A stretch of 64,000 bases of DNA from Streptomyces sp. NBC_00539 (lineage in GTDB: Bacteria > Actinomycetota > Actinomycetes > Streptomycetales > Streptomycetaceae). The stretch is from positions 3,786,501 to 3,850,500 of the forward strand of contig NZ_CP107811.1 of the NCBI RefSeq assembly GCF_036346105.1. The letters are read 5' to 3'. A model generated the notes under the pieces. The model was not told the origin of the DNA, searched no databases, and saw nothing but the letters and a program-made list of their open reading frames with translations. Shown in pieces: positions 1 to 64,000 of this stretch (positions are counted from its first letter, which is position 1; each line of letters starts with the position of its first letter). The position numbers were made by a program, and so were the translations under genes.

Positions 1-663
1 CTTGGCCGGCTTGCTGAAGTAGCGCTGGGAGGCGGATTCGATTCCGTACGCCTGCTGCCCGAAGTAGGTGATGTTGAGGTAGTTCTCGAGGATCTTCTTC
101 TTCCCGAGCTCCTCCTCGACCTGGATCGAGTACTTCAGCTCGCGGATCTTTCGCCCGAGGCTCTTCTCCTGCGCCTCGCGCACCTTCGACTCGTCGTCAC
201 CGGCTTCCTCGACGAAGACGTTCTTCACGTACTGCTGCGTGAGCGTGGAAGCGCCCTGCGCCGCGCCGCCTTCCTGCGCGTTGCGGTTGACCGCGCGGAG
301 GATGCCCTTGAGGTCGACCGCGCCGTGTTCGTAGAAACGCGAGTCCTCGATGGCGACGATCGCCTTCTGCATGTACGGGGAGATGGCCGTCAACGGCACG
401 ACCTGGCGGTCGCGCGAATAGACCGTGGCGATCAAGCCACCCTCCGCGTCCAGGATCGTGGTGCGCTGGCTCAACGGAGGCGTCTTGAGATTGGCCGGGA
501 TCTCGTCGAATCCCTCGACCGTCCCCTTGGCCGCGAGGCCCAGGGCGCCGGCGCCCGGGATCGCGATGCCGGCCAGTACGACTCCGGAGAGAACCGACAC
601 CCCGAGGAACTTGGCGGCCTGTTGCGGCCCCGTGAGCCCGCCGCCCGAGCGCTTCTTTCCCAT
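1..663 (-). CDS. Bifunctional penicillin-binding protein (transglycosylase/transpeptidase), N-terminal part
   Basis: Class A PBP that polymerises and cross-links peptidoglycan outside the membrane. Only the first 221 residues are in the window; the gene runs off the left edge. A short basic head is followed by a membrane anchor at about residues 18-45. The GT51 glycosyltransferase domain follows, with its two signature boxes visible: EDSRFYEHG near residue 106 (containing the catalytic Glu) and GASTLTQQ near 137. The transpeptidase domain lies outside the window. The ATG at 661-663 is the first in frame and encodes the usual MGKKRSGGG head. The gene diverges from wblA, the arrangement I recall for Streptomyces. 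Confidence 0.93.
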   Translation of the reverse strand, partial: MGKKRSGGGLTGPQQAAKFLGVSVLSGVVLAGIAIPGAGALGLAAKGTVEGFDEIPANLKTPPLSQRTTILDAEGGLIATVYSRDRQVVPLTAISPYMQKAIVAIEDSRFYEHGAVDLKGILRAVNRNAQEGGAAQGASTLTQQYVKNVFVEEAGDDESKVREAQEKSLGRKIRELKYSIQVEEELGKKKILENYLNITYFGQQAYGIESASQRYFSKPAK

Positions 664-1059
664 GGAGGGCAGCCTACGTTCTCATTCGCCGGACACGCGC
701 GAATGCCTTGGCCTAAGCTGGCCCCAACTGTCACAGCAGCGCGGCGCGACATCAACCCCTCGGCTTGATTTTCACCCTTGCCGAATGCGGTGGACTGATG
801 TCCGAATCCCGCCGTTCACTCGGACGGCACCCGGCGGTGATTCTCCGATTTCATCCGAATCGCCGGAATGGCCGGGCATGTCGTCCGATCACTCCGTCGG
901 GTGATCTGCCGCTTACCCATAGTCCGTTCGGACCATTCAAGATTGGGCCCGTCGGGGGTGTTGCGCTGTGCTCGCCTTCCGTAACGTCCTCAACTGGCAG
1001 CGGTGAATATGCCGCTACCGCCGTGGGGGAGCCTCGATTCGGGAGAGGACGGCGCCGGG
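664..1059. other. Divergent PBP/wblA intergenic region
   Basis: About 400 bases with no convincing gene. It separates the divergent PBP and wblA genes and should hold both promoters and the wblA regulatory sites. In-frame GTG 1003 and ATG 1009 lie upstream of the chosen wblA start but have no ribosome-binding site. No clear -35/-10 pair stands out. Confidence 0.5.
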
Positions 1060-1410
1060 ATGGGCTGGGTTACCGACTGGAGTGCGCAGGCAGCCTGCCG
1101 CACTACCGATCCGGATGAACTGTTTGTTCAAGGAGCGGCACAGAACAGGGCCAAGGCGGTGTGCACCGGGTGTCCGGTGCGGACCGAGTGTCTGGCCGAC
1201 GCGCTCGACAACCGTGTCGAGTTCGGAGTATGGGGCGGAATGACCGAGCGGGAGCGTCGCGCGTTGCTGCGCCGGCGTCCCACCGTCACCTCGTGGCGAC
1301 GGCTGCTCGAAACCGCCCGCACGGAGTACGAACGCAGTACGGGCATCCTCACCATGGATGTCGACGCGGCGATCGACGTTCCGTACGAGACGTACGCGGC
1401 AGCCGGGTAA
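1060..1410 (+). CDS. wblA: WhiB-family iron-sulfur regulator WblA
   Basis: WhiB-like transcriptional regulator of about 116 residues. Four cysteines that bind a [4Fe-4S] cluster are visible at C13, C35, C38 and C44 (the last three in CTGCPVRTEC), followed by the family turn GVWGG at 56-60 and a basic segment ERERRALLRRR. WblA is known in Streptomyces as a pleiotropic regulator of sporulation and antibiotic production. The call as wblA rests on this sequence plus its place between a PBP gene and two ArsA-type ATPase genes. ATG 1060 is preferred because GGGAGAGGA lies about 10 bases upstream; GTG 1003 or ATG 1009 would give a 135- or 133-residue form but lack a ribosome-binding site. Confidence 0.93.
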   Translation: MGWVTDWSAQAACRTTDPDELFVQGAAQNRAKAVCTGCPVRTECLADALDNRVEFGVWGGMTERERRALLRRRPTVTSWRRLLETARTEYERSTGILTMDVDAAIDVPYETYAAAG

Positions 1411-1487
1411 ACCCCGCCCGCACCGTACGCTGTAGCCGGGTCAACCGCCCGCGCCTACACGGCAGCCGGGCGACCCGCCCGCGACCC
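1393..1487 (+). repeat. Degenerate tandem repeat over the wblA stop codon
   Basis: Three imperfect copies of a 30-33 base unit beginning TACGC(G/T)G(C/T)AGCCGGG start at 1393, 1426 and 1456. The first copy contains the last codons and stop of wblA; the others are non-coding. Confidence 0.6.
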
Positions 1488-1503
1488 GTCCTCGTACGAA
1501 CGC

Positions 1504-2844
1504 CTACGCTCCGGCCGGAACCCCGGTCGCGAGCCGCTCTCCGATGGCCCGTAGCCCGGCGAGGTCGTGCACATCGCCGGGCAGGGCGGCCACTTCGGCC
1601 ACCGCCACCTCAGGGTGCAACGAGGTGAAGCGGTCCCGCGTGCGTCGTTCGCGCGCGATCACCTGCATCCGCTCGGCATGCAGGCGCAGCAGTCCCGCGG
1701 TGATCTCGTCCACACCGGCGTCGTCCACGTCGGCGCTGGGGGAGCCGGTGTCGGAGGTGCCTGTGTCGGTGGTGCCCTTCTCGGGCGTGCCGGTCTCGGT
1801 GGTGCCGGTGTCCGCGTCCGAGTCACGAAGTCCAGCTTTCCCGGACTCCTGATCGACAATGCCGGCGTCCTCAAGATTCTCTGCGGCGGCCAACGCCCGC
1901 TCCGCGGAGAGCTGTCCGGCGTCACTGCCGTGGACCCGGTTCAGTACCAGGCCGGCCAGCGGCATCCGTTCCGCCGCCAGCCGCTCCACGAAGTACGCCG
2001 CCTCGCGCAGGGCGTCCGGCTCGGGCGCGGCGACCACGAGGAAGGCCGTACCGGGGGCCTGGAGCAGCCGGAAGGTCGCGTCCGCCCGGGTACGGAAGCC
2101 GCCGAACATGGTGTCCATCGCGGCCACGAAGGTCTGCACGTCCTTGAGCAGCGACGCGCCCATCAGCTTGCTCAGCGTCCCCGTCATCAGCGACATGCCG
2201 ACGTTGAGGAACTTCATCCCGGCCCGCCCGCCGACCTTCGCCGGAGCCATCAGCACCCGGATGAACTTCCCGTCCAGGAAGGACCCCAGACGCTTCGGCG
2301 CGTCGAGGAAGTCCAGCGCGGACCGGCTCGGCGGGGTGTCGACCACGATCAGGTCCCAGTCGTCCCGCGCCCGCAGCTGACCAAGCTTCTCCATCGCCAT
2401 GTACTCCTGCGTGCCCGCGAAGCCGGCCGACAGGGACTGGTAGAAGGGGTTCGCCAGGATGGCCCGGGCCCGTTCGCCCTCCGCGTGCGCCTCGACGATC
2501 TCGTCGAAGGTGCGCTTCATGTCGAGCATCATGGCGTGCAGTTCGCCGCCGTCCCCGGACACGCCCGCGACCTTGCGCGGCGTGTTGTCCAGCGAGGCGA
2601 TCCCCATCGACTGGGCCAGCCGGCGCGCCGGATCGATGGTCAGCACGACCACCTTCCGCCCGCGCTCCGCCGCCCGTACGCCGAGTGCGGCAGCGGTGGT
2701 GGTCTTGCCGACGCCGCCCGAACCGCAGCACACGATGATCCGGGTCTTCGGGTCGTCCAGCAGCGCGTCGACCGCCAGCACGGGCGGAGTGTCCAGGCCC
2801 ATCTCGTCGTCCACCGGCTTCTCGCTCGTCGTCGGCCCGCTCAT
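1504..2844 (-). CDS. ArsA/GET3-family ATPase, downstream member of a pair
   Basis: Soluble P-loop ATPase of the anion-pump ArsA/GET3 type, 446 residues. The Walker A motif GSGGVGKTT sits at residues 41-49 after a variable head, and a DTPPS switch box follows in VVDTPPSRSALDF. A linker around residues 330-375 is low-complexity, rich in Thr, Gly, Asp and Glu (repeats of TGT and DTG), and is probably disordered. The start codon overlaps the stop of the upstream paralogue by 4 bases (ATGA-type), so the two are translationally coupled and may form a heterodimer. The old label ion-transporting ATPase is not supported by an adjacent membrane pump. Substrate unknown. Confidence 0.85.
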   Translation of the reverse strand: MSGPTTSEKPVDDEMGLDTPPVLAVDALLDDPKTRIIVCCGSGGVGKTTTAAALGVRAAERGRKVVVLTIDPARRLAQSMGIASLDNTPRKVAGVSGDGGELHAMMLDMKRTFDEIVEAHAEGERARAILANPFYQSLSAGFAGTQEYMAMEKLGQLRARDDWDLIVVDTPPSRSALDFLDAPKRLGSFLDGKFIRVLMAPAKVGGRAGMKFLNVGMSLMTGTLSKLMGASLLKDVQTFVAAMDTMFGGFRTRADATFRLLQAPGTAFLVVAAPEPDALREAAYFVERLAAERMPLAGLVLNRVHGSDAGQLSAERALAAAENLEDAGIVDQESGKAGLRDSDADTGTTETGTPEKGTTDTGTSDTGSPSADVDDAGVDEITAGLLRLHAERMQVIARERRTRDRFTSLHPEVAVAEVAALPGDVHDLAGLRAIGERLATGVPAGA

Positions 2845-3824
2845 TCGTCGCCCGCCTGCTTGCGCAGTTCCGTCGCGAGCTCGTACAGCCCGGCCAGGTC
2901 CATGCCCGTGCCGAGCAGGGGGAGCTCGTACGTCGGCACGTCCAGCCCCTCCAGCACCGTCCGTTGCTCCCGCTCCAGCCTCACCCGGCCCGTGTGTTCC
3001 GCGGCCTGCGCCAGCAGCGGGTCCACCAGCCGCTCGGCCAGGCCGCCACGGCGCGAGCCGCCCAGACCCGCGCGGGACAGGGCCTTGGCCACATCGGCGC
3101 GCCGCTCGCCGGCGGCGGCGCCCAGGGCCTCCTCGTCCAGATGGTGCGGGCGGACCATGTTGACGACGACCCGGCCCACGGGCAGCCCCGCGGCCTCCAG
3201 TTCGGCGATCCCGTCCGCCGTCTCCTGGACGGGCATCTCCTCCAGCAGCGTGACCAGGTGCACGGCCGTCTCCGGGGACTTGAGCACCTTCATGACGGCC
3301 TGCGCCTGGTTGTGGATCGGCCCGAACCGGGCCAGACCCGCCACCTCGTCGTTGACGTTCAGGAAGCGGGTGATCCGCCCCGTCGGCGGGGCGTCCATGA
3401 CCACGTGGTCGTAGACGTACCGCCCGGTCTTGTCCTTGCGCCGCACCGCCTCGCAGGCCTTGCCCGTCAGCAGGACGTCGCGCAGGCCGGGCGCGATGGT
3501 CGTCGCGAAGTCGATCGCGCCGAGCTTCTTGAGGGCGCGGCCGGCCGAGCCCAGCTTGTAGAACATCTGGAGGTAGTCCAGCAGCGCCCGTTCGGCGTCG
3601 ATCGCGAGCGCGTACACCTCACCGCCGCCGCCCGGCGCGACGGCGATCTTCCGCTCCTCGTACGGGAGCGCCTCCGCCCCGAAGAGCTGTGCGATGCCCT
3701 GTCTGCCCTCGACCTCCACCAACAGAGTCCGTCTGCCCTCGCGTGCGAGGGCGAGCGCGAGTGCGGCGGCGACCGTGGTCTTGCCGGTGCCGCCCTTGCC
3801 GCTGACCACCTGGAGCCTGCTCAC
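2841..3824 (-). CDS. ArsA/GET3-family ATPase, upstream member of a pair
   Basis: ATPase of 327 residues with the deviant Walker A GKGGTGKTT at residues 9-17 and a switch box in VVMDAPPTGRITRFL. Family members act as dimers; with the downstream overlapping paralogue this could make one. GTG 3824 is the start. A -10 hexamer TAGGCT lies 8 bases before it on the same strand, implying a nearly leaderless message. The two-gene operon converges on wblA, which is a conserved Streptomyces arrangement as I recall it, but a functional link is not established. Confidence 0.86.
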   Translation of the reverse strand: MSRLQVVSGKGGTGKTTVAAALALALAREGRRTLLVEVEGRQGIAQLFGAEALPYEERKIAVAPGGGGEVYALAIDAERALLDYLQMFYKLGSAGRALKKLGAIDFATTIAPGLRDVLLTGKACEAVRRKDKTGRYVYDHVVMDAPPTGRITRFLNVNDEVAGLARFGPIHNQAQAVMKVLKSPETAVHLVTLLEEMPVQETADGIAELEAAGLPVGRVVVNMVRPHHLDEEALGAAAGERRADVAKALSRAGLGGSRRGGLAERLVDPLLAQAAEHTGRVRLEREQRTVLEGLDVPTYELPLLGTGMDLAGLYELATELRKQAGDE

Positions 3825-3832
3825 AGCGTCCG

Positions 3833-3838
3833 AGCCTA
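3833..3838 (-). promoter_or_regulatory. -10 element TAGGCT for the ArsA-type ATPase pair
   Basis: TAGGCT on the minus strand, 8 bases before the GTG at 3824. No ribosome-binding site lies between, so the transcript should have little or no leader. Confidence 0.45.
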
Positions 3839-4023
3839 ACGAGTCGGCCGGACGGTTCGTGTTGCGGGCCGCCTCCCGGGTCGTTTCCCGGTCACGTCGC
3901 GGGTCGCTTCCGGGTCACGCTCAGGTCGCTTACGGACCGCTCCCGGGTCGCGTGCGAGGTCGCGGGCGGGGCGTCGTGCGGACCGCCCGACGAGGCCGGG
4001 CAGGGGGCCCGGGCCACAGGCAC

Positions 4024-4029
4024 TACCCT
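4024..4029 (+). promoter_or_regulatory. -10 element TACCCT, leaderless promoter
   Basis: TACCCT ends 7 bases before the ATG at 4037 and no Shine-Dalgarno sequence is present. Consistent with a leaderless message for the DUF4177/RidA pair. Confidence 0.4.
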
Positions 4030-4036
4030 CGCTCCC

Positions 4037-4201
4037 ATGACCAAGAAGTTCGAATACGCGACGGTCCCGCTGCTGGTCCACGCCACCAAGCAGATCCTGG
4101 ACACCTGGGGCGAGGACGGCTGGGAGCTCGTCCAGGTCGTGCCCGGGCCGAACAACCCCGAGCAGCTCGTGGCCTACATGAAGCGGGAGAAGGCCGCATG
4201 A
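4037..4201 (+). CDS. DUF4177 family small protein
   Basis: A 54-residue protein beginning MTKKFEYATVPLLVHATK and containing the family-typical DGWELVQVV segment. DUF4177 proteins are short and of unknown function; the GWELV core is their hallmark. The stop overlaps the next start (ATGA at 4198-4201), coupling it to the RidA-like gene. High third-position GC supports coding. Confidence 0.85.
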   Translation: MTKKFEYATVPLLVHATKQILDTWGEDGWELVQVVPGPNNPEQLVAYMKREKAA

Positions 4202-4671
4202 GCGGGACGGCCGAGGCGAAGCTGGCCGAGCTCGGCCTGACCCTGCCGGAGGTCGTGCCGCCGCTGGCCACGTACCAGCCGGCCGTGCGGTCGGGCGTGT
4301 ACGTGTTCACCGCCGGCCAGCTCCCGATGGTCAAGGGCAGCCTGCCGGTCACCGGCAAGGTCGGCGCGGAGGTCTCGGCGGAGCAGGCCAAGGAGCTGGC
4401 GGCGACCTGCGCGCTGAACGCCCTGGCTGCCGTCAAGTCGCTGATCGGTGACCTCGACAAGATCGCGCGTGTCGTGAAGGTCGTTGGCTTCGTGGCCTCG
4501 GCCCCCGACTTCACCGGGCAGCCGGGCGTGCTGAACGGTGCGAGCGAGCTGCTGGGCGCGGTGCTCGGCGACAAGGGCGTCCACGCCCGCAGTGCGGTCG
4601 GCGTGGCGGTCCTCCCCCTGGACGCCCCGGTCGAGGTCGAGATCCAGGTCGAACTCGCCCCCGGGGCCTGA
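4198..4671 (+). CDS. RidA family protein (Rid/YjgF/UK114)
   Basis: RidA-family protein of 157 residues. The family hydrolyses reactive enamine/imine intermediates made by PLP enzymes, acting as cytosolic trimers. The sequence shows the family pattern: SGVYVFTAGQLPMV near the N-terminus, a central ALNALAAVKS helix and the VVGFVASAPDF segment. The ATG at 4198 overlaps the DUF4177 stop, fixing the start. A strong hairpin terminator follows at 4678-4703. The arginine that RidA uses for catalysis is not obvious here, so it may be a Rid subgroup without deaminase activity. Confidence 0.88.
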   Translation: MSGTAEAKLAELGLTLPEVVPPLATYQPAVRSGVYVFTAGQLPMVKGSLPVTGKVGAEVSAEQAKELAATCALNALAAVKSLIGDLDKIARVVKVVGFVASAPDFTGQPGVLNGASELLGAVLGDKGVHARSAVGVAVLPLDAPVEVEIQVELAPGA

Positions 4672-4677
4672 CCCCGA

Positions 4678-4703
4678 GCCGCTCCGGCCGAGGCCGGAGC
4701 GGC
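4678..4703 (+). terminator. Hairpin terminator after the RidA gene
   Basis: Perfect 11-bp inverted repeat GCCGCTCCGGC / GCCGGAGCGGC with a 4-base loop, 7 bases after the RidA stop. No U-tract, as is usual in Streptomyces. Confidence 0.7.
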
Positions 4704-4883
4704 GGCTCCCGGCCCCTTGCGCGCTCCGGCGTCGGGACCGGCCCCCACGCGCTCCGGCCCCCGGCCGGGCCGGGGGCCCGTACCGGCCCGGCGCCGGCCC
4801 GGGACCTGCGGACCGGCGTGCGCGCGGCGGTTGGCGGGCCGGGGCCGGCCGGGGTGGGCCTCGAACATCGGGACGGATGGCCG

Positions 4884-4889
4884 TAGCAT
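4884..4889 (+). promoter_or_regulatory. -10 element TAGCAT, leaderless promoter
   Basis: TAGCAT ends exactly 6 bases before the ATG at 4896; no ribosome-binding site. This spacing puts the transcription start on the start codon. Confidence 0.5.
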
Positions 4890-4895
4890 CCCGCC

Positions 4896-5825
4896 ATGCC
4901 CAACGGTGAGCAGGGACAGCAGCAGCCGCATCCGCACGGGGCCACGCCCGCCGGGGGCCAGTGGTACCCGCCGGAGTGGCCCGACCGCATCCGCGCGCTC
5001 GCGGACGGCACCCTCACCCCCGTCGAGCCCAGACGCGCCGCCACGGTGATGCTGCTGCGGGACACCGACGAGGGCCCCGCCGTGCACATGCTGCGCCGCC
5101 GCACCTCCATGGCCTTCGCCGGTGGCGCCTACGCCTACCCCGGCGGCGGGGTCGACCCCCGCGACGAGGACCACCTCGTCGGCTGGGCGGGACCGAGCCT
5201 CGCCCACTGGTCGGACCGGCTCGGCACGGATCCCCGTACCGCCCAGGCCATCGTCTGCGGAGCCGTCCGCGAGACCTTCGAGGAAGCCGGCGTCCTGCTC
5301 GCCGGCGAGGCCCCCGACACCGTTGTCGGCGACACCACCGGCGAGGACTGGGAGGCCGACCGGCTGGCCCTCGTGGGGCGGGAGCTGTCGTTCGCCGAGT
5401 TCCTCGGCCGCCGCGGCCTCGTGCTGCGCTCGGACCTGCTCGGGGCCTGGGCCCGCTGGATCACCCCCGCCTTCGAGCCCCGCCGCTACGACACCTGGTT
5501 CTTCGTCGCCGCCCTCCCCGAGGGCCAGCGCACCCGCAACGCTTCCACCGAAGCCGACCGGACCGTGTGGATCCGCCCAGCCGAGGCGGCCGCCGGCTAC
5601 GACAAGGGCGAGCTGCTGATGATGCCGCCCACCATCTCCACGCTGCGGTCCCTGGAGCCGTACGAGAGCGCCGCCCAGGCCCTGGCCGGTGCCGCGGGCC
5701 AGGACCTGACCCCGGTCCTCGCGCAGGCCGCCCTGGAGGGCGGGGATGTGGTGCTCAGCTGGCCGGGGCACGATGAGTTCACCAAGCGCGTCCGCCTCGG
5801 ACGCCCCGGAGGTGCCACCGCATGA
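4896..5825 (+). CDS. Nudix hydrolase
   Basis: Nudix-superfamily pyrophosphohydrolase of 309 residues. The Nudix box is split across a long insertion: AYPGGGVDP near residue 83, then AVRETFEEAG near 123-132 supplying the REXXEEXG metal site. The C-terminal half contains RITPAFEPRRYDTWFF-like sequence (here WITPAFEPRRYDTWFF), typical of a subgroup sometimes annotated as MBL-associated Nudix or coenzyme A pyrophosphatase-like. The substrate cannot be read from sequence. The stop overlaps the next gene by 4 bases, so it is coupled to the metallo-beta-lactamase-fold hydrolase. The promoter is leaderless (-10 at 4884). Confidence 0.88.
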   Translation: MPNGEQGQQQPHPHGATPAGGQWYPPEWPDRIRALADGTLTPVEPRRAATVMLLRDTDEGPAVHMLRRRTSMAFAGGAYAYPGGGVDPRDEDHLVGWAGPSLAHWSDRLGTDPRTAQAIVCGAVRETFEEAGVLLAGEAPDTVVGDTTGEDWEADRLALVGRELSFAEFLGRRGLVLRSDLLGAWARWITPAFEPRRYDTWFFVAALPEGQRTRNASTEADRTVWIRPAEAAAGYDKGELLMMPPTISTLRSLEPYESAAQALAGAAGQDLTPVLAQAALEGGDVVLSWPGHDEFTKRVRLGRPGGATA

Positions 5826-6667
5826 CCGACGCCGCAAGCCTGCCGGGCCAGCCCCGCGGAGTGGTCTCCTCCGGGCCCGCCACCGCCCGCGCGGTCAACG
5901 TCCTGGCCCCCAATGCCTCCGCCATGACCCTGGACGGCACCAACACCTGGCTCGTCTCGGAGCCGGACTCGGACCTGGCCGTCGTCATCGACCCGGGCCC
6001 GCTGGACGAGGGGCACTTGCAGGCGGTCATCCGTACCGCCGAGGAGGCCGGCAAGCGGGTCGCACTGACCCTGCTGACGCACGGCCACCCCGACCACGCG
6101 GGGGGCGCCGGCCGCTTCGCCGAGCTCACCGGCACCAAGGTGCGTGCCCTCGACCCGGCGCTGCGCCTGGGCGACGAGGGCCTCTCGGCGGGCCAGGGCA
6201 TCCGGGTGGGCGGCCTGGAGCTGCGCGTCGTGGCGACGCCCGGCCACACCTCCGACTCCCTCTCCTTCCACCTGCCCGCCGACCGGGCCGTCCTGACCGG
6301 CGACACCATCCTCGGGCGCGGCACGACCGTCGTCGCACACCCCGACGGCCGGCTCGGCGACTACCTGGACTCCCTGCGCCGCCTGCGTTCGCTCACGGTC
6401 GACGACGGGGTCCACACGGTGCTTCCGGGCCACGGGCCGGTCCTGGACGACGCGCAGGGTGCCGTCGAGTTCTACCTGGCCCACCGCGCGCACCGCCTCG
6501 CGCAGGTGGAGACCGCTGTGGAGAACGGTTTCCTCACTCCGGAGGCGGTCGTGGCGTACGTGTACGCCGATGTCGACCGGTCGCTCTGGCCGATCGCGGA
6601 ATGGTCCGTTCGGGCGCAGCTGGAGTACCTTCAAGATCACGGACTGATCCCAGGGGAGCCCGAATGA
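5822..6667 (+). CDS. MBL-fold metallo-hydrolase
   Basis: Metallo-beta-lactamase-fold hydrolase of 281 residues. The metal-binding motif THGHPDHAGG gives H87, H89, D91 and H92; a later GHTSDSL carries the third-box His, TGDTILGRG the bridging Asp, and LPGHGPV the last His. The pattern resembles the LACTB2/glyoxalase II-like group with a C-terminal helical domain. Translationally coupled on both sides (ATGA overlaps), between the Nudix gene and a small L7/L12-like membrane protein. Substrate unknown; hydrolysis of a thioester or phosphoester made available by the Nudix partner is only an inference. Confidence 0.88.
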   Translation: MTDAASLPGQPRGVVSSGPATARAVNVLAPNASAMTLDGTNTWLVSEPDSDLAVVIDPGPLDEGHLQAVIRTAEEAGKRVALTLLTHGHPDHAGGAGRFAELTGTKVRALDPALRLGDEGLSAGQGIRVGGLELRVVATPGHTSDSLSFHLPADRAVLTGDTILGRGTTVVAHPDGRLGDYLDSLRRLRSLTVDDGVHTVLPGHGPVLDDAQGAVEFYLAHRAHRLAQVETAVENGFLTPEAVVAYVYADVDRSLWPIAEWSVRAQLEYLQDHGLIPGEPE

Positions 6668-6951
6668 CCGTCTTGTACCTGCTGCTCGCGCTGATCGCGA
6701 CGGCGGCGTGGGTCACCTCGACGGTGGCCCTGCGGATGAAGGCCCTGGAACGCCGGGCGGACGGCCTGGAGCGCCGCCTGGGCCTGGTGCTGGAGCACTT
6801 CGGCATCGAGGAGCCGGAGCCGGCGGGGATGGACGAGGTACGGGCGCTGGCCCGCGACGGCCGCACGGTCGAGGCCATCCGCGCCCACCGCCGCGCCACC
6901 GGCTCCGGCCTGCTGGAGGCCAAGCAGGCGGTCGAGGCACTCACCGACTAG
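6664..6951 (+). CDS. Membrane-anchored protein with ribosomal L7/L12 C-terminal-like domain
   Basis: A 95-residue protein. Residues 1-20 form one membrane segment (VLYLLLALIATAAWVTSTVAL), then a short coiled stretch, then VEAIRAHRRATGSGLLEAKQAVEAL. That last part matches the C-terminal domain of ribosomal protein L7/L12 (the IKxVRxxTGLGLKEAKxLVE pattern). Such small proteins are common in actinobacteria and are not ribosomal; role unknown. The start overlaps the MBL gene stop by 4 bases. Confidence 0.75.
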   Translation: MTVLYLLLALIATAAWVTSTVALRMKALERRADGLERRLGLVLEHFGIEEPEPAGMDEVRALARDGRTVEAIRAHRRATGSGLLEAKQAVEALTD

Positions 6952-7139
6952 GCGGAGCGGCCACCGACCAAACGGGCCCCACCGACCGGGCGCGCACCCA
7001 CCGCCCAGGCGGAGCGGTCGCGGACCATGGCGGCCCACCCACCCCCCCACCGGCCGGGCCACCCACCGACCGGCCGTGATGGCGGGCCGCGCCGCCCGCG
7101 GCGCGGCGAAACGGCCACGCGTGCCCCCGGGCAACGGCA

Positions 7140-7171
7140 GAAGGGCCCCGCCCCTCGGGGCAGGACCCTTC
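7140..7171 (-). terminator. Hairpin terminator after crp
   Basis: Nested inverted repeat GAAGGG ... CCCTTC enclosing GCCCCG/CGGGGC, about 30 bases past the crp stop on the minus strand. Confidence 0.6.
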
Positions 7172-7200
7172 CGCTACCGGCCCGTGCGTGCCGCCGCGCG

Positions 7201-7875
7201 TCAGCGCGAGCGCTTCGCCAGCCGCTCCACGTCCAGCAGGATCACCGCACGCGCCTCCAGCCGCAGCCAGCCGCGCCCGGCGAAGTCGGCCAGCGCCTTG
7301 TTCACCGTCTCGCGGGAGGCGCCGACGAGCTGCGCCAGCTCCTCCTGCGTGAGGTCGTGCACGACGTGGATGCCCTCCTCCGACTGCACGCCGAAGCGGC
7401 GCGACAGGTCCAGGAGGGCCCGGGCCACACGGCCCGGAACGTCGGAGAAGACCAGGTCGGACATCTGGTCGTTGGTCTTGCGCAGGCGCCGCGCCACGGC
7501 GCGCAGCAGCGCCGTCGCCACCTCGGGCCGGGCGTTCAGCCAGGGCTGGAGGTCGCCGTGGCCGAGGCCCAGCAGCTTGACCTCGGTCAGCGCGGTCGCG
7601 GTGGCGGTGCGCGGGCCCGGGTCGAACAGCGACAGCTCGCCGATCAGCTCGCCGGGGCCGAGGACGGCCAGCATGTTCTCGCGGCCGTCGGGGGAGGTGC
7701 GGTGCAGCTTGACCTTGCCCTCGGTGACGACGTACAGCCGGTCACCGGGGTCGCCCTCGTGGAACAGGGCGTCACCGCGTGCGAGGGTCACCTCGCCCAT
7801 GGAGGCGCGGAGCTCCGCGGCCTGCTCGTCATCGAGCGCCGCGAACAGCGGGGCGCGCCGCAGAACGTCGTCCAC
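7201..7875 (-). CDS. crp: Crp/Fnr family regulator, cAMP receptor protein
   Basis: Transcription factor of 224 residues with an N-terminal cyclic-nucleotide-binding domain and a C-terminal winged helix. The phosphate-binding cassette reads GELIGELSLFDPGPRTATATAL, close to the canonical cAMP pocket apart from the last position. The helix-turn-helix is LTQEELAQLVGASRETVNKAL. Crp in Streptomyces controls germination, development and secondary metabolism. GTG 7875 is preferred because AGGAGAG lies just upstream; starting further up would add an unconserved head. A near-consensus Crp site lies 66 bases upstream (7941-7954), suggesting autoregulation. Divergent from nth. Confidence 0.94.
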   Translation of the reverse strand: MDDVLRRAPLFAALDDEQAAELRASMGEVTLARGDALFHEGDPGDRLYVVTEGKVKLHRTSPDGRENMLAVLGPGELIGELSLFDPGPRTATATALTEVKLLGLGHGDLQPWLNARPEVATALLRAVARRLRKTNDQMSDLVFSDVPGRVARALLDLSRRFGVQSEEGIHVVHDLTQEELAQLVGASRETVNKALADFAGRGWLRLEARAVILLDVERLAKRSR

Positions 7876-7940
7876 GAGTCTCTCTCCTATGTCGACCAGC
7901 TCAAGGGGACCGCTCCCCATTTTGCCGGACGGCTGAAACA

Positions 7941-7954
7941 GTGCGATCAATCAC
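7941..7954. promoter_or_regulatory. Candidate Crp binding site
   Basis: GTGCGATCAATCAC compared with the Streptomyces Crp consensus GTG-N6-GNCAC: one mismatch (A for G). It lies in the crp/nth divergent region and could serve either gene. Confidence 0.4.
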
Positions 7955-8044
7955 AAGGATGCCGGACGTACGGGTGTGCTGGGTGGCCGGAGCCCCATCA
8001 GGGTGGTGTTACCTGAGGTCCGGACGGCTGTCGGCGGTCGGCCT

Positions 8045-8050
8045 TAGGCT
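8045..8050 (+). promoter_or_regulatory. -10 element TAGGCT, leaderless promoter of nth
   Basis: TAGGCT ends exactly 6 bases before the GTG at 8057, with no ribosome-binding site. The first transcribed base should be the G of the start codon. Confidence 0.55.
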
Positions 8051-8056
8051 GGCCGG

Positions 8057-9127
8057 GTGTCCAATAAGCCGGTGAGAGCACAGGCCATGGGGTCCGCAGG
8101 AGTGACGGCGGCCCAGAATTCAGCCGTGGGCGAACAAGCCCCCGGAGCGTCGCCCTCGGAGGTTCCTCCGAGTCCCCAGGGCAAAGGTTCGACCAAGAAA
8201 CAAGCGTCCGGGCGGGCCGCGAAGCAGGCGTCCGCTCCGGCCCCGAAGCAAGCGTCCGGGCGGGCCGCGAAGCAGACGGCCGGCCCGGCCCCGAAGCAGG
8301 CGTCCGGTCCGGCCCCTGAGCGGGCGTCCGGGGGGCCCGCCAAGCGGCCCAAGCCGGAATCCCGCCTCGCGATGATCCGCAGGGCCCGCCGGATCAACCG
8401 GGAGCTGGCCGAGGTGTACCCGTACGCGCATCCGGAACTGGATTTCCGCAACCCGTTCGAGCTCCTGGTCGCCACCGTCCTCTCCGCGCAGACCACCGAC
8501 CTGCGCGTGAACCAGACGACCCCGGCCCTGTTCGCCGCCTACCCGAGCCCCGAGGCCATGGCCGCGGCCGCCCCGGAGGATCTGGAGGAGCTGATCCGGC
8601 CGACCGGGTTCTTCCGGGCCAAGTCGCGCTCCCTCCTCGGGCTCTCGCAAGCGCTGTGCGAGAAGTTCGGCGGAGAGGTGCCGGGCCGGATAGAAGACCT
8701 GGTGACCCTGCCCGGCGTGGGCCGCAAGACGGCCAACGTGGTCCTCGGCAACGCCTTCGGCGTCCCGGGGATCACCGTCGACACGCACTTCGGCCGGCTG
8801 GTGCGCCGCTTCAAGTGGACCGAGCAGGAGGACCCGGAGAAGGTCGAGGAAGAGATCTGCGCGATCTTCCCCAAGAGCGAGTGGACGATGCTCTCGCACC
8901 GCGTCGTCTTCCACGGCCGCCGGATCTGCCATGCCCGCAAGCCCGCTTGCGGCGCTTGCCCGATCGCCCCGCTCTGCCCGTCGTACGGCGAGGGCGAGAC
9001 CGATCCCGAGAAGGCGCGGATGCTGCTCAAGTACGAGAAGGGCGGCCAGCCCGGCCAGCGGCTGAGCCCGCCGCCGGACTATCCGGGGCTGCCCGCACCA
9101 CCGCTGGGCGGCGCCCCGGCGCCCTGA
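8057..9127 (+). CDS. nth: Endonuclease III with a repetitive N-terminal extension
   Basis: DNA glycosylase/AP lyase for oxidised pyrimidines, 356 residues. The catalytic domain begins near residue 100. It has the helix-hairpin-helix [12 protein letters not shown] with the catalytic Lys nearby, the Asp in [11 protein letters not shown], and the [4Fe-4S] cluster pattern C-x6-C-x2-C-x5-C in [18 protein letters not shown]. coli Nth is 211 residues; here about 100 residues precede the domain, including repeats of KQASGRAA / KQASGPAP type rich in Ala, Lys and Pro, probably disordered and basic. The -10 at 8045 supports the GTG 8057 start, so the extension is likely translated. Confidence 0.93.
8194..8337 (+). 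repeat. Short imperfect repeats in the nth 5' coding region
   Basis: Several copies of a roughly 24-base unit of the form aagcaggcgtccgg followed by (c/t)cggcc, encoding KQASG(R/P)A(A/P) motifs. Confidence 0.5.
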
Positions 9128-9242
9128 GAGCGGAACGCGGCGCCGCGAGGCGGCCCGCAGAGGAACGAAACCGGCGCCGGGCCACGTTGAGCGGGTGTCG
9201 CCGTCGCCGGGGTGGACACGGATCCAGGGAGCAGGGGTGCCT

Positions 9243-10001
9243 ATGACGCGGGGTACGAGGGACGAGAGCATGACGGGCGCGCCGGTGGGCGGGTCGGAGG
9301 CCCCGGGTGATGAGTCGTACGTCGGCCCCCGCGGCGGCGTGACCCTGAGCACCCGGGGGCTTCCCGCCTGGCTGGGCCCGGTGGTGGAGGCCGCGCGCAC
9401 GGTGCGGCCCCACCAGCTGAGCCGGTTCCTGCCCCCCGAGGACGGGCGGGGCCGCCAGTCCGCCGTGCTGATCCTCTTCGGTGAAGGCCCGCGCGGCCCG
9501 GAGCTGCTGCTCCAGGAACGGGCGGGGAGCCTGCGTTCCCACGCGGGCCAGCCCTCCTTCCCGGGCGGCGCCCTCGACCCCGAGGACGGCGATCCGCACA
9601 CCACGGGCCCGCTGCGCGCCGCCCTGCGGGAGGCCCAGGAGGAGACCGGCCTCGATCCCGCCGGGGTCCAGCTCTTCGGGGCGCTGCCCCGCCTCTACAT
9701 CCCGGTCAGCGAGTTCGTCGTGACCCCGGTGCTCGGGTGGTGGCGGGTCCCGACCCCGGTCGGCGCCGTGGACCCGGCGGAGACGGCCCGGGTCTTCACG
9801 GTGCCGGTGGCGGATCTCGCGGACCCGGCGCACCGTGTGACGGCCGTGCACCCGAGCGGTCATCTGGGCCCCGCTTTCACCGTCGAATCGGCTCTGGTCT
9901 GGGGTTTCACCGCCGGGGTGATCGACCGGTTGCTCCACTTCGCGGGGTGGGAGCGGGAGTGGGACCGCTCACGTGAGGTCACGATCGACTGGCGCGCATG
10001 A
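9243..10001 (+). CDS. Nudix hydrolase, coenzyme A pyrophosphatase-like
   Basis: Nudix protein of about 252 residues. The segment LLQERAGSLRSHAGQPSFPG matches the UPF0035 signature that precedes the Nudix box in CoA pyrophosphatases (NudL/Nudt7 type), and the box itself ends REAQEETG. Such enzymes cleave CoA and its derivatives to 4'-phosphopantetheine and 3',5'-ADP. ATG 9243 has GGGAGCAGGGG upstream; GTG 9195 would add 16 residues. The stop lies just before the MarP-like gene, with which it is probably co-transcribed. Confidence 0.86.
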   Translation: MTRGTRDESMTGAPVGGSEAPGDESYVGPRGGVTLSTRGLPAWLGPVVEAARTVRPHQLSRFLPPEDGRGRQSAVLILFGEGPRGPELLLQERAGSLRSHAGQPSFPGGALDPEDGDPHTTGPLRAALREAQEETGLDPAGVQLFGALPRLYIPVSEFVVTPVLGWWRVPTPVGAVDPAETARVFTVPVADLADPAHRVTAVHPSGHLGPAFTVESALVWGFTAGVIDRLLHFAGWEREWDRSREVTIDWRA

Positions 10002-10014
10002 GACGGTGGCCCAC

Positions 10015-11217
10015 GTGAACGTGCTGGACATCCTGTTGCTGGTCGCCGCCGTGTGGTTCGCGATCGTCGGCTACCGCCAGGGCTTCGTCGTCGGCATCCT
10101 GTCGGTGATCGGCTTCCTGGGCGGTGGTCTCATCGCCGTGTCCCTGCTGCCTTTGATCTGGGACCAGGTCACGGACAACGGCACCCAGGTGTCCACCACC
10201 GTCGTGGTGATCGCCGTCGTCGTGATCATCATCTGTGCCTCGATCGGCCAGGCCCTCACCACCCATCTGGGCAGCAGGCTCAGACGCCACATCACCTGGT
10301 CCCCGGCCCGCGCGATCGACGCGACGGGCGGGGCGCTGGTGAACGTGGTCGCGATGCTGCTGGTCGCGTGGCTGATCGGTTCCGCGCTCGCCGGGACCTC
10401 ACTGCCCACCCTGGGCAAGGAGGTCCGCAACTCCAAGGTGCTGCTCGGCGTGTCGCGGGTGATGCCGGCGCAGGCGAACACCTGGTTCTCGGATTTCAGT
10501 GCGACCCTGGCGCAAAACGGTTTCCCCCAGGTGTTCAGCCCGTTCTCCAACGAGCCGATCACCGAGGTGCGGTCGCCCGATCCGGCGCTCGCCCGCAGCG
10601 GCGTCGCCGACCTCGCCAAGCGGTCGATCGTGAAGGTCGTGGGAACCGCGCCCAGTTGCAGCAAGGTGCTGGAGGGCACGGGCTTCGTCTTCGCGCCCGG
10701 CAAGGTCATGACCAACGCGCACGTCGTCGGCGGGGTCGCCGAGCCGACCGTGCAGGTGGGCGGCGAGGGCAAGCTCTACGACGGCAAGGTGGTGCTCTAC
10801 GACTGGGAGCGTGACATCGCCGTCCTGGACGTGCCCAAGCTGAGGGCGCCCGCGCTGGAGTTCACCGACAAGGACGCGGTGAGCGGCAGCGATGCGATCG
10901 TGGCCGGCTTCCCGGAAAACGGTGCATACGACATCCGCTCGGCGCGCGTACGCGGCCGGATCAACGCCAACGGTCCGGACATCTACCACCGCGGCACGGT
11001 CCGACGGGACGTGTACTCCCTGTTCGCGACGGTCCGCCAGGGCAACTCCGGCGGTCCGCTCCTGACGCCCGACGGCAAGGTGTACGGGGTCGTCTTCGCC
11101 AAGTCCCTCGACGACCCCGACACCGGCTACGCCCTGACGGCGGACGAGATCCGCGACGACATCCGCAGCGGGAAGGCCGCCCAGCAACGGGTCGACAGCC
11201 AGGGCTGCGCGCTCTGA
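10015..11217 (+). CDS. MarP-like membrane-bound serine protease
   Basis: Protein of 400 residues with four N-terminal membrane segments of colicin-V-production (CvpA) type over residues 1-135, then an extracytoplasmic trypsin-fold domain. The catalytic triad is visible as H236 (TNAHVVGG), D267 (RDIAVLDV) and S345 (QGNSGGPLL). The mycobacterial homologue MarP is a periplasmic protease needed for acid resistance. Cys residues flank the domain. GTG 10015 is chosen for a clean VNVLDILLL start; GTG 10006 is possible. It follows the Nudix gene by 13 bases. Confidence 0.9.
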   Translation: MNVLDILLLVAAVWFAIVGYRQGFVVGILSVIGFLGGGLIAVSLLPLIWDQVTDNGTQVSTTVVVIAVVVIIICASIGQALTTHLGSRLRRHITWSPARAIDATGGALVNVVAMLLVAWLIGSALAGTSLPTLGKEVRNSKVLLGVSRVMPAQANTWFSDFSATLAQNGFPQVFSPFSNEPITEVRSPDPALARSGVADLAKRSIVKVVGTAPSCSKVLEGTGFVFAPGKVMTNAHVVGGVAEPTVQVGGEGKLYDGKVVLYDWERDIAVLDVPKLRAPALEFTDKDAVSGSDAIVAGFPENGAYDIRSARVRGRINANGPDIYHRGTVRRDVYSLFATVRQGNSGGPLLTPDGKVYGVVFAKSLDDPDTGYALTADEIRDDIRSGKAAQQRVDSQGCAL

Positions 11218-11250
11218 GCCGCGGCCCGGGCCGGGATTCCCGGGAGCGCC

Positions 11251-11424
11251 CTACATCCGCGGATGGCGCAGCCGGGCCGATACCCAGCGGGCCCGGCGGC
11301 GCAGGATGCGCGGAATCCCGAGTCGAGGGTCGTGGCCTTCGCGGCTTTCCCTCTCGTGGGTGCCCGGCGCGGCGGCCGAGCGGCGTTCGTGTGCGGTGTC
11401 ACCGTAGTCGTGCGTCCAGCCCAT
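11251..11424 (-). CDS. Small hypothetical protein, 57 residues
   Basis: Open frame from ATG 11424 to TAG 11251, beginning MGWTHDYGDTAHERR and ending with a strongly basic RILRRRARWVSARLRHPRM tail. About 80% of codons end in G or C, which argues for real coding in a stretch otherwise without a gene. The ribosome-binding site (GGAG) is very close to the ATG, so the start is uncertain. No family recognised; the arginine-rich end could bind nucleic acid or membrane. Confidence 0.45.
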   Translation of the reverse strand: MGWTHDYGDTAHERRSAAAPGTHERESREGHDPRLGIPRILRRRARWVSARLRHPRM

Positions 11425-11565
11425 ACTCCGAGCTGTGCCCGGGCCCCAAGGTCGGTAATCCCGTACGGGGCGGCCAATTGGCCTATGCGCCGGGCAATTG
11501 AACGACCGTCATACGAGCGTATGGGGGATGGTCCGAGGAGTCCGCCGAACGGCCGTCCGCCCGGT

Positions 11566-12525
11566 TCAGCGGTCCGGCTCGGGGTCCTTGAGCCAGTTCA
11601 CCAGCTCCGCCGAGAAGGCCGCGGGGTCCTCCTCGTGCGGGAAGTGCCCCAGCCCGTCGAACAGCCGCCAGCGGTAAGGGGCTTCGACGTACTCGCCGGA
11701 ACCGGCAGCGCTGCGCGTACGCATCACCGGATCGAGCGAGCCGTGCAGGTGCAGCGTCGGCACCCGCATCGGCCGCTTCATGCGCCGGTTGAACTGGAGC
11801 CCGTCGGGCCGGGCCATCGAACGCATCATCCAGCGGTACGGCTCGATCGAGCAGTGCGCGGTGGACGGGATGCACATCGCGCGCCGATACACCTCGACGT
11901 CGGCGTCCTCGGGCGGCACCGGACCGGACCACTCCCGGATCAGCCGGCCCACGAGCGCCCCGTCGTCGGCGACGAGCTGCCGTTCGGGGAGGAACGGCCG
12001 CTGGAACCCCCAGATGTGCGAACTCGCCCGGGTCTGGCCGAAGTCCGCGAGCATCGCCGCGCGCCAGCGGCGCGGGTGCGGCATGGAGGAGACCACCAGC
12101 CGGCGGACCAGCTTCGGCCGCATCACGGCCGCCGTCCAGGCGAGGTAACCGCCCAGGTCGTGTCCGACGAGGGCGGCGTCCGGCTCACCGAGGGACCGGA
12201 TGACGCCGGTGATGTCGAGCGCCAGGTTCGCCGGGTCGTAGCCGCGCGGCGTGCGGTCGCTGCCGCCCACCCCGCGCAGGTCCATCGCGACGGCGCGGTA
12301 TCCGGAGTCGGCGAGGGCGGTCAGCTGGTGCCGCCAGGTCCACCAGAACTGCGGGAAGCCGTGCAGCAGCAGCACCAACGGCCCGTCACCGAGCTCGGCC
12401 ACGTGGAACCGCGCGCCGTTGGCGGCGACGTCCCGGTGCGTCACCTCTTTCCCGCCGGGGATGTCGAGCCGTACCGCCGAGGCGGCCGTGGGCGGGGTGC
12501 CGGAAGCCGGCGAGGGCGCTGTCAT
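11566..12525 (-). CDS. Alpha/beta hydrolase, epoxide hydrolase-like
   Basis: Cytosolic alpha/beta-hydrolase of 319 residues. LLLHGFPQFWWTW carries the HGFP oxyanion motif, LVGHDLGGYLAW the nucleophile elbow with Asp as nucleophile (as in epoxide hydrolases and haloalkane dehalogenases rather than Ser), and GLGHFPHEEDP the catalytic His. This favours an epoxide-hydrolase-type ester-intermediate mechanism. The start overlaps the upstream holin-like gene by 4 bases. Substrate unknown. Confidence 0.87.
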   Translation of the reverse strand: MTAPSPASGTPPTAASAVRLDIPGGKEVTHRDVAANGARFHVAELGDGPLVLLLHGFPQFWWTWRHQLTALADSGYRAVAMDLRGVGGSDRTPRGYDPANLALDITGVIRSLGEPDAALVGHDLGGYLAWTAAVMRPKLVRRLVVSSMPHPRRWRAAMLADFGQTRASSHIWGFQRPFLPERQLVADDGALVGRLIREWSGPVPPEDADVEVYRRAMCIPSTAHCSIEPYRWMMRSMARPDGLQFNRRMKRPMRVPTLHLHGSLDPVMRTRSAAGSGEYVEAPYRWRLFDGLGHFPHEEDPAAFSAELVNWLKDPEPDR

Positions 12526-12980
12526 GAGGACGAGCGTGCCACACCCACAGCCTTGTCACTGACCGGGCGCGGGTGCGGCTTGACGGTCCCGACGACCGCC
12601 GCCGTCTGCTTGATGGAGGCGATGGACTTCTCCGGGGGCTTGACCTTCTTGAACTTCGAGACGGCCAGCAGCGCCGCCACTCCGGCGAGCAGCAGGAACG
12701 CGCCACCGACGATGAGGAAGGACCAGGCGAGCCCCAGCCCGAGGTTGTGGATCCCGTACGCCGCGGCGAAGCTCAGCACCGGCAGGGAGAACAGTGCGAA
12801 CACCCCTGCGGTGGAGATCGCGGCCCCGCCGATGCCCGCGCGCTTGACGTCCTGGCGCAGCTCCGCCTTCGCGAGGGCGATCTCGTCGTGCACCAGGGCG
12901 GACATCTCGGCGGTCGCCGAGGCGACCAGCTGGCCGAGTGTGCGCTCGGCTCCTTCCACCCCTTGGTCCAACGCGCTCAT
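12522..12980 (-). CDS. Phage holin superfamily (DUF1469-type) membrane protein
   Basis: A 152-residue protein with an amphipathic N-terminal helical region (residues 1-45), two membrane segments at about 50-75 and 82-108, and a short basic C-terminal tail. This is the PF07332-type putative actinobacterial holin-X/3-6 family, chromosomal and not phage-derived. Function unknown. GGGAGAG precedes the ATG. Translationally coupled to the downstream hydrolase. Confidence 0.8.
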   Translation of the reverse strand: MSALDQGVEGAERTLGQLVASATAEMSALVHDEIALAKAELRQDVKRAGIGGAAISTAGVFALFSLPVLSFAAAYGIHNLGLGLAWSFLIVGGAFLLLAGVAALLAVSKFKKVKPPEKSIASIKQTAAVVGTVKPHPRPVSDKAVGVARSSS

Positions 12981-13032
12981 CGCTCTCTCCCTACGTCGTC
13001 CGTCGTCGACGGCTGTCCTCCGTCAGTTCAGA

Positions 13033-14469
13033 TCATGCCGGACGGTCGCGCTCTGCGCTGGACCCGGCCGCCGCTTCGTTTCCCGCGGGCGTCGCGGCCG
13101 CTGCCGCGAGGCGCCGGTGTTCCGCCGCCTTCTCCTCGTGGATGCGCGCCATGCGCAGGTGGTATTCGGGGTTGTCCAGTTCGTAGATGTCCGGGATGCC
13201 GTCGTGGTCCTCGTCGCGGTCCTCGGCCTCCGTCAGCGCCCTGTACTTGCGGTCGCGGAGCTTGAGCAGCACGCACGCGACGATCGCGGCCGTGAGCGAG
13301 CCGATCAGGACGGCGGCCTTGACCTCGTCGGTGAGCGTCTCGTCGCCGGCGAAGGCGAGTTCCCCGATGAGGAGGGACACCGTGAAGCCGATGCCGGCCA
13401 GCGAGGCGACCGCGAGCACGTCCGGCCAGGCGAGGTCCTCGTTCAGTTCGGCCTTGGTGAAGCGGGCCGCCAGCCAGGTGCCGCCGAAGATGCCCACGGT
13501 CTTGCCGACGACCAGACCGAGCACCACGCCGAGGGTCTCCGGCCGGGTGAAGACCTGGCCGATCGCCTTGTCGGAGAGGGAGACACCGGCGGCGAACAGG
13601 GCGAAGAGGGGGACGGCCAAGCCCGCCGAAAGGGGCCGTACGAGGTGTTCGATGTGCTCCCCGGGGGAAGTGTCCTCGCCCTCCTTGCGGCTGCAGCGCA
13701 GCATCAGGCCCATCGCGACACCCGCGATGGTGGCGTGGACCCCGCTGTTGTACATCAGCCCCCAGATCACGAGGGCGAGCGGGACGTAGACGTACCACCC
13801 GCGGACGCCGCTGCGGAGCAGGAACCAGAAGAGAGCGAGGCCCGCGACGGCGCCGCCGAGCGCCGGGAAGTCGATGTCGCTGGTGAAGAACACCGCGATG
13901 ATCAGGATGGCGAAGAGGTCGTCCACGACCGCGAGGGTCAGCAGGAACGCGCGCAGGGCCGACGGCAGGGAAGTGCCGATGACCGCGAGGACCGCGAGCG
14001 CGAAGGCGATGTCGGTGGCGGTCGGGACCGCCCAGCCGTCCGTCGAACCGCCGCCGACCAGGTTGACGAGTACGTAGACCACCGCGGGCATGACCATGCC
14101 GCTGAGGGCGGCGATCACCGGGAGGGCGGCCGCCTTGGGGTCGCGCAGGTCGCCCGCGACGAGTTCGCGCTTGAGCTCGATGCCGGCGACGAAGAAGAAG
14201 ACGGCGAGCAGGCCGTCCGCCGCCCAGTGCTGGAGGGAGAGGTCCAGGCCGAGCGAGCTGGGGCCGATGTGGAAGGACCGCACGCTGTCATAGGCGCCCG
14301 CGATCGGGGGGACGTTGGCCCAGACGAGTGCGGTGATCGCGGCCACCAGGAGGAGCACGCCGCCGACGGTTTCGGTCCGCAGGGCGTCGGCGACGAAGCG
14401 GCGCTCGGGCAGCGAGAGCCGGCCGAGCAGCTTGCGGCGCTGGTGGTCGGTGGGACTGGGCGCGGCCAC
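13033..14469 (-). CDS. nhaA: Na+/H+ antiporter NhaA
   Basis: Sodium/proton antiporter of the NhaA family, 478 residues with about 12 membrane helices. Family signatures are visible: TVGGVLLLVAAITALVWAN in helix I, FFFVAGIELKREL in helix II, and the ion-binding helix V motif AVVDDLFAILI with its paired aspartates. The C-terminus carries a charged tail after LLKLRDRKYR. GTG 14469 is preferred over an upstream ATG because GGAGGTGCC lies 7 bases before it; the additional upstream frame would add an unconserved 30-residue head. Confidence 0.94.
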   Translation of the reverse strand: MAAPSPTDHQRRKLLGRLSLPERRFVADALRTETVGGVLLLVAAITALVWANVPPIAGAYDSVRSFHIGPSSLGLDLSLQHWAADGLLAVFFFVAGIELKRELVAGDLRDPKAAALPVIAALSGMVMPAVVYVLVNLVGGGSTDGWAVPTATDIAFALAVLAVIGTSLPSALRAFLLTLAVVDDLFAILIIAVFFTSDIDFPALGGAVAGLALFWFLLRSGVRGWYVYVPLALVIWGLMYNSGVHATIAGVAMGLMLRCSRKEGEDTSPGEHIEHLVRPLSAGLAVPLFALFAAGVSLSDKAIGQVFTRPETLGVVLGLVVGKTVGIFGGTWLAARFTKAELNEDLAWPDVLAVASLAGIGFTVSLLIGELAFAGDETLTDEVKAAVLIGSLTAAIVACVLLKLRDRKYRALTEAEDRDEDHDGIPDIYELDNPEYHLRMARIHEEKAAEHRRLAAAAATPAGNEAAAGSSAERDRPA

Positions 14470-14617
14470 TTGAGGCACCTCCGGGGCGGTTGGACGGCAT
14501 GGCGAAGCTCGTTGCCGACCAGACTTCCCGGCGCACCCTGAGTATTTCTTTACCTTCCTCATACTTTACAGGGAGTGCGCAAGGGCGTATCCGGCGATCT
14601 TCACTTTATGCGCGAAA

Positions 14618-14648
14618 GGGCCATCCGGCGCGCCGCACCGGATGGCCC
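14618..14648. terminator. Hairpin terminator between acsA and nhaA
   Basis: Perfect 11-bp stem GGGCCATCCGG / CCGGATGGCCC with a 9-base loop, about 120 bases past the acsA stop. Confidence 0.65.
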
Positions 14649-14680
14649 CGTCGGCGGTGTCAGGGCTGGCTGCTCCCTGG

Positions 14681-14725
14681 TTCCGACCGCTTCTGTTCCG
14701 ACCCGCTTCTGTTCCGACCCGCTTC
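14681..14725. repeat. 16-bp tandem repeat downstream of acsA
   Basis: Unit TTCCGACCCGCTTCTG in about 2.8 near-perfect copies (first copy one base shorter). Confidence 0.7.
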
Positions 14726-14768
14726 GCCCTGTTCGGCAGGGCCGTGCCGGGCTCGCTCCCGCCCCGGC

Positions 14769-16724
14769 TCAGTCCTCGGTGCCGGCGGCGGGCAGCTTGC
14801 TCTGGATCAGGTCCATCACGGAGGAGTCGGCGAGCGTGGTCACGTCACCGACGGCCCGGTTCTCCGCCACGTCACGCAGCAGACGGCGCATGATCTTGCC
14901 CGAGCGGGTCTTCGGCAGCTCCTGCACCGGCAGGATGCGCTTCGGCTTGGCGATCGGGCCGAGCGTCGCGCCCACGTGGTCACGCAGCTCCGCGACCAGG
15001 GTCTGCGTCTCGGACGCGCTGCCGCGCAGGATGACGAAGGCGACGATGGCCTGGCCGGTGGTCTCGTCGTTCGCACCCACCACCGCCGCCTCGGCGACCG
15101 AGGGGTGGGAGACGAGCGCCGACTCGACCTCTGTGGTCGAGATGTTGTGGCCGGAAACCAGCATCACGTCATCGACCCGGCCGAGCAGCCAGATGTCGCC
15201 GTCCTCGTCCTTCTTCGCGCCGTCACCCGCGAAGTACTTGCCCTCGAAGCGCGACCAGTAGGTGTCGATGAACCGCTGGTCGTCACCCCAGATGGTGCGC
15301 AGCATCGACGGCCACGGCTCGGTGAGCACCAGGTAGCCGCCCCCGCCGTCGGGGACCTCGCGGCCCTCGTCGTCCACGACCGTGGCGCCGATGCCCGGCA
15401 GGGCGCGCTGCGCCGAGCCCGGCTTGGTCTCGGTGACGCCCGGGAGCGGGGAGATCATCATGGCGCCGGTCTCGGTCTGCCACCAGGTGTCCACGATCGG
15501 GCAGCGGTCGCCGCCGATGTTCTTGCGGTACCAGATCCAGGCCTCGGGGTTGATCGGCTCGCCCACCGAGCCGAGGACCCGCAGGCTCGACAGGTCGAAC
15601 TTCGCGGGGATGTCGTCGCCCCACTTCATGAACGTCCGGATCGCCGTGGGCGCGGTGTAGAGGATGGTGACGCCGTACTTCTGCACGACCTCCCAGAACC
15701 GGCCCTGGTGCGGGGTGTCCGGGGTGCCCTCGTACATCACCTGGGTGGCGCCGTTGGCGAGCGGACCGTAGACGATGTAGGAGTGCCCGGTCACCCAGCC
15801 GATGTCGGCCGTGCACCAGTAGACGTCCGTCTCCGGCTTGAGGTCGAACACCGCGTGGTGGGTGTACGCGGCCTGCGTGAGGTAGCCGCCGGAGGTGTGC
15901 AGGATGCCCTTGGGCTTACCCGTGGTCCCCGAGGTGTACAGGATGAACAGCGGGTGCTCGGCGTCGAAGGCCTGCGGGGTGTGCTCCGCGGACTGGCGCT
16001 CGACGATGTCGTGCCACCAGACGTCGCGGCCCTCGGTGAAGGCGGTGTCCTGGCCGGTGCGGCGCACGACGAGGACGTGCTCGACCTGCGGGCACTTGGC
16101 GACGGCCTCGTCGATGGCGGGCTTGAGCGCGCTGGGCTTGCCGCGGCGGTAGCCGCCGTCGGAGGTGATGACCAGCTTGGCGTCGGCGTCCTGGATGCGG
16201 GAGGCGACGGCGTCGGCGGAGAAACCGCCGAAGACCACCGAGTGGGCGGCGCCGACGCGGGCGCAGGCGAGCATCGCGACGACGGCCTCGGGGATCATCG
16301 GCAGGTAGACCGCCACCCGGTCGCCGGCCCGCACGCCCAGCTCGGTCAGGGCGTTGGCGGCCTTGGAGACCTCGTCCTTGAGCTCGGCGTAGGTGATCGC
16401 GCGGCTGTCGCCGGGCTCACCTTCGAAGTGCAGGGCGACGCGGTCGCCGTTGCCGGCCTCGACGTGCCGGTCGACGCAGTTGTACGCGACGTTCAGCTTG
16501 CCGTCCGCGAACCACTTCGCGAAGGGCGGGTTGGTCCAGTCGAGCGTCTGCGTCGGTTCGGTGGCCCAGGTCAGCCGCCGGGCCTGCTCGGCCCAGAAGC
16601 CCAGCCGGTCCGCCTCGGCCTGTGCGTACGCAGCCCCTGTCACGTTGGCAGCGGCGGCCAGGTCGGCAGGGGGAGCGAATCGGCGCTCCTCCTTCAACAG
16701 GTTGGCCAGGCTTTCATTGCTCAC
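14769..16724 (-). CDS. acsA: Acetyl-coenzyme A synthetase
   Basis: Forms acetyl-CoA from acetate, ATP and CoA through acetyl-AMP. It is 651 residues, the normal length. The adenylate-forming AMP motif YTSGTTGKPKG is present, as are the WWQTETG and YWSRF...YFAGDGAKKDEDGD core motifs. Near the C-terminus KTRSGKIMRRLLR carries the catalytic Lys that is reversibly acetylated in this family. GTG 16724 is preferred for its AAAGGGAG ribosome-binding site and MSNESL start; an upstream ATG at 16766 is possible. Confidence 0.96.
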   Translation of the reverse strand: MSNESLANLLKEERRFAPPADLAAAANVTGAAYAQAEADRLGFWAEQARRLTWATEPTQTLDWTNPPFAKWFADGKLNVAYNCVDRHVEAGNGDRVALHFEGEPGDSRAITYAELKDEVSKAANALTELGVRAGDRVAVYLPMIPEAVVAMLACARVGAAHSVVFGGFSADAVASRIQDADAKLVITSDGGYRRGKPSALKPAIDEAVAKCPQVEHVLVVRRTGQDTAFTEGRDVWWHDIVERQSAEHTPQAFDAEHPLFILYTSGTTGKPKGILHTSGGYLTQAAYTHHAVFDLKPETDVYWCTADIGWVTGHSYIVYGPLANGATQVMYEGTPDTPHQGRFWEVVQKYGVTILYTAPTAIRTFMKWGDDIPAKFDLSSLRVLGSVGEPINPEAWIWYRKNIGGDRCPIVDTWWQTETGAMMISPLPGVTETKPGSAQRALPGIGATVVDDEGREVPDGGGGYLVLTEPWPSMLRTIWGDDQRFIDTYWSRFEGKYFAGDGAKKDEDGDIWLLGRVDDVMLVSGHNISTTEVESALVSHPSVAEAAVVGANDETTGQAIVAFVILRGSASETQTLVAELRDHVGATLGPIAKPKRILPVQELPKTRSGKIMRRLLRDVAENRAVGDVTTLADSSVMDLIQSKLPAAGTED

Positions 16725-17100
16725 GACATCTCCCTTTCCCAGGGTGTCCGTTGTGTCCCCGGGCATAGCTCATCAGTCAGCGGCCCAGGTGACAAGGGGT
16801 AGCCGAAAATTGGTTTAGACCTATAGCACGGCTGAGCCCATGCCGATGACCCCTTCCCGCTGCGGTGCGCAGCGCCGCACGGCATGGTGCGGTGCGGTGC
16901 AGTGCGGCGCAGTGCGGGAAGGGGCCACGCAGTGGCACGGATACGGGAGGTTATCCGTTCGCGGGCACCGCGGGCCTTGGCGTGGCCGATTCCCTACGGT
17001 GCGGGCCGGCGGTGCGGGGCCGGCGCGGCGGGGCCGGCGCGGCGGGACTGACGGTGCCGGACCCGGGCGGGGCGGACCGGGTCCGGGCCCTGCCGCGCGG
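16725..17100. other. acsA upstream / SulP downstream intergenic region
   Basis: About 375 bases without a convincing gene. Contains the acsA promoter region (an AT-rich stretch around 16805-16828) and a large imperfect hairpin at 16850-16924. The rest is GC-rich and uninformative. Confidence 0.45.
16850..16924. terminator. Long hairpin with internal GTGCG repeats
   Basis: Outer arms CCCCTTCCCGC (16850-16860) and GCGGGAAGGGG (16914-16924) enclose several GGTGCGGTGC-type repeats. Probably ends transcription from the SulP fusion gene. Confidence 0.45.
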
Positions 17101-19524
17101 TCAGGCGTGGCCGCCGACGCTGTCGAAGACCCGGCAGTCGAAGAAGTCGTCACCCCCGGAGAGCAGGTACGCCTGGGCCTCGCCCACGTGGAAGTACATC
17201 CCGTGCAGCTCCAGCGTGCCCTCGGCCAGCCGTCTCGCCACCGATTCGTGCGCCCGCAGGTGCTCCAGCTGCTGGACGACATTGGTCAGGCACAGCTGCT
17301 CCACGGCGTCCGCCGGCAGCCGGCCCGCGATCCGGGCCCAGGGGTGGTGCCGGCTCGTCATCCGCTCCAGGCTGGGCAGACCGTGCCGCAGCCAGCGCCG
17401 CAGCGGGGTCATCGGCGCTCCCGGGTTCGAGTTCAGCAGCGCCTGCATCGCGCCACAGCCCGAGTGCCCGCACACGGTGATGCTGTCCACCTTGAGCACG
17501 TCCACGGCGTACTCGATCGCCGCCGCGACCGAATCGTCCGCGGCCTCCGCACCCGGCAGCGGAACCAGATTGCCGACGTTGCGGACGGTGAAGAGGTCAC
17601 CCGGCCCGCTGGCCGTGATCATGCTGGTCACCAGCCGGGAATCGGCGCAGGTGAGGAACAGCTGGGACGGCTGCTGCCCCTCGCGGGCGAGCCGGGCCAG
17701 CTCGTCCCGCACGTGCGGTGCGGTGTCCCGCTGGAAGGCGCTGATTCCGCTGGCCAGTTGTCCGGCTCCGCGCCTGCGGGACTCGCTCACTGCGGTCGCG
17801 CCCGCCGGCCTGGGCGGCGTACGGTCCTCCTCGCGCCCGGCGGGGCGGTGGTCGCAGTGGTTCTTCCAAGGCGTCCAGGGGCGGCAGCAGTGGTGCGCCC
17901 CGCGCAGATCTCCTCCCGGTCCGGCCGGCTCACCGCCTCCGGGCCGGCCGCTCTCGACGGGCCGGGGCCCGGTGCGGCCCGTCACCTCGACCGAACCACC
18001 GTGTGCGACGTGCGCGTCCTTCCAGTCCTGGAGCGTCTCGAAGGCGGCGTGGTCCATGAACGAGCCGTCGAGCTCGATCACCGCCTGCGCGTCGTGCGGA
18101 ATCTGGTTCAGCACTCGGCTCAGTCGCGGGACGGCGAGGAAGGTCAACTGCCCCCGCGCCCACACCCGGTGGACGCCCTCCAGCTCTTCGAGCGTGATCC
18201 GGGTCCGGGCGAGCCGGTGCAGGGCGAGCGCCACGGCCACCGCGATGCCGACGGCGACACCCTCCAGGACACCGCCCAGGACCACGGCCGCGATCGTCGT
18301 CACGTAGACCAGGATCTCGCGGTGCCGGGTGACGGTGCGCACATGCGTCGCGCTCACCATCTGCACCCCCACCACCATCACCAGCGCGGCGAGCGAGGCG
18401 AGCGGGATCAGGTCGAGGACCGGGACGAGCAGCCCGGCGGCGAGCATGATCCACAGACCGTGCAGCATCGACGCCCGGCGGCTGACCGCCCCGGCCCGGA
18501 CGTTCGCCGCGCTGCGTACCGCCCCGCCCGCCACGGGCAGCCCGCCCAGGGCTCCAGAGAGGACGTTCGCCGCGCCCTGCCCGCACAGCTCCCGGTTGAG
18601 ATCGGCGCGCGGCGGGCGGCTGCCCCTCGTCCGGGCGGAGGCGGTCAGCTTGTCGGTGGCGACGGCGGACAGCAGGGACTCCACACTGCCGACCAGCGTG
18701 ACCGTCAGCACGGCGGCGACGATCCCGAGCACCGGCCCCTCGGGCAGCTCGGGCAGCGCATGGCTGCGCCAGGACGGCAGGTCCACCCGGGGCAGGTGCA
18801 GCCCGGCCGCGGTCGCGAAGACGGTGGCGGTCGCGACGGCGGCGAGTGCGGCGGGCACCTTGCGCAGGGCCCGCCCGGCCCGCCCGGGCAGTCGTGGCCA
18901 GCCGAGCAGCACGACCAGCGTCAGCACGCTGATGCCGACCGCGGCGGGATACAGGTCGGCCAACTGGGCCGGCAGACCCCGGACATTGGCGAGGGCGGAG
19001 CTCTGCGGGGTGCCTCCGAGCACGATGTGCAGCTGGGCCAGCGCGATGGTCACCCCGATGCCCGCGAGCATGCCGTGCACGATGGCCGGGCTCACCATGA
19101 GCGCCGACCGGGCGGTGCGCAGGAACGCGAGCCCGAGCTGGCAGCAGCCGGCGAGCACGGTGATGGCGCACGTGGTGCGCCACCCGTAGCGCTGGATCAA
19201 CTCGGCGGTGACCACGGTGAGTCCCGTGGCCGCCCCGCTCACCAGGAGCGGTGCGCCGCCGAGCCGCCCGGCCACGATCCCGCCGACCGCCGCGGCCACC
19301 AGACCGGCCTGGAGCGGTGCGCCGGTGGCCAGCGCGATGCCGAGGGACAGGGGCAGGGCGATCAGGAAGACGGCGACGGAGGCGGAGAGATCGGCGGACA
19401 GGCCTGCGGGCAGGCCCTTACCCGGCTGACGGCTTGGGCGACTGCCCGGCCACAGTGTGCGGAACCGGTGGCCGGTGGCTGAGGAGTTGGCGGCTGATGG
19501 GTCGGTGGCGGAAGTGGCTGTCAT
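17101..19524 (-). CDS. SulP-family anion transporter fused to beta-carbonic anhydrase
   Basis: A 807-residue fusion. Residues 30-430 form the SulP/SLC26 transporter domain with about 10-12 helices, followed by a STAS-like segment (VIELDGSFMDHAAFETL) near 490-530. A linker then leads to a beta-class carbonic anhydrase from about residue 590, with zinc-binding CADSR (near 623) and HSGCGAM (near 690). Carbonic anhydrase interconverts CO2 and bicarbonate, so the transporter probably moves bicarbonate, coupling hydration to uptake or export. The fusion is known in actinobacteria. GAGGAGA lies 9 bases upstream of the ATG. Confidence 0.93.
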   Translation of the reverse strand: MTATSATDPSAANSSATGHRFRTLWPGSRPSRQPGKGLPAGLSADLSASVAVFLIALPLSLGIALATGAPLQAGLVAAAVGGIVAGRLGGAPLLVSGAATGLTVVTAELIQRYGWRTTCAITVLAGCCQLGLAFLRTARSALMVSPAIVHGMLAGIGVTIALAQLHIVLGGTPQSSALANVRGLPAQLADLYPAAVGISVLTLVVLLGWPRLPGRAGRALRKVPAALAAVATATVFATAAGLHLPRVDLPSWRSHALPELPEGPVLGIVAAVLTVTLVGSVESLLSAVATDKLTASARTRGSRPPRADLNRELCGQGAANVLSGALGGLPVAGGAVRSAANVRAGAVSRRASMLHGLWIMLAAGLLVPVLDLIPLASLAALVMVVGVQMVSATHVRTVTRHREILVYVTTIAAVVLGGVLEGVAVGIAVAVALALHRLARTRITLEELEGVHRVWARGQLTFLAVPRLSRVLNQIPHDAQAVIELDGSFMDHAAFETLQDWKDAHVAHGGSVEVTGRTGPRPVESGRPGGGEPAGPGGDLRGAHHCCRPWTPWKNHCDHRPAGREEDRTPPRPAGATAVSESRRRGAGQLASGISAFQRDTAPHVRDELARLAREGQQPSQLFLTCADSRLVTSMITASGPGDLFTVRNVGNLVPLPGAEAADDSVAAAIEYAVDVLKVDSITVCGHSGCGAMQALLNSNPGAPMTPLRRWLRHGLPSLERMTSRHHPWARIAGRLPADAVEQLCLTNVVQQLEHLRAHESVARRLAEGTLELHGMYFHVGEAQAYLLSGGDDFFDCRVFDSVGGHA

Positions 19525-19756
19525 GGGTTCCCGTCTCCTCTGAGGAGGGATGAAGCGGCGGGAGTCAACACTCGGTAAATGGATGGTAATGGAGAGTAAA
19601 GAACGAGGGGAGGGAATGGGGGCAAATGGCTTAGCAATTACCCCTCAGGAGTGATTAAGCATTTTGTACGGCTTGTCGCATCATCTTCAAAGCAGACCGC
19701 GTGGGACGGTGCCGCCCGGAAGTCCCGCGAGGGAACTGTGAGGGAGAGGTGTGCGG

Positions 19757-21067
19757 ATGATCGCCGCTACGAAGAAGATCGCCGGCGGCCTGGTCGCCAC
19801 GGCCCTGGTCCTGTGCGCCGCCGGGTGCGGAAGCTCGGAACGCGCCAAACCCCCTGCTCTCGGGGGTCCGAACGCCAAGAAGGGTGCCGTGCCGGAGGCG
19901 GCCCCCGGCAGCGTCAACCGGCTCATCGGCGACGGCTCGACCGCGTACACCGGCCGGCAGCCGAACGTACAGCAGCCCCAGAAGCTCAAGCCCGGTGAAA
20001 AGCCCCCGCAGTTCGTCGTCTTCTCCTGGGACGGCGCCGGCGAGGACAGCCAGAAGCTCTTCTCCCACTTCCGTGAAGTGGGCAAGGAGTACAACGCGCG
20101 GATGACCTATTTCCTCAGCGCCCTGTACCTGCTGCCAGAGGAGAAGCGTTCCCTCTACACCGCCCCGCAGCACTCCCCGGGCCGCTCCGACATCGGCTTC
20201 GGTGACCCGCAGGGCATCAAGGACACCGCCACCCAGGTCCGCGCGGCCTGGTTGGAGGGCAACGAGATCGGCACCCACTTCAACGGCCACTTCTGCGGCC
20301 CCGACGGCGGCGTGGGCACCTGGTCCGTCGAGGAGTGGAAGAGCGAGATCAACCAGGCGAAGGCCTTCGTCAAGAACTGGAAGACCAACTCGCCCGAGCT
20401 CAAGGGCATGGAGGCGCTCCCCTTCGACTACGACAAGGAACTCATCGGCGCCCGCACTCCCTGCCTCGAAGGCCAGAAGAACTTCATGCTGGCGGCGAAG
20501 GACATGGGCTTCCGGTACGACTCCAGCGGCATCAGCAAGCAGATCTGGCCGAAGAAGACGGACGGCCTGTGGGACATCCCGCTCCAACTGGTGCCCATGC
20601 CGGGCCGGGCGTTCGAAACCCTGAGCATGGACTACAACTACATGGTCAACCAGTCCGGGACGACCACGCAGGGCGACCCCTCGCAGCACGCGTACTGGGG
20701 CGAGCAGATGCGCGACGGCCTCCAGAAGGCCTTCGACCGCGTCTACCAGGGCAACCGCGCACCGCTGATCATCGGCAACCACTTCGAGTCCTGGAACGGC
20801 GGCACCTACATGAAGGCCGTCGAGGAGTCCATCAAGTCGATCTGCACGCAGAAGGAGGTCCGCTGCGTACCGTTCCGCGAGCTGGCCGACTGGCTGGACG
20901 CCCAGGACCCCAAGGTCCTGGAGTGGATGCGCACCCTCGACGTGGGTGAGGCGCCCAAGGAAGGCTGGACGAAGCTCCTGACGGCGGGGCCGCCGGCCAA
21001 GCCGGCCGCCCCGGCCCAGGTCAAGCCGGCTGGGGAGCCGGCCGAGTCCGGTTCGGACGAGGGCTGA
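19757..21067 (+). CDS. Lipoprotein with divergent polysaccharide-deacetylase-like domain
   Basis: Secreted protein of 436 residues with a signal peptide ending in a lipobox (LVLCAAGC), so it is lipid-anchored outside the membrane. The body resembles the NodB fold: FVVFSWDGAGED corresponds to the TFDDG box, and EIGTHFNGHFC to the IGNHTxxH metal motif with the HxxxH pair kept. Catalysis is plausible but not certain, as the first Asp of TFDD is replaced. The C-terminal tail is Pro/Ala-rich. ATG 19757 has AGGGAGAGG upstream. The last 47 bases overlap the convergent ATPase gene. Confidence 0.7.
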   Translation: MIAATKKIAGGLVATALVLCAAGCGSSERAKPPALGGPNAKKGAVPEAAPGSVNRLIGDGSTAYTGRQPNVQQPQKLKPGEKPPQFVVFSWDGAGEDSQKLFSHFREVGKEYNARMTYFLSALYLLPEEKRSLYTAPQHSPGRSDIGFGDPQGIKDTATQVRAAWLEGNEIGTHFNGHFCGPDGGVGTWSVEEWKSEINQAKAFVKNWKTNSPELKGMEALPFDYDKELIGARTPCLEGQKNFMLAAKDMGFRYDSSGISKQIWPKKTDGLWDIPLQLVPMPGRAFETLSMDYNYMVNQSGTTTQGDPSQHAYWGEQMRDGLQKAFDRVYQGNRAPLIIGNHFESWNGGTYMKAVEESIKSICTQKEVRCVPFRELADWLDAQDPKVLEWMRTLDVGEAPKEGWTKLLTAGPPAKPAAPAQVKPAGEPAESGSDEG

Positions 21068-22055
21068 CCAGCCCCTGCGATCCGGCGGGGCGCGCCTCGT
21101 CGAGGACGAAGCCGGGGTCGACCTGTTCGGCGAGGTCGACCCCGGTCTTGGCGTTGCCCCAGCTCTCGGCGTTCTTCAGGTGGAAGTGGACCATCTGCTG
21201 GGTGTACCGGGCCCAGTCGCGCTCGGCGTACGAGTCCTCGGCCGCGTCCTGGAGTACCTGTAGCGCGAGCCGGTTGCTCGCTTCCAGCAGCTCGAACGAG
21301 GCGGGCCGGCCCTTCTCCAGCGACCGGACCCAGTCCGAGTGCCCGAAGGTGACCAGCAGGTCCTCGCCCACCTCGTCCCGGAGGAACTCGATGTCCTCGG
21401 GGCCCTGCACCTTGTTGCCGATCACCCTGAGGGCGACCCCGTAGTCCCGGGCGTACTCCTTGTACTGGCGGTAGACGGAAACGCCCTTGCGGGTCGGCTC
21501 GGCCACCAGGAAGGTCATGTCGAAGCGGGTGAACATGCCCGAGGCGAAGGAGTCCGAGCCGGCGGTCATGTCGACGACGACGTACTCGTCGGGGCCGTCC
21601 ACCAGGTGGTTCAGGCACAGTTCGACCGCGCCGACCTTGGAGTGGTAGCAGGCCACGCCGAGATCGGCCTCGGTGAACGGGCCCGTGGCCATCAGCCGTA
21701 CGGGCTCTCCGTCCAGCAGCACCGGGCGCGCGCAGGCGTCGTACACCGGGTTGTCCTCGGTGACCCGCAGCAGTCGTGAGCCGGTTCCGGGCGGGGTCGT
21801 CTTGATCATGGTGTCGGCGGACGCGATGCGCGGGTTGGACCCGCGCAGGTAGTCCTTGATCATCGGTAGCTGGGCGCCCATGGCGGGCAGCGCGGCGGCC
21901 TCGTCCTCGCTCAGCCCGAGCGCGACGCCGAGGTGTTGGTTGATGTCGGCGTCCACCGCGACGACGGGGGCTTCATTGGCGGCGAGGTGGCGGATGAAGA
22001 GGGAGGACAGCGTGGTCTTGCCGCTGCCGCCCTTTCCCACGAAAGCGATCTTCAT
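21021..22055 (-). CDS. MinD/CooC-like P-loop ATPase
   Basis: ATP-binding protein of 344 residues with a deviant Walker A at the extreme N-terminus (GKGGSGKTT, residues 7-15), switch I DADINQHLGVAL and switch II in VVVDMTAGSDSFASG. Closest in layout to CooC/nickel-insertion and MinD-type ATPases. ATG 22055 gives a start right at the beta strand MKIAFVGKGG, as expected. The 3' end overlaps the convergent lipoprotein gene by 47 bases, an unusual arrangement. Role unknown. Confidence 0.82.
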   Translation of the reverse strand: MKIAFVGKGGSGKTTLSSLFIRHLAANEAPVVAVDADINQHLGVALGLSEDEAAALPAMGAQLPMIKDYLRGSNPRIASADTMIKTTPPGTGSRLLRVTEDNPVYDACARPVLLDGEPVRLMATGPFTEADLGVACYHSKVGAVELCLNHLVDGPDEYVVVDMTAGSDSFASGMFTRFDMTFLVAEPTRKGVSVYRQYKEYARDYGVALRVIGNKVQGPEDIEFLRDEVGEDLLVTFGHSDWVRSLEKGRPASFELLEASNRLALQVLQDAAEDSYAERDWARYTQQMVHFHLKNAESWGNAKTGVDLAEQVDPGFVLDEARPAGSQGLVSPRPNRTRPAPQPA

Positions 22056-22087
22056 GTTCACCAAGCGTAGTGGATCGGTTGCTTTCC

Positions 22088-22114
22088 GTGGTCTAGGTGA
22101 GTGAAGAAGACCAC
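22088..22114. promoter_or_regulatory. Inverted repeat in a divergent promoter region
   Basis: GTGGTC at 22088-22093 and GACCAC at 22109-22114, 15 bases apart, between the ATPase gene and the Fic-like gene. The first arm continues TAG as in DasR sites (TGGTCTAGACCA), but the spacing does not fit a DasR site. Confidence 0.25.
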
Positions 22115-22150
22115 TCCAAGGAGGGGTCGGTGCTATGGGGGCGCAGTGCG

Positions 22151-22156
22151 TAGGCT
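22151..22156 (+). promoter_or_regulatory. -10 element TAGGCT, near-leaderless promoter
   Basis: TAGGCT ends 8 bases before the ATG at 22165; no ribosome-binding site in between. Confidence 0.45.
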
Positions 22157-22164
22157 CCTTACTT

Positions 22165-23037
22165 ATGAGTAGCGCTGCTGACCCGCTGGCCCCACTGGCC
22201 GGGCTGCCGGGTGTCGCCGATTCCGTGGATTCCGTACGCAAGGCCGTGGACCGGGTCTACGGGCACCGGGTGATGCGCCGGCGCGGCGGCGAGATCACCT
22301 CGGAAGCCGCCCTGCGCGGAGCCAGGGCCAGTGCGGCGCTGTCCGGGGCCGACTGGGCGCTGGAGGAGGTGCGCCGCCGGACCGACTTCGGCACGGAGGC
22401 GGAGGCGCGCACGGTGGGCGCGGCCCTGCGGCTGACGGCCGAGGCCGGTCAGCTGCTGAGCATCTGGCGCCAGTCGCCGCTACGGGTCCTGGCGCGCCTG
22501 CATCTGGTGGCCTCGGGTTCCACCCTGACGACGGGAGCCGACTCCGTCGCGCGCGGGGGCGGGGGCGGGGGCGCGAACGGGGGCGACACGGTGGGGCGGC
22601 CGCGGCTGGCGGGCGAGCCCGTGGACGAGCCGCTGATCGAAGCCCCGCTGCCCAGCGCGGAGGAGGTCGCCGGACGACTGGACGGCCTGTCCCGGCTGGT
22701 CATCGCGGGGGGCTCCGCTCCGGCACTGATCACGGCGGCGGTGGTGCACGGCGAGCTGCTGGCCCTGCGTCCCTTCGGCTCGTACAACGGCCTCGTCGCG
22801 CGGGCGGCCGAGCGGATCGTGCTGATCAACAGCGGCCTCGACCCGAAGGCGATTTGCCCGGCCGAGGTGGGCCATGCGGAACAGGGCTCGGAGGCGTACG
22901 TGGCGGCCTTCGAGGGCTACGTCTCGGGCACCCCCGACGGGATGGCGGCCTGGATCGCGCACTGCGGGCGGGCGGTCGAACTGGGAGTGCGTGAGTCGAC
23001 GGCGGTCTGCGAGGCGCTCCAGCGCGGCGCGGCCTGA
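22165..23037 (+). CDS. Fic-fold-like protein with degenerate active site
   Basis: A 290-residue protein. The C-terminal half carries VHGELLALRPFGSYNGLVAR, which lines up with the Fic motif HPFxxGNGRxxR. The catalytic His is Arg (or shifted) and the Gly-Asn-Gly-Arg loop is Ser-Tyr-Asn-Gly, so AMP transfer is unlikely. A Gly-rich insertion (about seven glycines) sits in the middle. Older genomes label homologues oxidoreductase without support visible here. The -10 TAGGCT at 22151 supports ATG 22165 over an upstream ATG at 22135. A clear terminator follows. Confidence 0.6.
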   Translation: MSSAADPLAPLAGLPGVADSVDSVRKAVDRVYGHRVMRRRGGEITSEAALRGARASAALSGADWALEEVRRRTDFGTEAEARTVGAALRLTAEAGQLLSIWRQSPLRVLARLHLVASGSTLTTGADSVARGGGGGGANGGDTVGRPRLAGEPVDEPLIEAPLPSAEEVAGRLDGLSRLVIAGGSAPALITAAVVHGELLALRPFGSYNGLVARAAERIVLINSGLDPKAICPAEVGHAEQGSEAYVAAFEGYVSGTPDGMAAWIAHCGRAVELGVRESTAVCEALQRGAA

Positions 23038-23661
23038 CGGCCGGGGTTCTGCTCCGGGCGCCTGGCCGGGCGTCTGCTCTGGGCGCCTGCCCTGGGAGCC
23101 TGCCGCGGGCGACGCCGGCAGGGGCGCGAGGGCGTCCCGGACAGGGTTGCGGCGACACCGTCCTGCTTTGGTGTCGCCGCTGGCATTCCCGCCGGGTTAC
23201 CAAGCGTCCTCGATGTTGCCCATCAAGCCGGGTACTTTGCCCTTGGCCTGGTGCGGCTGGCCCGTAATCGACGGGTCGACGTCGCGTGGGTGCTCGGCGT
23301 TCCTGCATCGGTCCGTGGGCCTTACTGCGTTTTAAAGATGATCCTCTCGGATGTTCTTTGGTCTCGCGGGCCGTTGACTCCTTTGTACTCCGCTTCCGAG
23401 ACGAGCGAAACCCCTGGTCTCACTTCTTTACCTTTCTCGGCTATTCGGGATATATCGGACGCCTAAATCGGGCCATTGCAGGCCGTGCCGCCCTAACGTG
23501 GAGCGCTGCCGGTCCCCGGCCGCCGGCCGCCGGACGCCCGGATCCGGCGCTCGCGTAATCCGGTGGCCCCGCAGCGAAGCAACCGAACCGTACGCCGGTG
23601 ATCCGGCGAGCCGAACCGGCGGGGTGGGGTGCGCGCCGGTTCGGGCGGGATCAGGCCGTTC
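23038..23661. other. Convergent intergenic region with an AT-richer island
   Basis: About 620 bases between convergent genes. It holds a terminator at 23149-23180 and a stretch at about 23320-23480 near 50% GC against about 72% around it. Open frames there (for example GTG 23286 to 23558) have poor third-position GC and no ribosome-binding site, so I do not call a gene. Confidence 0.5.
23149..23180 (+). terminator. Hairpin terminator after the Fic-like gene
   Basis: Perfect 11-bp stem GCGGCGACACC / GGTGTCGCCGC with a 10-base loop ending in TTT. Confidence 0.75.
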
Positions 23662-24501
23662 TCAGGCGGCCACGGCGCCGGCGCGGCGACGGCTGGCGTA
23701 CCAGACGAGGCCTGCCGTGGCCGCAGCCGCGCCCACGGCCGCCGCGGCCACCCACGCCGGTCGCGCAGTCATGGACAGCCCCGGCACCCGCTGCTTCAGC
23801 CGCACCGGCCGGTTGAACACCAGCACCGGCCACTCCCGCGCCACCGCCTCGCGCCGCAGCGCCCGGTCGGGGTTCACCACGTGCGGGTGCCCTACCGCCT
23901 CCAGCATCGGCACGTCGGTGATCGAGTCGCTGTAGGCGTAGCACCGCGCGAGGTCGTATCCCTCGGACTCCGCGAGCTCGCGTACCGCCTCGGCCTTCGT
24001 CGGGCCGTAGGCGTAGTAGTCGATCTCCCCGGTGAAGCAGCCGTCCTCGCCGACGACCATGCGGGTGGCCACGACGCGGTCCGCACCGAGCATCTCCCCG
24101 ATGGGCTCGACCACTTCGGCACCCGAGGTGGACACGATCACCACGTCACGTCCGGCGGTGTGGTGGGCTTCGATCAGTGATGCGGCCTCGTCGTAGATGA
24201 TCGGGTCGATGAGGTCGTGCAGGGCTTCGGCGACGATCTCGCGCACCTGCTGGACATTCCACCCCTTGCAGAGGGCGGACAGGTACTCCCGCATCCGTTC
24301 CATCTGGTCGTGGTCGGCGCCGCCGGCCAGGAAGATGAACTGGGTGTATGCGGTGCGCAGGACGGCCCGCCGGTTGATGAGGCCACCCCGGTAGAACGAC
24401 TTGCTGAACGTCAGGGTGCTTGACTTCGCAATGACCGTCTTGTCCAGGTCGAAGAAGGCGGCGGTCCGAGGCGAGGAGTGCGGCAAGGGCTGATTTTCCA
24501 C
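23662..24501 (-). CDS. HAD-superfamily IB phosphatase with C-terminal membrane anchor
   Basis: A 279-residue HAD-IB hydrolase. Motif I FFDLDKTV gives D18 and D20; motif II is VIVSTSGAEVV; YGPTKAEAVREL carries the motif III Lys; and CYAYSDSITDVPML the motif IV acidic pair. The family (SerB-like) removes phosphate from small molecules or phosphatidic-acid-type lipids. A membrane segment lies at about residues 248-268 (AWVAAAAVGAAAATAGLVWY), so it is tail-anchored. GTG 24501 is chosen because a -10 TATGCT lies exactly 6 bases upstream; ATG 24525 would add eight residues. It is adjacent to ssd in Streptomyces and linked in old annotations with differentiation. Confidence 0.87.
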   Translation of the reverse strand: MENQPLPHSSPRTAAFFDLDKTVIAKSSTLTFSKSFYRGGLINRRAVLRTAYTQFIFLAGGADHDQMERMREYLSALCKGWNVQQVREIVAEALHDLIDPIIYDEAASLIEAHHTAGRDVVIVSTSGAEVVEPIGEMLGADRVVATRMVVGEDGCFTGEIDYYAYGPTKAEAVRELAESEGYDLARCYAYSDSITDVPMLEAVGHPHVVNPDRALRREAVAREWPVLVFNRPVRLKQRVPGLSMTARPAWVAAAAVGAAAATAGLVWYASRRRAGAVAA

Positions 24502-24507
24502 GCCCCG

Positions 24508-24513
24508 AGCATA
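24508..24513 (-). promoter_or_regulatory. -10 element TATGCT, leaderless promoter of the HAD gene
   Basis: TATGCT on the minus strand, exactly 6 bases before GTG 24501. Confidence 0.45.
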
Positions 24514-24648
24514 TGCGCCCACCATTCGGCGTAAGGTGTGGCGCGTGGGTTTGCCTGAGAGGGCTCTCGGGTACACCATGGAAGTCACGGATCGTTCGCG
24601 ACCGTGCTAACCCGGTCTGGCTCCTCCCCCCCCGAGTCGGACCGTGGG

Positions 24649-24683
24649 GACGACCCCCGCTCTCCCCCCCGGCGGGGGTCGTC
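24649..24683. terminator. GC-rich hairpin in the HAD/ssd divergent region
   Basis: Perfect 12-bp stem GACGACCCCCGC / GCGGGGGTCGTC with an 11-base C-rich loop. As it lies between divergent genes it is not an ordinary end-of-gene terminator; an attenuator or the end of a small RNA is possible. Confidence 0.5.
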
Positions 24684-24849
24684 GCATGTCCGGACGCGGT
24701 TCGCGCCCCTTGCCTTCGGCTCTCGAGGAACATCTTCCAGGCCCCTTCCCTTCGGCGGGCCCACGTGGCGAAGGCCCTCACCACTCCGAACTCGTGACTC
24801 TGCGTAGTTGTTCCGGAGCGCTGTGAACTCACCCGATGGGGTGGCGGAG

Positions 24850-24858
24850 ATATCCACA
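24850..24858 (+). promoter_or_regulatory. DnaA-box-like sequence 1 upstream of ssd
   Basis: ATATCCACA, one mismatch from the classical box TTATCCACA. Confidence 0.4.
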
Positions 24859-24867
24859 ACCACGTTC

Positions 24868-24876
24868 TTGTCCACA
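24868..24876 (+). promoter_or_regulatory. DnaA box 2 upstream of ssd
   Basis: TTGTCCACA, exactly the preferred Streptomyces DnaA box, 18 bases after the first and in the same orientation; each is next to a GATATC. Confidence 0.5.
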
Positions 24877-24977
24877 GATATCGAGCAAGATCCACTTCTT
24901 TTTCCTGATCGCTGCACCGTGATTCCAGCCGCGAAGTCCGCGGTTCATGGATTTGCAGCGAGAAGGGGGCGGAGATC

Positions 24978-26273
24978 GTGGCTGGATCGAAGTCGTGTGT
25001 TGTTCCGGAGTTCGCGGTGTCGGGTGGGGCCGGGGTGCCGAACCGGACGGTCGGCGCCGTGCCCGGTGGCGGACGCCCGCTGATCATCACCGAGGATCCC
25101 TTGCTGCTCGACGACCTGCTGCGCCTGTGCGCCGCGGCGGGCGCCGAGCCGCATGTGCACCACACGGTGCCCGAGCAAATCGGAGGGTTCGGTGATGCGG
25201 GTGCCAGTGGGGCCGGAAGGCTCCCCAGTGGCGTGAGTGCCAGGAGTGGCGGGGGCGGCGTGGGCGCAAGTGGCGTCAACAGCGCGCCCGATGGTGCCGA
25301 GGCCGTGGGCCGGTCCCGCGGCGGTACCGGCTGGGAATCCGCTCCCCTCGTCCTGGTCGGGGACGACGCCGCCCGACGGGTCCGTGGAGCGCCGCGCCGG
25401 GACGGCGTCTTCCTCGTCGGTCGCGATCTGGACGACCCCGGGGTGTGGCAGCGGGCGGTGGAGATCGGCGCCGAGGAGGTGCTGCGGCTGCCCGACGCCG
25501 AGAGCAGGCTCGTCGACCGCATCGCCGATGTGGTCGAAGGGGCCGGTCGGCCCGCCCTCGCCGTGGGGGTGATCGGCGGCAGCGGCGGGGCCGGGGCGTC
25601 CACCTTGGCCTGCGCCCTCGCCGTACGGGCCGCCAGGGCGGGGGAGCGGACCATCCTCATCGACGGTGACCCGCTCGGCGGGGGCATGGACGTGCTGCTC
25701 GGCGGCGAGGGCGCCGAAGGGCTGCGCTGGCCGGATTTCGCCGGCTCGCGCGGCCGGGTCGGTGCGGGGGCGCTGGAGGAATCACTGCCCGAGTTGCACG
25801 CGCTCAGGGTGCTGAGCTGGGATCGCGGGGACCGGGTCGTGGTGCCGCCCGCCGCGATGCGGTCGGTGGTTGCCGCTGCTCGCCGCCGGGGCGGGGTGGT
25901 GGTGGTCGACCTGCCCCGGCGGGTGGACGAAGCCGTCGCCGAGGTGCTGGCCCAGCTGGACCTGGTGCTGATGGTGGTGCCGGGCGAGCTGCGGGCCGTG
26001 GCCGCCGCGGGGCGGGTGGCCGCCGGGGTACGGATGGTGGCCCGGGATGTCCGCGTCGTCGTACGGGGGCGCTGCCCTGACGGGCTCGACGCCGAAGCGG
26101 TCGCGGACCTGCTGGGGGCGCCGTTGGCCGGGGTGGTGCCGGTGGAGGTGGGGCTTCCGGGGCGGGTGGCCGAGGGGGAACCGCCGGGGGCGCGGGGGCG
26201 TAGCGCGCTCGCCCGGTTCTGCGACGGCTTCTGGCAGCGGGCGCTCGGCTCCGCCCAGGGGGTGCCGGCATGA
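24978..26273 (+). CDS. ssd: Septum-site-determining protein Ssd (CpaE/TadZ-like)
   Basis: A 431-residue MinD/ParA-superfamily protein. The N-terminal ~200 residues form a receiver-like domain interrupted by a Gly/Ser-rich insertion (residues 75-105). The ATPase domain follows, with deviant Walker A GGSGGAGASTL at about 199-209; the second Lys of the classical motif is absent (Ala/Ser in place of Lys-Thr), so nucleotide binding may be altered. The mycobacterial homologue Ssd inhibits septation; CpaE/TadZ homologues place the Tad secretion machine at the cell pole. First gene of the Tad operon, overlapping tadA by 4 bases. The ribosome-binding site is AAGGGGGCGGAG. Confidence 0.85.
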   Translation: MAGSKSCVVPEFAVSGGAGVPNRTVGAVPGGGRPLIITEDPLLLDDLLRLCAAAGAEPHVHHTVPEQIGGFGDAGASGAGRLPSGVSARSGGGGVGASGVNSAPDGAEAVGRSRGGTGWESAPLVLVGDDAARRVRGAPRRDGVFLVGRDLDDPGVWQRAVEIGAEEVLRLPDAESRLVDRIADVVEGAGRPALAVGVIGGSGGAGASTLACALAVRAARAGERTILIDGDPLGGGMDVLLGGEGAEGLRWPDFAGSRGRVGAGALEESLPELHALRVLSWDRGDRVVVPPAAMRSVVAAARRRGGVVVVDLPRRVDEAVAEVLAQLDLVLMVVPGELRAVAAAGRVAAGVRMVARDVRVVVRGRCPDGLDAEAVADLLGAPLAGVVPVEVGLPGRVAEGEPPGARGRSALARFCDGFWQRALGSAQGVPA

Positions 26274-27418
26274 GCGCGGTACTGCTGGACGCGGTGCGGC
26301 AGCGGCTCGCCGAGAGCGGGGCGGAACCGACCCCGGCCAGGGTGGCCGCCGCCCTCCGGGCGCAGGGCCGGCTGCTCGGAGATGCGGAAGTGCTGGGCGC
26401 GGCAGCCGAGTTGCGGTCGGAGTTGGTCGGCGCGGGCCCGCTGGAGATGCTGCTCGCCGACCCGGAGGTCACCGATGTGCTGGTGGCGGCCCCGGACCGG
26501 GTGTGGGTGGACCGGGGTGGCGGGCTGGAGCTGACCGGGGTGACCTTCGCCGACGCCGAGGCGGTGCGCCGGCTCGCCCAACGGCTGGCGGCGGTCGCGG
26601 GACGACGCCTGGACGATGCCCGGCCCTGGGTGGACGCCCGGATGCCGGACGGCACCCGGCTGCATGCCGTGCTGCCACCGGTGGCGGTGGGGTCGGCGTG
26701 CCTGTCGCTGCGGGTGGTGCGGCCCAAGGCGTTCACCCTGGACGAGCTGGTGGCCGCGGGCACGCTGCCGCCGGGCGGGCAGACGCTGCTGGCGGCGATG
26801 GTCGAGGCGCGGCTGTCGTTCCTCGTCTCCGGTGGGACCGGGACGGGCAAGACCACCCTGCTCAGTGCCCTGCTAGGGCTGGTCGGCCCGGGTGAGCGGA
26901 TCGTGCTCGCCGAGGACTCGGCCGAGCTGCGCCCCGACCATCCGCATGTGGTGCGGCTGGAAACCCGGCCCGCCAACCAGGAGGGGGCGGGGCTGGTCAC
27001 CCTCGCCGACCTGGTCCGGCAGGCGCTGCGGATGCGTCCCGACCGGCTGGTGGTCGGCGAGGTCCGGGGCGCGGAGGTGGCGGACCTGCTGGCCGCGCTG
27101 AACACCGGGCACGAAGGCGGCTGCGGCACCGTGCACGCCAATGCCGCGGCGCACGTACCGGCCCGGTTGGAGGCCCTCGGGACGGCGGCCGGGCTCGACC
27201 GGGCGGCACTGCACAGCCAGTTGGCGGCCGCACTGGCTCTCGTGGTGCACCTGGTCCGGGACCGGTCGGGCCGTCGGCGGGTTGCCGAGGTGCATGTCCT
27301 GGAGCGGGATCCGGCCGGCCTGGTGGTCACGGTGCCCGCGCTGCGCTGGGGCGCGCGGGGCTTCGTACGGGAGTCCGGCTGGGACCGGCTCGGCCCGCTG
27401 TTGGGCGGTGCCGGGTGA
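26270..27418 (+). CDS. tadA: Tad pilus secretion ATPase TadA (CpaF)
   Basis: Hexameric secretion ATPase of the type II/IV superfamily, 382 residues, cytoplasmic. Walker A is SGGTGTGKTTLLSALLG at about residue 187; the Asp box is RIVLAEDSAEL; Walker B and His boxes are in RMRPDRLVVGEVRGAEV and TGHEGGCGTVHANAA. It powers pilin assembly through TadB/TadC. Overlaps both neighbours by 4 bases. Confidence 0.94.
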   Translation: MSAVLLDAVRQRLAESGAEPTPARVAAALRAQGRLLGDAEVLGAAAELRSELVGAGPLEMLLADPEVTDVLVAAPDRVWVDRGGGLELTGVTFADAEAVRRLAQRLAAVAGRRLDDARPWVDARMPDGTRLHAVLPPVAVGSACLSLRVVRPKAFTLDELVAAGTLPPGGQTLLAAMVEARLSFLVSGGTGTGKTTLLSALLGLVGPGERIVLAEDSAELRPDHPHVVRLETRPANQEGAGLVTLADLVRQALRMRPDRLVVGEVRGAEVADLLAALNTGHEGGCGTVHANAAAHVPARLEALGTAAGLDRAALHSQLAAALALVVHLVRDRSGRRRVAEVHVLERDPAGLVVTVPALRWGARGFVRESGWDRLGPLLGGAG

Positions 27419-28314
27419 GCGCCGGGGTGGGGGCGGTGGGCTCCGTGGGATCGGTTCCCGTGTTCGCCGGGGTGTTGTGTGCCGGGGCCGCGGCGTGGCT
27501 GCTGGCCGGGGGCGACCAGGTGTCGCGACGGGCCCGGCTTGTGCTGGGCGGGGGCGCGCCGGTGGTGCCGGGCGGTCCCGTGAGCTGGGCGCGGCTGGTG
27601 ATCGCGGTACGGATTCGGGCCGCGCGGTGGCGGGAGTGGGCCGGTCTCAGGGCGGGCCTGCTGGTCGCGCTGATCGGGGGATCGGTGATCCCCCTGGCGC
27701 TCGGGGCGGTCTCCGTGCCGCTGGTGCGGAGGTGGCTGCGGGTCCGGGAGCGGGAACGGGCCCGGGCCGGGCGGGCAGCCGAGGTGGTGGCGCTGTGCGG
27801 GGCGGCCGTGGGGGAGCTGAGGGCGGGCGCGCAGCCCGGCCAGGCGCTGACGGCGGCGATCCGGCGGACGGCCGCCGGGCAGGGCCGGCCCGGTCCGGCG
27901 GAGTCCGGGGTGCTGGCAGCCGCGGCGTTCGGCGGCGATGTGGCGGCGGCGCTGCGGGAGGGGGCGCGGGAGCCGGGGTCCGAGGGCCTGGCCGGGATGG
28001 CGGCCTGCTGGCGGGTTTCCGTGGACGGTGGCGCGGGGTTGGCCGCCGGACTGGAGCGGCTGGAAGGGGCGTTGCGGGCGGAGCGGGACCGGCACGAGTC
28101 GTTGCGGGCCCAGTTGGCGGGCGCCAGATCGACCGCGGTGGTGCTCGCGTTGCTGCCCCTGGTGGGGCTGCTGATGGGGACGGCGCTCGGCGCGGATCCG
28201 CTGCGGGTGCTCCTGCACACCCCGATGGGGTGGGGCTGCCTCCTGGCCGGCGGGGTGTTGGAGGCGCTGGGACTGCTGTGGTGCCGGCGGATCGTACGGA
28301 TGGGGGAGCGGTGA
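27415..28314 (+). CDS. tadB: Tad inner-membrane protein TadB
   Basis: A 299-residue type II secretion F-domain protein. Membrane segments lie near residues 20-40 and 78-105 and at the C-terminus (two segments over about 240-290). The central cytoplasmic helical F domain carries AGAQPGQALTAAIRR and WRVSVDGGAGLAAGLERLE. Works with TadC as the platform for the TadA motor. Starts with GTG inside the tadA stop. Confidence 0.88.
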   Translation: MSAGVGAVGSVGSVPVFAGVLCAGAAAWLLAGGDQVSRRARLVLGGGAPVVPGGPVSWARLVIAVRIRAARWREWAGLRAGLLVALIGGSVIPLALGAVSVPLVRRWLRVRERERARAGRAAEVVALCGAAVGELRAGAQPGQALTAAIRRTAAGQGRPGPAESGVLAAAAFGGDVAAALREGAREPGSEGLAGMAACWRVSVDGGAGLAAGLERLEGALRAERDRHESLRAQLAGARSTAVVLALLPLVGLLMGTALGADPLRVLLHTPMGWGCLLAGGVLEALGLLWCRRIVRMGER

Positions 28315-29090
28315 TGGGCGGCTCGGTGGTTCACCGGCTGGGTGTGGCGGTCTGCCTCGCGGGGGCCGTGCTGTGCCTGGCCTCGGTGGTGGCGGCGCGG
28401 GTGCGGGAGCGGGCGGCCCGCCGGAGGATCGCGGCTCTGTCGACGGTGCGGGCCGCCCGGCCGAGGCCGGCGCGGGGCGTACGGATACGCGCGCTTGCGG
28501 TGGCGTGGGCCGGGCCGGCCGGAGCGGTGGTGGCGTGCTGGGTGCTCCTCGGCGGGGTGACGGGGCTGCTGCTGGGCTGCGGGGCCGCGTTCGGTGTGCG
28601 GCGGATGCTCCGGCGTCGCCGCCCGGAGGCCGGGGTGGATCCGGCTGAGGCGGAACGGCAGTTGCCGTTCGCGGCCGACCTCCTGGCCGCGTGTCTGGCG
28701 GCGGGGGCCGGTCCGGTGGAAGCGGCCGAGGTGGTGGGTGAATCGCTGGGCGGCCCGGTCGGTGAGCGGCTGGCGTTGGCCGGGGCGGAGCTGCGGCTCG
28801 GCGGCGAACCCGGGGCGGCGTGGGGCAGGTTGGCCGAGATACCGGGTGCCCGCGCTCTGGCGGAGTGCCTGGAGCGGGCCGCCCGTACGGGGGCGCCGGC
28901 CGCGGAGCCGGTCTCCCGCCTGGCGGCGGCCCTGCGGGCGGACCGGGTCCGGCACGCCACTGCCAGGGCGCAGCGGGCGGCGGTACTCATCACCGCACCG
29001 GTGGGCCTGTGTTTCCTCCCCGCATTTCTTGCAATGGGAGTGGCGCCTGTGGTGATCGGTATGGCTTCCGGTCTTCTTTCGGGCCGTTGA
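28314..29090 (+). CDS. tadC: Tad inner-membrane protein TadC
   Basis: A 258-residue F-domain membrane protein, paralogue of TadB. LPFAADLLAACLAAGAGPVE and ALAECLERAARTGAPAAEPV are the F-domain helices, and the C-terminus has paired membrane helices. ATG 28314 shares one base with the tadB stop (TGATG); GTG 28311 is an alternative. A good ribosome-binding site, GGGGGAG, lies just upstream. Confidence 0.87.
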   Translation: MGGSVVHRLGVAVCLAGAVLCLASVVAARVRERAARRRIAALSTVRAARPRPARGVRIRALAVAWAGPAGAVVACWVLLGGVTGLLLGCGAAFGVRRMLRRRRPEAGVDPAEAERQLPFAADLLAACLAAGAGPVEAAEVVGESLGGPVGERLALAGAELRLGGEPGAAWGRLAEIPGARALAECLERAARTGAPAAEPVSRLAAALRADRVRHATARAQRAAVLITAPVGLCFLPAFLAMGVAPVVIGMASGLLSGR

Positions 29091-29138
29091 GATCACCAGC
29101 TGAAAACAGATCAAGAACATAATCAACAGGAGGCAGTC

Positions 29139-29336
29139 ATGAAGATCATCTGGATTCGTGCCCGGGCGGCGCTGAGCGGTCGCGGACGCGATGCCGGGAT
29201 GTCGACTTCCGAATACGCCATGGGCACCATCGCGGCGTGTGCGTTCGCCGCCGTTCTGTACAAGGTGGTGACGAGTGACGTGGTCTCGACGGCGCTGCAG
29301 TCGACCATCGGGAAGGCTCTCGATGTGCCGTTCTGA
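29139..29336 (+). CDS. Flp-type pilin-like protein (DUF4244)
   Basis: A 65-residue precursor. A basic leader ending in GRDAG precedes MSTSEYAMGTIAACAFAAVL, a class III (type IV pilin-like) cleavage context with Glu at +5 of the mature part. It matches DUF4244, the actinobacterial Flp-like pilin. The likely product is a short secreted fibre subunit made by the Tad machine. AGGAGG lies 6 bases before the ATG, the strongest ribosome-binding site in the operon, consistent with a highly expressed subunit. Confidence 0.87.
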   Translation: MKIIWIRARAALSGRGRDAGMSTSEYAMGTIAACAFAAVLYKVVTSDVVSTALQSTIGKALDVPF

Positions 29337-29700
29337 GAACGGCCGGCGGGGAATCGGCGACCGCGGGTACGTGACGGCGGAGGCCGCGCTGGTGATCCCG
29401 GCGCTGGTGCTGTTCGCGGCGCTGCTGGTGTGGGCGCTGATGGCGGCGGCCGCGCAGATCCGGTGCGTGGACGCGGCGCGGGCCGGGGCGAGGGCCGCGG
29501 GCCGGTCGGAGCCGGCGGAGGTGGCGGTGGCGGCGGCCAAGGCGGCCGCCCCGCCGGGGGCGGAGGTGGGGCTGGAGCGGTCGGGCGACCTGTGGCGGGT
29601 CCGGGTGTCGGCGCCCGCTCCGGGGCCGGCCGGGCTGCCGGTCCGGCTGGGTGCGCAGGCCGTGGCCCTGGCGGAGGACAGTGTGGGGCCGCCGCCATGA
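29323..29700 (+). CDS. TadE-like pseudopilin
   Basis: A 125-residue protein. RGYVTAEAALVIPALVLFAALLVWAL is a TadE-type pseudopilin N-terminus (Glu at the conserved position of the hydrophobic helix), followed by RCVDAARAGARAA. The start at ATG 29323 lies inside the pilin gene (14-base overlap). TadE proteins are minor pilins needed for assembly. Confidence 0.8.
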   Translation: MCRSENGRRGIGDRGYVTAEAALVIPALVLFAALLVWALMAAAAQIRCVDAARAGARAAGRSEPAEVAVAAAKAAAPPGAEVGLERSGDLWRVRVSAPAPGPAGLPVRLGAQAVALAEDSVGPPP

Positions 29701-30044
29701 GCCGGGACCGGGGCTCCGCCACGGTGTGGGCCGCGGTGGTGACGACCGTGCTGGGGGCGGTGTTCGGGGGTGTGCTCCTGCTGGGCCAGGTGGTGGTGGC
29801 CCGCCACCGTGCGGCGGCCGCTGCGGATCTCGCGTCCCTGGCGGCGGCGACGGCTTGGGCGCACGGTCCCGAGGCCGCGTGCGGCAGGGCCGTCAGGGTG
29901 GCCCGGGCGCAGGGAGCGGCGCTGACGGAGTGCCGCCTGCTGGGCGAGGTGGCCGACGTGACGGCCCGCGTCCCCACGGGCCCCTTCACCCCGTCGTCCA
30001 CCGCCCGCGCCGGCCCCCCTGTGCCCCCGCCGGAGGCCGCCTGA
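29697..30044 (+). CDS. TadE-like secretion neighbourhood protein (Rv3654c family)
   Basis: A 115-residue protein: short basic head with SRDRGSATVW, one membrane helix (AAVVTTVLGAVFGGVLLLGQ), then AAAADLASLAAATAWAHG with two Cys (C62, C80) that may pair outside. This is the actinobacterial helicase/secretion-neighbourhood TadE-like family (mycobacterial Rv3654c), always next to a DECH helicase as here. Overlaps tadE by 4 bases. The tail is Pro-rich. Confidence 0.8.
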   Translation: MSRDRGSATVWAAVVTTVLGAVFGGVLLLGQVVVARHRAAAAADLASLAAATAWAHGPEAACGRAVRVARAQGAALTECRLLGEVADVTARVPTGPFTPSSTARAGPPVPPPEAA

Positions 30045-30211
30045 CGGCTGCTGCCTACCCGACCCCCCCCTGTGTCCCTGGAAGCCGCCTGACGCTGTTG
30101 CCTGCCCTGCTGCCCGTCCCTCCGCCGGAGGCCGTCTGGCCCCGCCGCGGGACGGCTGCTGCCTACCCTGCTGCCCGTCCCCCCGCCGGAGGCCGCCTGG
30201 CCCCGCCGCGG
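30011..30211 (+). repeat. Degenerate repeats from the end of the last tad gene
   Basis: Two good copies of a 51-base unit (30100-30150 and 30161-30211) with about 90% identity, and weaker copies from 30011. Each contains CCGCCGGAGGCCG, the sequence that encodes the PPEAA end of the TadE-like protein. Confidence 0.6.
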
Positions 30212-30414
30212 AGGCGGCCGACCCGTGGTCCCCTGTCGCTGGCCCGACCGGCGGCGTCCGGGCCCAGGTCCGCGGCCGGACCCCGGCCGTGATCCGCGTG
30301 GTTACCCGGGTGGTGGCCGCCGGGGGCCAGGGGTGTGGCGGCCGGCTCGTGTCGGGCGGCATCCGGTCGGCAGGGGACGGGCGGCCCGGTCCCGCCGCCT
30401 GCGGTACGGCGGGG
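30045..30414. other. Convergent tad/helicase intergenic region
   Basis: About 370 bases between convergent genes, mostly occupied by degenerate repeats of the preceding gene end (to 30211) and very C-rich sequence. No gene seen. Confidence 0.5.
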
Positions 30415-32871
30415 TCAGGGGGTGGGTGGTGCTTGGGCGAGGAGGCGGGTGAGGAGGCGGATCGCGCCGCGTTTGTGGAGGGGGTCGTTGCCGTTGCCGC
30501 ACTTGGGGGACTGGATGCAGGAGGGGCAGCCGGCCGCGCATTCGCAGGCGGCGATGGCGTCGCGGGTCGCCGTCAGCCAGGCACGGGCCGTGTGGAAGGC
30601 CCGTTCCGCGAAGCCGGCGCCGCCGGGGTGGCCGTCGTAGACGAACACCGTCGGCAGCAGGGTGTCCGGGTGCAGCGGGACGGAGACTCCGCCGATGTCC
30701 CAGCGGTCGCAGGTGGCGAACAGCGGGAGCAGCCCGATGGAGGCGTGCTCGGCGGCGTGCAGGGCGCCGCCGAGGATCTCCGGGATGATCCGGGCCTCGT
30801 CCAGCTGGTCCTCGGTCACCGTCCACCACACGGCCCGGGTGCGCAGCGTGCGCGGCGGCAGGTCCAGCTTGGCCTCCCCGAGCACCTCACCGGAGAGCAG
30901 CCTGCGCCGCAGGTAGGAGACGACCTGGTTGGTCACCTCGACCGAGCCGAAACAGAGCCGTGCGGGCCCCCACGGGATCTCGTGCTCGGTCTCCAGCACA
31001 GAGATGGAGGTGGTGTCCCGGGCGGTCGTGGAGAACGGCGGGTTGGCCTCCTCCACCAGGGCCACGGAATCCTCCAGGTCCAGGTGCTTCACCAGGTAGG
31101 TGCGGCCCTGGTGGAGGTGGACGGCCCCGTCGTGGACGGCGGTGTGCGAGGCCGACTCGTCGACCGTACCGAGCAGCCGGCCCGTCGCGGCCTCCACGAT
31201 CTGCACGGGGCGCCCGCCGCCGCCCCTGATGTCGGTCAGGTCCGCGGCGCGCTCCCGCCGGGTCCAGTGCCAGGCCGTGGCCCGGCGCCGGAGCAGTTTC
31301 GCCGCCTCCAGCTGGGGGAGCAGCTCCCCGGCCGTCGGACCGAACATGGTCAGGTCGGCCTCCGTCAGCGGGAGCTCCGCGGCGGCCGCGCACAGGTGGG
31401 GGGCCAGGACGTACGGGTTGTCGGGGTCCAGGACGGTGGCCTCCACCGGCCGCCGGAACAGTGCCTCGGGGTGGTGGACCAGGTAGGTGTCCAGCGGGTC
31501 GTCCCGGGCGACCAGGACGGCCAGCGCCCCCTGCCCCGAGCGTCCGGCCCGCCCCGCCTGCTGCCACAGGGACGCCCGGGTGCCCGGGTAGCCGGTGATC
31601 AGAACGGCGTCCAGGCCGGACACGTCCACGCCCAGTTCCAGCGCGGTGGTCGCGGCGAGCCCCAGCAGCTCCCCGGAGTGCAGCGCCCGCTCCAGGGCGC
31701 GCCGCTCCTCGGGCAGGTAACCGCCCCGGTACGCGGCGACGCGCCCGGGCAGCGAACGGTCCACCGCCGCCAGCCTTTCCTGGGCGATCACCGAGATCAG
31801 CTCGGCGCCGCGCCGGGAGCGGACGAAGGCGACCGTACGGACCCCCTGGACCACCAGGTCGGTCAGCAGGTCGGCGGTCTCGGCGGTCGCGGTGCGGCGG
31901 ACGGGGGCGCCCTTCTCCCCCTTGAGGTCGGTCAGCGGGGGTTCCCAGAGGGCGAAGACCACCTCGCCGCGCGGCGAGGCGTCGTCGGCGACCTCGGTGA
32001 CCGCCAGACCGGTCAGCCTGGACGCCGCGGCCGCCGGGTCGCTGGCGGTGGCGGAAGCCAGCAGGAAGACGGGCTCGGAGCCGTAGCGGGCGCACAGCCG
32101 CCGCAGCCGCCGCAGCACCTGCGCCACGTGTGACCCGAACACGCCCCGGTAGGTGTGGCACTCGTCGATCACGACGTAGCGCAGCGCCTTGAGGAACGAG
32201 GACCAGCGCGGGTGGCCGGGGAGGATGCCCCGGTGGAGCATGTCGGGGTTGGTCAGCACGTAGTTCGCGTACTGGCGGACCCATTCGCGTTCCTCGACCG
32301 GCGTGTCCCCGTCGTAGACGGCGGGCCGGATCGCGTTGCCCAGCGGCGCGGCGAGCTCCCGGACGGCCCGCCGCTGGTCGGCCGCCAGGGCCTTGGTCGG
32401 AGAGAGGTAGAGGGCGGTCGCCCCGCGCCCGTTGGGTGCCTGCGCGCCGTCCGCGAGGGCGGACAGGACGGGCGCCAGGTAGGCCAGCGACTTGCCGGAG
32501 GCGGTGCCGGTGGCGACGACGACGGAGGTGCCGTCCAGGGCGTGCTCGGCGGCTTCGGCCTGGTGGGCCCACGGATGGTCGATCCCCGCCGCGGCGATGG
32601 CCGCTACGACATCTGATCGAATACGGTCCGGCCAGACCGCATGACGACCCGCCCGAGGGGGCAAGTGCTCCGTATGGGTGATGCGCGCAGCCCGGGATGG
32701 CCCCGCTGCCAGCCGGTCCAGGACCGTGCCGGGGGTGGGTCGTGTGTCCGCGTGTGCCGTGGGCCGACCGGGACCGTGAGTGTTGGCCATTGGAACCGAG
32801 TGTGTCACTGGCGTGCGGGACAATGGTCCCAAGGCGTCGTGCGCGCCTGCCGGTAAGTGATTGAATGCCAT
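30415..32871 (-). CDS. DECH-box DNA/RNA helicase with DUF1998-type zinc domain
   Basis: Superfamily 2 helicase of 818 residues (actinobacterial helicase/secretion-neighbourhood DEXH type). Walker A is VVATGTASGKSLAYL, motif II VVIDECHTYRG, motif VI QQAGRAGRSGQGALAV. A C-terminal cysteine cluster (CECAAGCPSCIQSPKCG) belongs to the DUF1998/MrfA-like domain; bacterial MrfA acts in mitomycin-damage repair. ATG 32871 is chosen for the conserved MAFNHLP start with AGGAGGG upstream. It contains the rare TTA codon at position 6 (32854-32856), making it a candidate bldA target. ATG 32790 would avoid it. Divergent from bldG. Confidence 0.9.
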   Translation of the reverse strand: MAFNHLPAGAHDALGPLSRTPVTHSVPMANTHGPGRPTAHADTRPTPGTVLDRLAAGPSRAARITHTEHLPPRAGRHAVWPDRIRSDVVAAIAAAGIDHPWAHQAEAAEHALDGTSVVVATGTASGKSLAYLAPVLSALADGAQAPNGRGATALYLSPTKALAADQRRAVRELAAPLGNAIRPAVYDGDTPVEEREWVRQYANYVLTNPDMLHRGILPGHPRWSSFLKALRYVVIDECHTYRGVFGSHVAQVLRRLRRLCARYGSEPVFLLASATASDPAAAASRLTGLAVTEVADDASPRGEVVFALWEPPLTDLKGEKGAPVRRTATAETADLLTDLVVQGVRTVAFVRSRRGAELISVIAQERLAAVDRSLPGRVAAYRGGYLPEERRALERALHSGELLGLAATTALELGVDVSGLDAVLITGYPGTRASLWQQAGRAGRSGQGALAVLVARDDPLDTYLVHHPEALFRRPVEATVLDPDNPYVLAPHLCAAAAELPLTEADLTMFGPTAGELLPQLEAAKLLRRRATAWHWTRRERAADLTDIRGGGGRPVQIVEAATGRLLGTVDESASHTAVHDGAVHLHQGRTYLVKHLDLEDSVALVEEANPPFSTTARDTTSISVLETEHEIPWGPARLCFGSVEVTNQVVSYLRRRLLSGEVLGEAKLDLPPRTLRTRAVWWTVTEDQLDEARIIPEILGGALHAAEHASIGLLPLFATCDRWDIGGVSVPLHPDTLLPTVFVYDGHPGGAGFAERAFHTARAWLTATRDAIAACECAAGCPSCIQSPKCGNGNDPLHKRGAIRLLTRLLAQAPPTP

Positions 32872-32885
32872 CGCGGCAGCCAATC

Positions 32886-32910
32886 CCTCCTCTACCTTCG
32901 GGTAGGGAGG
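32886..32910 (+). promoter_or_regulatory. UUCG-capped hairpin in the bldG leader
   Basis: CTACC-TTCG-GGTAG flanked by further pairing (CCTCCT / GGGAGG with a bulge), about 43 bases before the bldG start. The stable tetraloop in the probable 5' UTR could affect mRNA stability or translation. Confidence 0.4.
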
Positions 32911-32952
32911 CCCCTGGGGGGCGCCGCTCGATAGCAAGGTGCTGGAGGATCC

Positions 32953-33294
32953 GTGGACCTGTCCCTGTCGACTCGCACTGTCGGCGACCGCACGGTCGTA
33001 GAGGTCGGTGGCGAGATTGATGTGTATACCGCGCCCAAGCTGCGCGAGCAGTTGGTGGAGTTGGTGAACGACGGCAGCTACCACTTGGTTGTCGACATGG
33101 AGCGAGTGGACTTCCTCGACTCCACCGGCCTCGGTGTGCTCGTGGGAGGCCTCAAGCGCGTTCGCGCGCATGAGGGCTCGCTGCGTCTGGTCTGCAACCA
33201 GGAGCGCATCCTCAAGATCTTCCGTATCACCGGTCTGACGAAGGTGTTCCCGATCCACACCACTGTGGACGACGCCGTCAACGCCACCGACTGA
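32953..33294 (+). CDS. bldG: Anti-sigma factor antagonist BldG
   Basis: STAS-domain protein of 113 residues. The phosphorylation site is S57 in [12 protein letters not shown]. BldG in Streptomyces is essential for aerial hyphae and antibiotic production, and cycles between phosphorylated and free forms to sequester anti-sigma factors. GTG 32953 has GGAGG at good spacing. The gene for an anti-sigma factor partner follows at 33466, as in other Streptomyces. Confidence 0.97.
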
Positions 33295-33465
33295 CGCTCC
33301 TTGGCGGCGACCAGCCGTCAGGGAGCCGACGACGGGCGGGGGTACCGGGCCATGGGCGGTCCGGGCCCCTGTAAGGCACGCCCGGGCACCCGCTCGGGGC
33401 CTGAGCCCGCGCCCGTAGTTCGTGGCGCCCGCAGTCGAGGCGCCCGTAGTCCGAGGGGGACGCGC

Positions 33466-33906
33466 ATGGCCACCGTTGAACTCCGCTTCAGCGCCCAGCC
33501 CGAACACGTCCGGACGGCCCGTTTGGTCGCCGCAGCCGTGGCGCGCAGGGCCGGCGTGGAGGAAGCAGTCCTCGACGAGGTCCGCCTCGCCGTGGGCGAG
33601 GCCTGCTCGCGTGCCGTCGGGCTGCACCGCAGCAACGGGCTCACCGCGCCCGTCCGGGTCGTGCTGACCGAGGAGGAGAAGCAGTTCTCCATCGAGGTCG
33701 GCGACGAGGTCCCCGGGCCGGCCGGCGGTCCGGTGGAGGCCGTGCCGGGGATCGAAGCCGTCCTGGACCCCGACATCGAGGGCGAGGACGAGATGGGCCT
33801 GGCCGTCATCAGCGGGCTCGTCGACGACGTCGAGGTGACCAGCGGCGAAGCGGGCGGGACCATCCGGATGACCTGGCCCGTCGCGCGGGTCGAGGCCCTG
33901 CCGTAG
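33466..33906 (+). CDS. Anti-sigma factor, RsbW-like ATP-binding protein
   Basis: A 146-residue HATPase_c protein of the RsbW/SpoIIAB type. LDEVRLAVGEACSRAVGLH is the N-box region (its Asn position here differs: AVGEACSRAV in place of the usual EAxTNAxxH, so kinase activity may be reduced). EMGLAVISGLVDDV is the G1/G2-like part. It is the expected BldG partner. GAGGGGG precedes the ATG. The linker between the two genes is 171 bases. Confidence 0.85.
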   Translation: MATVELRFSAQPEHVRTARLVAAAVARRAGVEEAVLDEVRLAVGEACSRAVGLHRSNGLTAPVRVVLTEEEKQFSIEVGDEVPGPAGGPVEAVPGIEAVLDPDIEGEDEMGLAVISGLVDDVEVTSGEAGGTIRMTWPVARVEALP

Positions 33907-34000
33907 CAGTCGTGCCCTGCCGTGGTCGAGGCCGGCCGTAGCCGCGCCCCTGCCGTGGTCGCGCCCTGCTCGTCACCACCTGGCCTCGTGGCGCCGCCGC

Positions 34001-34061
34001 CTCGCGCCGTCGCCACGTCGCGCTGCCTCGCGCCGTCGCCACGTCGCGCTGCCTCGCGCCG
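34001..34061. repeat. 26-bp tandem repeat
   Basis: Unit starting CTCGCGCCGTCGCCACGTCG; two perfect copies (34001-34026, 34027-34052) and 9 bases of a third. Confidence 0.8.
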
Positions 34062-34401
34062 CCGCCTCGCCGCGTCGTACTGCCTCGCCCCGCCGCCTTT
34101 CCGCCACGCCGTTTCACGCCGCGCCGTTTAGGTACGCCCCGCCCCGTGTCGGCCCCGACCCCGCGTGGGGCCGTTTTCCGTCCTGCCCCGGCCCCGCCCC
34201 GCGCCCACCTCCGGCCCGCGGGCCGGGCCTGCGCGTACCCCGTCTCAGCCGGGCCGGTCTGCCCGGCGTGGCGCGGGTCTCGGCCTCGCCGGGTGCCGGG
34301 TCGTGGGGTGGTGCCGGTGGGGGCCGGGCTCCGGGGCGGGGGATGCCGGTCAGCCGGGGTGGTGCCGGGTGCGCGTGCCATCGTATCTTCTGATCTTTAT
34401 C

Positions 34402-34424
34402 AAGGCCCTGCTGAGCAGGGCCTT
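34402..34424 (+). terminator. Rho-independent terminator
   Basis: Perfect 10-bp stem AAGGCCCTGC / GCAGGGCCTT with a 3-base loop, followed by TTCCGTTTTCC. Lies about 500 bases past the anti-sigma gene and 210 before hppA, so it may end that operon or a leader RNA. Confidence 0.75.
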
Positions 34425-34589
34425 TTCCGTTTTCCGGATGGCGCCGCCATGAATATCCGGCTCAATGATCAATCGTCAATGCCTTTGCCCCATTACTACT
34501 TTCGAGGGTAATGGAGTGACGCGATCTATTGCTGAGGAGCAAGAGCAGGCCAATTCCGTTTGCCGCCCACTGTTTTGATCAGGTCGCGC

Positions 34590-34595
34590 TCCTTA
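34590..34595 (+). promoter_or_regulatory. Probable -10 of hppA
   Basis: TACAAT, about 45 bases before the hppA start, followed by a perfect AAGGAGG ribosome-binding site at 34627-34633. The -35 is not clear. Confidence 0.4.
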
Positions 34596-34637
34596 CAATC
34601 CGTCCACATCTTGAGCTCATCACGTCAAGGAGGACGA

Positions 34638-37043
34638 ATGACGGGGCTCTTCACCCCCAACGCGCCGGTCGGCAACTCCGATCTGGCAGCCGCAGTGCTC
34701 ACCGATGACAATCGCCTCATCGTCATGGTGATCGCCGCGGTCGCGCTCGCCGCACTCGTCGTCGCGCAGATCCTGGTCCGCCAGGTGCTCGCCGCCGACG
34801 AGGGCACCGACAGCATGAAGAAGATCGCCGCCGCCGTTCAGGAAGGCGCCAACGCCTACCTCGGCCGGCAGCTGCGCACGCTCGGCATCTTCGCCGTCGT
34901 CGTTTTCTTCCTGCTCTTCCTGCTCCCCGCCGACGACTGGTCCCAGCGGGCCGGCCGGTCCGCCTTCTTCCTCGTCGGCGCCCTCTTCTCGGCCGCCACC
35001 GGTTACATCGGCATGCGCCTGGCCGTTCGCGCCAACGTCCGTGTCGCCGCCGCCGCCCGCGAGGCGACCCCCGTCGAAGGCGGCCCCGCCAAGGACCTCA
35101 CCGAGGTGGCCCACAAGGCGATGAGGATCGCCTTCCGCACCGGTGGCGTGGTCGGCATGTTCACCGTCGGCCTCGGCCTGCTCGGCGCCTCCTGCGTCGT
35201 GCTCGTCTACGCCGCCGACGCACCCAAGGTCCTGGAGGGCTTCGGCCTCGGCGCAGCCCTCATCGCGATGTTCATGCGCGTGGGCGGCGGCATCTTCACC
35301 AAGGCCGCCGACGTGGGCGCCGACCTGGTCGGCAAGGTCGAGCAGGGCATTCCGGAGGACGACCCGCGTAATGCCGCGACCATCGCCGACAATGTGGGCG
35401 ACAACGTCGGCGACTGCGCCGGGATGGCGGCCGACCTCTTCGAGTCGTACGCCGTCACCCTCGTGGCCGCCCTGATCCTCGGCAAGGCCGCCTTCGGCGA
35501 CCTGGGCCTGGCCTTCCCGCTGATCGTCCCCGCCATCGGCGTCGTCACCGCCATGATCGGCATCTTCGCGGTCTCCCCGCGCCGGTCCGACCGCAGCGGA
35601 ATGGCCGCCATCAACCGCGGGTTCTTCATCTCCGCGGTGATCTCCCTGGTGCTCGTCGCGGTCGCCGTCTACGCGTACCTGCCGGCCACCTACAAGGAGC
35701 TCGTCGGCGTCGAGAACGCCGCGATCACCAACCACAGCGGTGACCCGCGCATCCTGGCCGTCGTCGCCGTCGCCATCGGCATCGTCCTCGCGGCCCTGAT
35801 CCAGCAGCTGACCGGCTACTTCACCGAGACCAACCGGCGTCCCGTCCGGGACATCGGCAAGTCTTCCCTGACCGGTGCGGCCACCGTCGTGCTCGCCGGC
35901 ATCTCGGTCGGCCTGGAATCCGCCGTCTACACCGCGCTGCTCATCGGCCTCGGCGTCTACGGGGCGTTCCTGCTCGGCGGCGCGTCGATCACGCTGGCGC
36001 TCTTCGCGGTGGCCCTGGCCGGCACGGGCCTGCTGACCACGGTCGGCGTCATCGTCGCCATGGACACCTTCGGACCGGTCTCCGACAATGCGCAGGGCAT
36101 CGCCGAGATGTCGGGCGACGTGCAGGGCGCGGGCGCGCAGGTGCTCACCGACCTGGACGCCGTCGGCAACACCACGAAGGCCATCACCAAGGGCATCGCC
36201 ATCGCGACGGCGGTGCTCGCGGCGGCCGCGCTGTTCGGCTCGTACAACGACGCGATCGCGACCGCCGTGAAGGAGGTCGGCGCCAAGGCCGGGGAGATGA
36301 ACCTCAGCCTCGACATCGCCCAGCCCAACAACCTGGTCGGTCTGATCCTCGGCGCTGCCGTCGTGTTCCTGTTCTCGGGCCTGGCCATCAACGCCGTCTC
36401 CCGTTCCGCGGGCGCCGTCGTCTACGAGGTGCGCCGGCAGTTCCGCGAGCACCCCGGGATCATGGACTACTCGGAGAAGCCCGAGTACGGGCGTGTCGTC
36501 GACATCTGCACCAAGGACGCGCTGCGCGAACTCGCCACGCCCGGGCTGCTCGCGGTCCTCACGCCGATCGCGGTCGGGTTCTCGCTCGGCGTCGGCGCGC
36601 TCGGCTCGTTCCTCGCGGGCGCCATCGGCACGGGCACGCTGATGGCCGTCTTCCTCGCCAACTCCGGTGGTGCGTGGGACAACGCGAAGAAGCTGGTGGA
36701 GGACGGCCACCACGGCGGCAAGGGCAGTGAGGCCCACGCCGCGACCGTGATCGGCGACACCGTCGGCGACCCGTTCAAGGACACCGCGGGCCCTGCCATC
36801 AACCCGCTGCTCAAGGTCATGAACCTGGTGGCGCTGCTGATCGCCCCGGCGGTCGTGCAGTTCAGCTTCGGCGCGGACACCAGCGCGACGGTTCGGGCGA
36901 TCGTCGCGGCCCTCGCCATCGTCGTCATCGTCGCCGCGGTGTACATCTCGAAGCGGCGCGGCATCGCGGTCGGCGACGACAGCGACAGCGGCACGGCGGA
37001 GCGGGTGGCCACGCCGTCCGCCGACGCGGCGACGGTGTCCTGA
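34638..37043 (+). CDS. hppA: Membrane proton-pumping pyrophosphatase HppA
   Basis: Hydrolyses pyrophosphate and pumps H+ across the membrane. It is 801 residues with about 16 helices. The substrate-binding signature DVGADLVGKVE begins at D225 and continues GIPEDDPRNAATIADNVGDN. Lys at 514 in GNTTKA is the K+-independent type marker (K+-dependent enzymes have Ala). The C-terminal DTVGDPFKDTAGPAINPL motif is intact. Start at ATG 34638 after AAGGAGG. Known in actinobacteria as a housekeeping pump. Confidence 0.96.
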   Translation: MTGLFTPNAPVGNSDLAAAVLTDDNRLIVMVIAAVALAALVVAQILVRQVLAADEGTDSMKKIAAAVQEGANAYLGRQLRTLGIFAVVVFFLLFLLPADDWSQRAGRSAFFLVGALFSAATGYIGMRLAVRANVRVAAAAREATPVEGGPAKDLTEVAHKAMRIAFRTGGVVGMFTVGLGLLGASCVVLVYAADAPKVLEGFGLGAALIAMFMRVGGGIFTKAADVGADLVGKVEQGIPEDDPRNAATIADNVGDNVGDCAGMAADLFESYAVTLVAALILGKAAFGDLGLAFPLIVPAIGVVTAMIGIFAVSPRRSDRSGMAAINRGFFISAVISLVLVAVAVYAYLPATYKELVGVENAAITNHSGDPRILAVVAVAIGIVLAALIQQLTGYFTETNRRPVRDIGKSSLTGAATVVLAGISVGLESAVYTALLIGLGVYGAFLLGGASITLALFAVALAGTGLLTTVGVIVAMDTFGPVSDNAQGIAEMSGDVQGAGAQVLTDLDAVGNTTKAITKGIAIATAVLAAAALFGSYNDAIATAVKEVGAKAGEMNLSLDIAQPNNLVGLILGAAVVFLFSGLAINAVSRSAGAVVYEVRRQFREHPGIMDYSEKPEYGRVVDICTKDALRELATPGLLAVLTPIAVGFSLGVGALGSFLAGAIGTGTLMAVFLANSGGAWDNAKKLVEDGHHGGKGSEAHAATVIGDTVGDPFKDTAGPAINPLLKVMNLVALLIAPAVVQFSFGADTSATVRAIVAALAIVVIVAAVYISKRRGIAVGDDSDSGTAERVATPSADAATVS

Positions 37044-37063
37044 CGGGCCCTCAGCGGGGTCCG

Positions 37064-37125
37064 GCGGGGCTCTGAGCCGGGTCGGCCGGGCTCTGAGCGG
37101 CGCCCGGCAGGGCTCTGAGCGGGCT
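37064..37125. repeat. Short direct repeats after hppA
   Basis: Three copies of GGGCTCTGAGC spaced 22-24 bases apart in the hppA/lipoprotein gap. Confidence 0.5.
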
Positions 37126-37283
37126 TTTCGGGGCCTTTCCCGGGCCCTGGGACGGCCGGCTCGAAGGTACGCCCGAACGGCGGACGGGCGGCGCGGACTG
37201 ACGCGCCGTCCGTCCGCCTTTGCATGTCACCCGATGGCTGGCGTGTATCTTCCGGGCCGAGAGCCTTCGAAGGGACCAATCCG

Positions 37284-37841
37284 GTGAACAAGAAGTTTGC
37301 GACCGCGGTGTCCGGCGGTGCGGTACTGATGCTCGTGCTGTCCGGGTGCGGCGGGGACGACGGCGACAAGAAGGCCGACGCATGGGCCAAGAAGGTCTGT
37401 GACGCCTGGCAGCCCGAACTCAAGAAGATCGAGGCCGCCAACGCCGACATCAAGCGGGTGGCCACGGAGAGCAGCAAGCCGGAGGAGGTCCAGAAGACCG
37501 ACTCGGCGGCGTTCCAGGTCATGTCGGACTCGTACAAGTCGATGGGGAACGCCGTGTCGAGCGCGGGGGTTCCGCCCGTGAAGAACGGCGAGGCGACCCA
37601 GAACGCGGCGGTGAAGGGCTTCGAGTCGACGTCGAAGGGCTACGCCGATCTCAAGGTCAAGATGGACTCCCTCGACGTCAAGGACCAGACGAAGTTCGCC
37701 GCGGGCCTCAACGAGGTGGCCGGTGGTCTGGAGACCGCGACGCAGGGCGGCAAGGACGCGCTGAACGGGCTGAAGTCGGGCGGCCTGGACAAGGCGATGA
37801 ACGGCCAGAAGGGCTGCCAGGTCCAGACGTCGGCGAAGTAG
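37284..37841 (+). CDS. Small secreted lipoprotein
   Basis: A 185-residue protein with signal peptide and lipobox (LVLSGC, Cys at about position 21). The mature part is rich in Lys, Asp and Ala, mainly helical, with two Cys (near 39 and 178) that could pair. A common Streptomyces small-secreted-protein family of unknown function. GTG 37284 has AAGGGA upstream. The -10 candidate is TATCTT near 37245. Confidence 0.75.
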   Translation: MNKKFATAVSGGAVLMLVLSGCGGDDGDKKADAWAKKVCDAWQPELKKIEAANADIKRVATESSKPEEVQKTDSAAFQVMSDSYKSMGNAVSSAGVPPVKNGEATQNAAVKGFESTSKGYADLKVKMDSLDVKDQTKFAAGLNEVAGGLETATQGGKDALNGLKSGGLDKAMNGQKGCQVQTSAK

Positions 37842-38195
37842 CGGCCGGCGCCTGCTGCGCGGGGCCGGTGCGGTGGCGGCCGGTCCCGGTGTGATCGTCG
37901 TACGTCGACACGGCCGGCCGGGGCCGGATGCGGCCCCCGGCCCTCCTCTTGCCCCTCGCCGCCCGTCCCGGCCCCTGCCGCCGGCCGACGACCGGTCCTG
38001 GGAGCACCCTGGCCGGTGTTGGCCGCCGCGGGCCGCCGGGCCGGGGTCGCCGCCGGGCCGGGGTCGCCCGCCGCCGGCCACCCCCCGCCGGGCCCCCGCC
38101 CGGCACACCGCCGGCCCCCGCCCCCGCCACACCCCCGCTGCGCTGCACGGCCGCGCGGAACACGCATTGTCGGAGTCAGCAGCCACAATGGGCGG
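37842..38195. other. Lipoprotein/methyltransferase intergenic region
   Basis: About 350 bases, extremely GC-rich with short homopurine/pyrimidine repeats (GCCGGGCCGGGGTC repeated around 38036-38070). No gene; ends in the leaderless promoter of the methyltransferase. Confidence 0.45.
38184..38189 (+). promoter_or_regulatory. -10 element CACAAT, leaderless promoter
   Basis: CACAAT ends exactly 6 bases before GTG 38196; no ribosome-binding site. Confidence 0.4.
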
Positions 38196-39725
38196 GTGAG
38201 TACCACCAGCCTCCCCTCGCCCGACCGCGCCGCCGAGCTCCGCACCGCCCTGCTGGCCGCCGGCTTCACCGCCGATGGGCTGCTCGACCTGCTCGGCGCC
38301 CCCGCCTACGCCGCGCTGGCCCGCAGCGAGACGGTTCCGGCCCTGCGCGCCACCCGCGACCACGCCGACGCCCCGCTCGCCACGCTGGTCCGGCTCTTCC
38401 TGCTCCAGCAGCCGGTGCCCGAGGCCCAGGCCGCGGCCGCCCTGCCCGTCGAGGCTGCGCTCGCCGACGGCTGGCTGCGGCGTGGGGAAGCCGCCGACGG
38501 CGAGGACACGGTCCGCGCCACCGTCGACCTGCGCCCGTACGGCGGGCCCGACGGGGAGGACTGGTTCATCGTCTCCGACCTCGGCTGCGCCGTGGGCGGC
38601 GCGGGCGGGATCGGCAGCCGCGAGGAGGGCGTGGTGCTCGGCGTGGGCGGCGCGTCCACCACCTTGGCCGGGATCACCGTGCGCATCCCGGTCGGCTCCG
38701 CCCTGGACCTGGGCACGGGATCGGGGATCCAGGCGCTGCACGCCGCCCAGCACGCGACGCGGGTCACCGCCACCGACGTCAACCCCAGGGCCCTGGAATT
38801 CACCCGGCTGACGCTCGCGCTCTCCGGTGCCCCGGCGGCCGAGCTGCTCGCCGGGTCGCTCTTCGAGCCGGTCGGGGACGCCACGTACGACCTGATCGTG
38901 TCGAACCCCCCGTTCGTCATCTCCCCCGGCGCGCGGCTGACGTACCGGGACGGCGGGATGGGCGGCGACGACCTGTGCCGGACCCTGGTCCAGGAGGCCG
39001 GCGCCCGGCTCAACCCGGGCGGGTTCGCGCAGTTCCTCGGGAACTGGCAGCACGTGGAGGGCGAGGACTGGCGCGACCGGCTCCGCTCCTGGGTGCCGCG
39101 CGGCTGTGACGCGTGGATCGTGCAGCGGGACGTGCAGGACGTGACGCAGTACGCCGAGCTGTGGCTGCGCGACGCCGGCGACCACCGCACCGACCCCGCC
39201 GAGTACGCGCGGCGGTACGAGGACTGGCTGGACGAGTTCGAGGCCCGCAAGACCAAGGCGGTCGGCTTCGGCTGGATCACGCTGCGCCGGACGGACGCGG
39301 CCGAGCCTTCCCTCGTGGTGGAGGAGTGGCCGCACTCGGTGGAGCAGCCGCTCGGGGAGACGGTCCTGGCCCACTTCGCCCGCCAGGACTTCCTGCGCGA
39401 GCACGATGACGCCGCCCTGCTGGCGGGGTACTTCGCGCTGGCCGAGGAGGTCGTCCAGGAGCAGGTCGGCGCGCCCGGGGCGGAGGATCCGGAGCACGTG
39501 GTGCTGCGGCAGAACCGCGGGATGCGCAGGGCCACCAAGGTGGACACGGTCGGCGCGGGCTTCGCCGGAGTGTGTGACGGCTCACTCAGCGCCGGGCGGA
39601 TCCTGGACGCGATCGCGCAGCTGATGCAGGAGGACCCGGTCGTCCTGCGCGACCGTACTCCGGAGGCGATCCGGATGCTGGTGGAGCAGGGGTTCCTGGA
39701 GCCGGTCACCGTCCCCGGGCAGTAG
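38196..39725 (+). CDS. Class I SAM-dependent methyltransferase
   Basis: A 509-residue protein. The N-terminal 140 residues form a helical domain. The Rossmann-fold methyltransferase then has motif I LDLGTGSGIQAL and the N6-adenine/glutamine-type motif IV SNPPFVISPG. NPP(F/Y) catalytic loops act on exocyclic or side-chain amide nitrogens, as in PrmC/RlmG-type enzymes. The C-terminal ~200 residues contain winged-helix-like sequence. Target unknown (rRNA or protein likely). Starts leaderless at GTG 38196. Confidence 0.86.
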   Translation: MSTTSLPSPDRAAELRTALLAAGFTADGLLDLLGAPAYAALARSETVPALRATRDHADAPLATLVRLFLLQQPVPEAQAAAALPVEAALADGWLRRGEAADGEDTVRATVDLRPYGGPDGEDWFIVSDLGCAVGGAGGIGSREEGVVLGVGGASTTLAGITVRIPVGSALDLGTGSGIQALHAAQHATRVTATDVNPRALEFTRLTLALSGAPAAELLAGSLFEPVGDATYDLIVSNPPFVISPGARLTYRDGGMGGDDLCRTLVQEAGARLNPGGFAQFLGNWQHVEGEDWRDRLRSWVPRGCDAWIVQRDVQDVTQYAELWLRDAGDHRTDPAEYARRYEDWLDEFEARKTKAVGFGWITLRRTDAAEPSLVVEEWPHSVEQPLGETVLAHFARQDFLREHDDAALLAGYFALAEEVVQEQVGAPGAEDPEHVVLRQNRGMRRATKVDTVGAGFAGVCDGSLSAGRILDAIAQLMQEDPVVLRDRTPEAIRMLVEQGFLEPVTVPGQ

Positions 39726-40132
39726 TCGGCGGACGCCGCTCCGGCGGTGGCGGGGCTCGCGTCCCGCACTGTGCGCCGGTGGTCTGCGGCGCGCGCCCCG
39801 CCCTTGCGGGGCGTCCCGTCGGACCTCGGGGACGCCGCGTGGAGCAGGGCGGGGAACCCCGTGCGACCGGGGCCCCGGCCCCGCTTCCGGAACGGGGCCG
39901 GACGGTCCTCGGGCCCTGCTGCCGGAGCGGGGCCAGACGGCCCCCCGGCCACCCGGCCCGGTGATCGCCAAGGGTCCGGCGCGGTATCCGGGCGGCAGAA
40001 GTGGCACTTGTCGGGTTACCGTTCGAGTGGCCGTTGCGGGCTTGTCCCGTTTGACACGGGGGCGGGTTGTACCGTCACACTCCGCAGCGTCGCCGTACCG
40101 CGACCGAGTGCCGACCGGAGAGAAGAGCCAAG
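39726..40132. other. Region upstream of topA
   Basis: About 400 bases with no gene. Holds a hairpin (39876-39900), very GC-rich sequence, then the topA promoter region around 40045-40090 (TTGACACGG-like -35 near 40050 and TACCGT near 40070). In S. coelicolor, topA promoters respond to supercoiling. Confidence 0.5.
39876..39900 (+). terminator. Hairpin terminator after the methyltransferase gene
   Basis: CGGCCCCG / CGGGGCCG, 8-bp perfect stem with a 9-base loop, 150 bases past the stop. Confidence 0.45.
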
Positions 40133-42955
40133 TTGTCCCCGACTAGCGAGACCGCAGAGGGCGGCCGCCGACTCGTCATCGTCGAGTCCCCTGCCAAGGC
40201 GAAGACGATCAAGGGCTACCTCGGCCCGGGATACGTCGTCGAGGCGAGCGTCGGGCACATCCGCGACCTCCCCAGCGGCGCGGCCGAGGTTCCCGACAAG
40301 TACACCGGCGAGGTCCGTCGTCTCGGCGTGGACGTCGAGCACGATTTCCAGCCGATCTATGTGGTGAATGCGGACAAGAAGGCTCAGGTCAGGAAGCTCA
40401 AGGAGCTGCTGGCCGAATCCGACGAGCTCTTCCTCGCCACTGATGAGGACCGCGAGGGCGAGGCCATCGCGTGGCACCTCCAGGAAGTCCTCAAGCCCAA
40501 GGTCCCCGTCCACCGCATGGTCTTCCACGAGATCACCAAGGACGCGATCCGCGACGCCGTCGCCAACCCGCGCGAGCTGAACCAGCGCATGGTCGACGCG
40601 CAGGAGACCCGCCGCATCCTCGACCGCCTCTACGGCTACGAGGTCTCGCCGGTCCTGTGGAAGAAGGTCATGCCGAAGCTGTCGGCGGGCCGCGTCCAGT
40701 CGGTGGCCACCCGTCTCGTCGTCGAGCGGGAGCGCGAGCGCATCGCGTTCCGTTCCGCCGAGTACTGGGACCTGACCGGCACCTTCGGCACCGGACGCGC
40801 CGGTGACCCGTCGGACCCGTCCACGCTGGTCGCCCGCCTGAACACGGTCGACGGCAAGCGCATCGCGCAGGGCCGCGACTTCGGCTCGAACGGTCGGCTC
40901 AAGAGCGAGGTCCTGCACCTCGACGAGGCGAACGCGCGGGCCCTGGCCGCCGCGCTGGAGCAGACGTCGTTCGCCGTCCGGTCGGTCGAGTCCAAGCCCT
41001 ACCGCCGCTCCCCGTACGCCCCGTTCCGCACGACGACGCTCCAGCAGGAGGCCTCGCGCAAGCTCGGCTTCGGTGCGAAGGCGACGATGCAGGTGGCCCA
41101 GAAGCTGTACGAGAACGGCTTCATCACCTATATGCGTACGGACTCCACCACGCTCTCCGACACCGCGGTGTCGGCGGCGCGGGCGCAGGTCACGCAGCTG
41201 TACGGGGCCGACTACCTGCCGGAGAAGCCGCGCGTCTACGCGGGCAAGGTCAAGAACGCGCAGGAGGCGCACGAGGCGATCCGGCCTTCGGGTGATCGTT
41301 TCCGCACGCCGGCCGAGACGGGTCTGACCGGCGACCAGTTCCGCCTGTACGAGCTCATCTGGAAGCGGACCGTCGCCTCCCAGATGAAGGACGCGGTCGG
41401 CAACTCGGTGACCGTGAAGATCGGCGGGCGCGCCTCGGACGGCCGCGACGCCGAGTTCAGCGCGTCCGGCAAGACGATCACCTTCCACGGCTTCATGAAG
41501 GCCTACGTCGAGGGCGCGGACGACCCGAACGCCGAGCTGGACGACCGCGAGAAGCGGCTGCCGCAGGTCGCCGAGGGCGACGCGCTGTCGGCCGAGGGGA
41601 TCACCGCGGACGGCCACTCCACCAAGCCGCCGGCCCGCTACACCGAGGCCTCGCTGGTCAAGGAGCTGGAGGAGCGGGAGATCGGCCGGCCGTCGACGTA
41701 CGCGTCGATCATCGGCACGATCCTGGACCGCGGCTACGTGTTCAAGAAGGGCACGGCGCTGGTGCCGTCCTTCCTCTCGTTCGCCGTCGTCAACCTGCTG
41801 GAGACGCACTTCGGACGGCTCGTCGACTACGACTTCACCGCGAAGATGGAGGACGACCTCGACCGCATCGCGCGGGGCGAGGCGCAGTCCGTGCCGTGGC
41901 TCAAGCGCTTCTACTTCGGTGCGGAGGACGCGTCGGAGGTCGTACCGGCCGACGGCGACCACCTCGGCGGTCTCAAGGAGCTCGTCACCGACCTGGGCGC
42001 GATCGACGCCCGTGAGATCTCCTCGTTCCCCGTCGGCGACGGGATCGTGCTGCGCGTCGGCCGCTACGGGCCGTACGTGGAGCGCGGCGAGAAGGACGCC
42101 GAGGGCCACCAGCGGGCGGACGTCCCCGACGACCTCGCGCCCGACGAGCTGACGACGGACTACGCGGAGGAACTCTTCGCGAAGCCGAGCGGCGAGTTCG
42201 AGCTGGGCACCGACCCGGTGAGCGGGAACGAGATCGTCGCGAAGGACGGTCGCTACGGGCCGTACGTGACGGAGATCCTCCCCGAGGGCACGCCGAAGAC
42301 GGGCAAGAACGCGGTGAAGCCGCGGACGGCCTCGCTGTTCAAGTCGATGTCCCTGGACACGGTGACGCTGGACGACGCGCTCAAGCTGATGTCCCTGCCG
42401 CGGGTGGTGGGCGTCGACGGTGAGGGCGTGGAGATCACGGCGCAGAACGGCCGCTACGGCCCGTACCTCAAGAAGGGCACGGACTCGCGGTCCCTGGAGA
42501 CCGAGGACCAGCTGTTCTCGATCACGCTGGACGAGGCGCTCGCGATCTACGCGCAGCCGAAGCAGCGGGGGCGGGCCGCGGCCAAGCCGCCGCTCAAGGA
42601 GCTGGGCACCGACCCGGTGAGCGAGAAGCCGGTGGTCGTCAAGGACGGCCGGTTCGGGCCGTACGTGACGGACGGCGAGACGAACGCGACGCTGCGGCGG
42701 GACGACGACGTCGAGACGATCACGCCCGAGCGGGGCTACGAGCTGCTCGCGGAGAAGCGGGCGAAGGGGCCGGCGAAGAAGACGGCCAAGAAGGCGCCCG
42801 CGAAGAAGGCCCCCGCGAAGAAGGCCGCGGCGACGAAGACCGCTGCGGCGAAGAAGACGACGACGGCCAAGAAGGCCGTCGCGAAGAAGACGGTGGCGAA
42901 GAAGGCTCCCGCGGCGAAGAAGACGACGGCGTCCGCCCCGGCGTCGGACGACTAG
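40133..42955 (+). CDS. topA: DNA topoisomerase I
   Basis: Type IA topoisomerase that relaxes negative supercoils; 940 residues. The TOPRIM domain starts RRLVIVESPAKAKTIKGYLG, with DEDREGEAIAW; the nucleophile is Y333 in GFITYMRTDSTTLS. Several C-terminal FGPYV/GRYGPYV repeats replace the zinc fingers of E. coli TopA. The last 60 residues are lysine/alanine repeats (AKK units), which in Streptomyces raise processivity on long DNA. The TTG start at 40133 is chosen: GGAGAGAAGAG lies upstream and the sequence then matches the family. Essential. Confidence 0.97.
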   Translation: MSPTSETAEGGRRLVIVESPAKAKTIKGYLGPGYVVEASVGHIRDLPSGAAEVPDKYTGEVRRLGVDVEHDFQPIYVVNADKKAQVRKLKELLAESDELFLATDEDREGEAIAWHLQEVLKPKVPVHRMVFHEITKDAIRDAVANPRELNQRMVDAQETRRILDRLYGYEVSPVLWKKVMPKLSAGRVQSVATRLVVERERERIAFRSAEYWDLTGTFGTGRAGDPSDPSTLVARLNTVDGKRIAQGRDFGSNGRLKSEVLHLDEANARALAAALEQTSFAVRSVESKPYRRSPYAPFRTTTLQQEASRKLGFGAKATMQVAQKLYENGFITYMRTDSTTLSDTAVSAARAQVTQLYGADYLPEKPRVYAGKVKNAQEAHEAIRPSGDRFRTPAETGLTGDQFRLYELIWKRTVASQMKDAVGNSVTVKIGGRASDGRDAEFSASGKTITFHGFMKAYVEGADDPNAELDDREKRLPQVAEGDALSAEGITADGHSTKPPARYTEASLVKELEEREIGRPSTYASIIGTILDRGYVFKKGTALVPSFLSFAVVNLLETHFGRLVDYDFTAKMEDDLDRIARGEAQSVPWLKRFYFGAEDASEVVPADGDHLGGLKELVTDLGAIDAREISSFPVGDGIVLRVGRYGPYVERGEKDAEGHQRADVPDDLAPDELTTDYAEELFAKPSGEFELGTDPVSGNEIVAKDGRYGPYVTEILPEGTPKTGKNAVKPRTASLFKSMSLDTVTLDDALKLMSLPRVVGVDGEGVEITAQNGRYGPYLKKGTDSRSLETEDQLFSITLDEALAIYAQPKQRGRAAAKPPLKELGTDPVSEKPVVVKDGRFGPYVTDGETNATLRRDDDVETITPERGYELLAEKRAKGPAKKTAKKAPAKKAPAKKAAATKTAAAKKTTTAKKAVAKKTVAKKAPAAKKTTASAPASDD

Positions 42956-42970
42956 CCCCCCTCGCCGGAC

Positions 42971-43068
42971 GGGGCCGCTTCTTGCAGCCCCGCCGGCGTT
43001 TGAGGCGCGGGTCCGGGCGGGGCCGGTTCTTGCAGCCCCGCCGGCGTTTGAGGCGCGGGTCCGGGCGG
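42971..43068. repeat. Two tandem copies of a 48-bp repeat
   Basis: Copies begin at 42971 and 43019, 1 or 2 differences. Core CAGCCCCGCCGGCGTTTGAG, followed by GCGCGG. I recall this core as one of the most abundant dispersed repeats in Streptomyces genomes; not checked here. Confidence 0.7.
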
Positions 43069-43227
43069 AGCCCAGGGAACGGTGGAAGGGCGGGTAGGGG
43101 ACGGCCCGCGCAGCGGCAAGCCCGTCGGCGGCTCGGGCCGGGCTGGCAGCGGGCGTGGGGTGAAGCCTCGTCCCCCCGCGCCCGCGGGGCACGGCGACCG
43201 CGGCGCGCCCGGGGTCACATCGGACGG

Positions 43228-43236
43228 TTATCCACA
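43228..43236 (+). promoter_or_regulatory. DnaA box upstream of tmk
   Basis: TTATCCACA, the classical DnaA box, 40 bases before the tmk fusion start. Confidence 0.45.
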
Positions 43237-43263
43237 GGCTCCGCAGGCGCCAAGCGCAGCGGA

Positions 43264-43269
43264 TAGGCT
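43264..43269 (+). promoter_or_regulatory. -10 element TAGGCT, leaderless promoter of tmk
   Basis: TAGGCT ends exactly 6 bases before ATG 43276; no ribosome-binding site. Confidence 0.55.
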
Positions 43270-43275
43270 GGGCGG

Positions 43276-46200
43276 ATGACGCGAGCCGAGCAGCCACCGG
43301 TCGTGACCGCCCCCGAGAACCCCACCTACGACGAAGCCCTAGCCGCCGACTCCCGAGAGCGAGCCGTCCGCGCCCTCCTGCGCACGCCCAGGCTGCGCCG
43401 GCTGTGGAGCGCCCAGTTGGTGAGCGGCATCGGCGATGCCCTCGCCCTGCTGACGCTGGTGTTGCTGACGCTGCAGGCGGCCGTCTCCGAGGAGGCCTTC
43501 GGCGGCGGCTACAGAGGTGCCGCCTTCGCCGTCGCGGCCGTCTTCGGGGTCCGGATCCTGGCCACGCTGCTCTTCGGCGCCGTGCTCCTCGGCCCGCTGT
43601 CCACCCTGACCGCCCCCGGCGGCAGGCTCGACCGCCGCTGGACGATGGTCGGCGCCGACGGGGTGCGCATAGCACTGTTCGTCGTCGCCCCGCTCTGGCT
43701 GGACTGGATCCCGGCGCAGGCCGTGACCGCGCTGCTGGCCACCGTCTTCGCCTCCGGTGCCGCCGAGCGGCTGTGGACGCTGGCCAAGGAGAGCGCCGCT
43801 CCCGCGCTGCTGCCCGCGCCGCCGCCGGAGGGTGCGACCGTACGGCCGCTTCCCGACCACCTGGACACCTTGCGCCGCCTGACGCTGCGTACGGGATTCG
43901 CCGCGATGCCCGCCGCCGCGGCCGTGCTGCTGGCCGCGAGCCTGATCGGGCGCGCGCTCGGCCTGGGCGTGGAGTGGTTCGCCGAGAACGAGGCGGCGCT
44001 GGGTTCCTACGTCGCCGCCGGCCTGTTCGCCGCGTCCGTCTCGCTGCTGTTGCCGCTGGTGCTGCCGGAGGTGAAGACCCCGCGTCCGAGGTCACCGCTG
44101 GAGGGGCTGCGCGCACCCAAGGCGGGGGACCGGCCGGAGAAGGGCCGTACCGGAGCCATCGCGCTGCTCGTGACGGCCTGCGCCGCCGTTGCCGCGGCGG
44201 TGTCCTGCGCCGCCTCCGTTGCGGTGCTGCACGCCTTCGACCTCGGCGGGGGCCCCTCCGCGTACGCGCTGCTGGTCCTCGCCCTGGTCGGCGGGACCGG
44301 CCTGGGCATTCGGGCCGCGCAGGCGGGCAAGGTGCTGCCGGGGCTGTCGCGGCGCCGGCTGCTGGCGCTCGCCATAGCGGTGGCGGGGCTCGCGCTGCTG
44401 CTGGCGGGGCTGGTGCCGGACACCGCGACCGTGCTGTTCCTGTCGCTGTCGGCCGGTCTGGCCGCGGGGGTGGCGGCCAGTACCGGGCACACCCTGCTCG
44501 ACCAGGAGACCGAGGAGTTCCGCCGGGCCCGGGTCACCGAGCACCTCCAGGCCGTCGTGCGGGTGGCCGTCGCCGTCGGGGCCGTCCTCGCCCCCGTCCT
44601 CGCCGCGGCCATCGGCCCGCACCGGGTGGGCGGCGGCCGGGTGGTGTTCGCCCATGGGGGCGCCTCGTTCACCCTGATGCTGGTGGGCGCGCTGCTGCTG
44701 CCGGTCGCGGCGCTGGTGCTGGCCAAGGCCGACGACCGCGGCGGTGTGCCGCTGCGCCGTGACCTTCGCGAGGCCCTGCGGGGCGGGGAGCCGCTACAGG
44801 CCCCGTCGGCGACCGGATTCTTCATCGCCCTGGAGGGCGGTGACGGCGCCGGCAAGTCCACGCAGGTGGAGGCGCTGGCCGACTGGATACGGGGCAAGGG
44901 CCACGAGGTCGTCGTGACGCGCGAGCCGGGAGCGACGCCGGTCGGCAAGCGACTGCGCTCCATCCTGCTGGACGTCTCCTCCGCCGGGCTGTCGAACCGC
45001 GCCGAGGCACTGCTGTACGCCGCCGACCGCGCGGAGCACGTGGACACGGTGGTCCGGCCCGCCCTGGAACGCGGCGCGGTGGTCATCACCGACCGCTACA
45101 TCGACTCTTCGGTGGCCTACCAGGGCGCCGGGCGCGACCTGTCCCCGACCGAGATCGCCCGCATCTCCCGCTGGGCCACGGGCGGACTGGTGCCGAACCT
45201 GACCGTGCTGCTCGACGTGTCGCCGGAGACGGCCAGGGAGCGGTTCACGGAGGCGCCGGACCGGCTGGAGTCGGAGCCGACGGAGTTCCACCAGCGGGTG
45301 CGGGCCGGGTTCCTGACACTGGCCGCGGCCGACCCCGGGCGCTACCTGGTGGTCGACGCCGGCCAGGAACCGGGCTCGGTGACCACGGTCGTACGGCACC
45401 GGCTGGACCGGATGCTCCCGCTCTCCGAGGCGGAGATCGCCGCCCGGGCCGAGGCCCGCCGGCTCGCCGAGGAAGAGGCCAGGCGCAAGGCCGAGGAAGA
45501 GGCGGCGCGCAAGGTGGAGGAGGCCAGACTGCGGGCGGAGGAGGAAGCCCGCCTGGCCCGCGAGGCCGAGGCCGCCCGGATCAAGGCCGAAGCCGAGGCC
45601 GCCCGCAAGGCGGAGGAGGAGCGGCTGCGCGCCGAGGAGGAGGCCCGCGCCCGGGCCGAGGCCGCGCGACTGCGTGAGGAGGCCGAGGAGCGGGCCCGCG
45701 CCGCGGAGGCGGAGCGGTTGCGCAAGCAGGCCGAGGAAGAGGCCCGGCTGCGGGCCGAGGCGGAGGAGCGGCGGCTGGAGAAGCAGCGGCGGGCGGAGGA
45801 AGCCCTGCTGCGAGCCGAGGAGGCGCGCCGGCTCGCGGAGCAGTCGGCTGCCGCGGCGGCCGCCGCTGCTGCTGCCCGGACGGCTGCGGGGCCGGGGCCG
45901 GAGGTGGCCCCCGCGGCCCCCGCGGCTCCCATGAACCCCACGGCCCCTGTGAATCCCGCGCCTCCGGCCGCCCCTGCGCCTCCGGCGGCCCCCGCGGCTC
46001 CCGCTGTTTCCATGCGCAAGGAGCCCGAGCAGCCGCGGTCCCGGCGGCCGCACCCGGACGATGCCGTCACGGTGGAAACCCCGGTGGTCAAGCGGGTCGT
46101 ACAGCCCGACGACGTGACGCAGACGGTGCCGGTCCCGAAGGTCGACCCGGCGGCGGAGACCTCCGTACTGCCGCCGGTCCGCCCCGGTGAACCGCGCCGG

Positions 46201-46485
46201 GACCGGCCCGCCGGGACCGGCCGTACCCCGTCGGCCTCGCGCCCCACCACCCGCCACTCGCAGGAGAGCCCGGCCGACCGGGTGCCTCCGGGCGTGTTCC
46301 GGGATGCCGGGAACGACGTGACGCGCGAGCTCCCGGCCCTGGACGAGGACGGCCGGCCGCGCCGGACCCGCTCGGAGTGGGCCGAGACGACCCCGCTGGA
46401 CGACCTGCCCACCTTGGCCGACGAACTGCTGGGCTCGCGCCCGGACGACGAGGGCGACGACGACCGCCCTCGCCGCCGCCGCTGA
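43276..46485 (+). CDS. tmk: MFS-like membrane protein fused to thymidylate kinase and a long coiled coil
   Basis: A 1069-residue fusion. Residues 1-490 form an MFS-like membrane domain of about 12 helices. Residues 514-715 are a full thymidylate kinase (dTMP to dTDP): P-loop GGDGAGKST at about 521-529, REPGATPVGKRLR, and the signature DRYIDSSVAYQGAGR. Residues 716-870 are an uninterrupted Glu/Arg/Ala coiled coil. The rest is Ala/Pro-rich then disordered and charged. E. coli Tmk is only 213 residues. If no other tmk exists, this gene is essential; the fusion is known in Streptomyces but its meaning is not. Followed by the delta-prime gene, a pairing conserved with tmk in many bacteria. Confidence 0.93.
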   Translation: MTRAEQPPVVTAPENPTYDEALAADSRERAVRALLRTPRLRRLWSAQLVSGIGDALALLTLVLLTLQAAVSEEAFGGGYRGAAFAVAAVFGVRILATLLFGAVLLGPLSTLTAPGGRLDRRWTMVGADGVRIALFVVAPLWLDWIPAQAVTALLATVFASGAAERLWTLAKESAAPALLPAPPPEGATVRPLPDHLDTLRRLTLRTGFAAMPAAAAVLLAASLIGRALGLGVEWFAENEAALGSYVAAGLFAASVSLLLPLVLPEVKTPRPRSPLEGLRAPKAGDRPEKGRTGAIALLVTACAAVAAAVSCAASVAVLHAFDLGGGPSAYALLVLALVGGTGLGIRAAQAGKVLPGLSRRRLLALAIAVAGLALLLAGLVPDTATVLFLSLSAGLAAGVAASTGHTLLDQETEEFRRARVTEHLQAVVRVAVAVGAVLAPVLAAAIGPHRVGGGRVVFAHGGASFTLMLVGALLLPVAALVLAKADDRGGVPLRRDLREALRGGEPLQAPSATGFFIALEGGDGAGKSTQVEALADWIRGKGHEVVVTREPGATPVGKRLRSILLDVSSAGLSNRAEALLYAADRAEHVDTVVRPALERGAVVITDRYIDSSVAYQGAGRDLSPTEIARISRWATGGLVPNLTVLLDVSPETARERFTEAPDRLESEPTEFHQRVRAGFLTLAAADPGRYLVVDAGQEPGSVTTVVRHRLDRMLPLSEAEIAARAEARRLAEEEARRKAEEEAARKVEEARLRAEEEARLAREAEAARIKAEAEAARKAEEERLRAEEEARARAEAARLREEAEERARAAEAERLRKQAEEEARLRAEAEERRLEKQRRAEEALLRAEEARRLAEQSAAAAAAAAAARTAAGPGPEVAPAAPAAPMNPTAPVNPAPPAAPAPPAAPAAPAVSMRKEPEQPRSRRPHPDDAVTVETPVVKRVVQPDDVTQTVPVPKVDPAAETSVLPPVRPGEPRRDRPAGTGRTPSASRPTTRHSQESPADRVPPGVFRDAGNDVTRELPALDEDGRPRRTRSEWAETTPLDDLPTLADELLGSRPDDEGDDDRPRRRR

Positions 46486-46617
46486 GCGGAGGCCGGCTTC
46501 CGGCGCCGGGCCGTCGGTCGTTGTCAGTGGCAACCGCCACAATGTGGACAGGCGCTCGGTAGGCACACGAAAACGAACACGCGTGCACGGCACGGATGAG
46601 GAAGGGCGGTGGGCGGG

Positions 46618-47829
46618 ATGCCCGTATGGGACGACCTGGTGGGCCAGGACCGCGTGCAGGCGCAGCTCGCCGCCGCCGCCCGTGACGCGGACGCCCTGGT
46701 CACGGCCGTCTCGGACGGAGTGCCGCCGCCGGCCGCGTCCAAGATGACCCACGCCTGGCTGTTCACGGGGCCGCCCGGATCAGGCCGGTCCACCGCCGCC
46801 CGCGCCTTCGCCGCGGCCCTCCAGTGCACCAGCCCCGACCGCGCCCTCGGGGGAGAGCCGGGCTGCGGCTTCTGCGAGGGCTGCCACACCACCCTCGTCG
46901 GCACGCACGCCGATGTGGAGATCGTCCGCACCGACCTGCTGTCGATCGGCGTGAAGGAGACCCGGGACCTGGTCCGCCGGGCCCAGCTCTCGCCCGCCGT
47001 CGGGCGCTGGCAGGTCATCGTCCTGGAGGATGCCGACCGGCTCACCGAAGGTGCGGGCAACGTGCTGCTCAAGGCCGTGGAAGAGCCTGCTCCGCGGACG
47101 GTGTGGCTGCTGTGCGCGCCCTCCCTGGAGGATGTGCTGCCCACCATCCGCTCGCGCTGCCGGCACCTGACGCTGCGTACGCCGCCCGTGGCCGCCGTCG
47201 CCGATGTGCTGGTGCGGCGCGACGGCATCGAGCCCGCCGTCGCGGCCGCCGCCGCCCGTGCGACCCAGGGGCACATCGGCCGGGCCCGCCGACTGGCGAC
47301 CGACGAGGCCGCCAGGACGCGCCGCGCCACCGTGCTGCGGCTCCCGCTGCGCGTGGACGACGTGGGCGGCTGCCTGAAAGCCGCCCAGGAGCTCGTCGAC
47401 GCCGCCGCCGAGGACGCCAAGCAGGTCGCGGAGGAGGTCGACACCAAGGAGACCGAGGAGCTGCGGGCCGCGCTCGGCGCCGGAGCGGGCGCGGGCAGCC
47501 GGATGCCGCGCGGTACGGCGGGCGTGATGAAGGAGCTGGAGGACCGGCAGAAGCGCCGCCGTACGCGGACCCAGCGCGACAGCCTCGACCTGGCGCTGAT
47601 CGACCTCACCGGCTTCTACCGGGACGTGCTGGCCCTCCAGCTCGGTTCGGGCCTGGCCATCGCCAACGAGGAGATACGGGCGGACCTGGACCGGATCGCC
47701 CGCGCCTCGGGCCCCGAGCGCACCCTGCGGCGCATCGAGGCGATCATCGCGTGCCGGGACGCCCTCGACCGGAACGTGGCCCCGCTCCTTGCCGTCGAGG
47801 CCATGACGATGGCGCTGCGGGCGGGCTGA
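46618..47829 (+). CDS. holB: DNA polymerase III delta-prime subunit
   Basis: Clamp-loader subunit, 403 residues. GPPGSGRST is a variant P-loop (Arg where AAA+ proteins have Lys), consistent with delta-prime, which need not hydrolyse ATP. The zinc module has four Cys in CTSPDRALGGEPGCGFCEGC. VEEPAPRTVWLL is the sensor region. ATG 46618 is chosen over GTG 46609; AGGAAGGG lies 12 or 3 bases upstream respectively, so the start is uncertain by three codons. Often next to tmk, as here. Confidence 0.93.
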   Translation: MPVWDDLVGQDRVQAQLAAAARDADALVTAVSDGVPPPAASKMTHAWLFTGPPGSGRSTAARAFAAALQCTSPDRALGGEPGCGFCEGCHTTLVGTHADVEIVRTDLLSIGVKETRDLVRRAQLSPAVGRWQVIVLEDADRLTEGAGNVLLKAVEEPAPRTVWLLCAPSLEDVLPTIRSRCRHLTLRTPPVAAVADVLVRRDGIEPAVAAAAARATQGHIGRARRLATDEAARTRRATVLRLPLRVDDVGGCLKAAQELVDAAAEDAKQVAEEVDTKETEELRAALGAGAGAGSRMPRGTAGVMKELEDRQKRRRTRTQRDSLDLALIDLTGFYRDVLALQLGSGLAIANEEIRADLDRIARASGPERTLRRIEAIIACRDALDRNVAPLLAVEAMTMALRAG

Positions 47830-47977
47830 GCACACCGCCCGTTGACGTGTTCACCCGTACGAGGGGTCCGGCGCCCGCTCTCCGGCGAGTCCGCTTCCCC
47901 CTGGGGGGCTGGGCGCTCGGACGGCGACGGGTGGGCGAGCGGCCGTCGCGGTGCCGTCGGGGGCGCCCGGCAGGTCG

Positions 47978-47983
47978 TAGGCT
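47978..47983 (+). promoter_or_regulatory. -10 element TAGGCT, leaderless promoter
   Basis: TAGGCT ends exactly 6 bases before ATG 47990; no ribosome-binding site. Confidence 0.55.
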
Positions 47984-47989
47984 CGCCGC

Positions 47990-49543
47990 ATGGACACCAG
48001 TCGCCTGCTGCGTACGACCGGAACCGTGATCGCAGCTGCCGGGCTGCTGCTCTCCGGGTGCACCTCCGGTGGGCTGGGGGAGCCCCGGGCCTCCGCGTCC
48101 CCGGCCGCGCCGGGCACCGTACCGGCGGCGCTGCGTCCGTACTACGGGCAGAAGCTGAGCTGGCGCGAGTGCGGTGTGCCCGGCTTCCAGTGCTCCACGA
48201 TGAAGGTCCCCCTGGACTACGCGGACCCGGGAACCCCTGACTCGGCCCAGGCGATCGACGTGGCGGTGGCCCGCCGGGTGGCGACGGGTCCCGGCAAGCG
48301 GCTGGGCTCCCTGGTGGTCAACCCGGGCGGACCCGGCGGCTCGGGGATCGGGTACCTCCAGGCGTACGCGGGCATCGGCTACCCGGCGGCGGTCCGGGCC
48401 CAGTACGACATGGTGTCCTTCGACCCGCGCGGGGTGGACCGGAGCACTCCCGTCGAGTGCTTGAGCGGCCCGGCGATGGACAAGTACACCCAGGTGGACC
48501 AGACGCCGGACGACAAGGCCGAGCAGGCGCTGCTGGTGGCGGCGTTCAAGGAGTTCGCGGCGGGCTGCGAGGCGCACTCGCGGCGGATCCTGCCGCACGT
48601 CGGGACCGTCGACGCGGCGCGGGACATGGACATGCTGCGTGCGGTGCTGGGCGACGAGAAGCTGACGTACGTCGGGGCCTCGTACGGCACCTTCCTCGGC
48701 GCGACGTACGCGAACCTGTTCCCGGGCCGGGTGGGCCGGCTGGTCCTGGACGGTGCGATGGACCCCTCCCGGTCCGCGCTGGAGATGAACCGCGACCAGA
48801 CGGAGGGCTTCGAGACGGCCTTCCGCTCCTTCGCGAAGGACTGTGCGAAGCAGCCCGGCTGCCCGCTCGGCAAGGGTTCGCCGGACGCGGTGGCGCAGCG
48901 GCTGGAGGAGTTCTTCCGCAAGGTCGACGCCCAGCCCCTGCCCACGGGCGAAGCGGCCCGGCCGCTTGGCGAGTCCCTGGCGACGACCGGGGTGATCGCG
49001 GCACTCTACGACGAGAGCGCGTGGCCGCAGCTGCGCGAGGCACTCACGGCGGCGCTGGGCGGCGACGGCTCGGGCCTGCTGGCCCTCGCGGACAGTTACT
49101 ACGAGCGGGAGCCGGACGGCAAGTACGCGAACCTGATGTTCGCGAACGCCGCCGTGAACTGCCTGGACCAGCCCCCGGCCTTCGCCGGGCCGACGGCGGT
49201 CGAGGCCGCGCTGCCGTCCTTCGAGAAGGCCTCACCGGTCTTCGGGGCGGGGCTGGCCTGGGCCTCGCTGAACTGCGCCTACTGGCCGGTGAAGGCCACC
49301 GGCACGGCGGGCCGGCTGACGGCGAAGGGCGCCGCGCCGATCGTGGTCGTCGGCACCACCCGCGACCCGGCGACCCCGTACAAGTGGGCCCGGGGCCTCG
49401 CGGAGCAGCTCGACTCGGGCACCTTGCTGACCTACGACGGCGACGGCCACACGGCGTACGGGCGCGGCAGCGACTGCGTCGACACGGCGATCAACCGCTA
49501 CCTCCTGGAGGGCACCCCGCCACCCCCGGCCAAGCGCTGCTGA
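47990..49543 (+). CDS. Secreted lipoprotein alpha/beta hydrolase, tripeptidyl-aminopeptidase-like
   Basis: A 517-residue exported protein with lipobox LLLSGC (Cys at about 24). Alpha/beta-hydrolase of the S33/SlpD-SlpE type: GxSxG nucleophile in VGASYGTFLG (S231), VVGTTRDPATPY for the Asp and GDGHTAYGRGSDC for the His. NPGGPGGSGIGYL is the family oxyanion segment. These enzymes remove tripeptides from secreted mycelial proteins. The C-terminal TAP-like domain ends in CC-type sequence. Starts leaderless. Confidence 0.92.
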   Translation: MDTSRLLRTTGTVIAAAGLLLSGCTSGGLGEPRASASPAAPGTVPAALRPYYGQKLSWRECGVPGFQCSTMKVPLDYADPGTPDSAQAIDVAVARRVATGPGKRLGSLVVNPGGPGGSGIGYLQAYAGIGYPAAVRAQYDMVSFDPRGVDRSTPVECLSGPAMDKYTQVDQTPDDKAEQALLVAAFKEFAAGCEAHSRRILPHVGTVDAARDMDMLRAVLGDEKLTYVGASYGTFLGATYANLFPGRVGRLVLDGAMDPSRSALEMNRDQTEGFETAFRSFAKDCAKQPGCPLGKGSPDAVAQRLEEFFRKVDAQPLPTGEAARPLGESLATTGVIAALYDESAWPQLREALTAALGGDGSGLLALADSYYEREPDGKYANLMFANAAVNCLDQPPAFAGPTAVEAALPSFEKASPVFGAGLAWASLNCAYWPVKATGTAGRLTAKGAAPIVVVGTTRDPATPYKWARGLAEQLDSGTLLTYDGDGHTAYGRGSDCVDTAINRYLLEGTPPPPAKRC

Positions 49544-49658
49544 CCCCGGCCACCTCCGTGCGCACAACCCGGTTCGGGGCACCCCGTTCCACCCTGTAGA
49601 CTTGGCGCCGCTGCTGATGAGAGCACCTCTCCGGGGGAATTCTTGTCGAACCAGCGGT

Positions 49659-49732
49659 GCCGCCTTAGCTCAGTTGGCCAGAGCAACGCACTCGTAATGC
49701 GTAGGTCTCGGGTTCGAATCCCGAAGGCGGCT
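49659..49732 (+). tRNA. tRNA-Thr (anticodon CGT)
   Basis: 74 bases folding into a normal cloverleaf: acceptor GCCGCCT/AGGCGGC, D stem GCTC/GAGC, anticodon stem ACGCA/TGCGT with loop CTCGTAA (anticodon 49693-49695), T stem TCGGG/CCCGA with TTCGAAT. CCA is not encoded. Reads ACG codons. The prophage integrase gene starts reading toward its 3' end, so it is the attachment site. Confidence 0.97.
49693..49732. other. Putative prophage attL in the tRNA-Thr 3' end
   Basis: The integrase gene ends 45 bases past this tRNA, in the usual arrangement for tyrosine integrases that use the anticodon-to-3' part of a tRNA. The matching attR copy lies beyond the right edge, so the exact core cannot be seen. 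Confidence 0.6.
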
Positions 49733-49738
49733 CTGTAG

Positions 49739-49775
49739 AACCCTCAGGACTCACTCGCCGTGACCTGGGGGTTTT
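49739..49775. terminator. Hairpin between tRNA-Thr and int
   Basis: AACCCTCAGG / CCTGGGGGTT imperfect stem followed by TTTT, between the tRNA 3' end and the convergent integrase gene. Confidence 0.5.
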
Positions 49776-49776
49776 G

Positions 49777-51474
49777 CTATTTCCGGGCCAGACGGGGCCG
49801 GAACAAAATGATCTTCGCGCCCCCCTGCGTGCCCATTGCGTGCCCATCTGCGTGCCCGGCATCCGGTGTGACCTCGGCGTTCGAGGGTTCGGCTTCGACC
49901 TCTGCCTCGACCTCGGCGACGATCGGCTCGGTCTCGGGTTCGGTGGCGACCTGAACGGGGCGCCGCACAGTGCCTCTCGGGACCATGGCGGCCGTGGCCT
50001 CGGCGGCATCGCGCGCTGCCTTGGGCATGACGGACTGATAGATGTCCCGCGTGATCCGAGAGTCGGAGTGCCCGAGGGTCTCGGACACGATCTTGACGTC
50101 GACGCCGGCGGCGAGCATGAGCGAGGCGGCGACGTGCCGCAGGTCGTGCATACGGATCGGCGGCAGACCCGAGAGCTCGACGAGCCGCTCGAACTGATCG
50201 GTCAGCGTGCCGGGGTGCAGCCACTCTCCGTTCTCCTGCGTGAACATGCGACCGCTGTCGGTCCATGCCTCGCCCCATTCGAGACGTTCGGCCCCCTGCT
50301 TGATTCGGTGGGCTTCGAGCACCTCGGCGGTGTACTCGTCGAGCGAGATGATTCGCTCGCCGCTGTCGGTCTTGGGCGCCGACTCGACGACTTCCCAACC
50401 GTCCTGCACGAGCTGCGTCGCGACCGTGAGTTCGCCCGTTGCGACGTTGTAGTCGGACCACCGGACGCCGCACGCTTCGCCCCGCCGCAGGCCCCGGAAC
50501 GTGATCAGGTGGAACAGCGGCAACAGCCGCTGCTCGGTGTCGGCGAGGAAGTCCAGGAAGGCGCCCGCCTGCTCGGGAGTCCAGACCATGACCGAGCTCG
50601 GCTTGTCGCCGGTCCGTAGCCACTCGGCGATACGCGCGTCGGTCCACACCATCGCCTTCGGACGCTTGGCGGCGACGAGCTCGACGTGCTGCGCGGCGTT
50701 GAAGGTGATCGAGCCCCGGGCTATCGCGGTGTTGAGCGCGGCCCGCAGCGTGGCCCTGATGTGCTGCTGCGTCGAGGGCCCGGTGACCCGCCGGAAAGGG
50801 GCCATCGCGTCGATGGTGTCCTTCATCACCTTCCGGCGGGCGCGGTGCTCTGCTCCCTTCCACGGGGTCGCCTTGAGCTCGGCGAGCGCGGCCCGGCGGT
50901 CAGCGTTCGCCTCTGTGATCTCGATGTTCGTCTCGGCGATGCCCTCGAACATGGCGTCGAGGTGCGGCACCGTGAGGCGGTCGAGGCGGATGTGCCCGAT
51001 CCGGGGGCGCAAGTGGCACCGGATGTCGAGCTCGTACCGGTCGTGGCCGCTCTTGCGCAACGCCTTTTTGCCGGCGAGCCACAGGTCGAGCCACTCGGCG
51101 ACGGTCATGTGTTGCGTGAGCGACTGGCCGGTGCCGAACCGTCGCTTCGTCTCGTCGAGATCGGGGATGCCCTCCTTGCCGGACCCGACCAACGCGAGCA
51201 GGTCGCCGAGGCGGGCGCGGCCGTCCTGGTCGTCCGCGTCGGCGATGTTCAGCAGGGCGCGCACCTTGTCGAGGTCGCCCTGCGCCTCGGTCTGAGTGTC
51301 GTATCCGGCGCGGCGGAACAGGCGGCGGTCGCCTTCCAGGGTCGGCGGCAGTTCCTGCCGGATCGACCACACGCCGTGCGTGCGCTGCTTGAGCTTGGGG
51401 CAGGAACTGCCCAGCGGCTTACCGTCCTTGCGGCGGCAGTAGCAGCGCTTTGTCGTGGTTCCCTTCGCGGTCAC
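49777..51474 (-). CDS. int: Tyrosine site-specific integrase of the prophage
   Basis: A 565-residue tyrosine recombinase. The N-terminus has a Cys/His-containing SAM-like-AP2 stretch (KRCYCRRKDGKP). The catalytic domain has RGLRRGEACGVRW with the first Arg, HDLRHVAASLML with the His-x-x-Arg pair, GHSDSRITRDIY with the second His and nucleophile Tyr. Converges on the tRNA-Thr gene, the usual place for the attP-side integrase. Its start overlaps the repressor gene by 4 bases, so both are transcribed from the repressor promoter. Confidence 0.93.
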   Translation of the reverse strand: MTAKGTTTKRCYCRRKDGKPLGSSCPKLKQRTHGVWSIRQELPPTLEGDRRLFRRAGYDTQTEAQGDLDKVRALLNIADADDQDGRARLGDLLALVGSGKEGIPDLDETKRRFGTGQSLTQHMTVAEWLDLWLAGKKALRKSGHDRYELDIRCHLRPRIGHIRLDRLTVPHLDAMFEGIAETNIEITEANADRRAALAELKATPWKGAEHRARRKVMKDTIDAMAPFRRVTGPSTQQHIRATLRAALNTAIARGSITFNAAQHVELVAAKRPKAMVWTDARIAEWLRTGDKPSSVMVWTPEQAGAFLDFLADTEQRLLPLFHLITFRGLRRGEACGVRWSDYNVATGELTVATQLVQDGWEVVESAPKTDSGERIISLDEYTAEVLEAHRIKQGAERLEWGEAWTDSGRMFTQENGEWLHPGTLTDQFERLVELSGLPPIRMHDLRHVAASLMLAAGVDVKIVSETLGHSDSRITRDIYQSVMPKAARDAAEATAAMVPRGTVRRPVQVATEPETEPIVAEVEAEVEAEPSNAEVTPDAGHADGHAMGTQGGAKIILFRPRLARK

Positions 51475-52169
51475 TCAATACCTCTCGGGTGGGTCTGGTC
51501 GGGGTTGTCGAGCAGGTCGAGCCGCTTCAAGTCCTCGGCCAACTCGGTTGGCAGCTCGGGGACGGTGAGGCTCGCGCGGTGCATGTCGTTGACGACCTGC
51601 GCGAGCTCGTCGAGGCGGTCGACGTACTCGGGCTGCGCTGACGGATCGAGCGCGGCGCGCAAGCGGGCCTTGTGGGCCCTTTCGCGGCGCCGCGCGAGCT
51701 CGGGGTACAGCGAGACCGGATAGGCCGCTGTGGCCCATGCGGCGGCCCACGTCTGCCCGGTACCGGCGATCGGCCGGGTGTCGGGGACGTACCGCCCATC
51801 GAGGGGGCCGTCGAGCGTCGGCGTCGCCTCGCCGGTCATCCACTGCCACACCGTGTACGGGTCGCGAGGGTCCGCGCTCGGGACGGTGGGCAGGCTCCCC
51901 TCGGTCCCGAGCGGGACCATGAGGAGCAACGGGGGCGTGGCGAGGGCGAGGCCGAAGACGAGCAGCTCCTCGGCGGTCACCTGACGGCGCTTCTTGGCGT
52001 TGCTGTCGCCGCGGCCGGTCTCGATGGTGACGATCACGGCGTACGAGAGATCAGGGCGGCCGAGGCGCGCGCACTCGGCGGCCAGGTCATGCCTGTTCAT
52101 CCCGAGTCGCTCGCGATGTCGGCGGATCTGCGCGGCGATGACATCGCCCGCTGCCTGGTGACTGTGCAT
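51471..52169 (-). CDS. XRE-family prophage repressor-like regulator
   Basis: A 232-residue protein with an N-terminal helix-turn-helix (residues 10-60, ending with VTAEELLVFGLALATPPLLL). The rest is a helical region without a recognised domain. The start ATG 52169 is leaderless (-10 TAGCTT, 6 bases upstream) and the -10 lies inside a 14-bp palindrome, so it is likely autoregulated, as for many phage repressors. It is coupled to int. Confidence 0.75.
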   Translation of the reverse strand: MHSHQAAGDVIAAQIRRHRERLGMNRHDLAAECARLGRPDLSYAVIVTIETGRGDSNAKKRRQVTAEELLVFGLALATPPLLLMVPLGTEGSLPTVPSADPRDPYTVWQWMTGEATPTLDGPLDGRYVPDTRPIAGTGQTWAAAWATAAYPVSLYPELARRRERAHKARLRAALDPSAQPEYVDRLDELAQVVNDMHRASLTVPELPTELAEDLKRLDLLDNPDQTHPRGIE

Positions 52170-52173
52170 ATCG

Positions 52174-52200
52174 CAAAGCTAGCTTTGTTGGTTGCAAAGC
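52174..52200. promoter_or_regulatory. Operator-like palindrome overlapping the repressor -10
   Basis: CAAAGCTAGCTTTG at 52174-52187 is a perfect palindrome; GCAAAGC recurs at 52194-52200, 21 bases from the first copy. The -10 TAGCTT (minus strand, 52181-52176) lies in the palindrome and ends 6 bases before ATG 52169. Confidence 0.65.
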
Positions 52201-52282
52201 GCCACCCTTGATCGTAAGTTGCTGATCTAGGCATCGCTCGGCATCACCGGGCCGATGTGCACACCGATGTCACTGGGGGCAG

Positions 52283-52522
52283 ATGATGAGTACGACCGAT
52301 CAGGGGATGACACACGACGAGCTGATGACACTTCCCGTCGCGATCCCGCTTGAGACTGCCAACAGGGCTTTGCGCCTTGGCCGGACCACCGGCTACCACC
52401 TCGCCCGGACTGGGCGATACCCCGTTCGCATTCTGCGCCACGGGAGGGCGTACAAGGTTTCGAGGTACGACCTGCACCGGCATCTCGGCGCCTCGGCCGA
52501 GCAGCCTCCCGCCAACGAGTAG
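52283..52522 (+). CDS. Excisionase-like small DNA-binding protein
   Basis: A 79-residue protein with a MerR/excisionase-type winged helix (residues 22-65: LETANRALRLGRTTGYHLAR, then RILRHGRAYKVSRYDLHRHL). Divergent from the repressor-int pair, in the right place for a recombination directionality factor. GGGGGC lies upstream; ATG 52283 or 52286. Confidence 0.7.
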   Translation: MMSTTDQGMTHDELMTLPVAIPLETANRALRLGRTTGYHLARTGRYPVRILRHGRAYKVSRYDLHRHLGASAEQPPANE

Positions 52523-52584
52523 GGGGCACGCCGCCGCCCGCCGTATCCCGAAGGAGATCGGCGGGCGGCGGGGTTTCTCTTGGG

Positions 52585-53028
52585 CTACGCCCAACCGTGC
52601 TCGGTGAGCGTCTCGGCGCCCTTGAGGTAGCCGTACAGTCCCGCGGCGGGGTACTCAATCAGGTCCTCGGGCAGGGCGTCGACAGGGAACCAACGAAGCG
52701 CGAGGCACTTCTCGGGTTCGCGGTTCTCGGGCTTGCCGTCCCACTCGGTCGCCAGGAAGAACAGCCCGATCCGCTCGACTGTGTCGCTCTGCTTGTGGTG
52801 CACGGTGTGCACGAGGCGCAGGTGCTCGGGGTCGACCTCGACGCCGGTTTCTTCGCGCAGCTCGCGGGCTGCGCCGACGGTGAGGGGCTCGGCTTGGTCG
52901 AGCTTGCCGGAGGGGGCGTGCCATCGTCCGTGGCCGTACGGTCCTCCGCGCTGCGAGAGCAGGATCATGTCGCCGTCGCGCAGGATCACATGCGTGTCGA
53001 TGACGGGTGTTGCGGGTGTGGGGCTCAT
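52585..53028 (-). CDS. Nudix hydrolase, last gene of the prophage cargo operon
   Basis: A 147-residue Nudix protein with a perfect box: G41-x5-E47-x7-R55E56-x2-E59E60-x-G62. No CoA or ADP-ribose signature. MutT-like size suggests it clears or produces a nucleotide. Its start overlaps the kinase gene by 4 bases (ATGA). Downstream there is only the excisionase-like gene on the other strand. With the radical SAM, kinase and glycosylase-fold partners it probably acts on a nucleotide; inference. Confidence 0.85.
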   Translation of the reverse strand: MSPTPATPVIDTHVILRDGDMILLSQRGGPYGHGRWHAPSGKLDQAEPLTVGAARELREETGVEVDPEHLRLVHTVHHKQSDTVERIGLFFLATEWDGKPENREPEKCLALRWFPVDALPEDLIEYPAAGLYGYLKGAETLTEHGWA

Positions 53029-53681
53029 GGGTTCACCGTGTGGTTGTTGGGCTGCTGGGGCTGTCTCGGGACGCTACTCCCGTGCGGGGGTAGCGCGTCG
53101 GCGATTCGGCGCGCTACGTCCCTTGGGGCGGTTGTGGTGGAGTCGAGTACGAGCACCTGTACGCCCATGCCCATGAGGGTCTGTGTCGCCTCGGCGTAGA
53201 GGTCGACCTCGCGGCTCGGGGCGTCGGGGTCGTGGTGGAAGCGGTGGCGGACGCCGCGCTTGGCAAGGCGGGCGGCGATCTCGCCCGGGTCGGCGGTGAG
53301 GATCACGGCGAGGTCGGGCAGCATGATCTCGCGGTTCAGGGCGAGCACGAACTGTTCGTCGACGCCGTCGAGACGTTGCAGGACGAGCGACGAGGCGAGA
53401 TAGCGGTCGCTGATGACGGTGAAGCCGGCTTCCCGCATCGGCCGCAGTTCGACCTCGACGTGCTCGTATCGATTGGCGGCGACGAGGCAGGCGAGGGCGT
53501 GTCCGGTGAGGAATGCGGCACCTGCTCGGGTGAACTGCCCGAGGGCGCTTCCGCTCGGCTCGGCGGTGCGGAAGACGAGCCGGCCGTCGTTGCGCAGCAG
53601 GTTGTCGAGTTCTGCGAGGGTAGTGGACTTTCCGACGGCGCTCGGGCCGTCGAGGGTGACGAACAGGCCAGGGTCGGTCAT
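53025..53681 (-). CDS. Thymidylate-kinase-like P-loop kinase, prophage cargo
   Basis: A 218-residue protein of the dTMP-kinase/deoxynucleoside kinase fold: P-loop DGPSAVGKSTT (G12-T20), then SDRYLASSLVLQRLDG in place of the Tmk signature DRY, and ITADPGEIAARLAKRG in the lid region. Length matches Tmk. As the chromosome already has a fused tmk at 43276, this copy may phosphorylate a different (modified) nucleotide. Coupled by ATGA overlaps on both sides. Confidence 0.85.
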   Translation of the reverse strand: MTDPGLFVTLDGPSAVGKSTTLAELDNLLRNDGRLVFRTAEPSGSALGQFTRAGAAFLTGHALACLVAANRYEHVEVELRPMREAGFTVISDRYLASSLVLQRLDGVDEQFVLALNREIMLPDLAVILTADPGEIAARLAKRGVRHRFHHDPDAPSREVDLYAEATQTLMGMGVQVLVLDSTTTAPRDVARRIADALPPHGSSVPRQPQQPNNHTVNP

Positions 53682-55180
53682 GCGGCGATCCCCATCCGGT
53701 TACGTTCGTGCTGTTCGCGGGTGAGGTCGGCGAGGGTGGCGCGCAGCTTGGGGAGGGGGACCGTGCCGAACTGGATACCCACGGTGAAATTGAACTCGTC
53801 GCGCTGCCTCATGGACTCGTTGGCGCCGTCCGCGGTGAGGTCGACGTCGGAGTATGCGAGCAGGGCGTCGGGGTCGTGTCCGGCCTTGGTGAGGGTGTTC
53901 CACACGGGCGTACCGGGGTAGGGCCGGAACTCGAACACGGACGCCCGGAAACGAGCGTCTGCGTGCCGGTCGGCGATGGTCCACAGGTTGTGGATATGCC
54001 GCACGGTCGCGTCGAGGTCGGACTGCTCTTCCCCGGGGTAGCCGAGGATGAAATAGCCCTTCACGCCGATGCCGCGTTCGAGCAGGCGGCCGGCGACGCG
54101 CTCGGTCATCTCGGCCGTAATCCGCTTGTCCATGCCGGCGAGTACGCGGTCGCTGCCCGACTCGATTCCGAGGGCTACCTCGTGCAGTCCGTTGGTCTTG
54201 AGCGTGTCGAGCATGGCGTCGTCGAGGCGGTCGAGGACGTTGATCCGGCCCGTGGCGTCCCACACGTACCGCTCGCCGATCTTGTGCCGGGTGAATGCTT
54301 CCATCTGCGGGACGATCACCCGCTTGGCGCCGAGGAACAGGTCGTCGACGAACCGGTATGCCGTGGTCCCGTAGAGGTCGTGCAGGTGGTCGAGTTCCGC
54401 GACGATGCCCTCGGGCGCACGAGTTCGGATCTTGACGTCGGGGTTCGCGGAGACCGCGGCGCCGCAGAACGTGCAGTCGTAGGGGCACCCGCGCGCGCCG
54501 ACGATGTTCGCCTCGCGCCGGCCGTCGTCGGCGAGGTAAGGGTCTTGCGGCAGGAACGCGCGGTTCACCAGGGGCAGAGCGTCGATGTCCGGGCTCAACC
54601 ACTTTGCGGTGTCGCCGTGGGCGATACCGGCGGCGTGCGTCCCGAGGATGCGGTCGCGCCACATCACTCCGGGCAGCTCGGCGCGGCGGCGCTCGTCGGC
54701 GAGGAGCGTGGCGACGCGGGTCTCGCCCTCGCCGATCACCAGGGCGCGAAGGTTGCGCATGCGGGGGTCGTCGAGGATGCGGTCGGGCATGGCCTTGGCG
54801 TGGTGACCCCCGACCATGAGGGCGATACCGTCGTCGATCTCGGCGGCGATCCGGGCCGACATTTCGTAGGTCGGGGCGAGCAGGTTCATGCCTACCCATC
54901 GGGGGCGTACCTCGTTGATCAGGCGGGCGGTCGCGTCGATGCCGAGGCCGTGTGCCTCTGCGTCCAACACACCGACGTTGAACCCTCCGACTTCCTGCGC
55001 GTAGGTAGCGATGTAGGCCATGCCGAGCACGGGCAGGGTGTAGTCGTTCGTCCGGGGCCGCAGGCCGTAGTCGCGTAGCGGGGCGTTGACGAACAGGGCG
55101 TCGAGGATGCGGTTCAGGTCGGCGCCGGCGATCAGATCAGGGGTGGTGCGGTGTTCCTCCTGCGCGGGTAACGCGGGCAT
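53678..55180 (-). CDS. B12-binding radical SAM enzyme, prophage cargo
   Basis: A 500-residue class B-type radical SAM protein. Residues 25-170 look like a cobalamin-binding Rossmann domain (GLRPRTNDYTLPVLGMAYIA, then MVGGHHAKAMPD). The cluster motif C232-x3-C236-x2-C239 lies in GCPYDCTFCGAA. The C-terminus has a distinct 100-residue tail. Such enzymes often methylate or rearrange unactivated carbons or make C-C bonds in natural products. Codon 4 is TTA (55169-55171), so bldA tRNA may gate translation. Overlaps the glycosylase-fold gene by 44 bases; no other start fits. Confidence 0.87.
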   Translation of the reverse strand: MPALPAQEEHRTTPDLIAGADLNRILDALFVNAPLRDYGLRPRTNDYTLPVLGMAYIATYAQEVGGFNVGVLDAEAHGLGIDATARLINEVRPRWVGMNLLAPTYEMSARIAAEIDDGIALMVGGHHAKAMPDRILDDPRMRNLRALVIGEGETRVATLLADERRRAELPGVMWRDRILGTHAAGIAHGDTAKWLSPDIDALPLVNRAFLPQDPYLADDGRREANIVGARGCPYDCTFCGAAVSANPDVKIRTRAPEGIVAELDHLHDLYGTTAYRFVDDLFLGAKRVIVPQMEAFTRHKIGERYVWDATGRINVLDRLDDAMLDTLKTNGLHEVALGIESGSDRVLAGMDKRITAEMTERVAGRLLERGIGVKGYFILGYPGEEQSDLDATVRHIHNLWTIADRHADARFRASVFEFRPYPGTPVWNTLTKAGHDPDALLAYSDVDLTADGANESMRQRDEFNFTVGIQFGTVPLPKLRATLADLTREQHERNRMGIAA

Positions 55181-55976
55181 GGCTCCCCCAAGTGAGAGTG
55201 AACAGAGTCAGGGCGTGCAGTTGGCTGCGGGTGGGCGCCCATTGGCGCCACAGGGCCTCGAAGTGCTTTTCGTCCCCGGGCAGGGTGAGGCCGGGTGCGG
55301 CGCGACCGGCCCACGTGCGCACGGCGAGGTCGCCGTGCGGGTAAACGGAGTGGTCCCCGGTGAAGTCGGCCGCGGCTGCGGCGGCGGTCCACGGGCCGAT
55401 GTACGTGACCTCGCACAGTTCCTTGACGAGGCTTTCCGGGTCGAGGGTGGCCCAGTGCTCGCCGCGGTCGAGGTAGGCGGTAGCGGCGGAGCGCAGCCCC
55501 TTCGCGTTGAACTTGGCGCCGATCGCGGTGAACCCCTCGTCGCTCACTTCGAGCACGACCTCGGGAGCGGGAGTAAGGGGGAGCGGACCGGCGGGCGTGT
55601 CGAAGGCGCGTCCGTACGCGGAGTAGAACGCCCGGTGTTTCTTGCGTGCCTGCGGTGCGCTGATCACCTGACGGAGGAGTGCGGTCGTGATCGCGTCCCA
55701 CAACGACGGGTTGGTGAGCCGGGCGACGGTTCCCAGGGACACCAACTCGTCGAGCAGCAGGGTTCCCTCGGCCGCAGTGGGCAGCTCGACCGCGGACGTG
55801 TAGGCGACGGGCGGCTGATCGGCCGCGGCAGGGTCGAGAGCGCGCAGCAGCAGGTGCTCGCGCTCGCTCTCCCAGTGGGCGAGCCATGCGGCGCCCTGAA
55901 ACTCGACAACGCGTACGGGCTCGTCGTCCGGGGTGGTGTGCCACCCGGGGTGTTCCGTGATGATCGTGGTACTCAT
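55137..55976 (-). CDS. HhH-GPD DNA-glycosylase-fold protein, prophage cargo
   Basis: A 279-residue protein. The C-terminal half resembles the HhH-GPD base-excision domain: YIGPWTAAAAAADF near residues 193-206 aligns with GIGRWTANYF of AlkA, and PHGDLAVRTW places D216 at the position of its catalytic Asp; the typical W.PWRS helix is replaced by RQWAPTRSQLH. The N-terminal half is unlike AlkA. Such folds also occur in nucleoside-modifying enzymes (queuosine N-glycosylase and phage aGPT-type proteins). No cluster cysteines. Overlaps both neighbours. Confidence 0.6.
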   Translation of the reverse strand: MSTTIITEHPGWHTTPDDEPVRVVEFQGAAWLAHWESEREHLLLRALDPAAADQPPVAYTSAVELPTAAEGTLLLDELVSLGTVARLTNPSLWDAITTALLRQVISAPQARKKHRAFYSAYGRAFDTPAGPLPLTPAPEVVLEVSDEGFTAIGAKFNAKGLRSAATAYLDRGEHWATLDPESLVKELCEVTYIGPWTAAAAAADFTGDHSVYPHGDLAVRTWAGRAAPGLTLPGDEKHFEALWRQWAPTRSQLHALTLFTLTWGSHARVTRAGGTPHHP

Positions 55977-56422
55977 GCGCTCAATTCCCGTCGCTGGTGC
56001 TGTGCTTGAACTTCACAGTTTGAGGACTGCACGGGGGTGAGCGAGAGGAATCGGACGGGCCGCACTCGCCACTCGGCGCATGTTCCGTCCCGCAAGATGA
56101 TCGTGAAGCCCGTCTCTTCGCCGCGGTACAGGGCGGCGACGGCTTGAAGCCATCCGCTTCCGTCGACCCACTCAAGAGCGCGCGCTATCTCCTGGCGTGT
56201 CAGGGTGAAGACGTGGGCGCCCCGAATGTCGATGCGCAGGGCTCGAACTGCGGCCCGGGGGTTGGCGACCACCTGCACCGGGGCGCGCACCTCCACCGGT
56301 CCGCCCTTGGGGTGATACCGCACGCGTTCGATCACCGCACCGGTTCGAACCCCGTGCTCGTAGTCGGCTCCGACCTGCAACCCTGGACCCAAGGTGACGG
56401 TGACGCGGTCTGTTACCTGCAT
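55973..56422 (-). CDS. Unknown protein, first gene of the prophage cargo operon
   Basis: A 149-residue protein with no recognised domain. Predominantly beta-strand-like sequence (VTVTLGPGLQVGADYEHG near the start), an ALEWVDGSGWLQ helix in the middle and a Glu/Arg-rich end. GGGAGG lies 7 bases before the ATG. The stop overlaps the HhH gene start (ATGA). It is the promoter-proximal gene of the five-gene operon. Confidence 0.6.
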   Translation of the reverse strand: MQVTDRVTVTLGPGLQVGADYEHGVRTGAVIERVRYHPKGGPVEVRAPVQVVANPRAAVRALRIDIRGAHVFTLTRQEIARALEWVDGSGWLQAVAALYRGEETGFTIILRDGTCAEWRVRPVRFLSLTPVQSSNCEVQAQHQRRELSA

Positions 56423-56503
56423 TCATACCTCCCTGCCACGGCAACTTGGTTGCTCCCTACCGGACCAGCATTGGAACGGCGGACAAGGGGCAACCCCGGG
56501 CGG

Positions 56504-56537
56504 AACTCTGCCAACGGGTCAGGCTGTGGGCAGAGTT
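56504..56537. promoter_or_regulatory. Inverted repeat upstream of the cargo operon
   Basis: AACTCTGCC (56504-56512) and GGCAGAGTT (56529-56537), 16 bases apart; about 82 bases before the operon start. Confidence 0.4.
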
Positions 56538-56597
56538 AGGCCACGTCAGGAGCGGTATGGCCAGCGGACCGACCTGCCGAAGTGACGCAGTGAGACG

Positions 56598-56607
56598 GTA
56601 GCGCTAC
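56598..56607. promoter_or_regulatory. 10-bp palindrome upstream of the cargo operon
   Basis: GTAGCGCTAC, perfect palindrome. Confidence 0.3.
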
Positions 56608-56627
56608 GCTCAATGGGGCTGCAAGTG

Positions 56628-56640
56628 TGGACCGGTACAA
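56628..56640 (-). promoter_or_regulatory. 13-bp motif, copy 1 (cargo operon side)
   Basis: TGGACCGGTACAA on the plus strand, i.e. TTGTACCGGTCCA reading toward the cargo operon. Identical to 57871-57883 in the direction of transcription. Confidence 0.55.
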
Positions 56641-56662
56641 ACGTGCAGACTGGCATATGCAA

Positions 56663-56691
56663 AACCCCCCGCCCCGGGTGGGCGAGGGGTT
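56663..56691 (-). terminator. Terminator of the DUF397 gene
   Basis: On the minus strand AACCCC-CGCCC ... GGGCG-GGGGTT hairpin followed by TTTTGC, 32 bases past the stop. Confidence 0.75.
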
Positions 56692-56722
56692 GAGCTAGCG
56701 GCGTTGGAGGCGCGGAAGGGGG

Positions 56723-56938
56723 CTAGTTGACGAAGTGGTCGAACTCGCCGGCCTTCACGCCCGCGATGAACGCTGCGAGCTTCTCGGGCGACGTGGTGAT
56801 GATGCTTGCCGGGTCGTCACTCTCGCAGAGCATGATCGCGCCCTCGCTCTTGGCGACGTACAGGCACTGCTCGCCGCCGCCCCCGGAGAAGCTCGACTTC
56901 TGCCACTGGAATTCGCTGTTCATCCCTGAATTTCTCAC
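56723..56938 (-). CDS. DUF397 domain protein
   Basis: A 71-residue protein of the actinobacterial DUF397 family: QWQKSSFSGGGGEQCLYVA and the FDHFV end. Family members pair with WhiJ-like HTH proteins and modulate their repressor activity. The GTG start overlaps the upstream WhiJ-like gene by 4 bases; ATG 56923 would give a 66-residue form. Confidence 0.88.
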   Translation of the reverse strand: MRNSGMNSEFQWQKSSFSGGGGEQCLYVAKSEGAIMLCESDDPASIITTSPEKLAAFIAGVKAGEFDHFVN

Positions 56939-57789
56939 AGTTCTCTTGCGATGTGGTGAATGAAACTTCGCGACTCGTCGGGGTCGAGCGAGGTCTGCTC
57001 GGCGAACTTGAGCAGGGCTCGATACCGGTCGAGGTCTGCGGCTGTGTCCAGGAAGCGACCGCCGAAAGGTGTGTCGATGTGAACGGTGTCGAGCTGCGGA
57101 ACCGCTCCAGTCGCGTACATCACGGTCTGAGTCACTTCGATGAAGTCATCCGCCGTGAAGGGGATCACCCGGAGCGTGATCCACTCCTGCTCGGACACGT
57201 GCAGCAGGTGTTCGAGTTGATCCCGGGCCACCTTCCGGCCGCCGACTCGCATCCGCAGTGCGGCCTCGTGCACGATGGCGTCGAACCGGGTTGGGGCGTC
57301 GCGCTCGAAGATCGCGCGGCGCTTCATCCGGTGCTCGACTCGTGCGTCAACCTCTTCCGTCGGTACCTGCGGGATGACCCCCGCGAACAAGGCCCGTGCG
57401 TAGTCCTCGGTCTGCAAGACGCCGGGAAACGTCATGGGCTGGAGGCATTGCAGGCCCGTCGCGTGGTGTTCGAGTTCGGCGATGTCGAGGAACCCGGGGG
57501 CCAGGATGCCGCGGTAATCGTCCCACCAGTGCGTTCCCCGCCGCTCTACGGCAATGGCGCACAAGGCAGCGAGTAGGGCCTCGTCGTCGGATTGGTAGAA
57601 CGTGAACAGGCGGCGAATGCGTTCGTCGCTGATCCCGAGGCGACCGGCTTCGATGTTGCTGATCCTCGCCGCATCGGTGGAGAGCAAGCCGCCGGCGTCT
57701 CGTGCGGTCATGCCGGCGCGCTCGCGCAGCTTTCGCAGCTCAGAGCCCAAACGGATCTGGCGGGCGGTCGGATTGTCCCTCGGCGGCAT
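56935..57789 (-). CDS. WhiJ-like XRE regulator (DUF5753 type)
   Basis: A 284-residue protein with an N-terminal helix-turn-helix (ELRKLRERAGMTARDAGGLL, SNIEAGRLGISDERI) and the C-terminal DUF5753 domain (WWDDYRG, QTEDYARALF, EQEWITLRVIPF). Family members such as WhiJ act with DUF397 partners in developmental repression. Ribosome-binding site GGGA. Divergent from the ATPase gene, with palindromic DNA between. Confidence 0.87.
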   Translation of the reverse strand: MPPRDNPTARQIRLGSELRKLRERAGMTARDAGGLLSTDAARISNIEAGRLGISDERIRRLFTFYQSDDEALLAALCAIAVERRGTHWWDDYRGILAPGFLDIAELEHHATGLQCLQPMTFPGVLQTEDYARALFAGVIPQVPTEEVDARVEHRMKRRAIFERDAPTRFDAIVHEAALRMRVGGRKVARDQLEHLLHVSEQEWITLRVIPFTADDFIEVTQTVMYATGAVPQLDTVHIDTPFGGRFLDTAADLDRYRALLKFAEQTSLDPDESRSFIHHIAREL

Positions 57790-57861
57790 GTGTCCCTTCC
57801 CCTTGTCCTACCCGAGTTTGCCGGTTGCGGCGTCATGGGTCCACCCAGAAGGGTTCTTGGG

Positions 57862-57877
57862 GGTACAGGGTTGTACC
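57862..57877. promoter_or_regulatory. Palindrome in the WhiJ-like/ATPase divergent region
   Basis: GGTACA and TGTACC arms with a 4-base spacer, overlapping the candidate -35 at 57871. Confidence 0.45.
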
Positions 57878-57883
57878 GGTCCA
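57871..57883 (+). promoter_or_regulatory. 13-bp motif, copy 2, with promoter of the ATPase gene
   Basis: TTGTACCGGTCCA. TTGTAC may be the -35, paired after 18 bases with TATGGT (57895-57900) as -10. The reverse complement is the motif at 56628. Confidence 0.5.
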
Positions 57884-58037
57884 ACCTTTTACCTTATGGT
57901 CCTGGCAGCACCGCGTCGCACGTAGCTAGCCCGCGAAGTGCAGCCGCTGACACGCGTCTTGACGCGTCGTCGCCCGGGAGCGGCCATCGCCACGCGCACA
58001 AAGCGACGCACGCTCGACCGCGTTGGGAGACGATAAA

Positions 58038-58472
58038 ATGACCATGAGTGCCTTACCGCCTGCACCGCCCCCTGAGCCTGGCGTGAGCTACTGCATGACG
58101 GCGCCACGCGCCGCGACCACACCCAAAGTCGTACGTGACTGGCTCGTGCTGCTGCTGGTCACCTTCGGGCACGACGAGATCGCCGATCGGGCGAAGCTCT
58201 GCGCGTCCGAGGCGGTCACGAACGCCTACCAGCACACGCGCTCGCCCCGGATCACGGTCGAGGTGTCGCTCGGCTCGACCGCCGTAACCGTGTCCGTGGA
58301 TGACGACCGCCCGGGATGGCTTCCGAGCCCCCGCCCGCCGGCCCCGTGGCGCGACGAGCACGGTCGAGGGTTGACCTTGATTCGTGCACACGCCGCCGAG
58401 TTGCGCGCCGTTCCGAACGATGGACTCGGCAAGCGGGTGCAGTTCACCCTCGCGTACGGGGAGGCGGCATGA
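58038..58472 (+). CDS. RsbW-like ATP-binding (anti-sigma-type) protein
   Basis: A 144-residue HATPase_c protein: CASEAVTNAYQHTRS carries the N-box (EAxTNAxxH), VDDDRPGWLPSP the G1 box and GRGLTLIRAHA the G2. RsbW-type kinases of this group accompany WhiJ/DUF397 genes. Codon 6 is TTA (58053-58055). GGGAG lies 8 bases before ATG 58038; the next gene overlaps it by 4 bases. Confidence 0.85.
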   Translation: MTMSALPPAPPPEPGVSYCMTAPRAATTPKVVRDWLVLLLVTFGHDEIADRAKLCASEAVTNAYQHTRSPRITVEVSLGSTAVTVSVDDDRPGWLPSPRPPAPWRDEHGRGLTLIRAHAAELRAVPNDGLGKRVQFTLAYGEAA

Positions 58473-58804
58473 CCATGCTCGACATTGACCCGCTGTACGT
58501 CTTGATCGGTATCGGAGCGTTGACAGTTGCCGGTCTCGGCCTCGTCGCCGTGTGTGCTTCCCTGCCGAGCGCTCGCCGGGGGATCACGCCCCCGCCGGCC
58601 GAGGCGGGCGAGAGCTACCGCTGTTACTGCTGGGCAAGTCCCGTGACCGTGCGCGTGGTCGAGACGCCCACGGGCAGGCACCAGCGCGGGCGGCATCGCC
58701 GGCCCTCGTACGTCACAGACTCCGCCGTCCGCCCGGATGTCGCCTCCCATGCGGGGGCGGGCGGCGGTATATGGGGGGCACCTCCCGTGCACGCGGTCGC
58801 ATAG
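58469..58804 (+). CDS. Small single-pass membrane protein
   Basis: A 111-residue protein with one N-terminal membrane helix (LYVLIGIGALTVAGLGLVAVC) and a basic, His/Gly-rich tail with two Cys (CYC) near 52-54. No family recognised. ATG 58469 overlaps the ATPase stop. Confidence 0.55.
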   Translation: MTMLDIDPLYVLIGIGALTVAGLGLVAVCASLPSARRGITPPPAEAGESYRCYCWASPVTVRVVETPTGRHQRGRHRRPSYVTDSAVRPDVASHAGAGGGIWGAPPVHAVA

Positions 58805-58828
58805 ACCCCCTGCGCGGTGACCCTGGAG

Positions 58829-58865
58829 CAGGGGCCCTCGACGAGTGCACCGTCGAGGGCCCCTG
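58829..58865. terminator. Strong hairpin between the ATPase and late operons
   Basis: CAGGGGCCCTCGACG / CGTCGAGGGCCCCTG, a perfect 15-bp stem with a 7-base loop. Confidence 0.7.
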
Positions 58866-58890
58866 CCTCCCCTCACCCAAAACGACCAAA

Positions 58891-58931
58891 GCACCCCCCG
58901 CCACCGGCACGAGGCCGGTGGCGGGGGGTGC
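58891..58931. terminator. Very strong bidirectional terminator
   Basis: Perfect 18-bp stem (58891-58908 with 58914-58931) and a 5-base loop, in the middle of convergent genes. Probably ends the phage late operon. Confidence 0.8.
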
Positions 58932-58936
58932 TGCGT

Positions 58937-59191
58937 TCAGTGGGCGGCGGTCTGCCAGAGGGTGAGGGCGAGACCCACCACGGCCACCAGGGCGAGGACG
59001 CTCGGGAGCGGCCAGCGGGTCTTTTCGAGGGCGTCGAGCCGGGCCTCGTGGTCGGCGAGCTGCCGGTCGACTTGGTCGGACCGCTGAACGAGCAGGGCGA
59101 GCGATCCGTCGATGCGCGCGAATCCCGCCTCGACGACGCCGCGCAGTCTTTCGAGTTCGAGGGCGACGTCGGACGGCGAGGGGTCGGTCAC
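58937..59191 (-). CDS. Coiled-coil/membrane protein, holin-like
   Basis: An 84-residue protein: coiled-coil region (residues 8-55: LELERLRGVVEAGFARIDGS then DQVDRQLADHEARLDALEK) and one C-terminal membrane helix (SVLALVAVVGLALTLW). In lysis cassettes such proteins act as holins or spanin-like partners. GTG 59191 overlaps the upstream stop by 4 bases. Last gene of the late operon. Confidence 0.6.
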   Translation of the reverse strand: MTDPSPSDVALELERLRGVVEAGFARIDGSLALLVQRSDQVDRQLADHEARLDALEKTRWPLPSVLALVAVVGLALTLWQTAAH

Positions 59192-59451
59192 AGGCGGCCG
59201 TCCGGGCGGCGGTCGAGGGCGAGCAGCTCGGCGTCGCGGTCCGGTGCAGCGCGCAGCCATGCGGGCAGCAGGGCCTCGACGACCGGAAGGGCCATGACGC
59301 GGGTGACGCCACCCGCGACGGCAAGGGCCACACCGACGCCGGCCGCGGTCTGCGGGATGCCCGAGGCATCGATGATCAGGGGGAGCCCTGCGGCGAGGGC
59401 GAGCACGGTCTGAACGACGGTGCGGACGGTCCGGCGCTGCGCGTCGGTCAT
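59188..59451 (-). CDS. Holin-like protein with two membrane segments
   Basis: An 87-residue protein with two hydrophobic segments (about 10-33 and 38-58) and a charged end, the usual holin layout. Between the amidase and the coiled-coil protein, so it belongs to the lysis cassette. Confidence 0.65.
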   Translation of the reverse strand: MTDAQRRTVRTVVQTVLALAAGLPLIIDASGIPQTAAGVGVALAVAGGVTRVMALPVVEALLPAWLRAAPDRDAELLALDRRPDGRL

Positions 59452-59517
59452 GGGTGTACCTCTTTCAGGGGAGGAGCGGGCGCCCGCCCGGCGGTGCGGG
59501 CGGGCGCGGGGAAGGCC

Positions 59518-60411
59518 TCAGACCTTGGGGACCTTGAGCGCGGCCCACGAGGACGGGCCGGGCCACCCGTCGGCGTCGTCGCCGGAGTAGCCGAGGTGGC
59601 GCTGCCACGCGGCGTAGGATTGCCGGTCGGACTCGGTCCACTGGGGGCCCGGTCCCTGCGAGTAGCGGCTGCATCCGACGGCGACGAGGCGGCGGCCCAT
59701 GGCTGTGATGAGCGGCGAGCGGGGGTTCTGCTTGAACCATGCGACCCCGGGGAACGGGGCGTACTGCGCAGCCGGGGGCGGGGTGGGTTTGGGCTGCTCG
59801 GGCGTACGGCCGAGCCGGTTGTCGATCCGCTCGCGCATGTCGTCCATGGACCACCCGCGCGGGTCACTCTTCCAATCCGACCATTCCTTGTGGCCGATCA
59901 CGGATGCGGCCGACCACCCGTACGCACGGCAGATCGCCGCCGAGCTCCGCTCGATCGCGTCGAGCTGCTCGGCGGGCCACGGGTCGCGGCCGTCGCCGAG
60001 GTTGACGCACTCGAACCCGTAGAAATGCGCGTTCCCGTCGATCGCGCCCGACGATCCCTCGTGCTTGGCCGTCGCGGGCAGGGACTGCTCGGCTACGACT
60101 GCGGCGAGCACCCGCCCGTCGCCCCCGCCGGCGTGGTTCGCGCGGCCCGAGCTGATCAGGTAGACCGTGCCGTCCTTGGCGATTACGCCGTGACACAGCG
60201 GGCCGGGCAACTCGTCGTATCCGGAGTAGCAGAGTTGCACCGACGAGTCAGTGCCGCTCGAAACGGTGTGGTGGATCATCACGCCGTTGATCGGGCCGAA
60301 CGGCCCGCGGTGGTTGCGGTTGAGGGTGCGCCACTCGTCGACCTCGACGACGCGCACGCCCTCGGCGCGCAGGATCGCCACGAGCCGATCAGGGCTGAAC
60401 GGGACTGCCAT
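59518..60411 (-). CDS. N-acetylmuramoyl-L-alanine amidase (endolysin)
   Basis: A 297-residue zinc amidase (Amidase_2). H47/H48 in GVMIHHTVSS and the GHKEWSDWKSDPRG motif (His plus the Lys-x-Asp pair) form the active site. A Pro-rich linker then leads to a C-terminal cell-wall-binding region (QSYAAWQRHLGYSGDDADGW). Cuts between N-acetylmuramic acid and the stem peptide to release phage. Confidence 0.9.
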   Translation of the reverse strand: MAVPFSPDRLVAILRAEGVRVVEVDEWRTLNRNHRGPFGPINGVMIHHTVSSGTDSSVQLCYSGYDELPGPLCHGVIAKDGTVYLISSGRANHAGGGDGRVLAAVVAEQSLPATAKHEGSSGAIDGNAHFYGFECVNLGDGRDPWPAEQLDAIERSSAAICRAYGWSAASVIGHKEWSDWKSDPRGWSMDDMRERIDNRLGRTPEQPKPTPPPAAQYAPFPGVAWFKQNPRSPLITAMGRRLVAVGCSRYSQGPGPQWTESDRQSYAAWQRHLGYSGDDADGWPGPSSWAALKVPKV

Positions 60412-60483
60412 GGGTGGTGTCTCCAGACATGAAGAAGGCCCCGGCCAAAGGGCGCGGGGCGGATGTTTCGAGGGCCGGCTCGG

Positions 60484-62088
60484 TCAGGCGACGGCGGCCC
60501 AAATGGCGTTTGCGTCGTAGGTCAGGCCCGACGCGGGGGTGAAGGACGCGGGCAGGCTGGTCTGCCCGGTCGCGGTGAGGCGGGCCGCGCGGCGGAACGC
60601 GCCGGGCATGGCGGCGGCGCCTGCCGGGGAAGTGCCGAGGTTCGCGCCCCGGGCGAGTACGGGCCCGTTGTAGGGGCTCGCGGTCTGTCCGTTCGTGACG
60701 ATGGCCACCCAGTAGGTTCCGGCGGGGGCCGAGTAGGCGGTGGTGAGGGGGCAGACGACGGTCGCGCCCTCGTTCGGGGTGAAGATCGTAGAGAGCGCGG
60801 CTGTCACTCCGACGCGGGCGCCAGCGGCGGTGTAGAGGCCAGCGAAGCTGCTCGCGTTCAGTGTCCCGCCCCCGTACCCGCACGAGTAGAAGCAGACGTT
60901 CGTCACGGTGGTGGGCACTCGCAGGTTGATCCCGCACAGGTAGACGTATCCGGCGAGCAGGTTCTGCCCGCTGTTGCTGGTGGCCGGGTCGAACGTCCAG
61001 CTCGTGAACCCGAGATCGGCGGGTAGCCATGTGCTCCCGCCGAGGCTGTCGACGTAGCTCTTGCGGGCGAGATGCGTGTCGGCGGTCGGCGCGACGCTCG
61101 ATGACGGAACGCTGCTGAACGTCTTGGCGCCCGCCACCGTTTGCGTGCCGGTGAGCAGGACAGCGGTACCAGTGGGCTGCGCGCCAACGTCCGCCGCGGT
61201 GAGGGCGATCGCCGTCCCTGTCTTGCCCGCGACGGTGATCACGACATCCGGGCCCGCGGAACCGTTGACGGTCGAGACCGATCCTGCCCCCGGGTCGCCC
61301 TTGGGGCCCTGCGGTCCGGGAACGGTACTGGCGGGGCCGGTGTCTCCCTTGGGCCCCGGCGGACCGGGAACCGTACTGGCCGCGCCTGTTGCGCCCGTGG
61401 GGCCGCGCAGGTTCCCCACGGGCGTCCCCCACCCGGAAGCGCCGCGCTGCCACAGGTCGCCGGTATCAGTGCGCAGCAGCAGGTCACCCGGTCGTGTGTT
61501 GGTGCTCGGGGTCGTCGTCGTGTTCACGTACCAGGCGGCGCCGCGCACGTCGCCGCCGAGCTGCGCCCATGTTCCGGCGGTGCGCTGCCATGTCGAGACG
61601 GTTGTCGAGATGACGCCGAGGAACGTGGAGGTCTCGTATCGCACGTAGAGGTCGCCGTCGAGGCCAAGGTCGGCCGCGGGTGCGGCGGTGCCGCTGTGGA
61701 TACGCGATCCCGGGGTGCCAGTCGGACCCTGCGGACCGACGGGGCCCGCTACGCCTACGTAGTTGGGCTTTGCGGGGTCGGTGGGGGCGATATCGGCGAG
61801 GTCGACCTCGGGCAGCGCCTTGGGCAGGACGATGTTGTACGAGCGGCCGACGGGGATTCCAGAGAGCTGCTCGGTCACGATGTACGCCCACCCGGACGGG
61901 TCCATGTCGGGCGAGTCGGTGGCGGGCAGGGTGACCTCGATCGATCCCTGCGCGTCGAGGGGGACGGTCACAGGGCCGCCGAGGATCACGTCGGCCTGCG
62001 GAAAAGTCAGGGTCGCGGGTGCCCGGAACACGAGCGCCCCCGACAGCGGAGTGCCGTCGGGGGCGAGGTACCGCGCGTGCACGGTCAC
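60484..62088 (-). CDS. Phage tail protein with collagen-like repeats
   Basis: A 534-residue protein. The N-terminal ~100 residues are beta-rich; then Gly-Pro-x triplets of collagen type (GPVGPQGPTGTPG, and GPPGPKGDTGPASTVPGPQG) near residues 130-260 separate it from a large C-terminal domain with receptor-binding-like character. Such proteins form trimeric tail fibres or spikes. Next to the amidase. Confidence 0.75.
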   Translation of the reverse strand: MTVHARYLAPDGTPLSGALVFRAPATLTFPQADVILGGPVTVPLDAQGSIEVTLPATDSPDMDPSGWAYIVTEQLSGIPVGRSYNIVLPKALPEVDLADIAPTDPAKPNYVGVAGPVGPQGPTGTPGSRIHSGTAAPAADLGLDGDLYVRYETSTFLGVISTTVSTWQRTAGTWAQLGGDVRGAAWYVNTTTTPSTNTRPGDLLLRTDTGDLWQRGASGWGTPVGNLRGPTGATGAASTVPGPPGPKGDTGPASTVPGPQGPKGDPGAGSVSTVNGSAGPDVVITVAGKTGTAIALTAADVGAQPTGTAVLLTGTQTVAGAKTFSSVPSSSVAPTADTHLARKSYVDSLGGSTWLPADLGFTSWTFDPATSNSGQNLLAGYVYLCGINLRVPTTVTNVCFYSCGYGGGTLNASSFAGLYTAAGARVGVTAALSTIFTPNEGATVVCPLTTAYSAPAGTYWVAIVTNGQTASPYNGPVLARGANLGTSPAGAAAMPGAFRRAARLTATGQTSLPASFTPASGLTYDANAIWAAVA

Positions 62089-62124
62089 GGTGGCTATGGA
62101 TGGGGGCAGCAGGGCAGGACCCTC

Positions 62125-62976
62125 CTAGTCGTCGATGGTGCGCAGCCCCTGCTCGGGTGCCGGTTTCGGCTCGGGGGGCGGCGGGGGCGGGGTGGCTGCG
62201 GCCGTGGCCGGGGGCGTCCGAGTAGGTACGCGCGGCGCCTCGGCCGGGCTGTAGGTGTGGCGGTACAGCGCCGAGTACAGCCGCGTCTCGATATCGCGGC
62301 CCGCTTCCTTGTTCCGGTGTTCGACCGTCCAGTCGACCCACTGCATGAACTCGACCTCGTGCAGAGGCTGCGTGATGATCCGGTCCGTCCACTGGCCGGC
62401 CGGACAGTCCCACTCATCGACCGTGATCGGGTCGCCGCTGTCGGGCCGCATGGTGACCTTGACCTGCCCGCCGCCCGTGTTGGCGTAGGTGAAGACCTCG
62501 ATCTCGGCGACCGCGTGCGTTGCGGGACCGGAGCCCCACCACGCGGGCTGATAGGTGGTCTCCTTCGTGTTCTGGCGCTGTGTCGGGTGGAGTTGAAGGG
62601 GAAGCATGGGACGGCCGAGGAACCGGTCGCTGAACGCGTCGTCCATGACGAGTACGCGTTCGGGGGCGGTGGTGTCGCGCGACCACATGCGGATCATCTG
62701 GTCGCCTTGCAGAAGGTCGTCGCCCACGGTCAAAGCGCGGGTCCCGCTTTGCCGGCGGATGAACACCCCCCAGTCGCCTTGGCCGGTCTCGCCGACCTTG
62801 AACGTCTCGGCGCCCGTCGGGGTCTGGGCGATGAGCTGCCCGCCCTCGCCGATGACGATGTCGCCGTGAAGGATCTTGTCCAGCGCCGGGCGCATGTTCG
62901 CGCGGCCGGTGAGTTCACGCACTCGGCGCTCAAGCTCGCGGATTCGGTCGAGCAGGTCGAGGGGAATCGCTGCCAT
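62125..62976 (-). CDS. Tail-region protein, unknown
   Basis: A 283-residue protein. It starts with an amphipathic helix (LLDRIRELERRVRELTGRAN), then beta-rich sequence and a long Pro/Ala-rich C-terminal tail (TPPPPPPEPKPAP). No family recognised; likely a tail or baseplate part by position. The start shares one base with the upstream stop (TAATG type). Confidence 0.5.
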   Translation of the reverse strand: MAAIPLDLLDRIRELERRVRELTGRANMRPALDKILHGDIVIGEGGQLIAQTPTGAETFKVGETGQGDWGVFIRRQSGTRALTVGDDLLQGDQMIRMWSRDTTAPERVLVMDDAFSDRFLGRPMLPLQLHPTQRQNTKETTYQPAWWGSGPATHAVAEIEVFTYANTGGGQVKVTMRPDSGDPITVDEWDCPAGQWTDRIITQPLHEVEFMQWVDWTVEHRNKEAGRDIETRLYSALYRHTYSPAEAPRVPTRTPPATAAATPPPPPPEPKPAPEQGLRTIDD

Positions 62977-64000
62977 TAGGCGGCCTCCAGGTAGAGCTTT
63001 GCGGTCTCGGGCCGGCCGCGCAGGGCCGGGCTGATGGCGAGGCCGACCACGCGGTACCGCTGGTCGAGCCCCTCGGCCCACCACAGATCCCGGATGCGCA
63101 CGCGGACGGTCGCGCCGAGCAGCGCGGGTGACAGTGCGGCCCGGTCGAGCGCGACGGTCAGTTCGGGAATCGGCCGCGGGGTAAGCGCGGCGGCGAGGTC
63201 GGCGCGTGCGTGCGCGGCGAGGGTCGCGGGGTCCGTAACGGTGGTGTAGTCCGAAGTCCCATCGAGGCGCGGCCACCCGGCGGCGAGCTGCTGCTCGTCG
63301 ACGAGTAGCTCGGTCATCAGTGGGAGGGACTCGGCGGTCTGATTGCGGTTGTCGCTCGCGCCCCTGCTCTGCCACACGTTGGCGCGCACGGTGGCGTCGA
63401 TGGGCCAGTCGTAAGAGAGGACCGGTCCCGGATGGTCGAGCACGATCTCGGACTCGCCCGTACGGATCACGGGCGCTCCGAGCTGCAACTGCTTGATCCG
63501 CCGGCCGCTGCTCGCGTCGCGGTAGCTCGCGATCCTCCATTCGAAACCGCCCTCGACCGCTCCGAGTTGGTCGATGACCTCGCGTATGCGCGGCTGGTCA
63601 TAGCGGCGGTACGTGCGGTCGCGCAGCACCCCCGAGAGCTGCTCGGTGTCGTACTCGATGCCGATGTCGCCGCCGGCCAGGCTCGCGCTGTAGTCGATCA
63701 GGCCCCGGACGATGTCGAACTGATCGACACCGACGGCCTGCTGTGTATCGAAGATCGCGCGGTGGTCGAGGTAGGACGCCCACCCGCCGGCCTGTATCCG
63801 CAGGCCGAGGTCGCCGCGCTGGTTGCTGGTCAGGCTGGCGGTCCACGGGATTCCGCCCCACCACACGTCCGGGCCGCGTTCGATCCACATCGCGGTTCGG
63901 CCGAGGTCGAGCGCGGACCGCACGCGGGCGGCGATCTGCGCGTTTGGCAGGGGCACGGTCGCAGCGGCGGTCCCGATCTTGCCGATGTAGTCATCGAGCG
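62976..64000 (-). CDS. Tail-region protein, 5' end outside the window
   Basis: The frame stays open to the right edge, so the gene is cut there; GTG 63956 is not the true start, because upstream codons ([15 protein letters not shown]) read well. It has about 340 visible residues, with beta-rich, Trp/Arg-rich phage tail character ([27 protein letters not shown]). Position suggests a tail or baseplate protein. Confidence 0.55.

Follow-up and report, generated by a model that had tools for sequence, protein, structure and literature searches.

The window, a 64,000-nucleotide stretch of Streptomyces sp. NBC_00539 (contig NZ_CP107811.1), contains five minus-strand open reading frames (ORFs) at 52585..56422, successive ORFs overlapping by 4, 44, 4 and 4 bases (Table 1), as the first-pass annotation had reported. 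Its placement of this run within a prophage was also correct: the integrase gene and a weak excisionase-like match adjoin tRNA-Thr, the 3' end of the tRNA is repeated 37.6 kb away, and terminase, portal, major head, tape-measure and endolysin genes were found in the prophage. We infer that the XRE/DUF5753 protein is a candidate regulator of the operon. An Rfam scan of positions 49000-59000 returned tRNA as the sole family at the gathering threshold, with no riboswitch, while a sigma-70 promoter search returned no match and terminators were no more numerous than in shuffled sequences, neither result being informative.

Table 1 Features of the prophage end and the overlapping gene run (window coordinates).
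Feature	Coordinates	Strand	Remarks
tRNA-Thr (CGT)	49659..49733	+	Attachment site; 3' part recurs at 87259, past the window end
Tyrosine integrase of prophage	49777..51474	-	ORF list and Pfam
Excisionase/HTH_17-like protein, weak match	52283..52522	+	Converges on operon end; Pfam, NCBIfam
Nudix hydrolase, 147 aa	52585..53028	-	Full Nudix box; MazG-like or CYTH genes in its place in relatives
Thymidylate-kinase-like P-loop kinase, 218 aa	53025..53681	-	Walker A kept, gatekeeper Tyr absent
B12-binding-domain radical-SAM enzyme, 500 aa	53678..55180	-	CxxxCxxC motif; Pfam, NCBIfam
AlkA/OGG1-type HhH-GPD DNA-glycosylase-like protein, 279 aa	55137..55976	-	N-terminal beta domain and helical glycosylase domain
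Gene 1, 149-aa protein	55973..56422	-	Heads the run; function not assigned by Pfam
DUF397 protein	56723..56938	-	Pairs with XRE regulator; ORF list, Pfam
XRE-type regulator with DUF5753	56935..57789	-	Upstream of operon, same strand; ORF list, Pfam

The earlier domain calls all held, those of Nudix, Tmk-like kinase and B12-radical SAM in Pfam and that of an HhH-glycosylase fold in the structure model. The second gene of the run is, judging from its structure model, an AlkA/OGG1-type protein for which base excision is predicted. No Pfam or NCBIfam family matches it at E <= 0.1. In the model the OGG1 fold spans residues 1-269, giving the overall fold of the AlkA/OGG1 HhH-GPD superfamily and the glycosylase-like character on which the first-pass annotation had staked its proposal, and all 11 matches in a PDB sequence-profile search (E <= 1) are named 3-methyladenine DNA glycosylase/glycosidase. 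The catalytic Asp that follows the HhH motif in this superfamily is present: Asp216 aligns with the Asp of AlkA 2jhj, and its column holds Asp in 66 of 66 copies by alignment, the strict surrounding pattern fitting 32 of the 66. Trp196 lies in a G-P-W-T-A hairpin, invariant across a 22-row alignment, where bifunctional OGG1 glycosylase/lyases carry their catalytic Lys. We take Asp216 and Trp196 to occupy AlkA active-site places, and the place of the OGG1 Lys is assumed likewise. A suggested link of the HhH protein to thymine-hypermodification or queuosine families left no sign in these searches, neither family giving a match in Pfam, NCBIfam or PHROG at E <= 0.1. Both families, and AlkA too, are absent among the 50 VIA matches listed, an absence that excludes neither family.

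The radical-SAM protein combines a Radical_SAM domain (Pfam, E 1.5e-15) with a B12-binding domain (E 3.3e-13), and the CxxxCxxC motif occurs in 49 of 49 one-piece copies, as expected of a B12-dependent radical-SAM enzyme. OxsB is not among its three PDB profile matches at E <= 0.001. The kinase matches Thymidylate_kin (Pfam, E 2e-22) and barely passes the dTMP kinase model TIGR00041 (84.8 bits versus a cut-off of 83.25). However, it lacks the Ala-Tyr that precedes Gln after the DRY motif in dTMP kinases, where the Tyr acts in choosing deoxyribose; its gatekeeper position is Leu, Val or Met in 47 of 48 copies, with one unread. The host dTMP kinase, which lies in a 1069-aa protein at 43276-46485 of the window, reads DRYIDSSVAYQ at this stretch. 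Because the host has its own enzyme, the cassette kinase is not needed for dTMP and is unlikely to serve as a dTMP-kinase supply. The Nudix protein is well supported (Pfam, E 1.5e-19), with a strict Nudix box in 30 of 34 copies, including that of the window. PADLOC models gave PDC-S07 for the Nudix protein (5.4e-9), weak matches to PDC-M51B (3e-8) and VakA (1.7e-6) for the kinase, and no family for the radical-SAM protein at E <= 0.1; a viperin/VakA system was rejected since the radical-SAM gene is unmatched and the VakA match weak.

The five overlapping ORFs had been read as one five-gene operon, but the conserved unit comprises four genes. Homologues of gene 1 were found by tblastn only in close relatives of this prophage, on which ground a five-gene unit was rejected, and its sole Pfam match is FeoA at 0.051, below the FeoA cut-off. 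Gene 1 is therefore probably prophage-family-specific and outside the cassette. The remaining four genes recur in the same order in phage SF3, on plasmids and in about 40 non-redundant loci altogether, answering the concern that the genes might never co-occur elsewhere; carriage by SF3 and predicted prophages agrees with the proposed prophage cargo, but plasmids carry the cassette too. In total, 73 loci were scanned, 59 with any radical-SAM match and 14 with the glycosylase gene only. Ten of the 59, being split, truncated or located at a contig end, were excluded (L004, L066, L067, L072, L075, L076, L082, L128, L129, L130), and the remaining 49 formed 42 clusters at 95% identity. Fourth genes were also seen in excluded loci (Nudix in L004, L072 and L128, MazG in L066, CYTH in L129). 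Outside the scan stood repeats of scanned records or genomes (L006, L007, L056, L064, L144-L147, L153-L155, L158, L159), short stretches of genomes represented by longer ones, AlkA-like controls (L052-L055), own-genome prophage stretches (L084, L085) and side loci (L166-L170).

Across the 42 non-redundant radical-SAM loci, the glycosylase gene is adjacent in 40 (one of the other two ends at a contig end) and the kinase gene in 37, and all 37 kinase-bearing loci also have a Nudix, MazG or CYTH gene. Three loci have glycosylase and radical SAM without an adjacent intact kinase (L117, L123, L124); in L123 another kinase copy lies 2 kb off. Distances between the proteins are strongly correlated, with Mantel r of 0.84 for glycosylase and radical SAM (40 loci), 0.84 for radical SAM and kinase (37 loci) and 0.69 for glycosylase and kinase (37 loci), each above 2000 of 2000 permutations. 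The data show conserved order, mobility and co-inheritance of the cassette. The annotated plasmid neighbourhoods hold no evident exporter, bar two ABC-transporter genes in L163. The 14 loci that have the glycosylase gene without any radical-SAM match (of these, L077 and L156 break off within about 0.4 kb downstream, while only partial copies are present in L081 and L083) suggest that the glycosylase may have a more general role or be a remnant.

The fourth position is occupied by Nudix in 24 of the 42 loci, MazG in 9, CYTH in 7 and none of these in 2, never by two together. These families are rare in the window's own 7.5-Mb genome (28 Nudix, 2 MazG and 1 CYTH matches). On the tree the labels require at least seven changes, with 'none' counted as a label, and for MazG the starred branches force at least two; the labels are nonetheless clustered, shuffled labels requiring a mean of 16.5 changes. 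The match to MazG is weak, two members giving 8.8e-5 and 6.2e-3. The CYTH gene lies on the opposite strand, is confined to one family and carries the NCBIfam name adenylate cyclase, and could therefore be a mere neighbour. Swapping among unrelated triphosphate-hydrolase families is the strongest new evidence for an altered-nucleotide reading, with which it fits, and the three interchangeable families put the function of the fourth gene within direct experimental reach.

The four genes may form a mobile accessory cassette for making an altered nucleotide and for containing the resulting harm, a reading to which we give a probability of roughly 0.5. The B12-binding radical-SAM enzyme would alter a nucleotide, probably a thymidine-like pyrimidine, and the Tmk-like kinase, a dTMP-kinase frame without the gatekeeper Tyr, would phosphorylate the altered monophosphate, from which host NDP kinase could form the triphosphate. 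Once in DNA, this nucleotide would harm replication in a competing cell or a superinfecting phage, while the carrier would be protected by the Nudix enzyme, or its MazG-like or CYTH counterpart in relatives, destroying the altered triphosphate, and by the AlkA/OGG1-like protein, excising the altered base from the DNA of the carrier itself. The cassette would then represent a type of phage-borne weapon or defence not recognised before. An earlier scheme, in which the genes make, phosphorylate, sanitise and remove a modified nucleotide, agrees with the hydrolase swapping and is, as a whole, partly supported. If this reading is right, actinobacterial temperate phages and plasmids carry compact and complete nucleotide-chemistry cassettes with their own protection, outside the usual biosynthetic clusters; AlkA/OGG1-type glycosylases gain a new job as dedicated self-protection or effector enzymes; phage cargo is linked testably to nucleoside chemistry; and a short gene list becomes available for seeking new thymidine-like compounds.

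It is also conceivable, though we think it unlikely, that the cassette is a mobile chemical immune system, with which phages and plasmids exclude rivals: the B12 radical-SAM enzyme and dedicated kinase would fill the cell with a counterfeit thymidine nucleotide, which replicating invader DNA would take up, the dedicated AlkA/OGG1-type glycosylase would shred that DNA by removing the counterfeit base and the interchangeable triphosphate hydrolase would set the dose. Equally tentative is a poison-and-excise defence against phage, in which the altered nucleotide preferentially enters fast-replicating invader DNA, the glycosylase as effector leaves abasic sites and breaks, and the hydrolase spares the host pool. 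Carriage by phages, predicted prophages and plasmids and the near-constant adjacency of the glycosylase gene speak for it, as does the precedent of the glycosylase-based defence Brig1 (PMC11078745, in the text available). A gene of the EEP (AP-endonuclease) superfamily directly adjoins the glycosylase gene in L077, L078 and L079, and in L059 one is located some 3 kb upstream (Pfam E values of 2.3e-7 in L059 and 9.4e-5, under the cut-off, in L079), but these loci are few and just one has the full cassette. This defence would also have to be selective for invader DNA, of which we see no sign, and the PADLOC matches given above include no strong one.

Nudix, MazG and AlkA are classic sanitation or repair families, and Tmk could re-phosphorylate salvaged dTMP analogues, so that all four genes might detoxify or recycle a damaged nucleotide and make no poison. 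We consider this quite improbable, as, of the four proteins, the radical-SAM one is conserved best (mean column identity 77%, versus 73% for Nudix, 64% for the kinase and 59% for the glycosylase; mean p-distance 0.325, versus 0.48 for the kinase and 0.507 for the glycosylase) and is patchy, occurring in 16 of 393 Streptomyces genomes at E <= 1e-100, unlike core repair, and we know of no B12 radical-SAM sanitation enzyme. Modification of a RiPP by the radical-SAM enzyme, with the other genes accessory, is very improbable. The enzyme's best NCBIfam match is indeed the RiPP enzyme ApyD, but at 118 bits against a cut-off of 750, and in some of the 14 glycosylase-only loci RiPP-type genes lie beside the glycosylase gene (graspetide in L005, a lasso-type cyclase in L074, other radical-SAM genes in L079 and L157). 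However, a kinase and triphosphate hydrolases fit poorly, and among 303 small ORFs in 73 flanking regions (a single strand of about 0.7-0.9 kb each, with no region taken downstream of CYTH loci) no family is common to more than three loci, so no RiPP precursor is evident within these regions, farther precursors not being excluded. Least probable is hypermodification of the phage's own genome against restriction. Phages carry the cassette, and thymine hypermodification employs kinase and radical-SAM enzymes, but SF3 and the window both have the cassette between integrase and lysis genes, and it occurs also on plasmids and on several-Mb contigs (for example G516:C1, 6.9 Mb), prophage or otherwise.

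Among known proteins, AlkA/OGG1 glycosylases share with the cassette protein a near full-length fold, the catalytic Asp and a Trp at what we take to be the place of AlkA's Trp, whereas the cassette protein matches no Pfam or NCBIfam family and has constant gene partners. In E. coli, according to the text available (PMC7051996), 5-formyluracil is a target of AlkA, and alkA has an influence on the mutagenesis that the exogenous nucleoside fdU causes. The available text on Brig1 describes a glycosylase likewise used against phage, but one resembling family-4 uracil DNA glycosylase, of another fold, and mentions no nucleotide-making partners (PMC11078745).

The closest system in design is thmABC of Photorhabdus, which, in the portion of the paper available (PMC12691670), comprises a radical-SAM enzyme, a nucleoside kinase and a nucleoside triphosphatase and makes 4'-thiothymidine, which enters DNA; the triphosphatase by itself gives resistance, and vitamin B12 was added to the expression medium. 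The cassette shows the same three-part logic, with radical SAM, kinase and triphosphate hydrolase side by side, a likeness of design only, and the thm genes similarly co-cluster while neighbours vary between species. In contrast, ThmB is a distant AbmG-type nucleoside kinase rather than Tmk-like, the thm set as described there has no glycosylase gene, and it occurs in Enterobacterales and Vibrio, whereas the cassette occurs in actinobacteria, phages and plasmids. Plasmid records matching the radical-SAM protein at E <= 1e-3 numbered 173. Four distant plasmid loci chosen among the matches listed were examined: the Citrobacter locus is not thm-like, two have no kinase, Nudix or MazG gene annotated beside radical SAM, and in Azospirillum ramasamyi radical SAM, kinase and NUDIX genes form a trio close to glycosyltransferase genes, which means that a trio of this kind does not have to act on nucleotides.

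The oxsA/oxsB pair for oxetanocin A, likewise plasmid-borne (Bacillus megaterium), also resembles the cassette by design, joining a B12 radical-SAM enzyme acting on deoxynucleotides to a phosphohydrolase; however, OxsA is an HD phosphohydrolase where the cassette has Nudix, MazG-like or CYTH proteins, and the available part of the source mentions no kinase or glycosylase (PMC7074753). Apart from the SF3 genome paper, the literature searched, which left out most subscription journals, yielded no treatment of the four-gene set. Streptomyces phage SF3 carries the same four genes in the same order (gp350-gp380, ORF 35-38) beside its integrase gene and, unlike the window prophage, has no 149-aa gene; as far as the available text of that paper goes, its table names ORF 35 as HhH-GPD, ORF 37 as TMPK and ORF 38 as Nudix, leaves ORF 36, which encodes the radical-SAM protein, without a function, and the four genes are not discussed together (PMC5336643).

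The five minus-strand genes that the first-pass annotation had called a prophage cargo operon were recovered there by ORF calling, with overlaps of 4, 44, 4 and 4 bases. The run lies inside a prophage (terminase, portal, major head, tape-measure and endolysin genes) on a Streptomyces-type chromosome, with named close relatives that are Streptomyces; the window covers positions 3786501-3850500 of that contig. Forty bases of the 3' end of tRNA-Thr recur past the window edge, at window coordinate 87259, and a further copy of this end at 103008 suggests that one more element follows the prophage in tandem. The proposal that the run acts as one unit held for four genes, encoding an AlkA/OGG1-like glycosylase, a B12-binding radical-SAM protein, a Tmk-like kinase and a Nudix protein (hereafter the cassette), but not for the first, encoding a 149-aa protein, whose tblastn matches were confined to relatives of this prophage.

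Coordinates of features in and around the prophage and of two plasmid loci
Feature	Sequence	Coordinates	Strand	Remark
Host dTMP kinase	window	43276-46485	+	within a 1069-aa protein; kinase part residues 514-701
tRNA-Thr	window	49659-49733		
Integrase	window	49777-51474		
149-aa protein	window	55973-56422	-	first gene of the run
tRNA-Thr 3'-end copy	beyond window	87259		40 bases
tRNA-Thr 3'-end copy	beyond window	103008		second extra copy
L168, Azospirillum plasmid	NZ_CP029835.1	58243-69478		
L167, Citrobacter plasmid	NZ_CP134684.1	50246-61100		

Cassette genes were scanned for in 73 loci, 59 of which had a radical-SAM match, in one piece in 49, giving 42 clusters at 95% identity. The glycosylase gene adjoined the radical-SAM gene in 40 clusters and the kinase gene did so in 37, the exceptions being one rearranged locus (L057), one at a contig end (L127) and three in which the kinase was missing or broken (L117, L123 and L124, with another kinase copy 2 kb off in L123). 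All 37 clusters with an adjacent kinase also encoded one of three hydrolases. Between-locus distances of the glycosylase, radical-SAM protein and kinase were strongly correlated with one another (Mantel r 0.84, 0.69 and 0.84, each exceeding all of 2000 permutations). The radical-SAM gene was matched in 16 of 393 sampled Streptomyces genomes (E<=1e-100, the window's genome included), and its family profile in 15 of 394 sampled genomes of the class (E<=1e-60). It was also present in phage SF3, at nine virus-collection loci and in 13 plasmid records (E<=1e-40; one a partial match). By locus origin, at least 13 of the 42 clusters came from phages, predicted prophages or plasmids (the window, L002, L003, L009, L148, L150, L151, L152, L161, L069, L162, L163 and L140).

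The most telling result is the swapping of the hydrolase behind the kinase. This fourth gene was Nudix in 24 clusters, MazG-like in nine, CYTH in seven and none of these in two, and two types never occurred together (0/42). Pfam supported CYTH (5.7e-21 and 3.6e-15) and, for one member, MazG (8.8e-5; a second, at 6.2e-3, fell under the cut-off), while NCBI annotates a 'MazG-like family protein' at the corresponding position of plasmid NZ_CP134608. With 'none' counted as a label, at least seven label changes were required on the radical-SAM tree, and well-supported branches alone forced at least two for MazG; the labels were nonetheless clustered (shuffled mean 16.5 changes). The Nudix, MazG and CYTH folds are mutually unrelated, and their common property is action on triphosphates. 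As the window's genome holds few matches to these families (28 Nudix, 2 MazG and 1 CYTH), their repeated recruitment to this place is unlikely to reflect chance. As a caution, the CYTH gene lies on the opposite strand, facing the kinase, was found here in one taxonomic family alone and carries the NCBIfam name of an adenylate cyclase.

The cassette kinase scored about 1.5 bits above the cut-off of the curated model for dTMP kinase, and Walker A was intact in all 48 kinase copies. The host dTMP kinase, encoded about 6.5 kb away, carries the motif DRYIDSSVAYQ, whose Ala-Tyr also occurs in S. aureus Tmk. In its place, 47 of the 48 cassette kinases read Val-Leu, Val-Val or Val-Met (the remaining copy was unread). 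The tyrosine of this motif favours deoxyribose and, if that role is right, the cassette enzyme may take a different sugar.

As a point against the pathway proposed below, the glycosylase gene also occurred without a B12 radical-SAM match, at 14 of the 73 loci; contigs ended within about 0.4 kb downstream in two (L077 and L156), and two held partial copies only (L081 and L083). Its neighbours at such loci included graspetide ATP-grasp and methyltransferase genes (L005), a lasso-type cyclase gene (L074) and other radical-SAM genes (L157 and L079), so the glycosylase may belong more generally to mobile loci of this kind, or be a remnant. At L156 we also read a precursor-like ORF beside it. Since L005 shares the window's prophage backbone, a cargo slot may be undergoing swapping. 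A gene for an EEP nuclease (endonuclease/exonuclease/phosphatase, AP-endonuclease superfamily) directly adjoined the glycosylase gene in L077, L078 and L079 and lay about 3 kb upstream in L059, neighbours that would suit base excision. The Azospirillum plasmid encodes a radical-SAM protein (29% identity), a kinase and a NUDIX hydrolase in a row; this trio sits near glycosyltransferase genes, and such a trio therefore need not concern nucleotides. One run on the Citrobacter plasmid combines four radical-SAM genes with genes for a GH3-type protein and an acetyltransferase, perhaps an undescribed pathway.

In the SF3 genome paper, ORFs 35, 37 and 38 are HhH-GPD, TMPK and Nudix, and ORF 36, the radical-SAM gene, has no assigned function; treatment of ORFs 35-38 as a set was not found in its available text (PMC5336643). 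A literature search aimed at the four-gene set, with most subscription journals outside its coverage, found no treatment beyond that paper. The paper describes SF3 as virulent and the word integrase is absent from its main text (PMC5336643), whereas the RefSeq record (NC_028952.1) annotates a site-specific integrase adjoining the cassette.

We file the cassette with the minimal nucleoside-antibiotic type of cluster, from which it differs in its enzyme families, in the extra glycosylase, in hydrolases that can be swapped and in being carried by phages and plasmids; its role could be either attack or defence. The radical-SAM enzyme would make an altered nucleotide and the kinase would activate it, while the triphosphate hydrolase and the base-excision fold would shield the carrier in the nucleotide pool and in DNA, respectively, a combination as expected of an altered-nucleotide pathway with carrier protection at two levels. 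A proven parallel in design comes from Photorhabdus, where the products of thmA-C (radical-SAM enzyme, nucleoside kinase and nucleoside triphosphatase) yield 4'-thiothymidine, the triphosphatase by itself conferring resistance (PMC12691670). The B12 radical-SAM enzyme OxsB stands beside the phosphohydrolase OxsA, with dAMP, dADP and dATP as oxetanocin precursors (PMC7074753). In E. coli, AlkA is active on 5-formyluracil and affects the mutagenesis caused by the nucleoside fdU (PMC7051996). All three resemble the cassette at the level of design.
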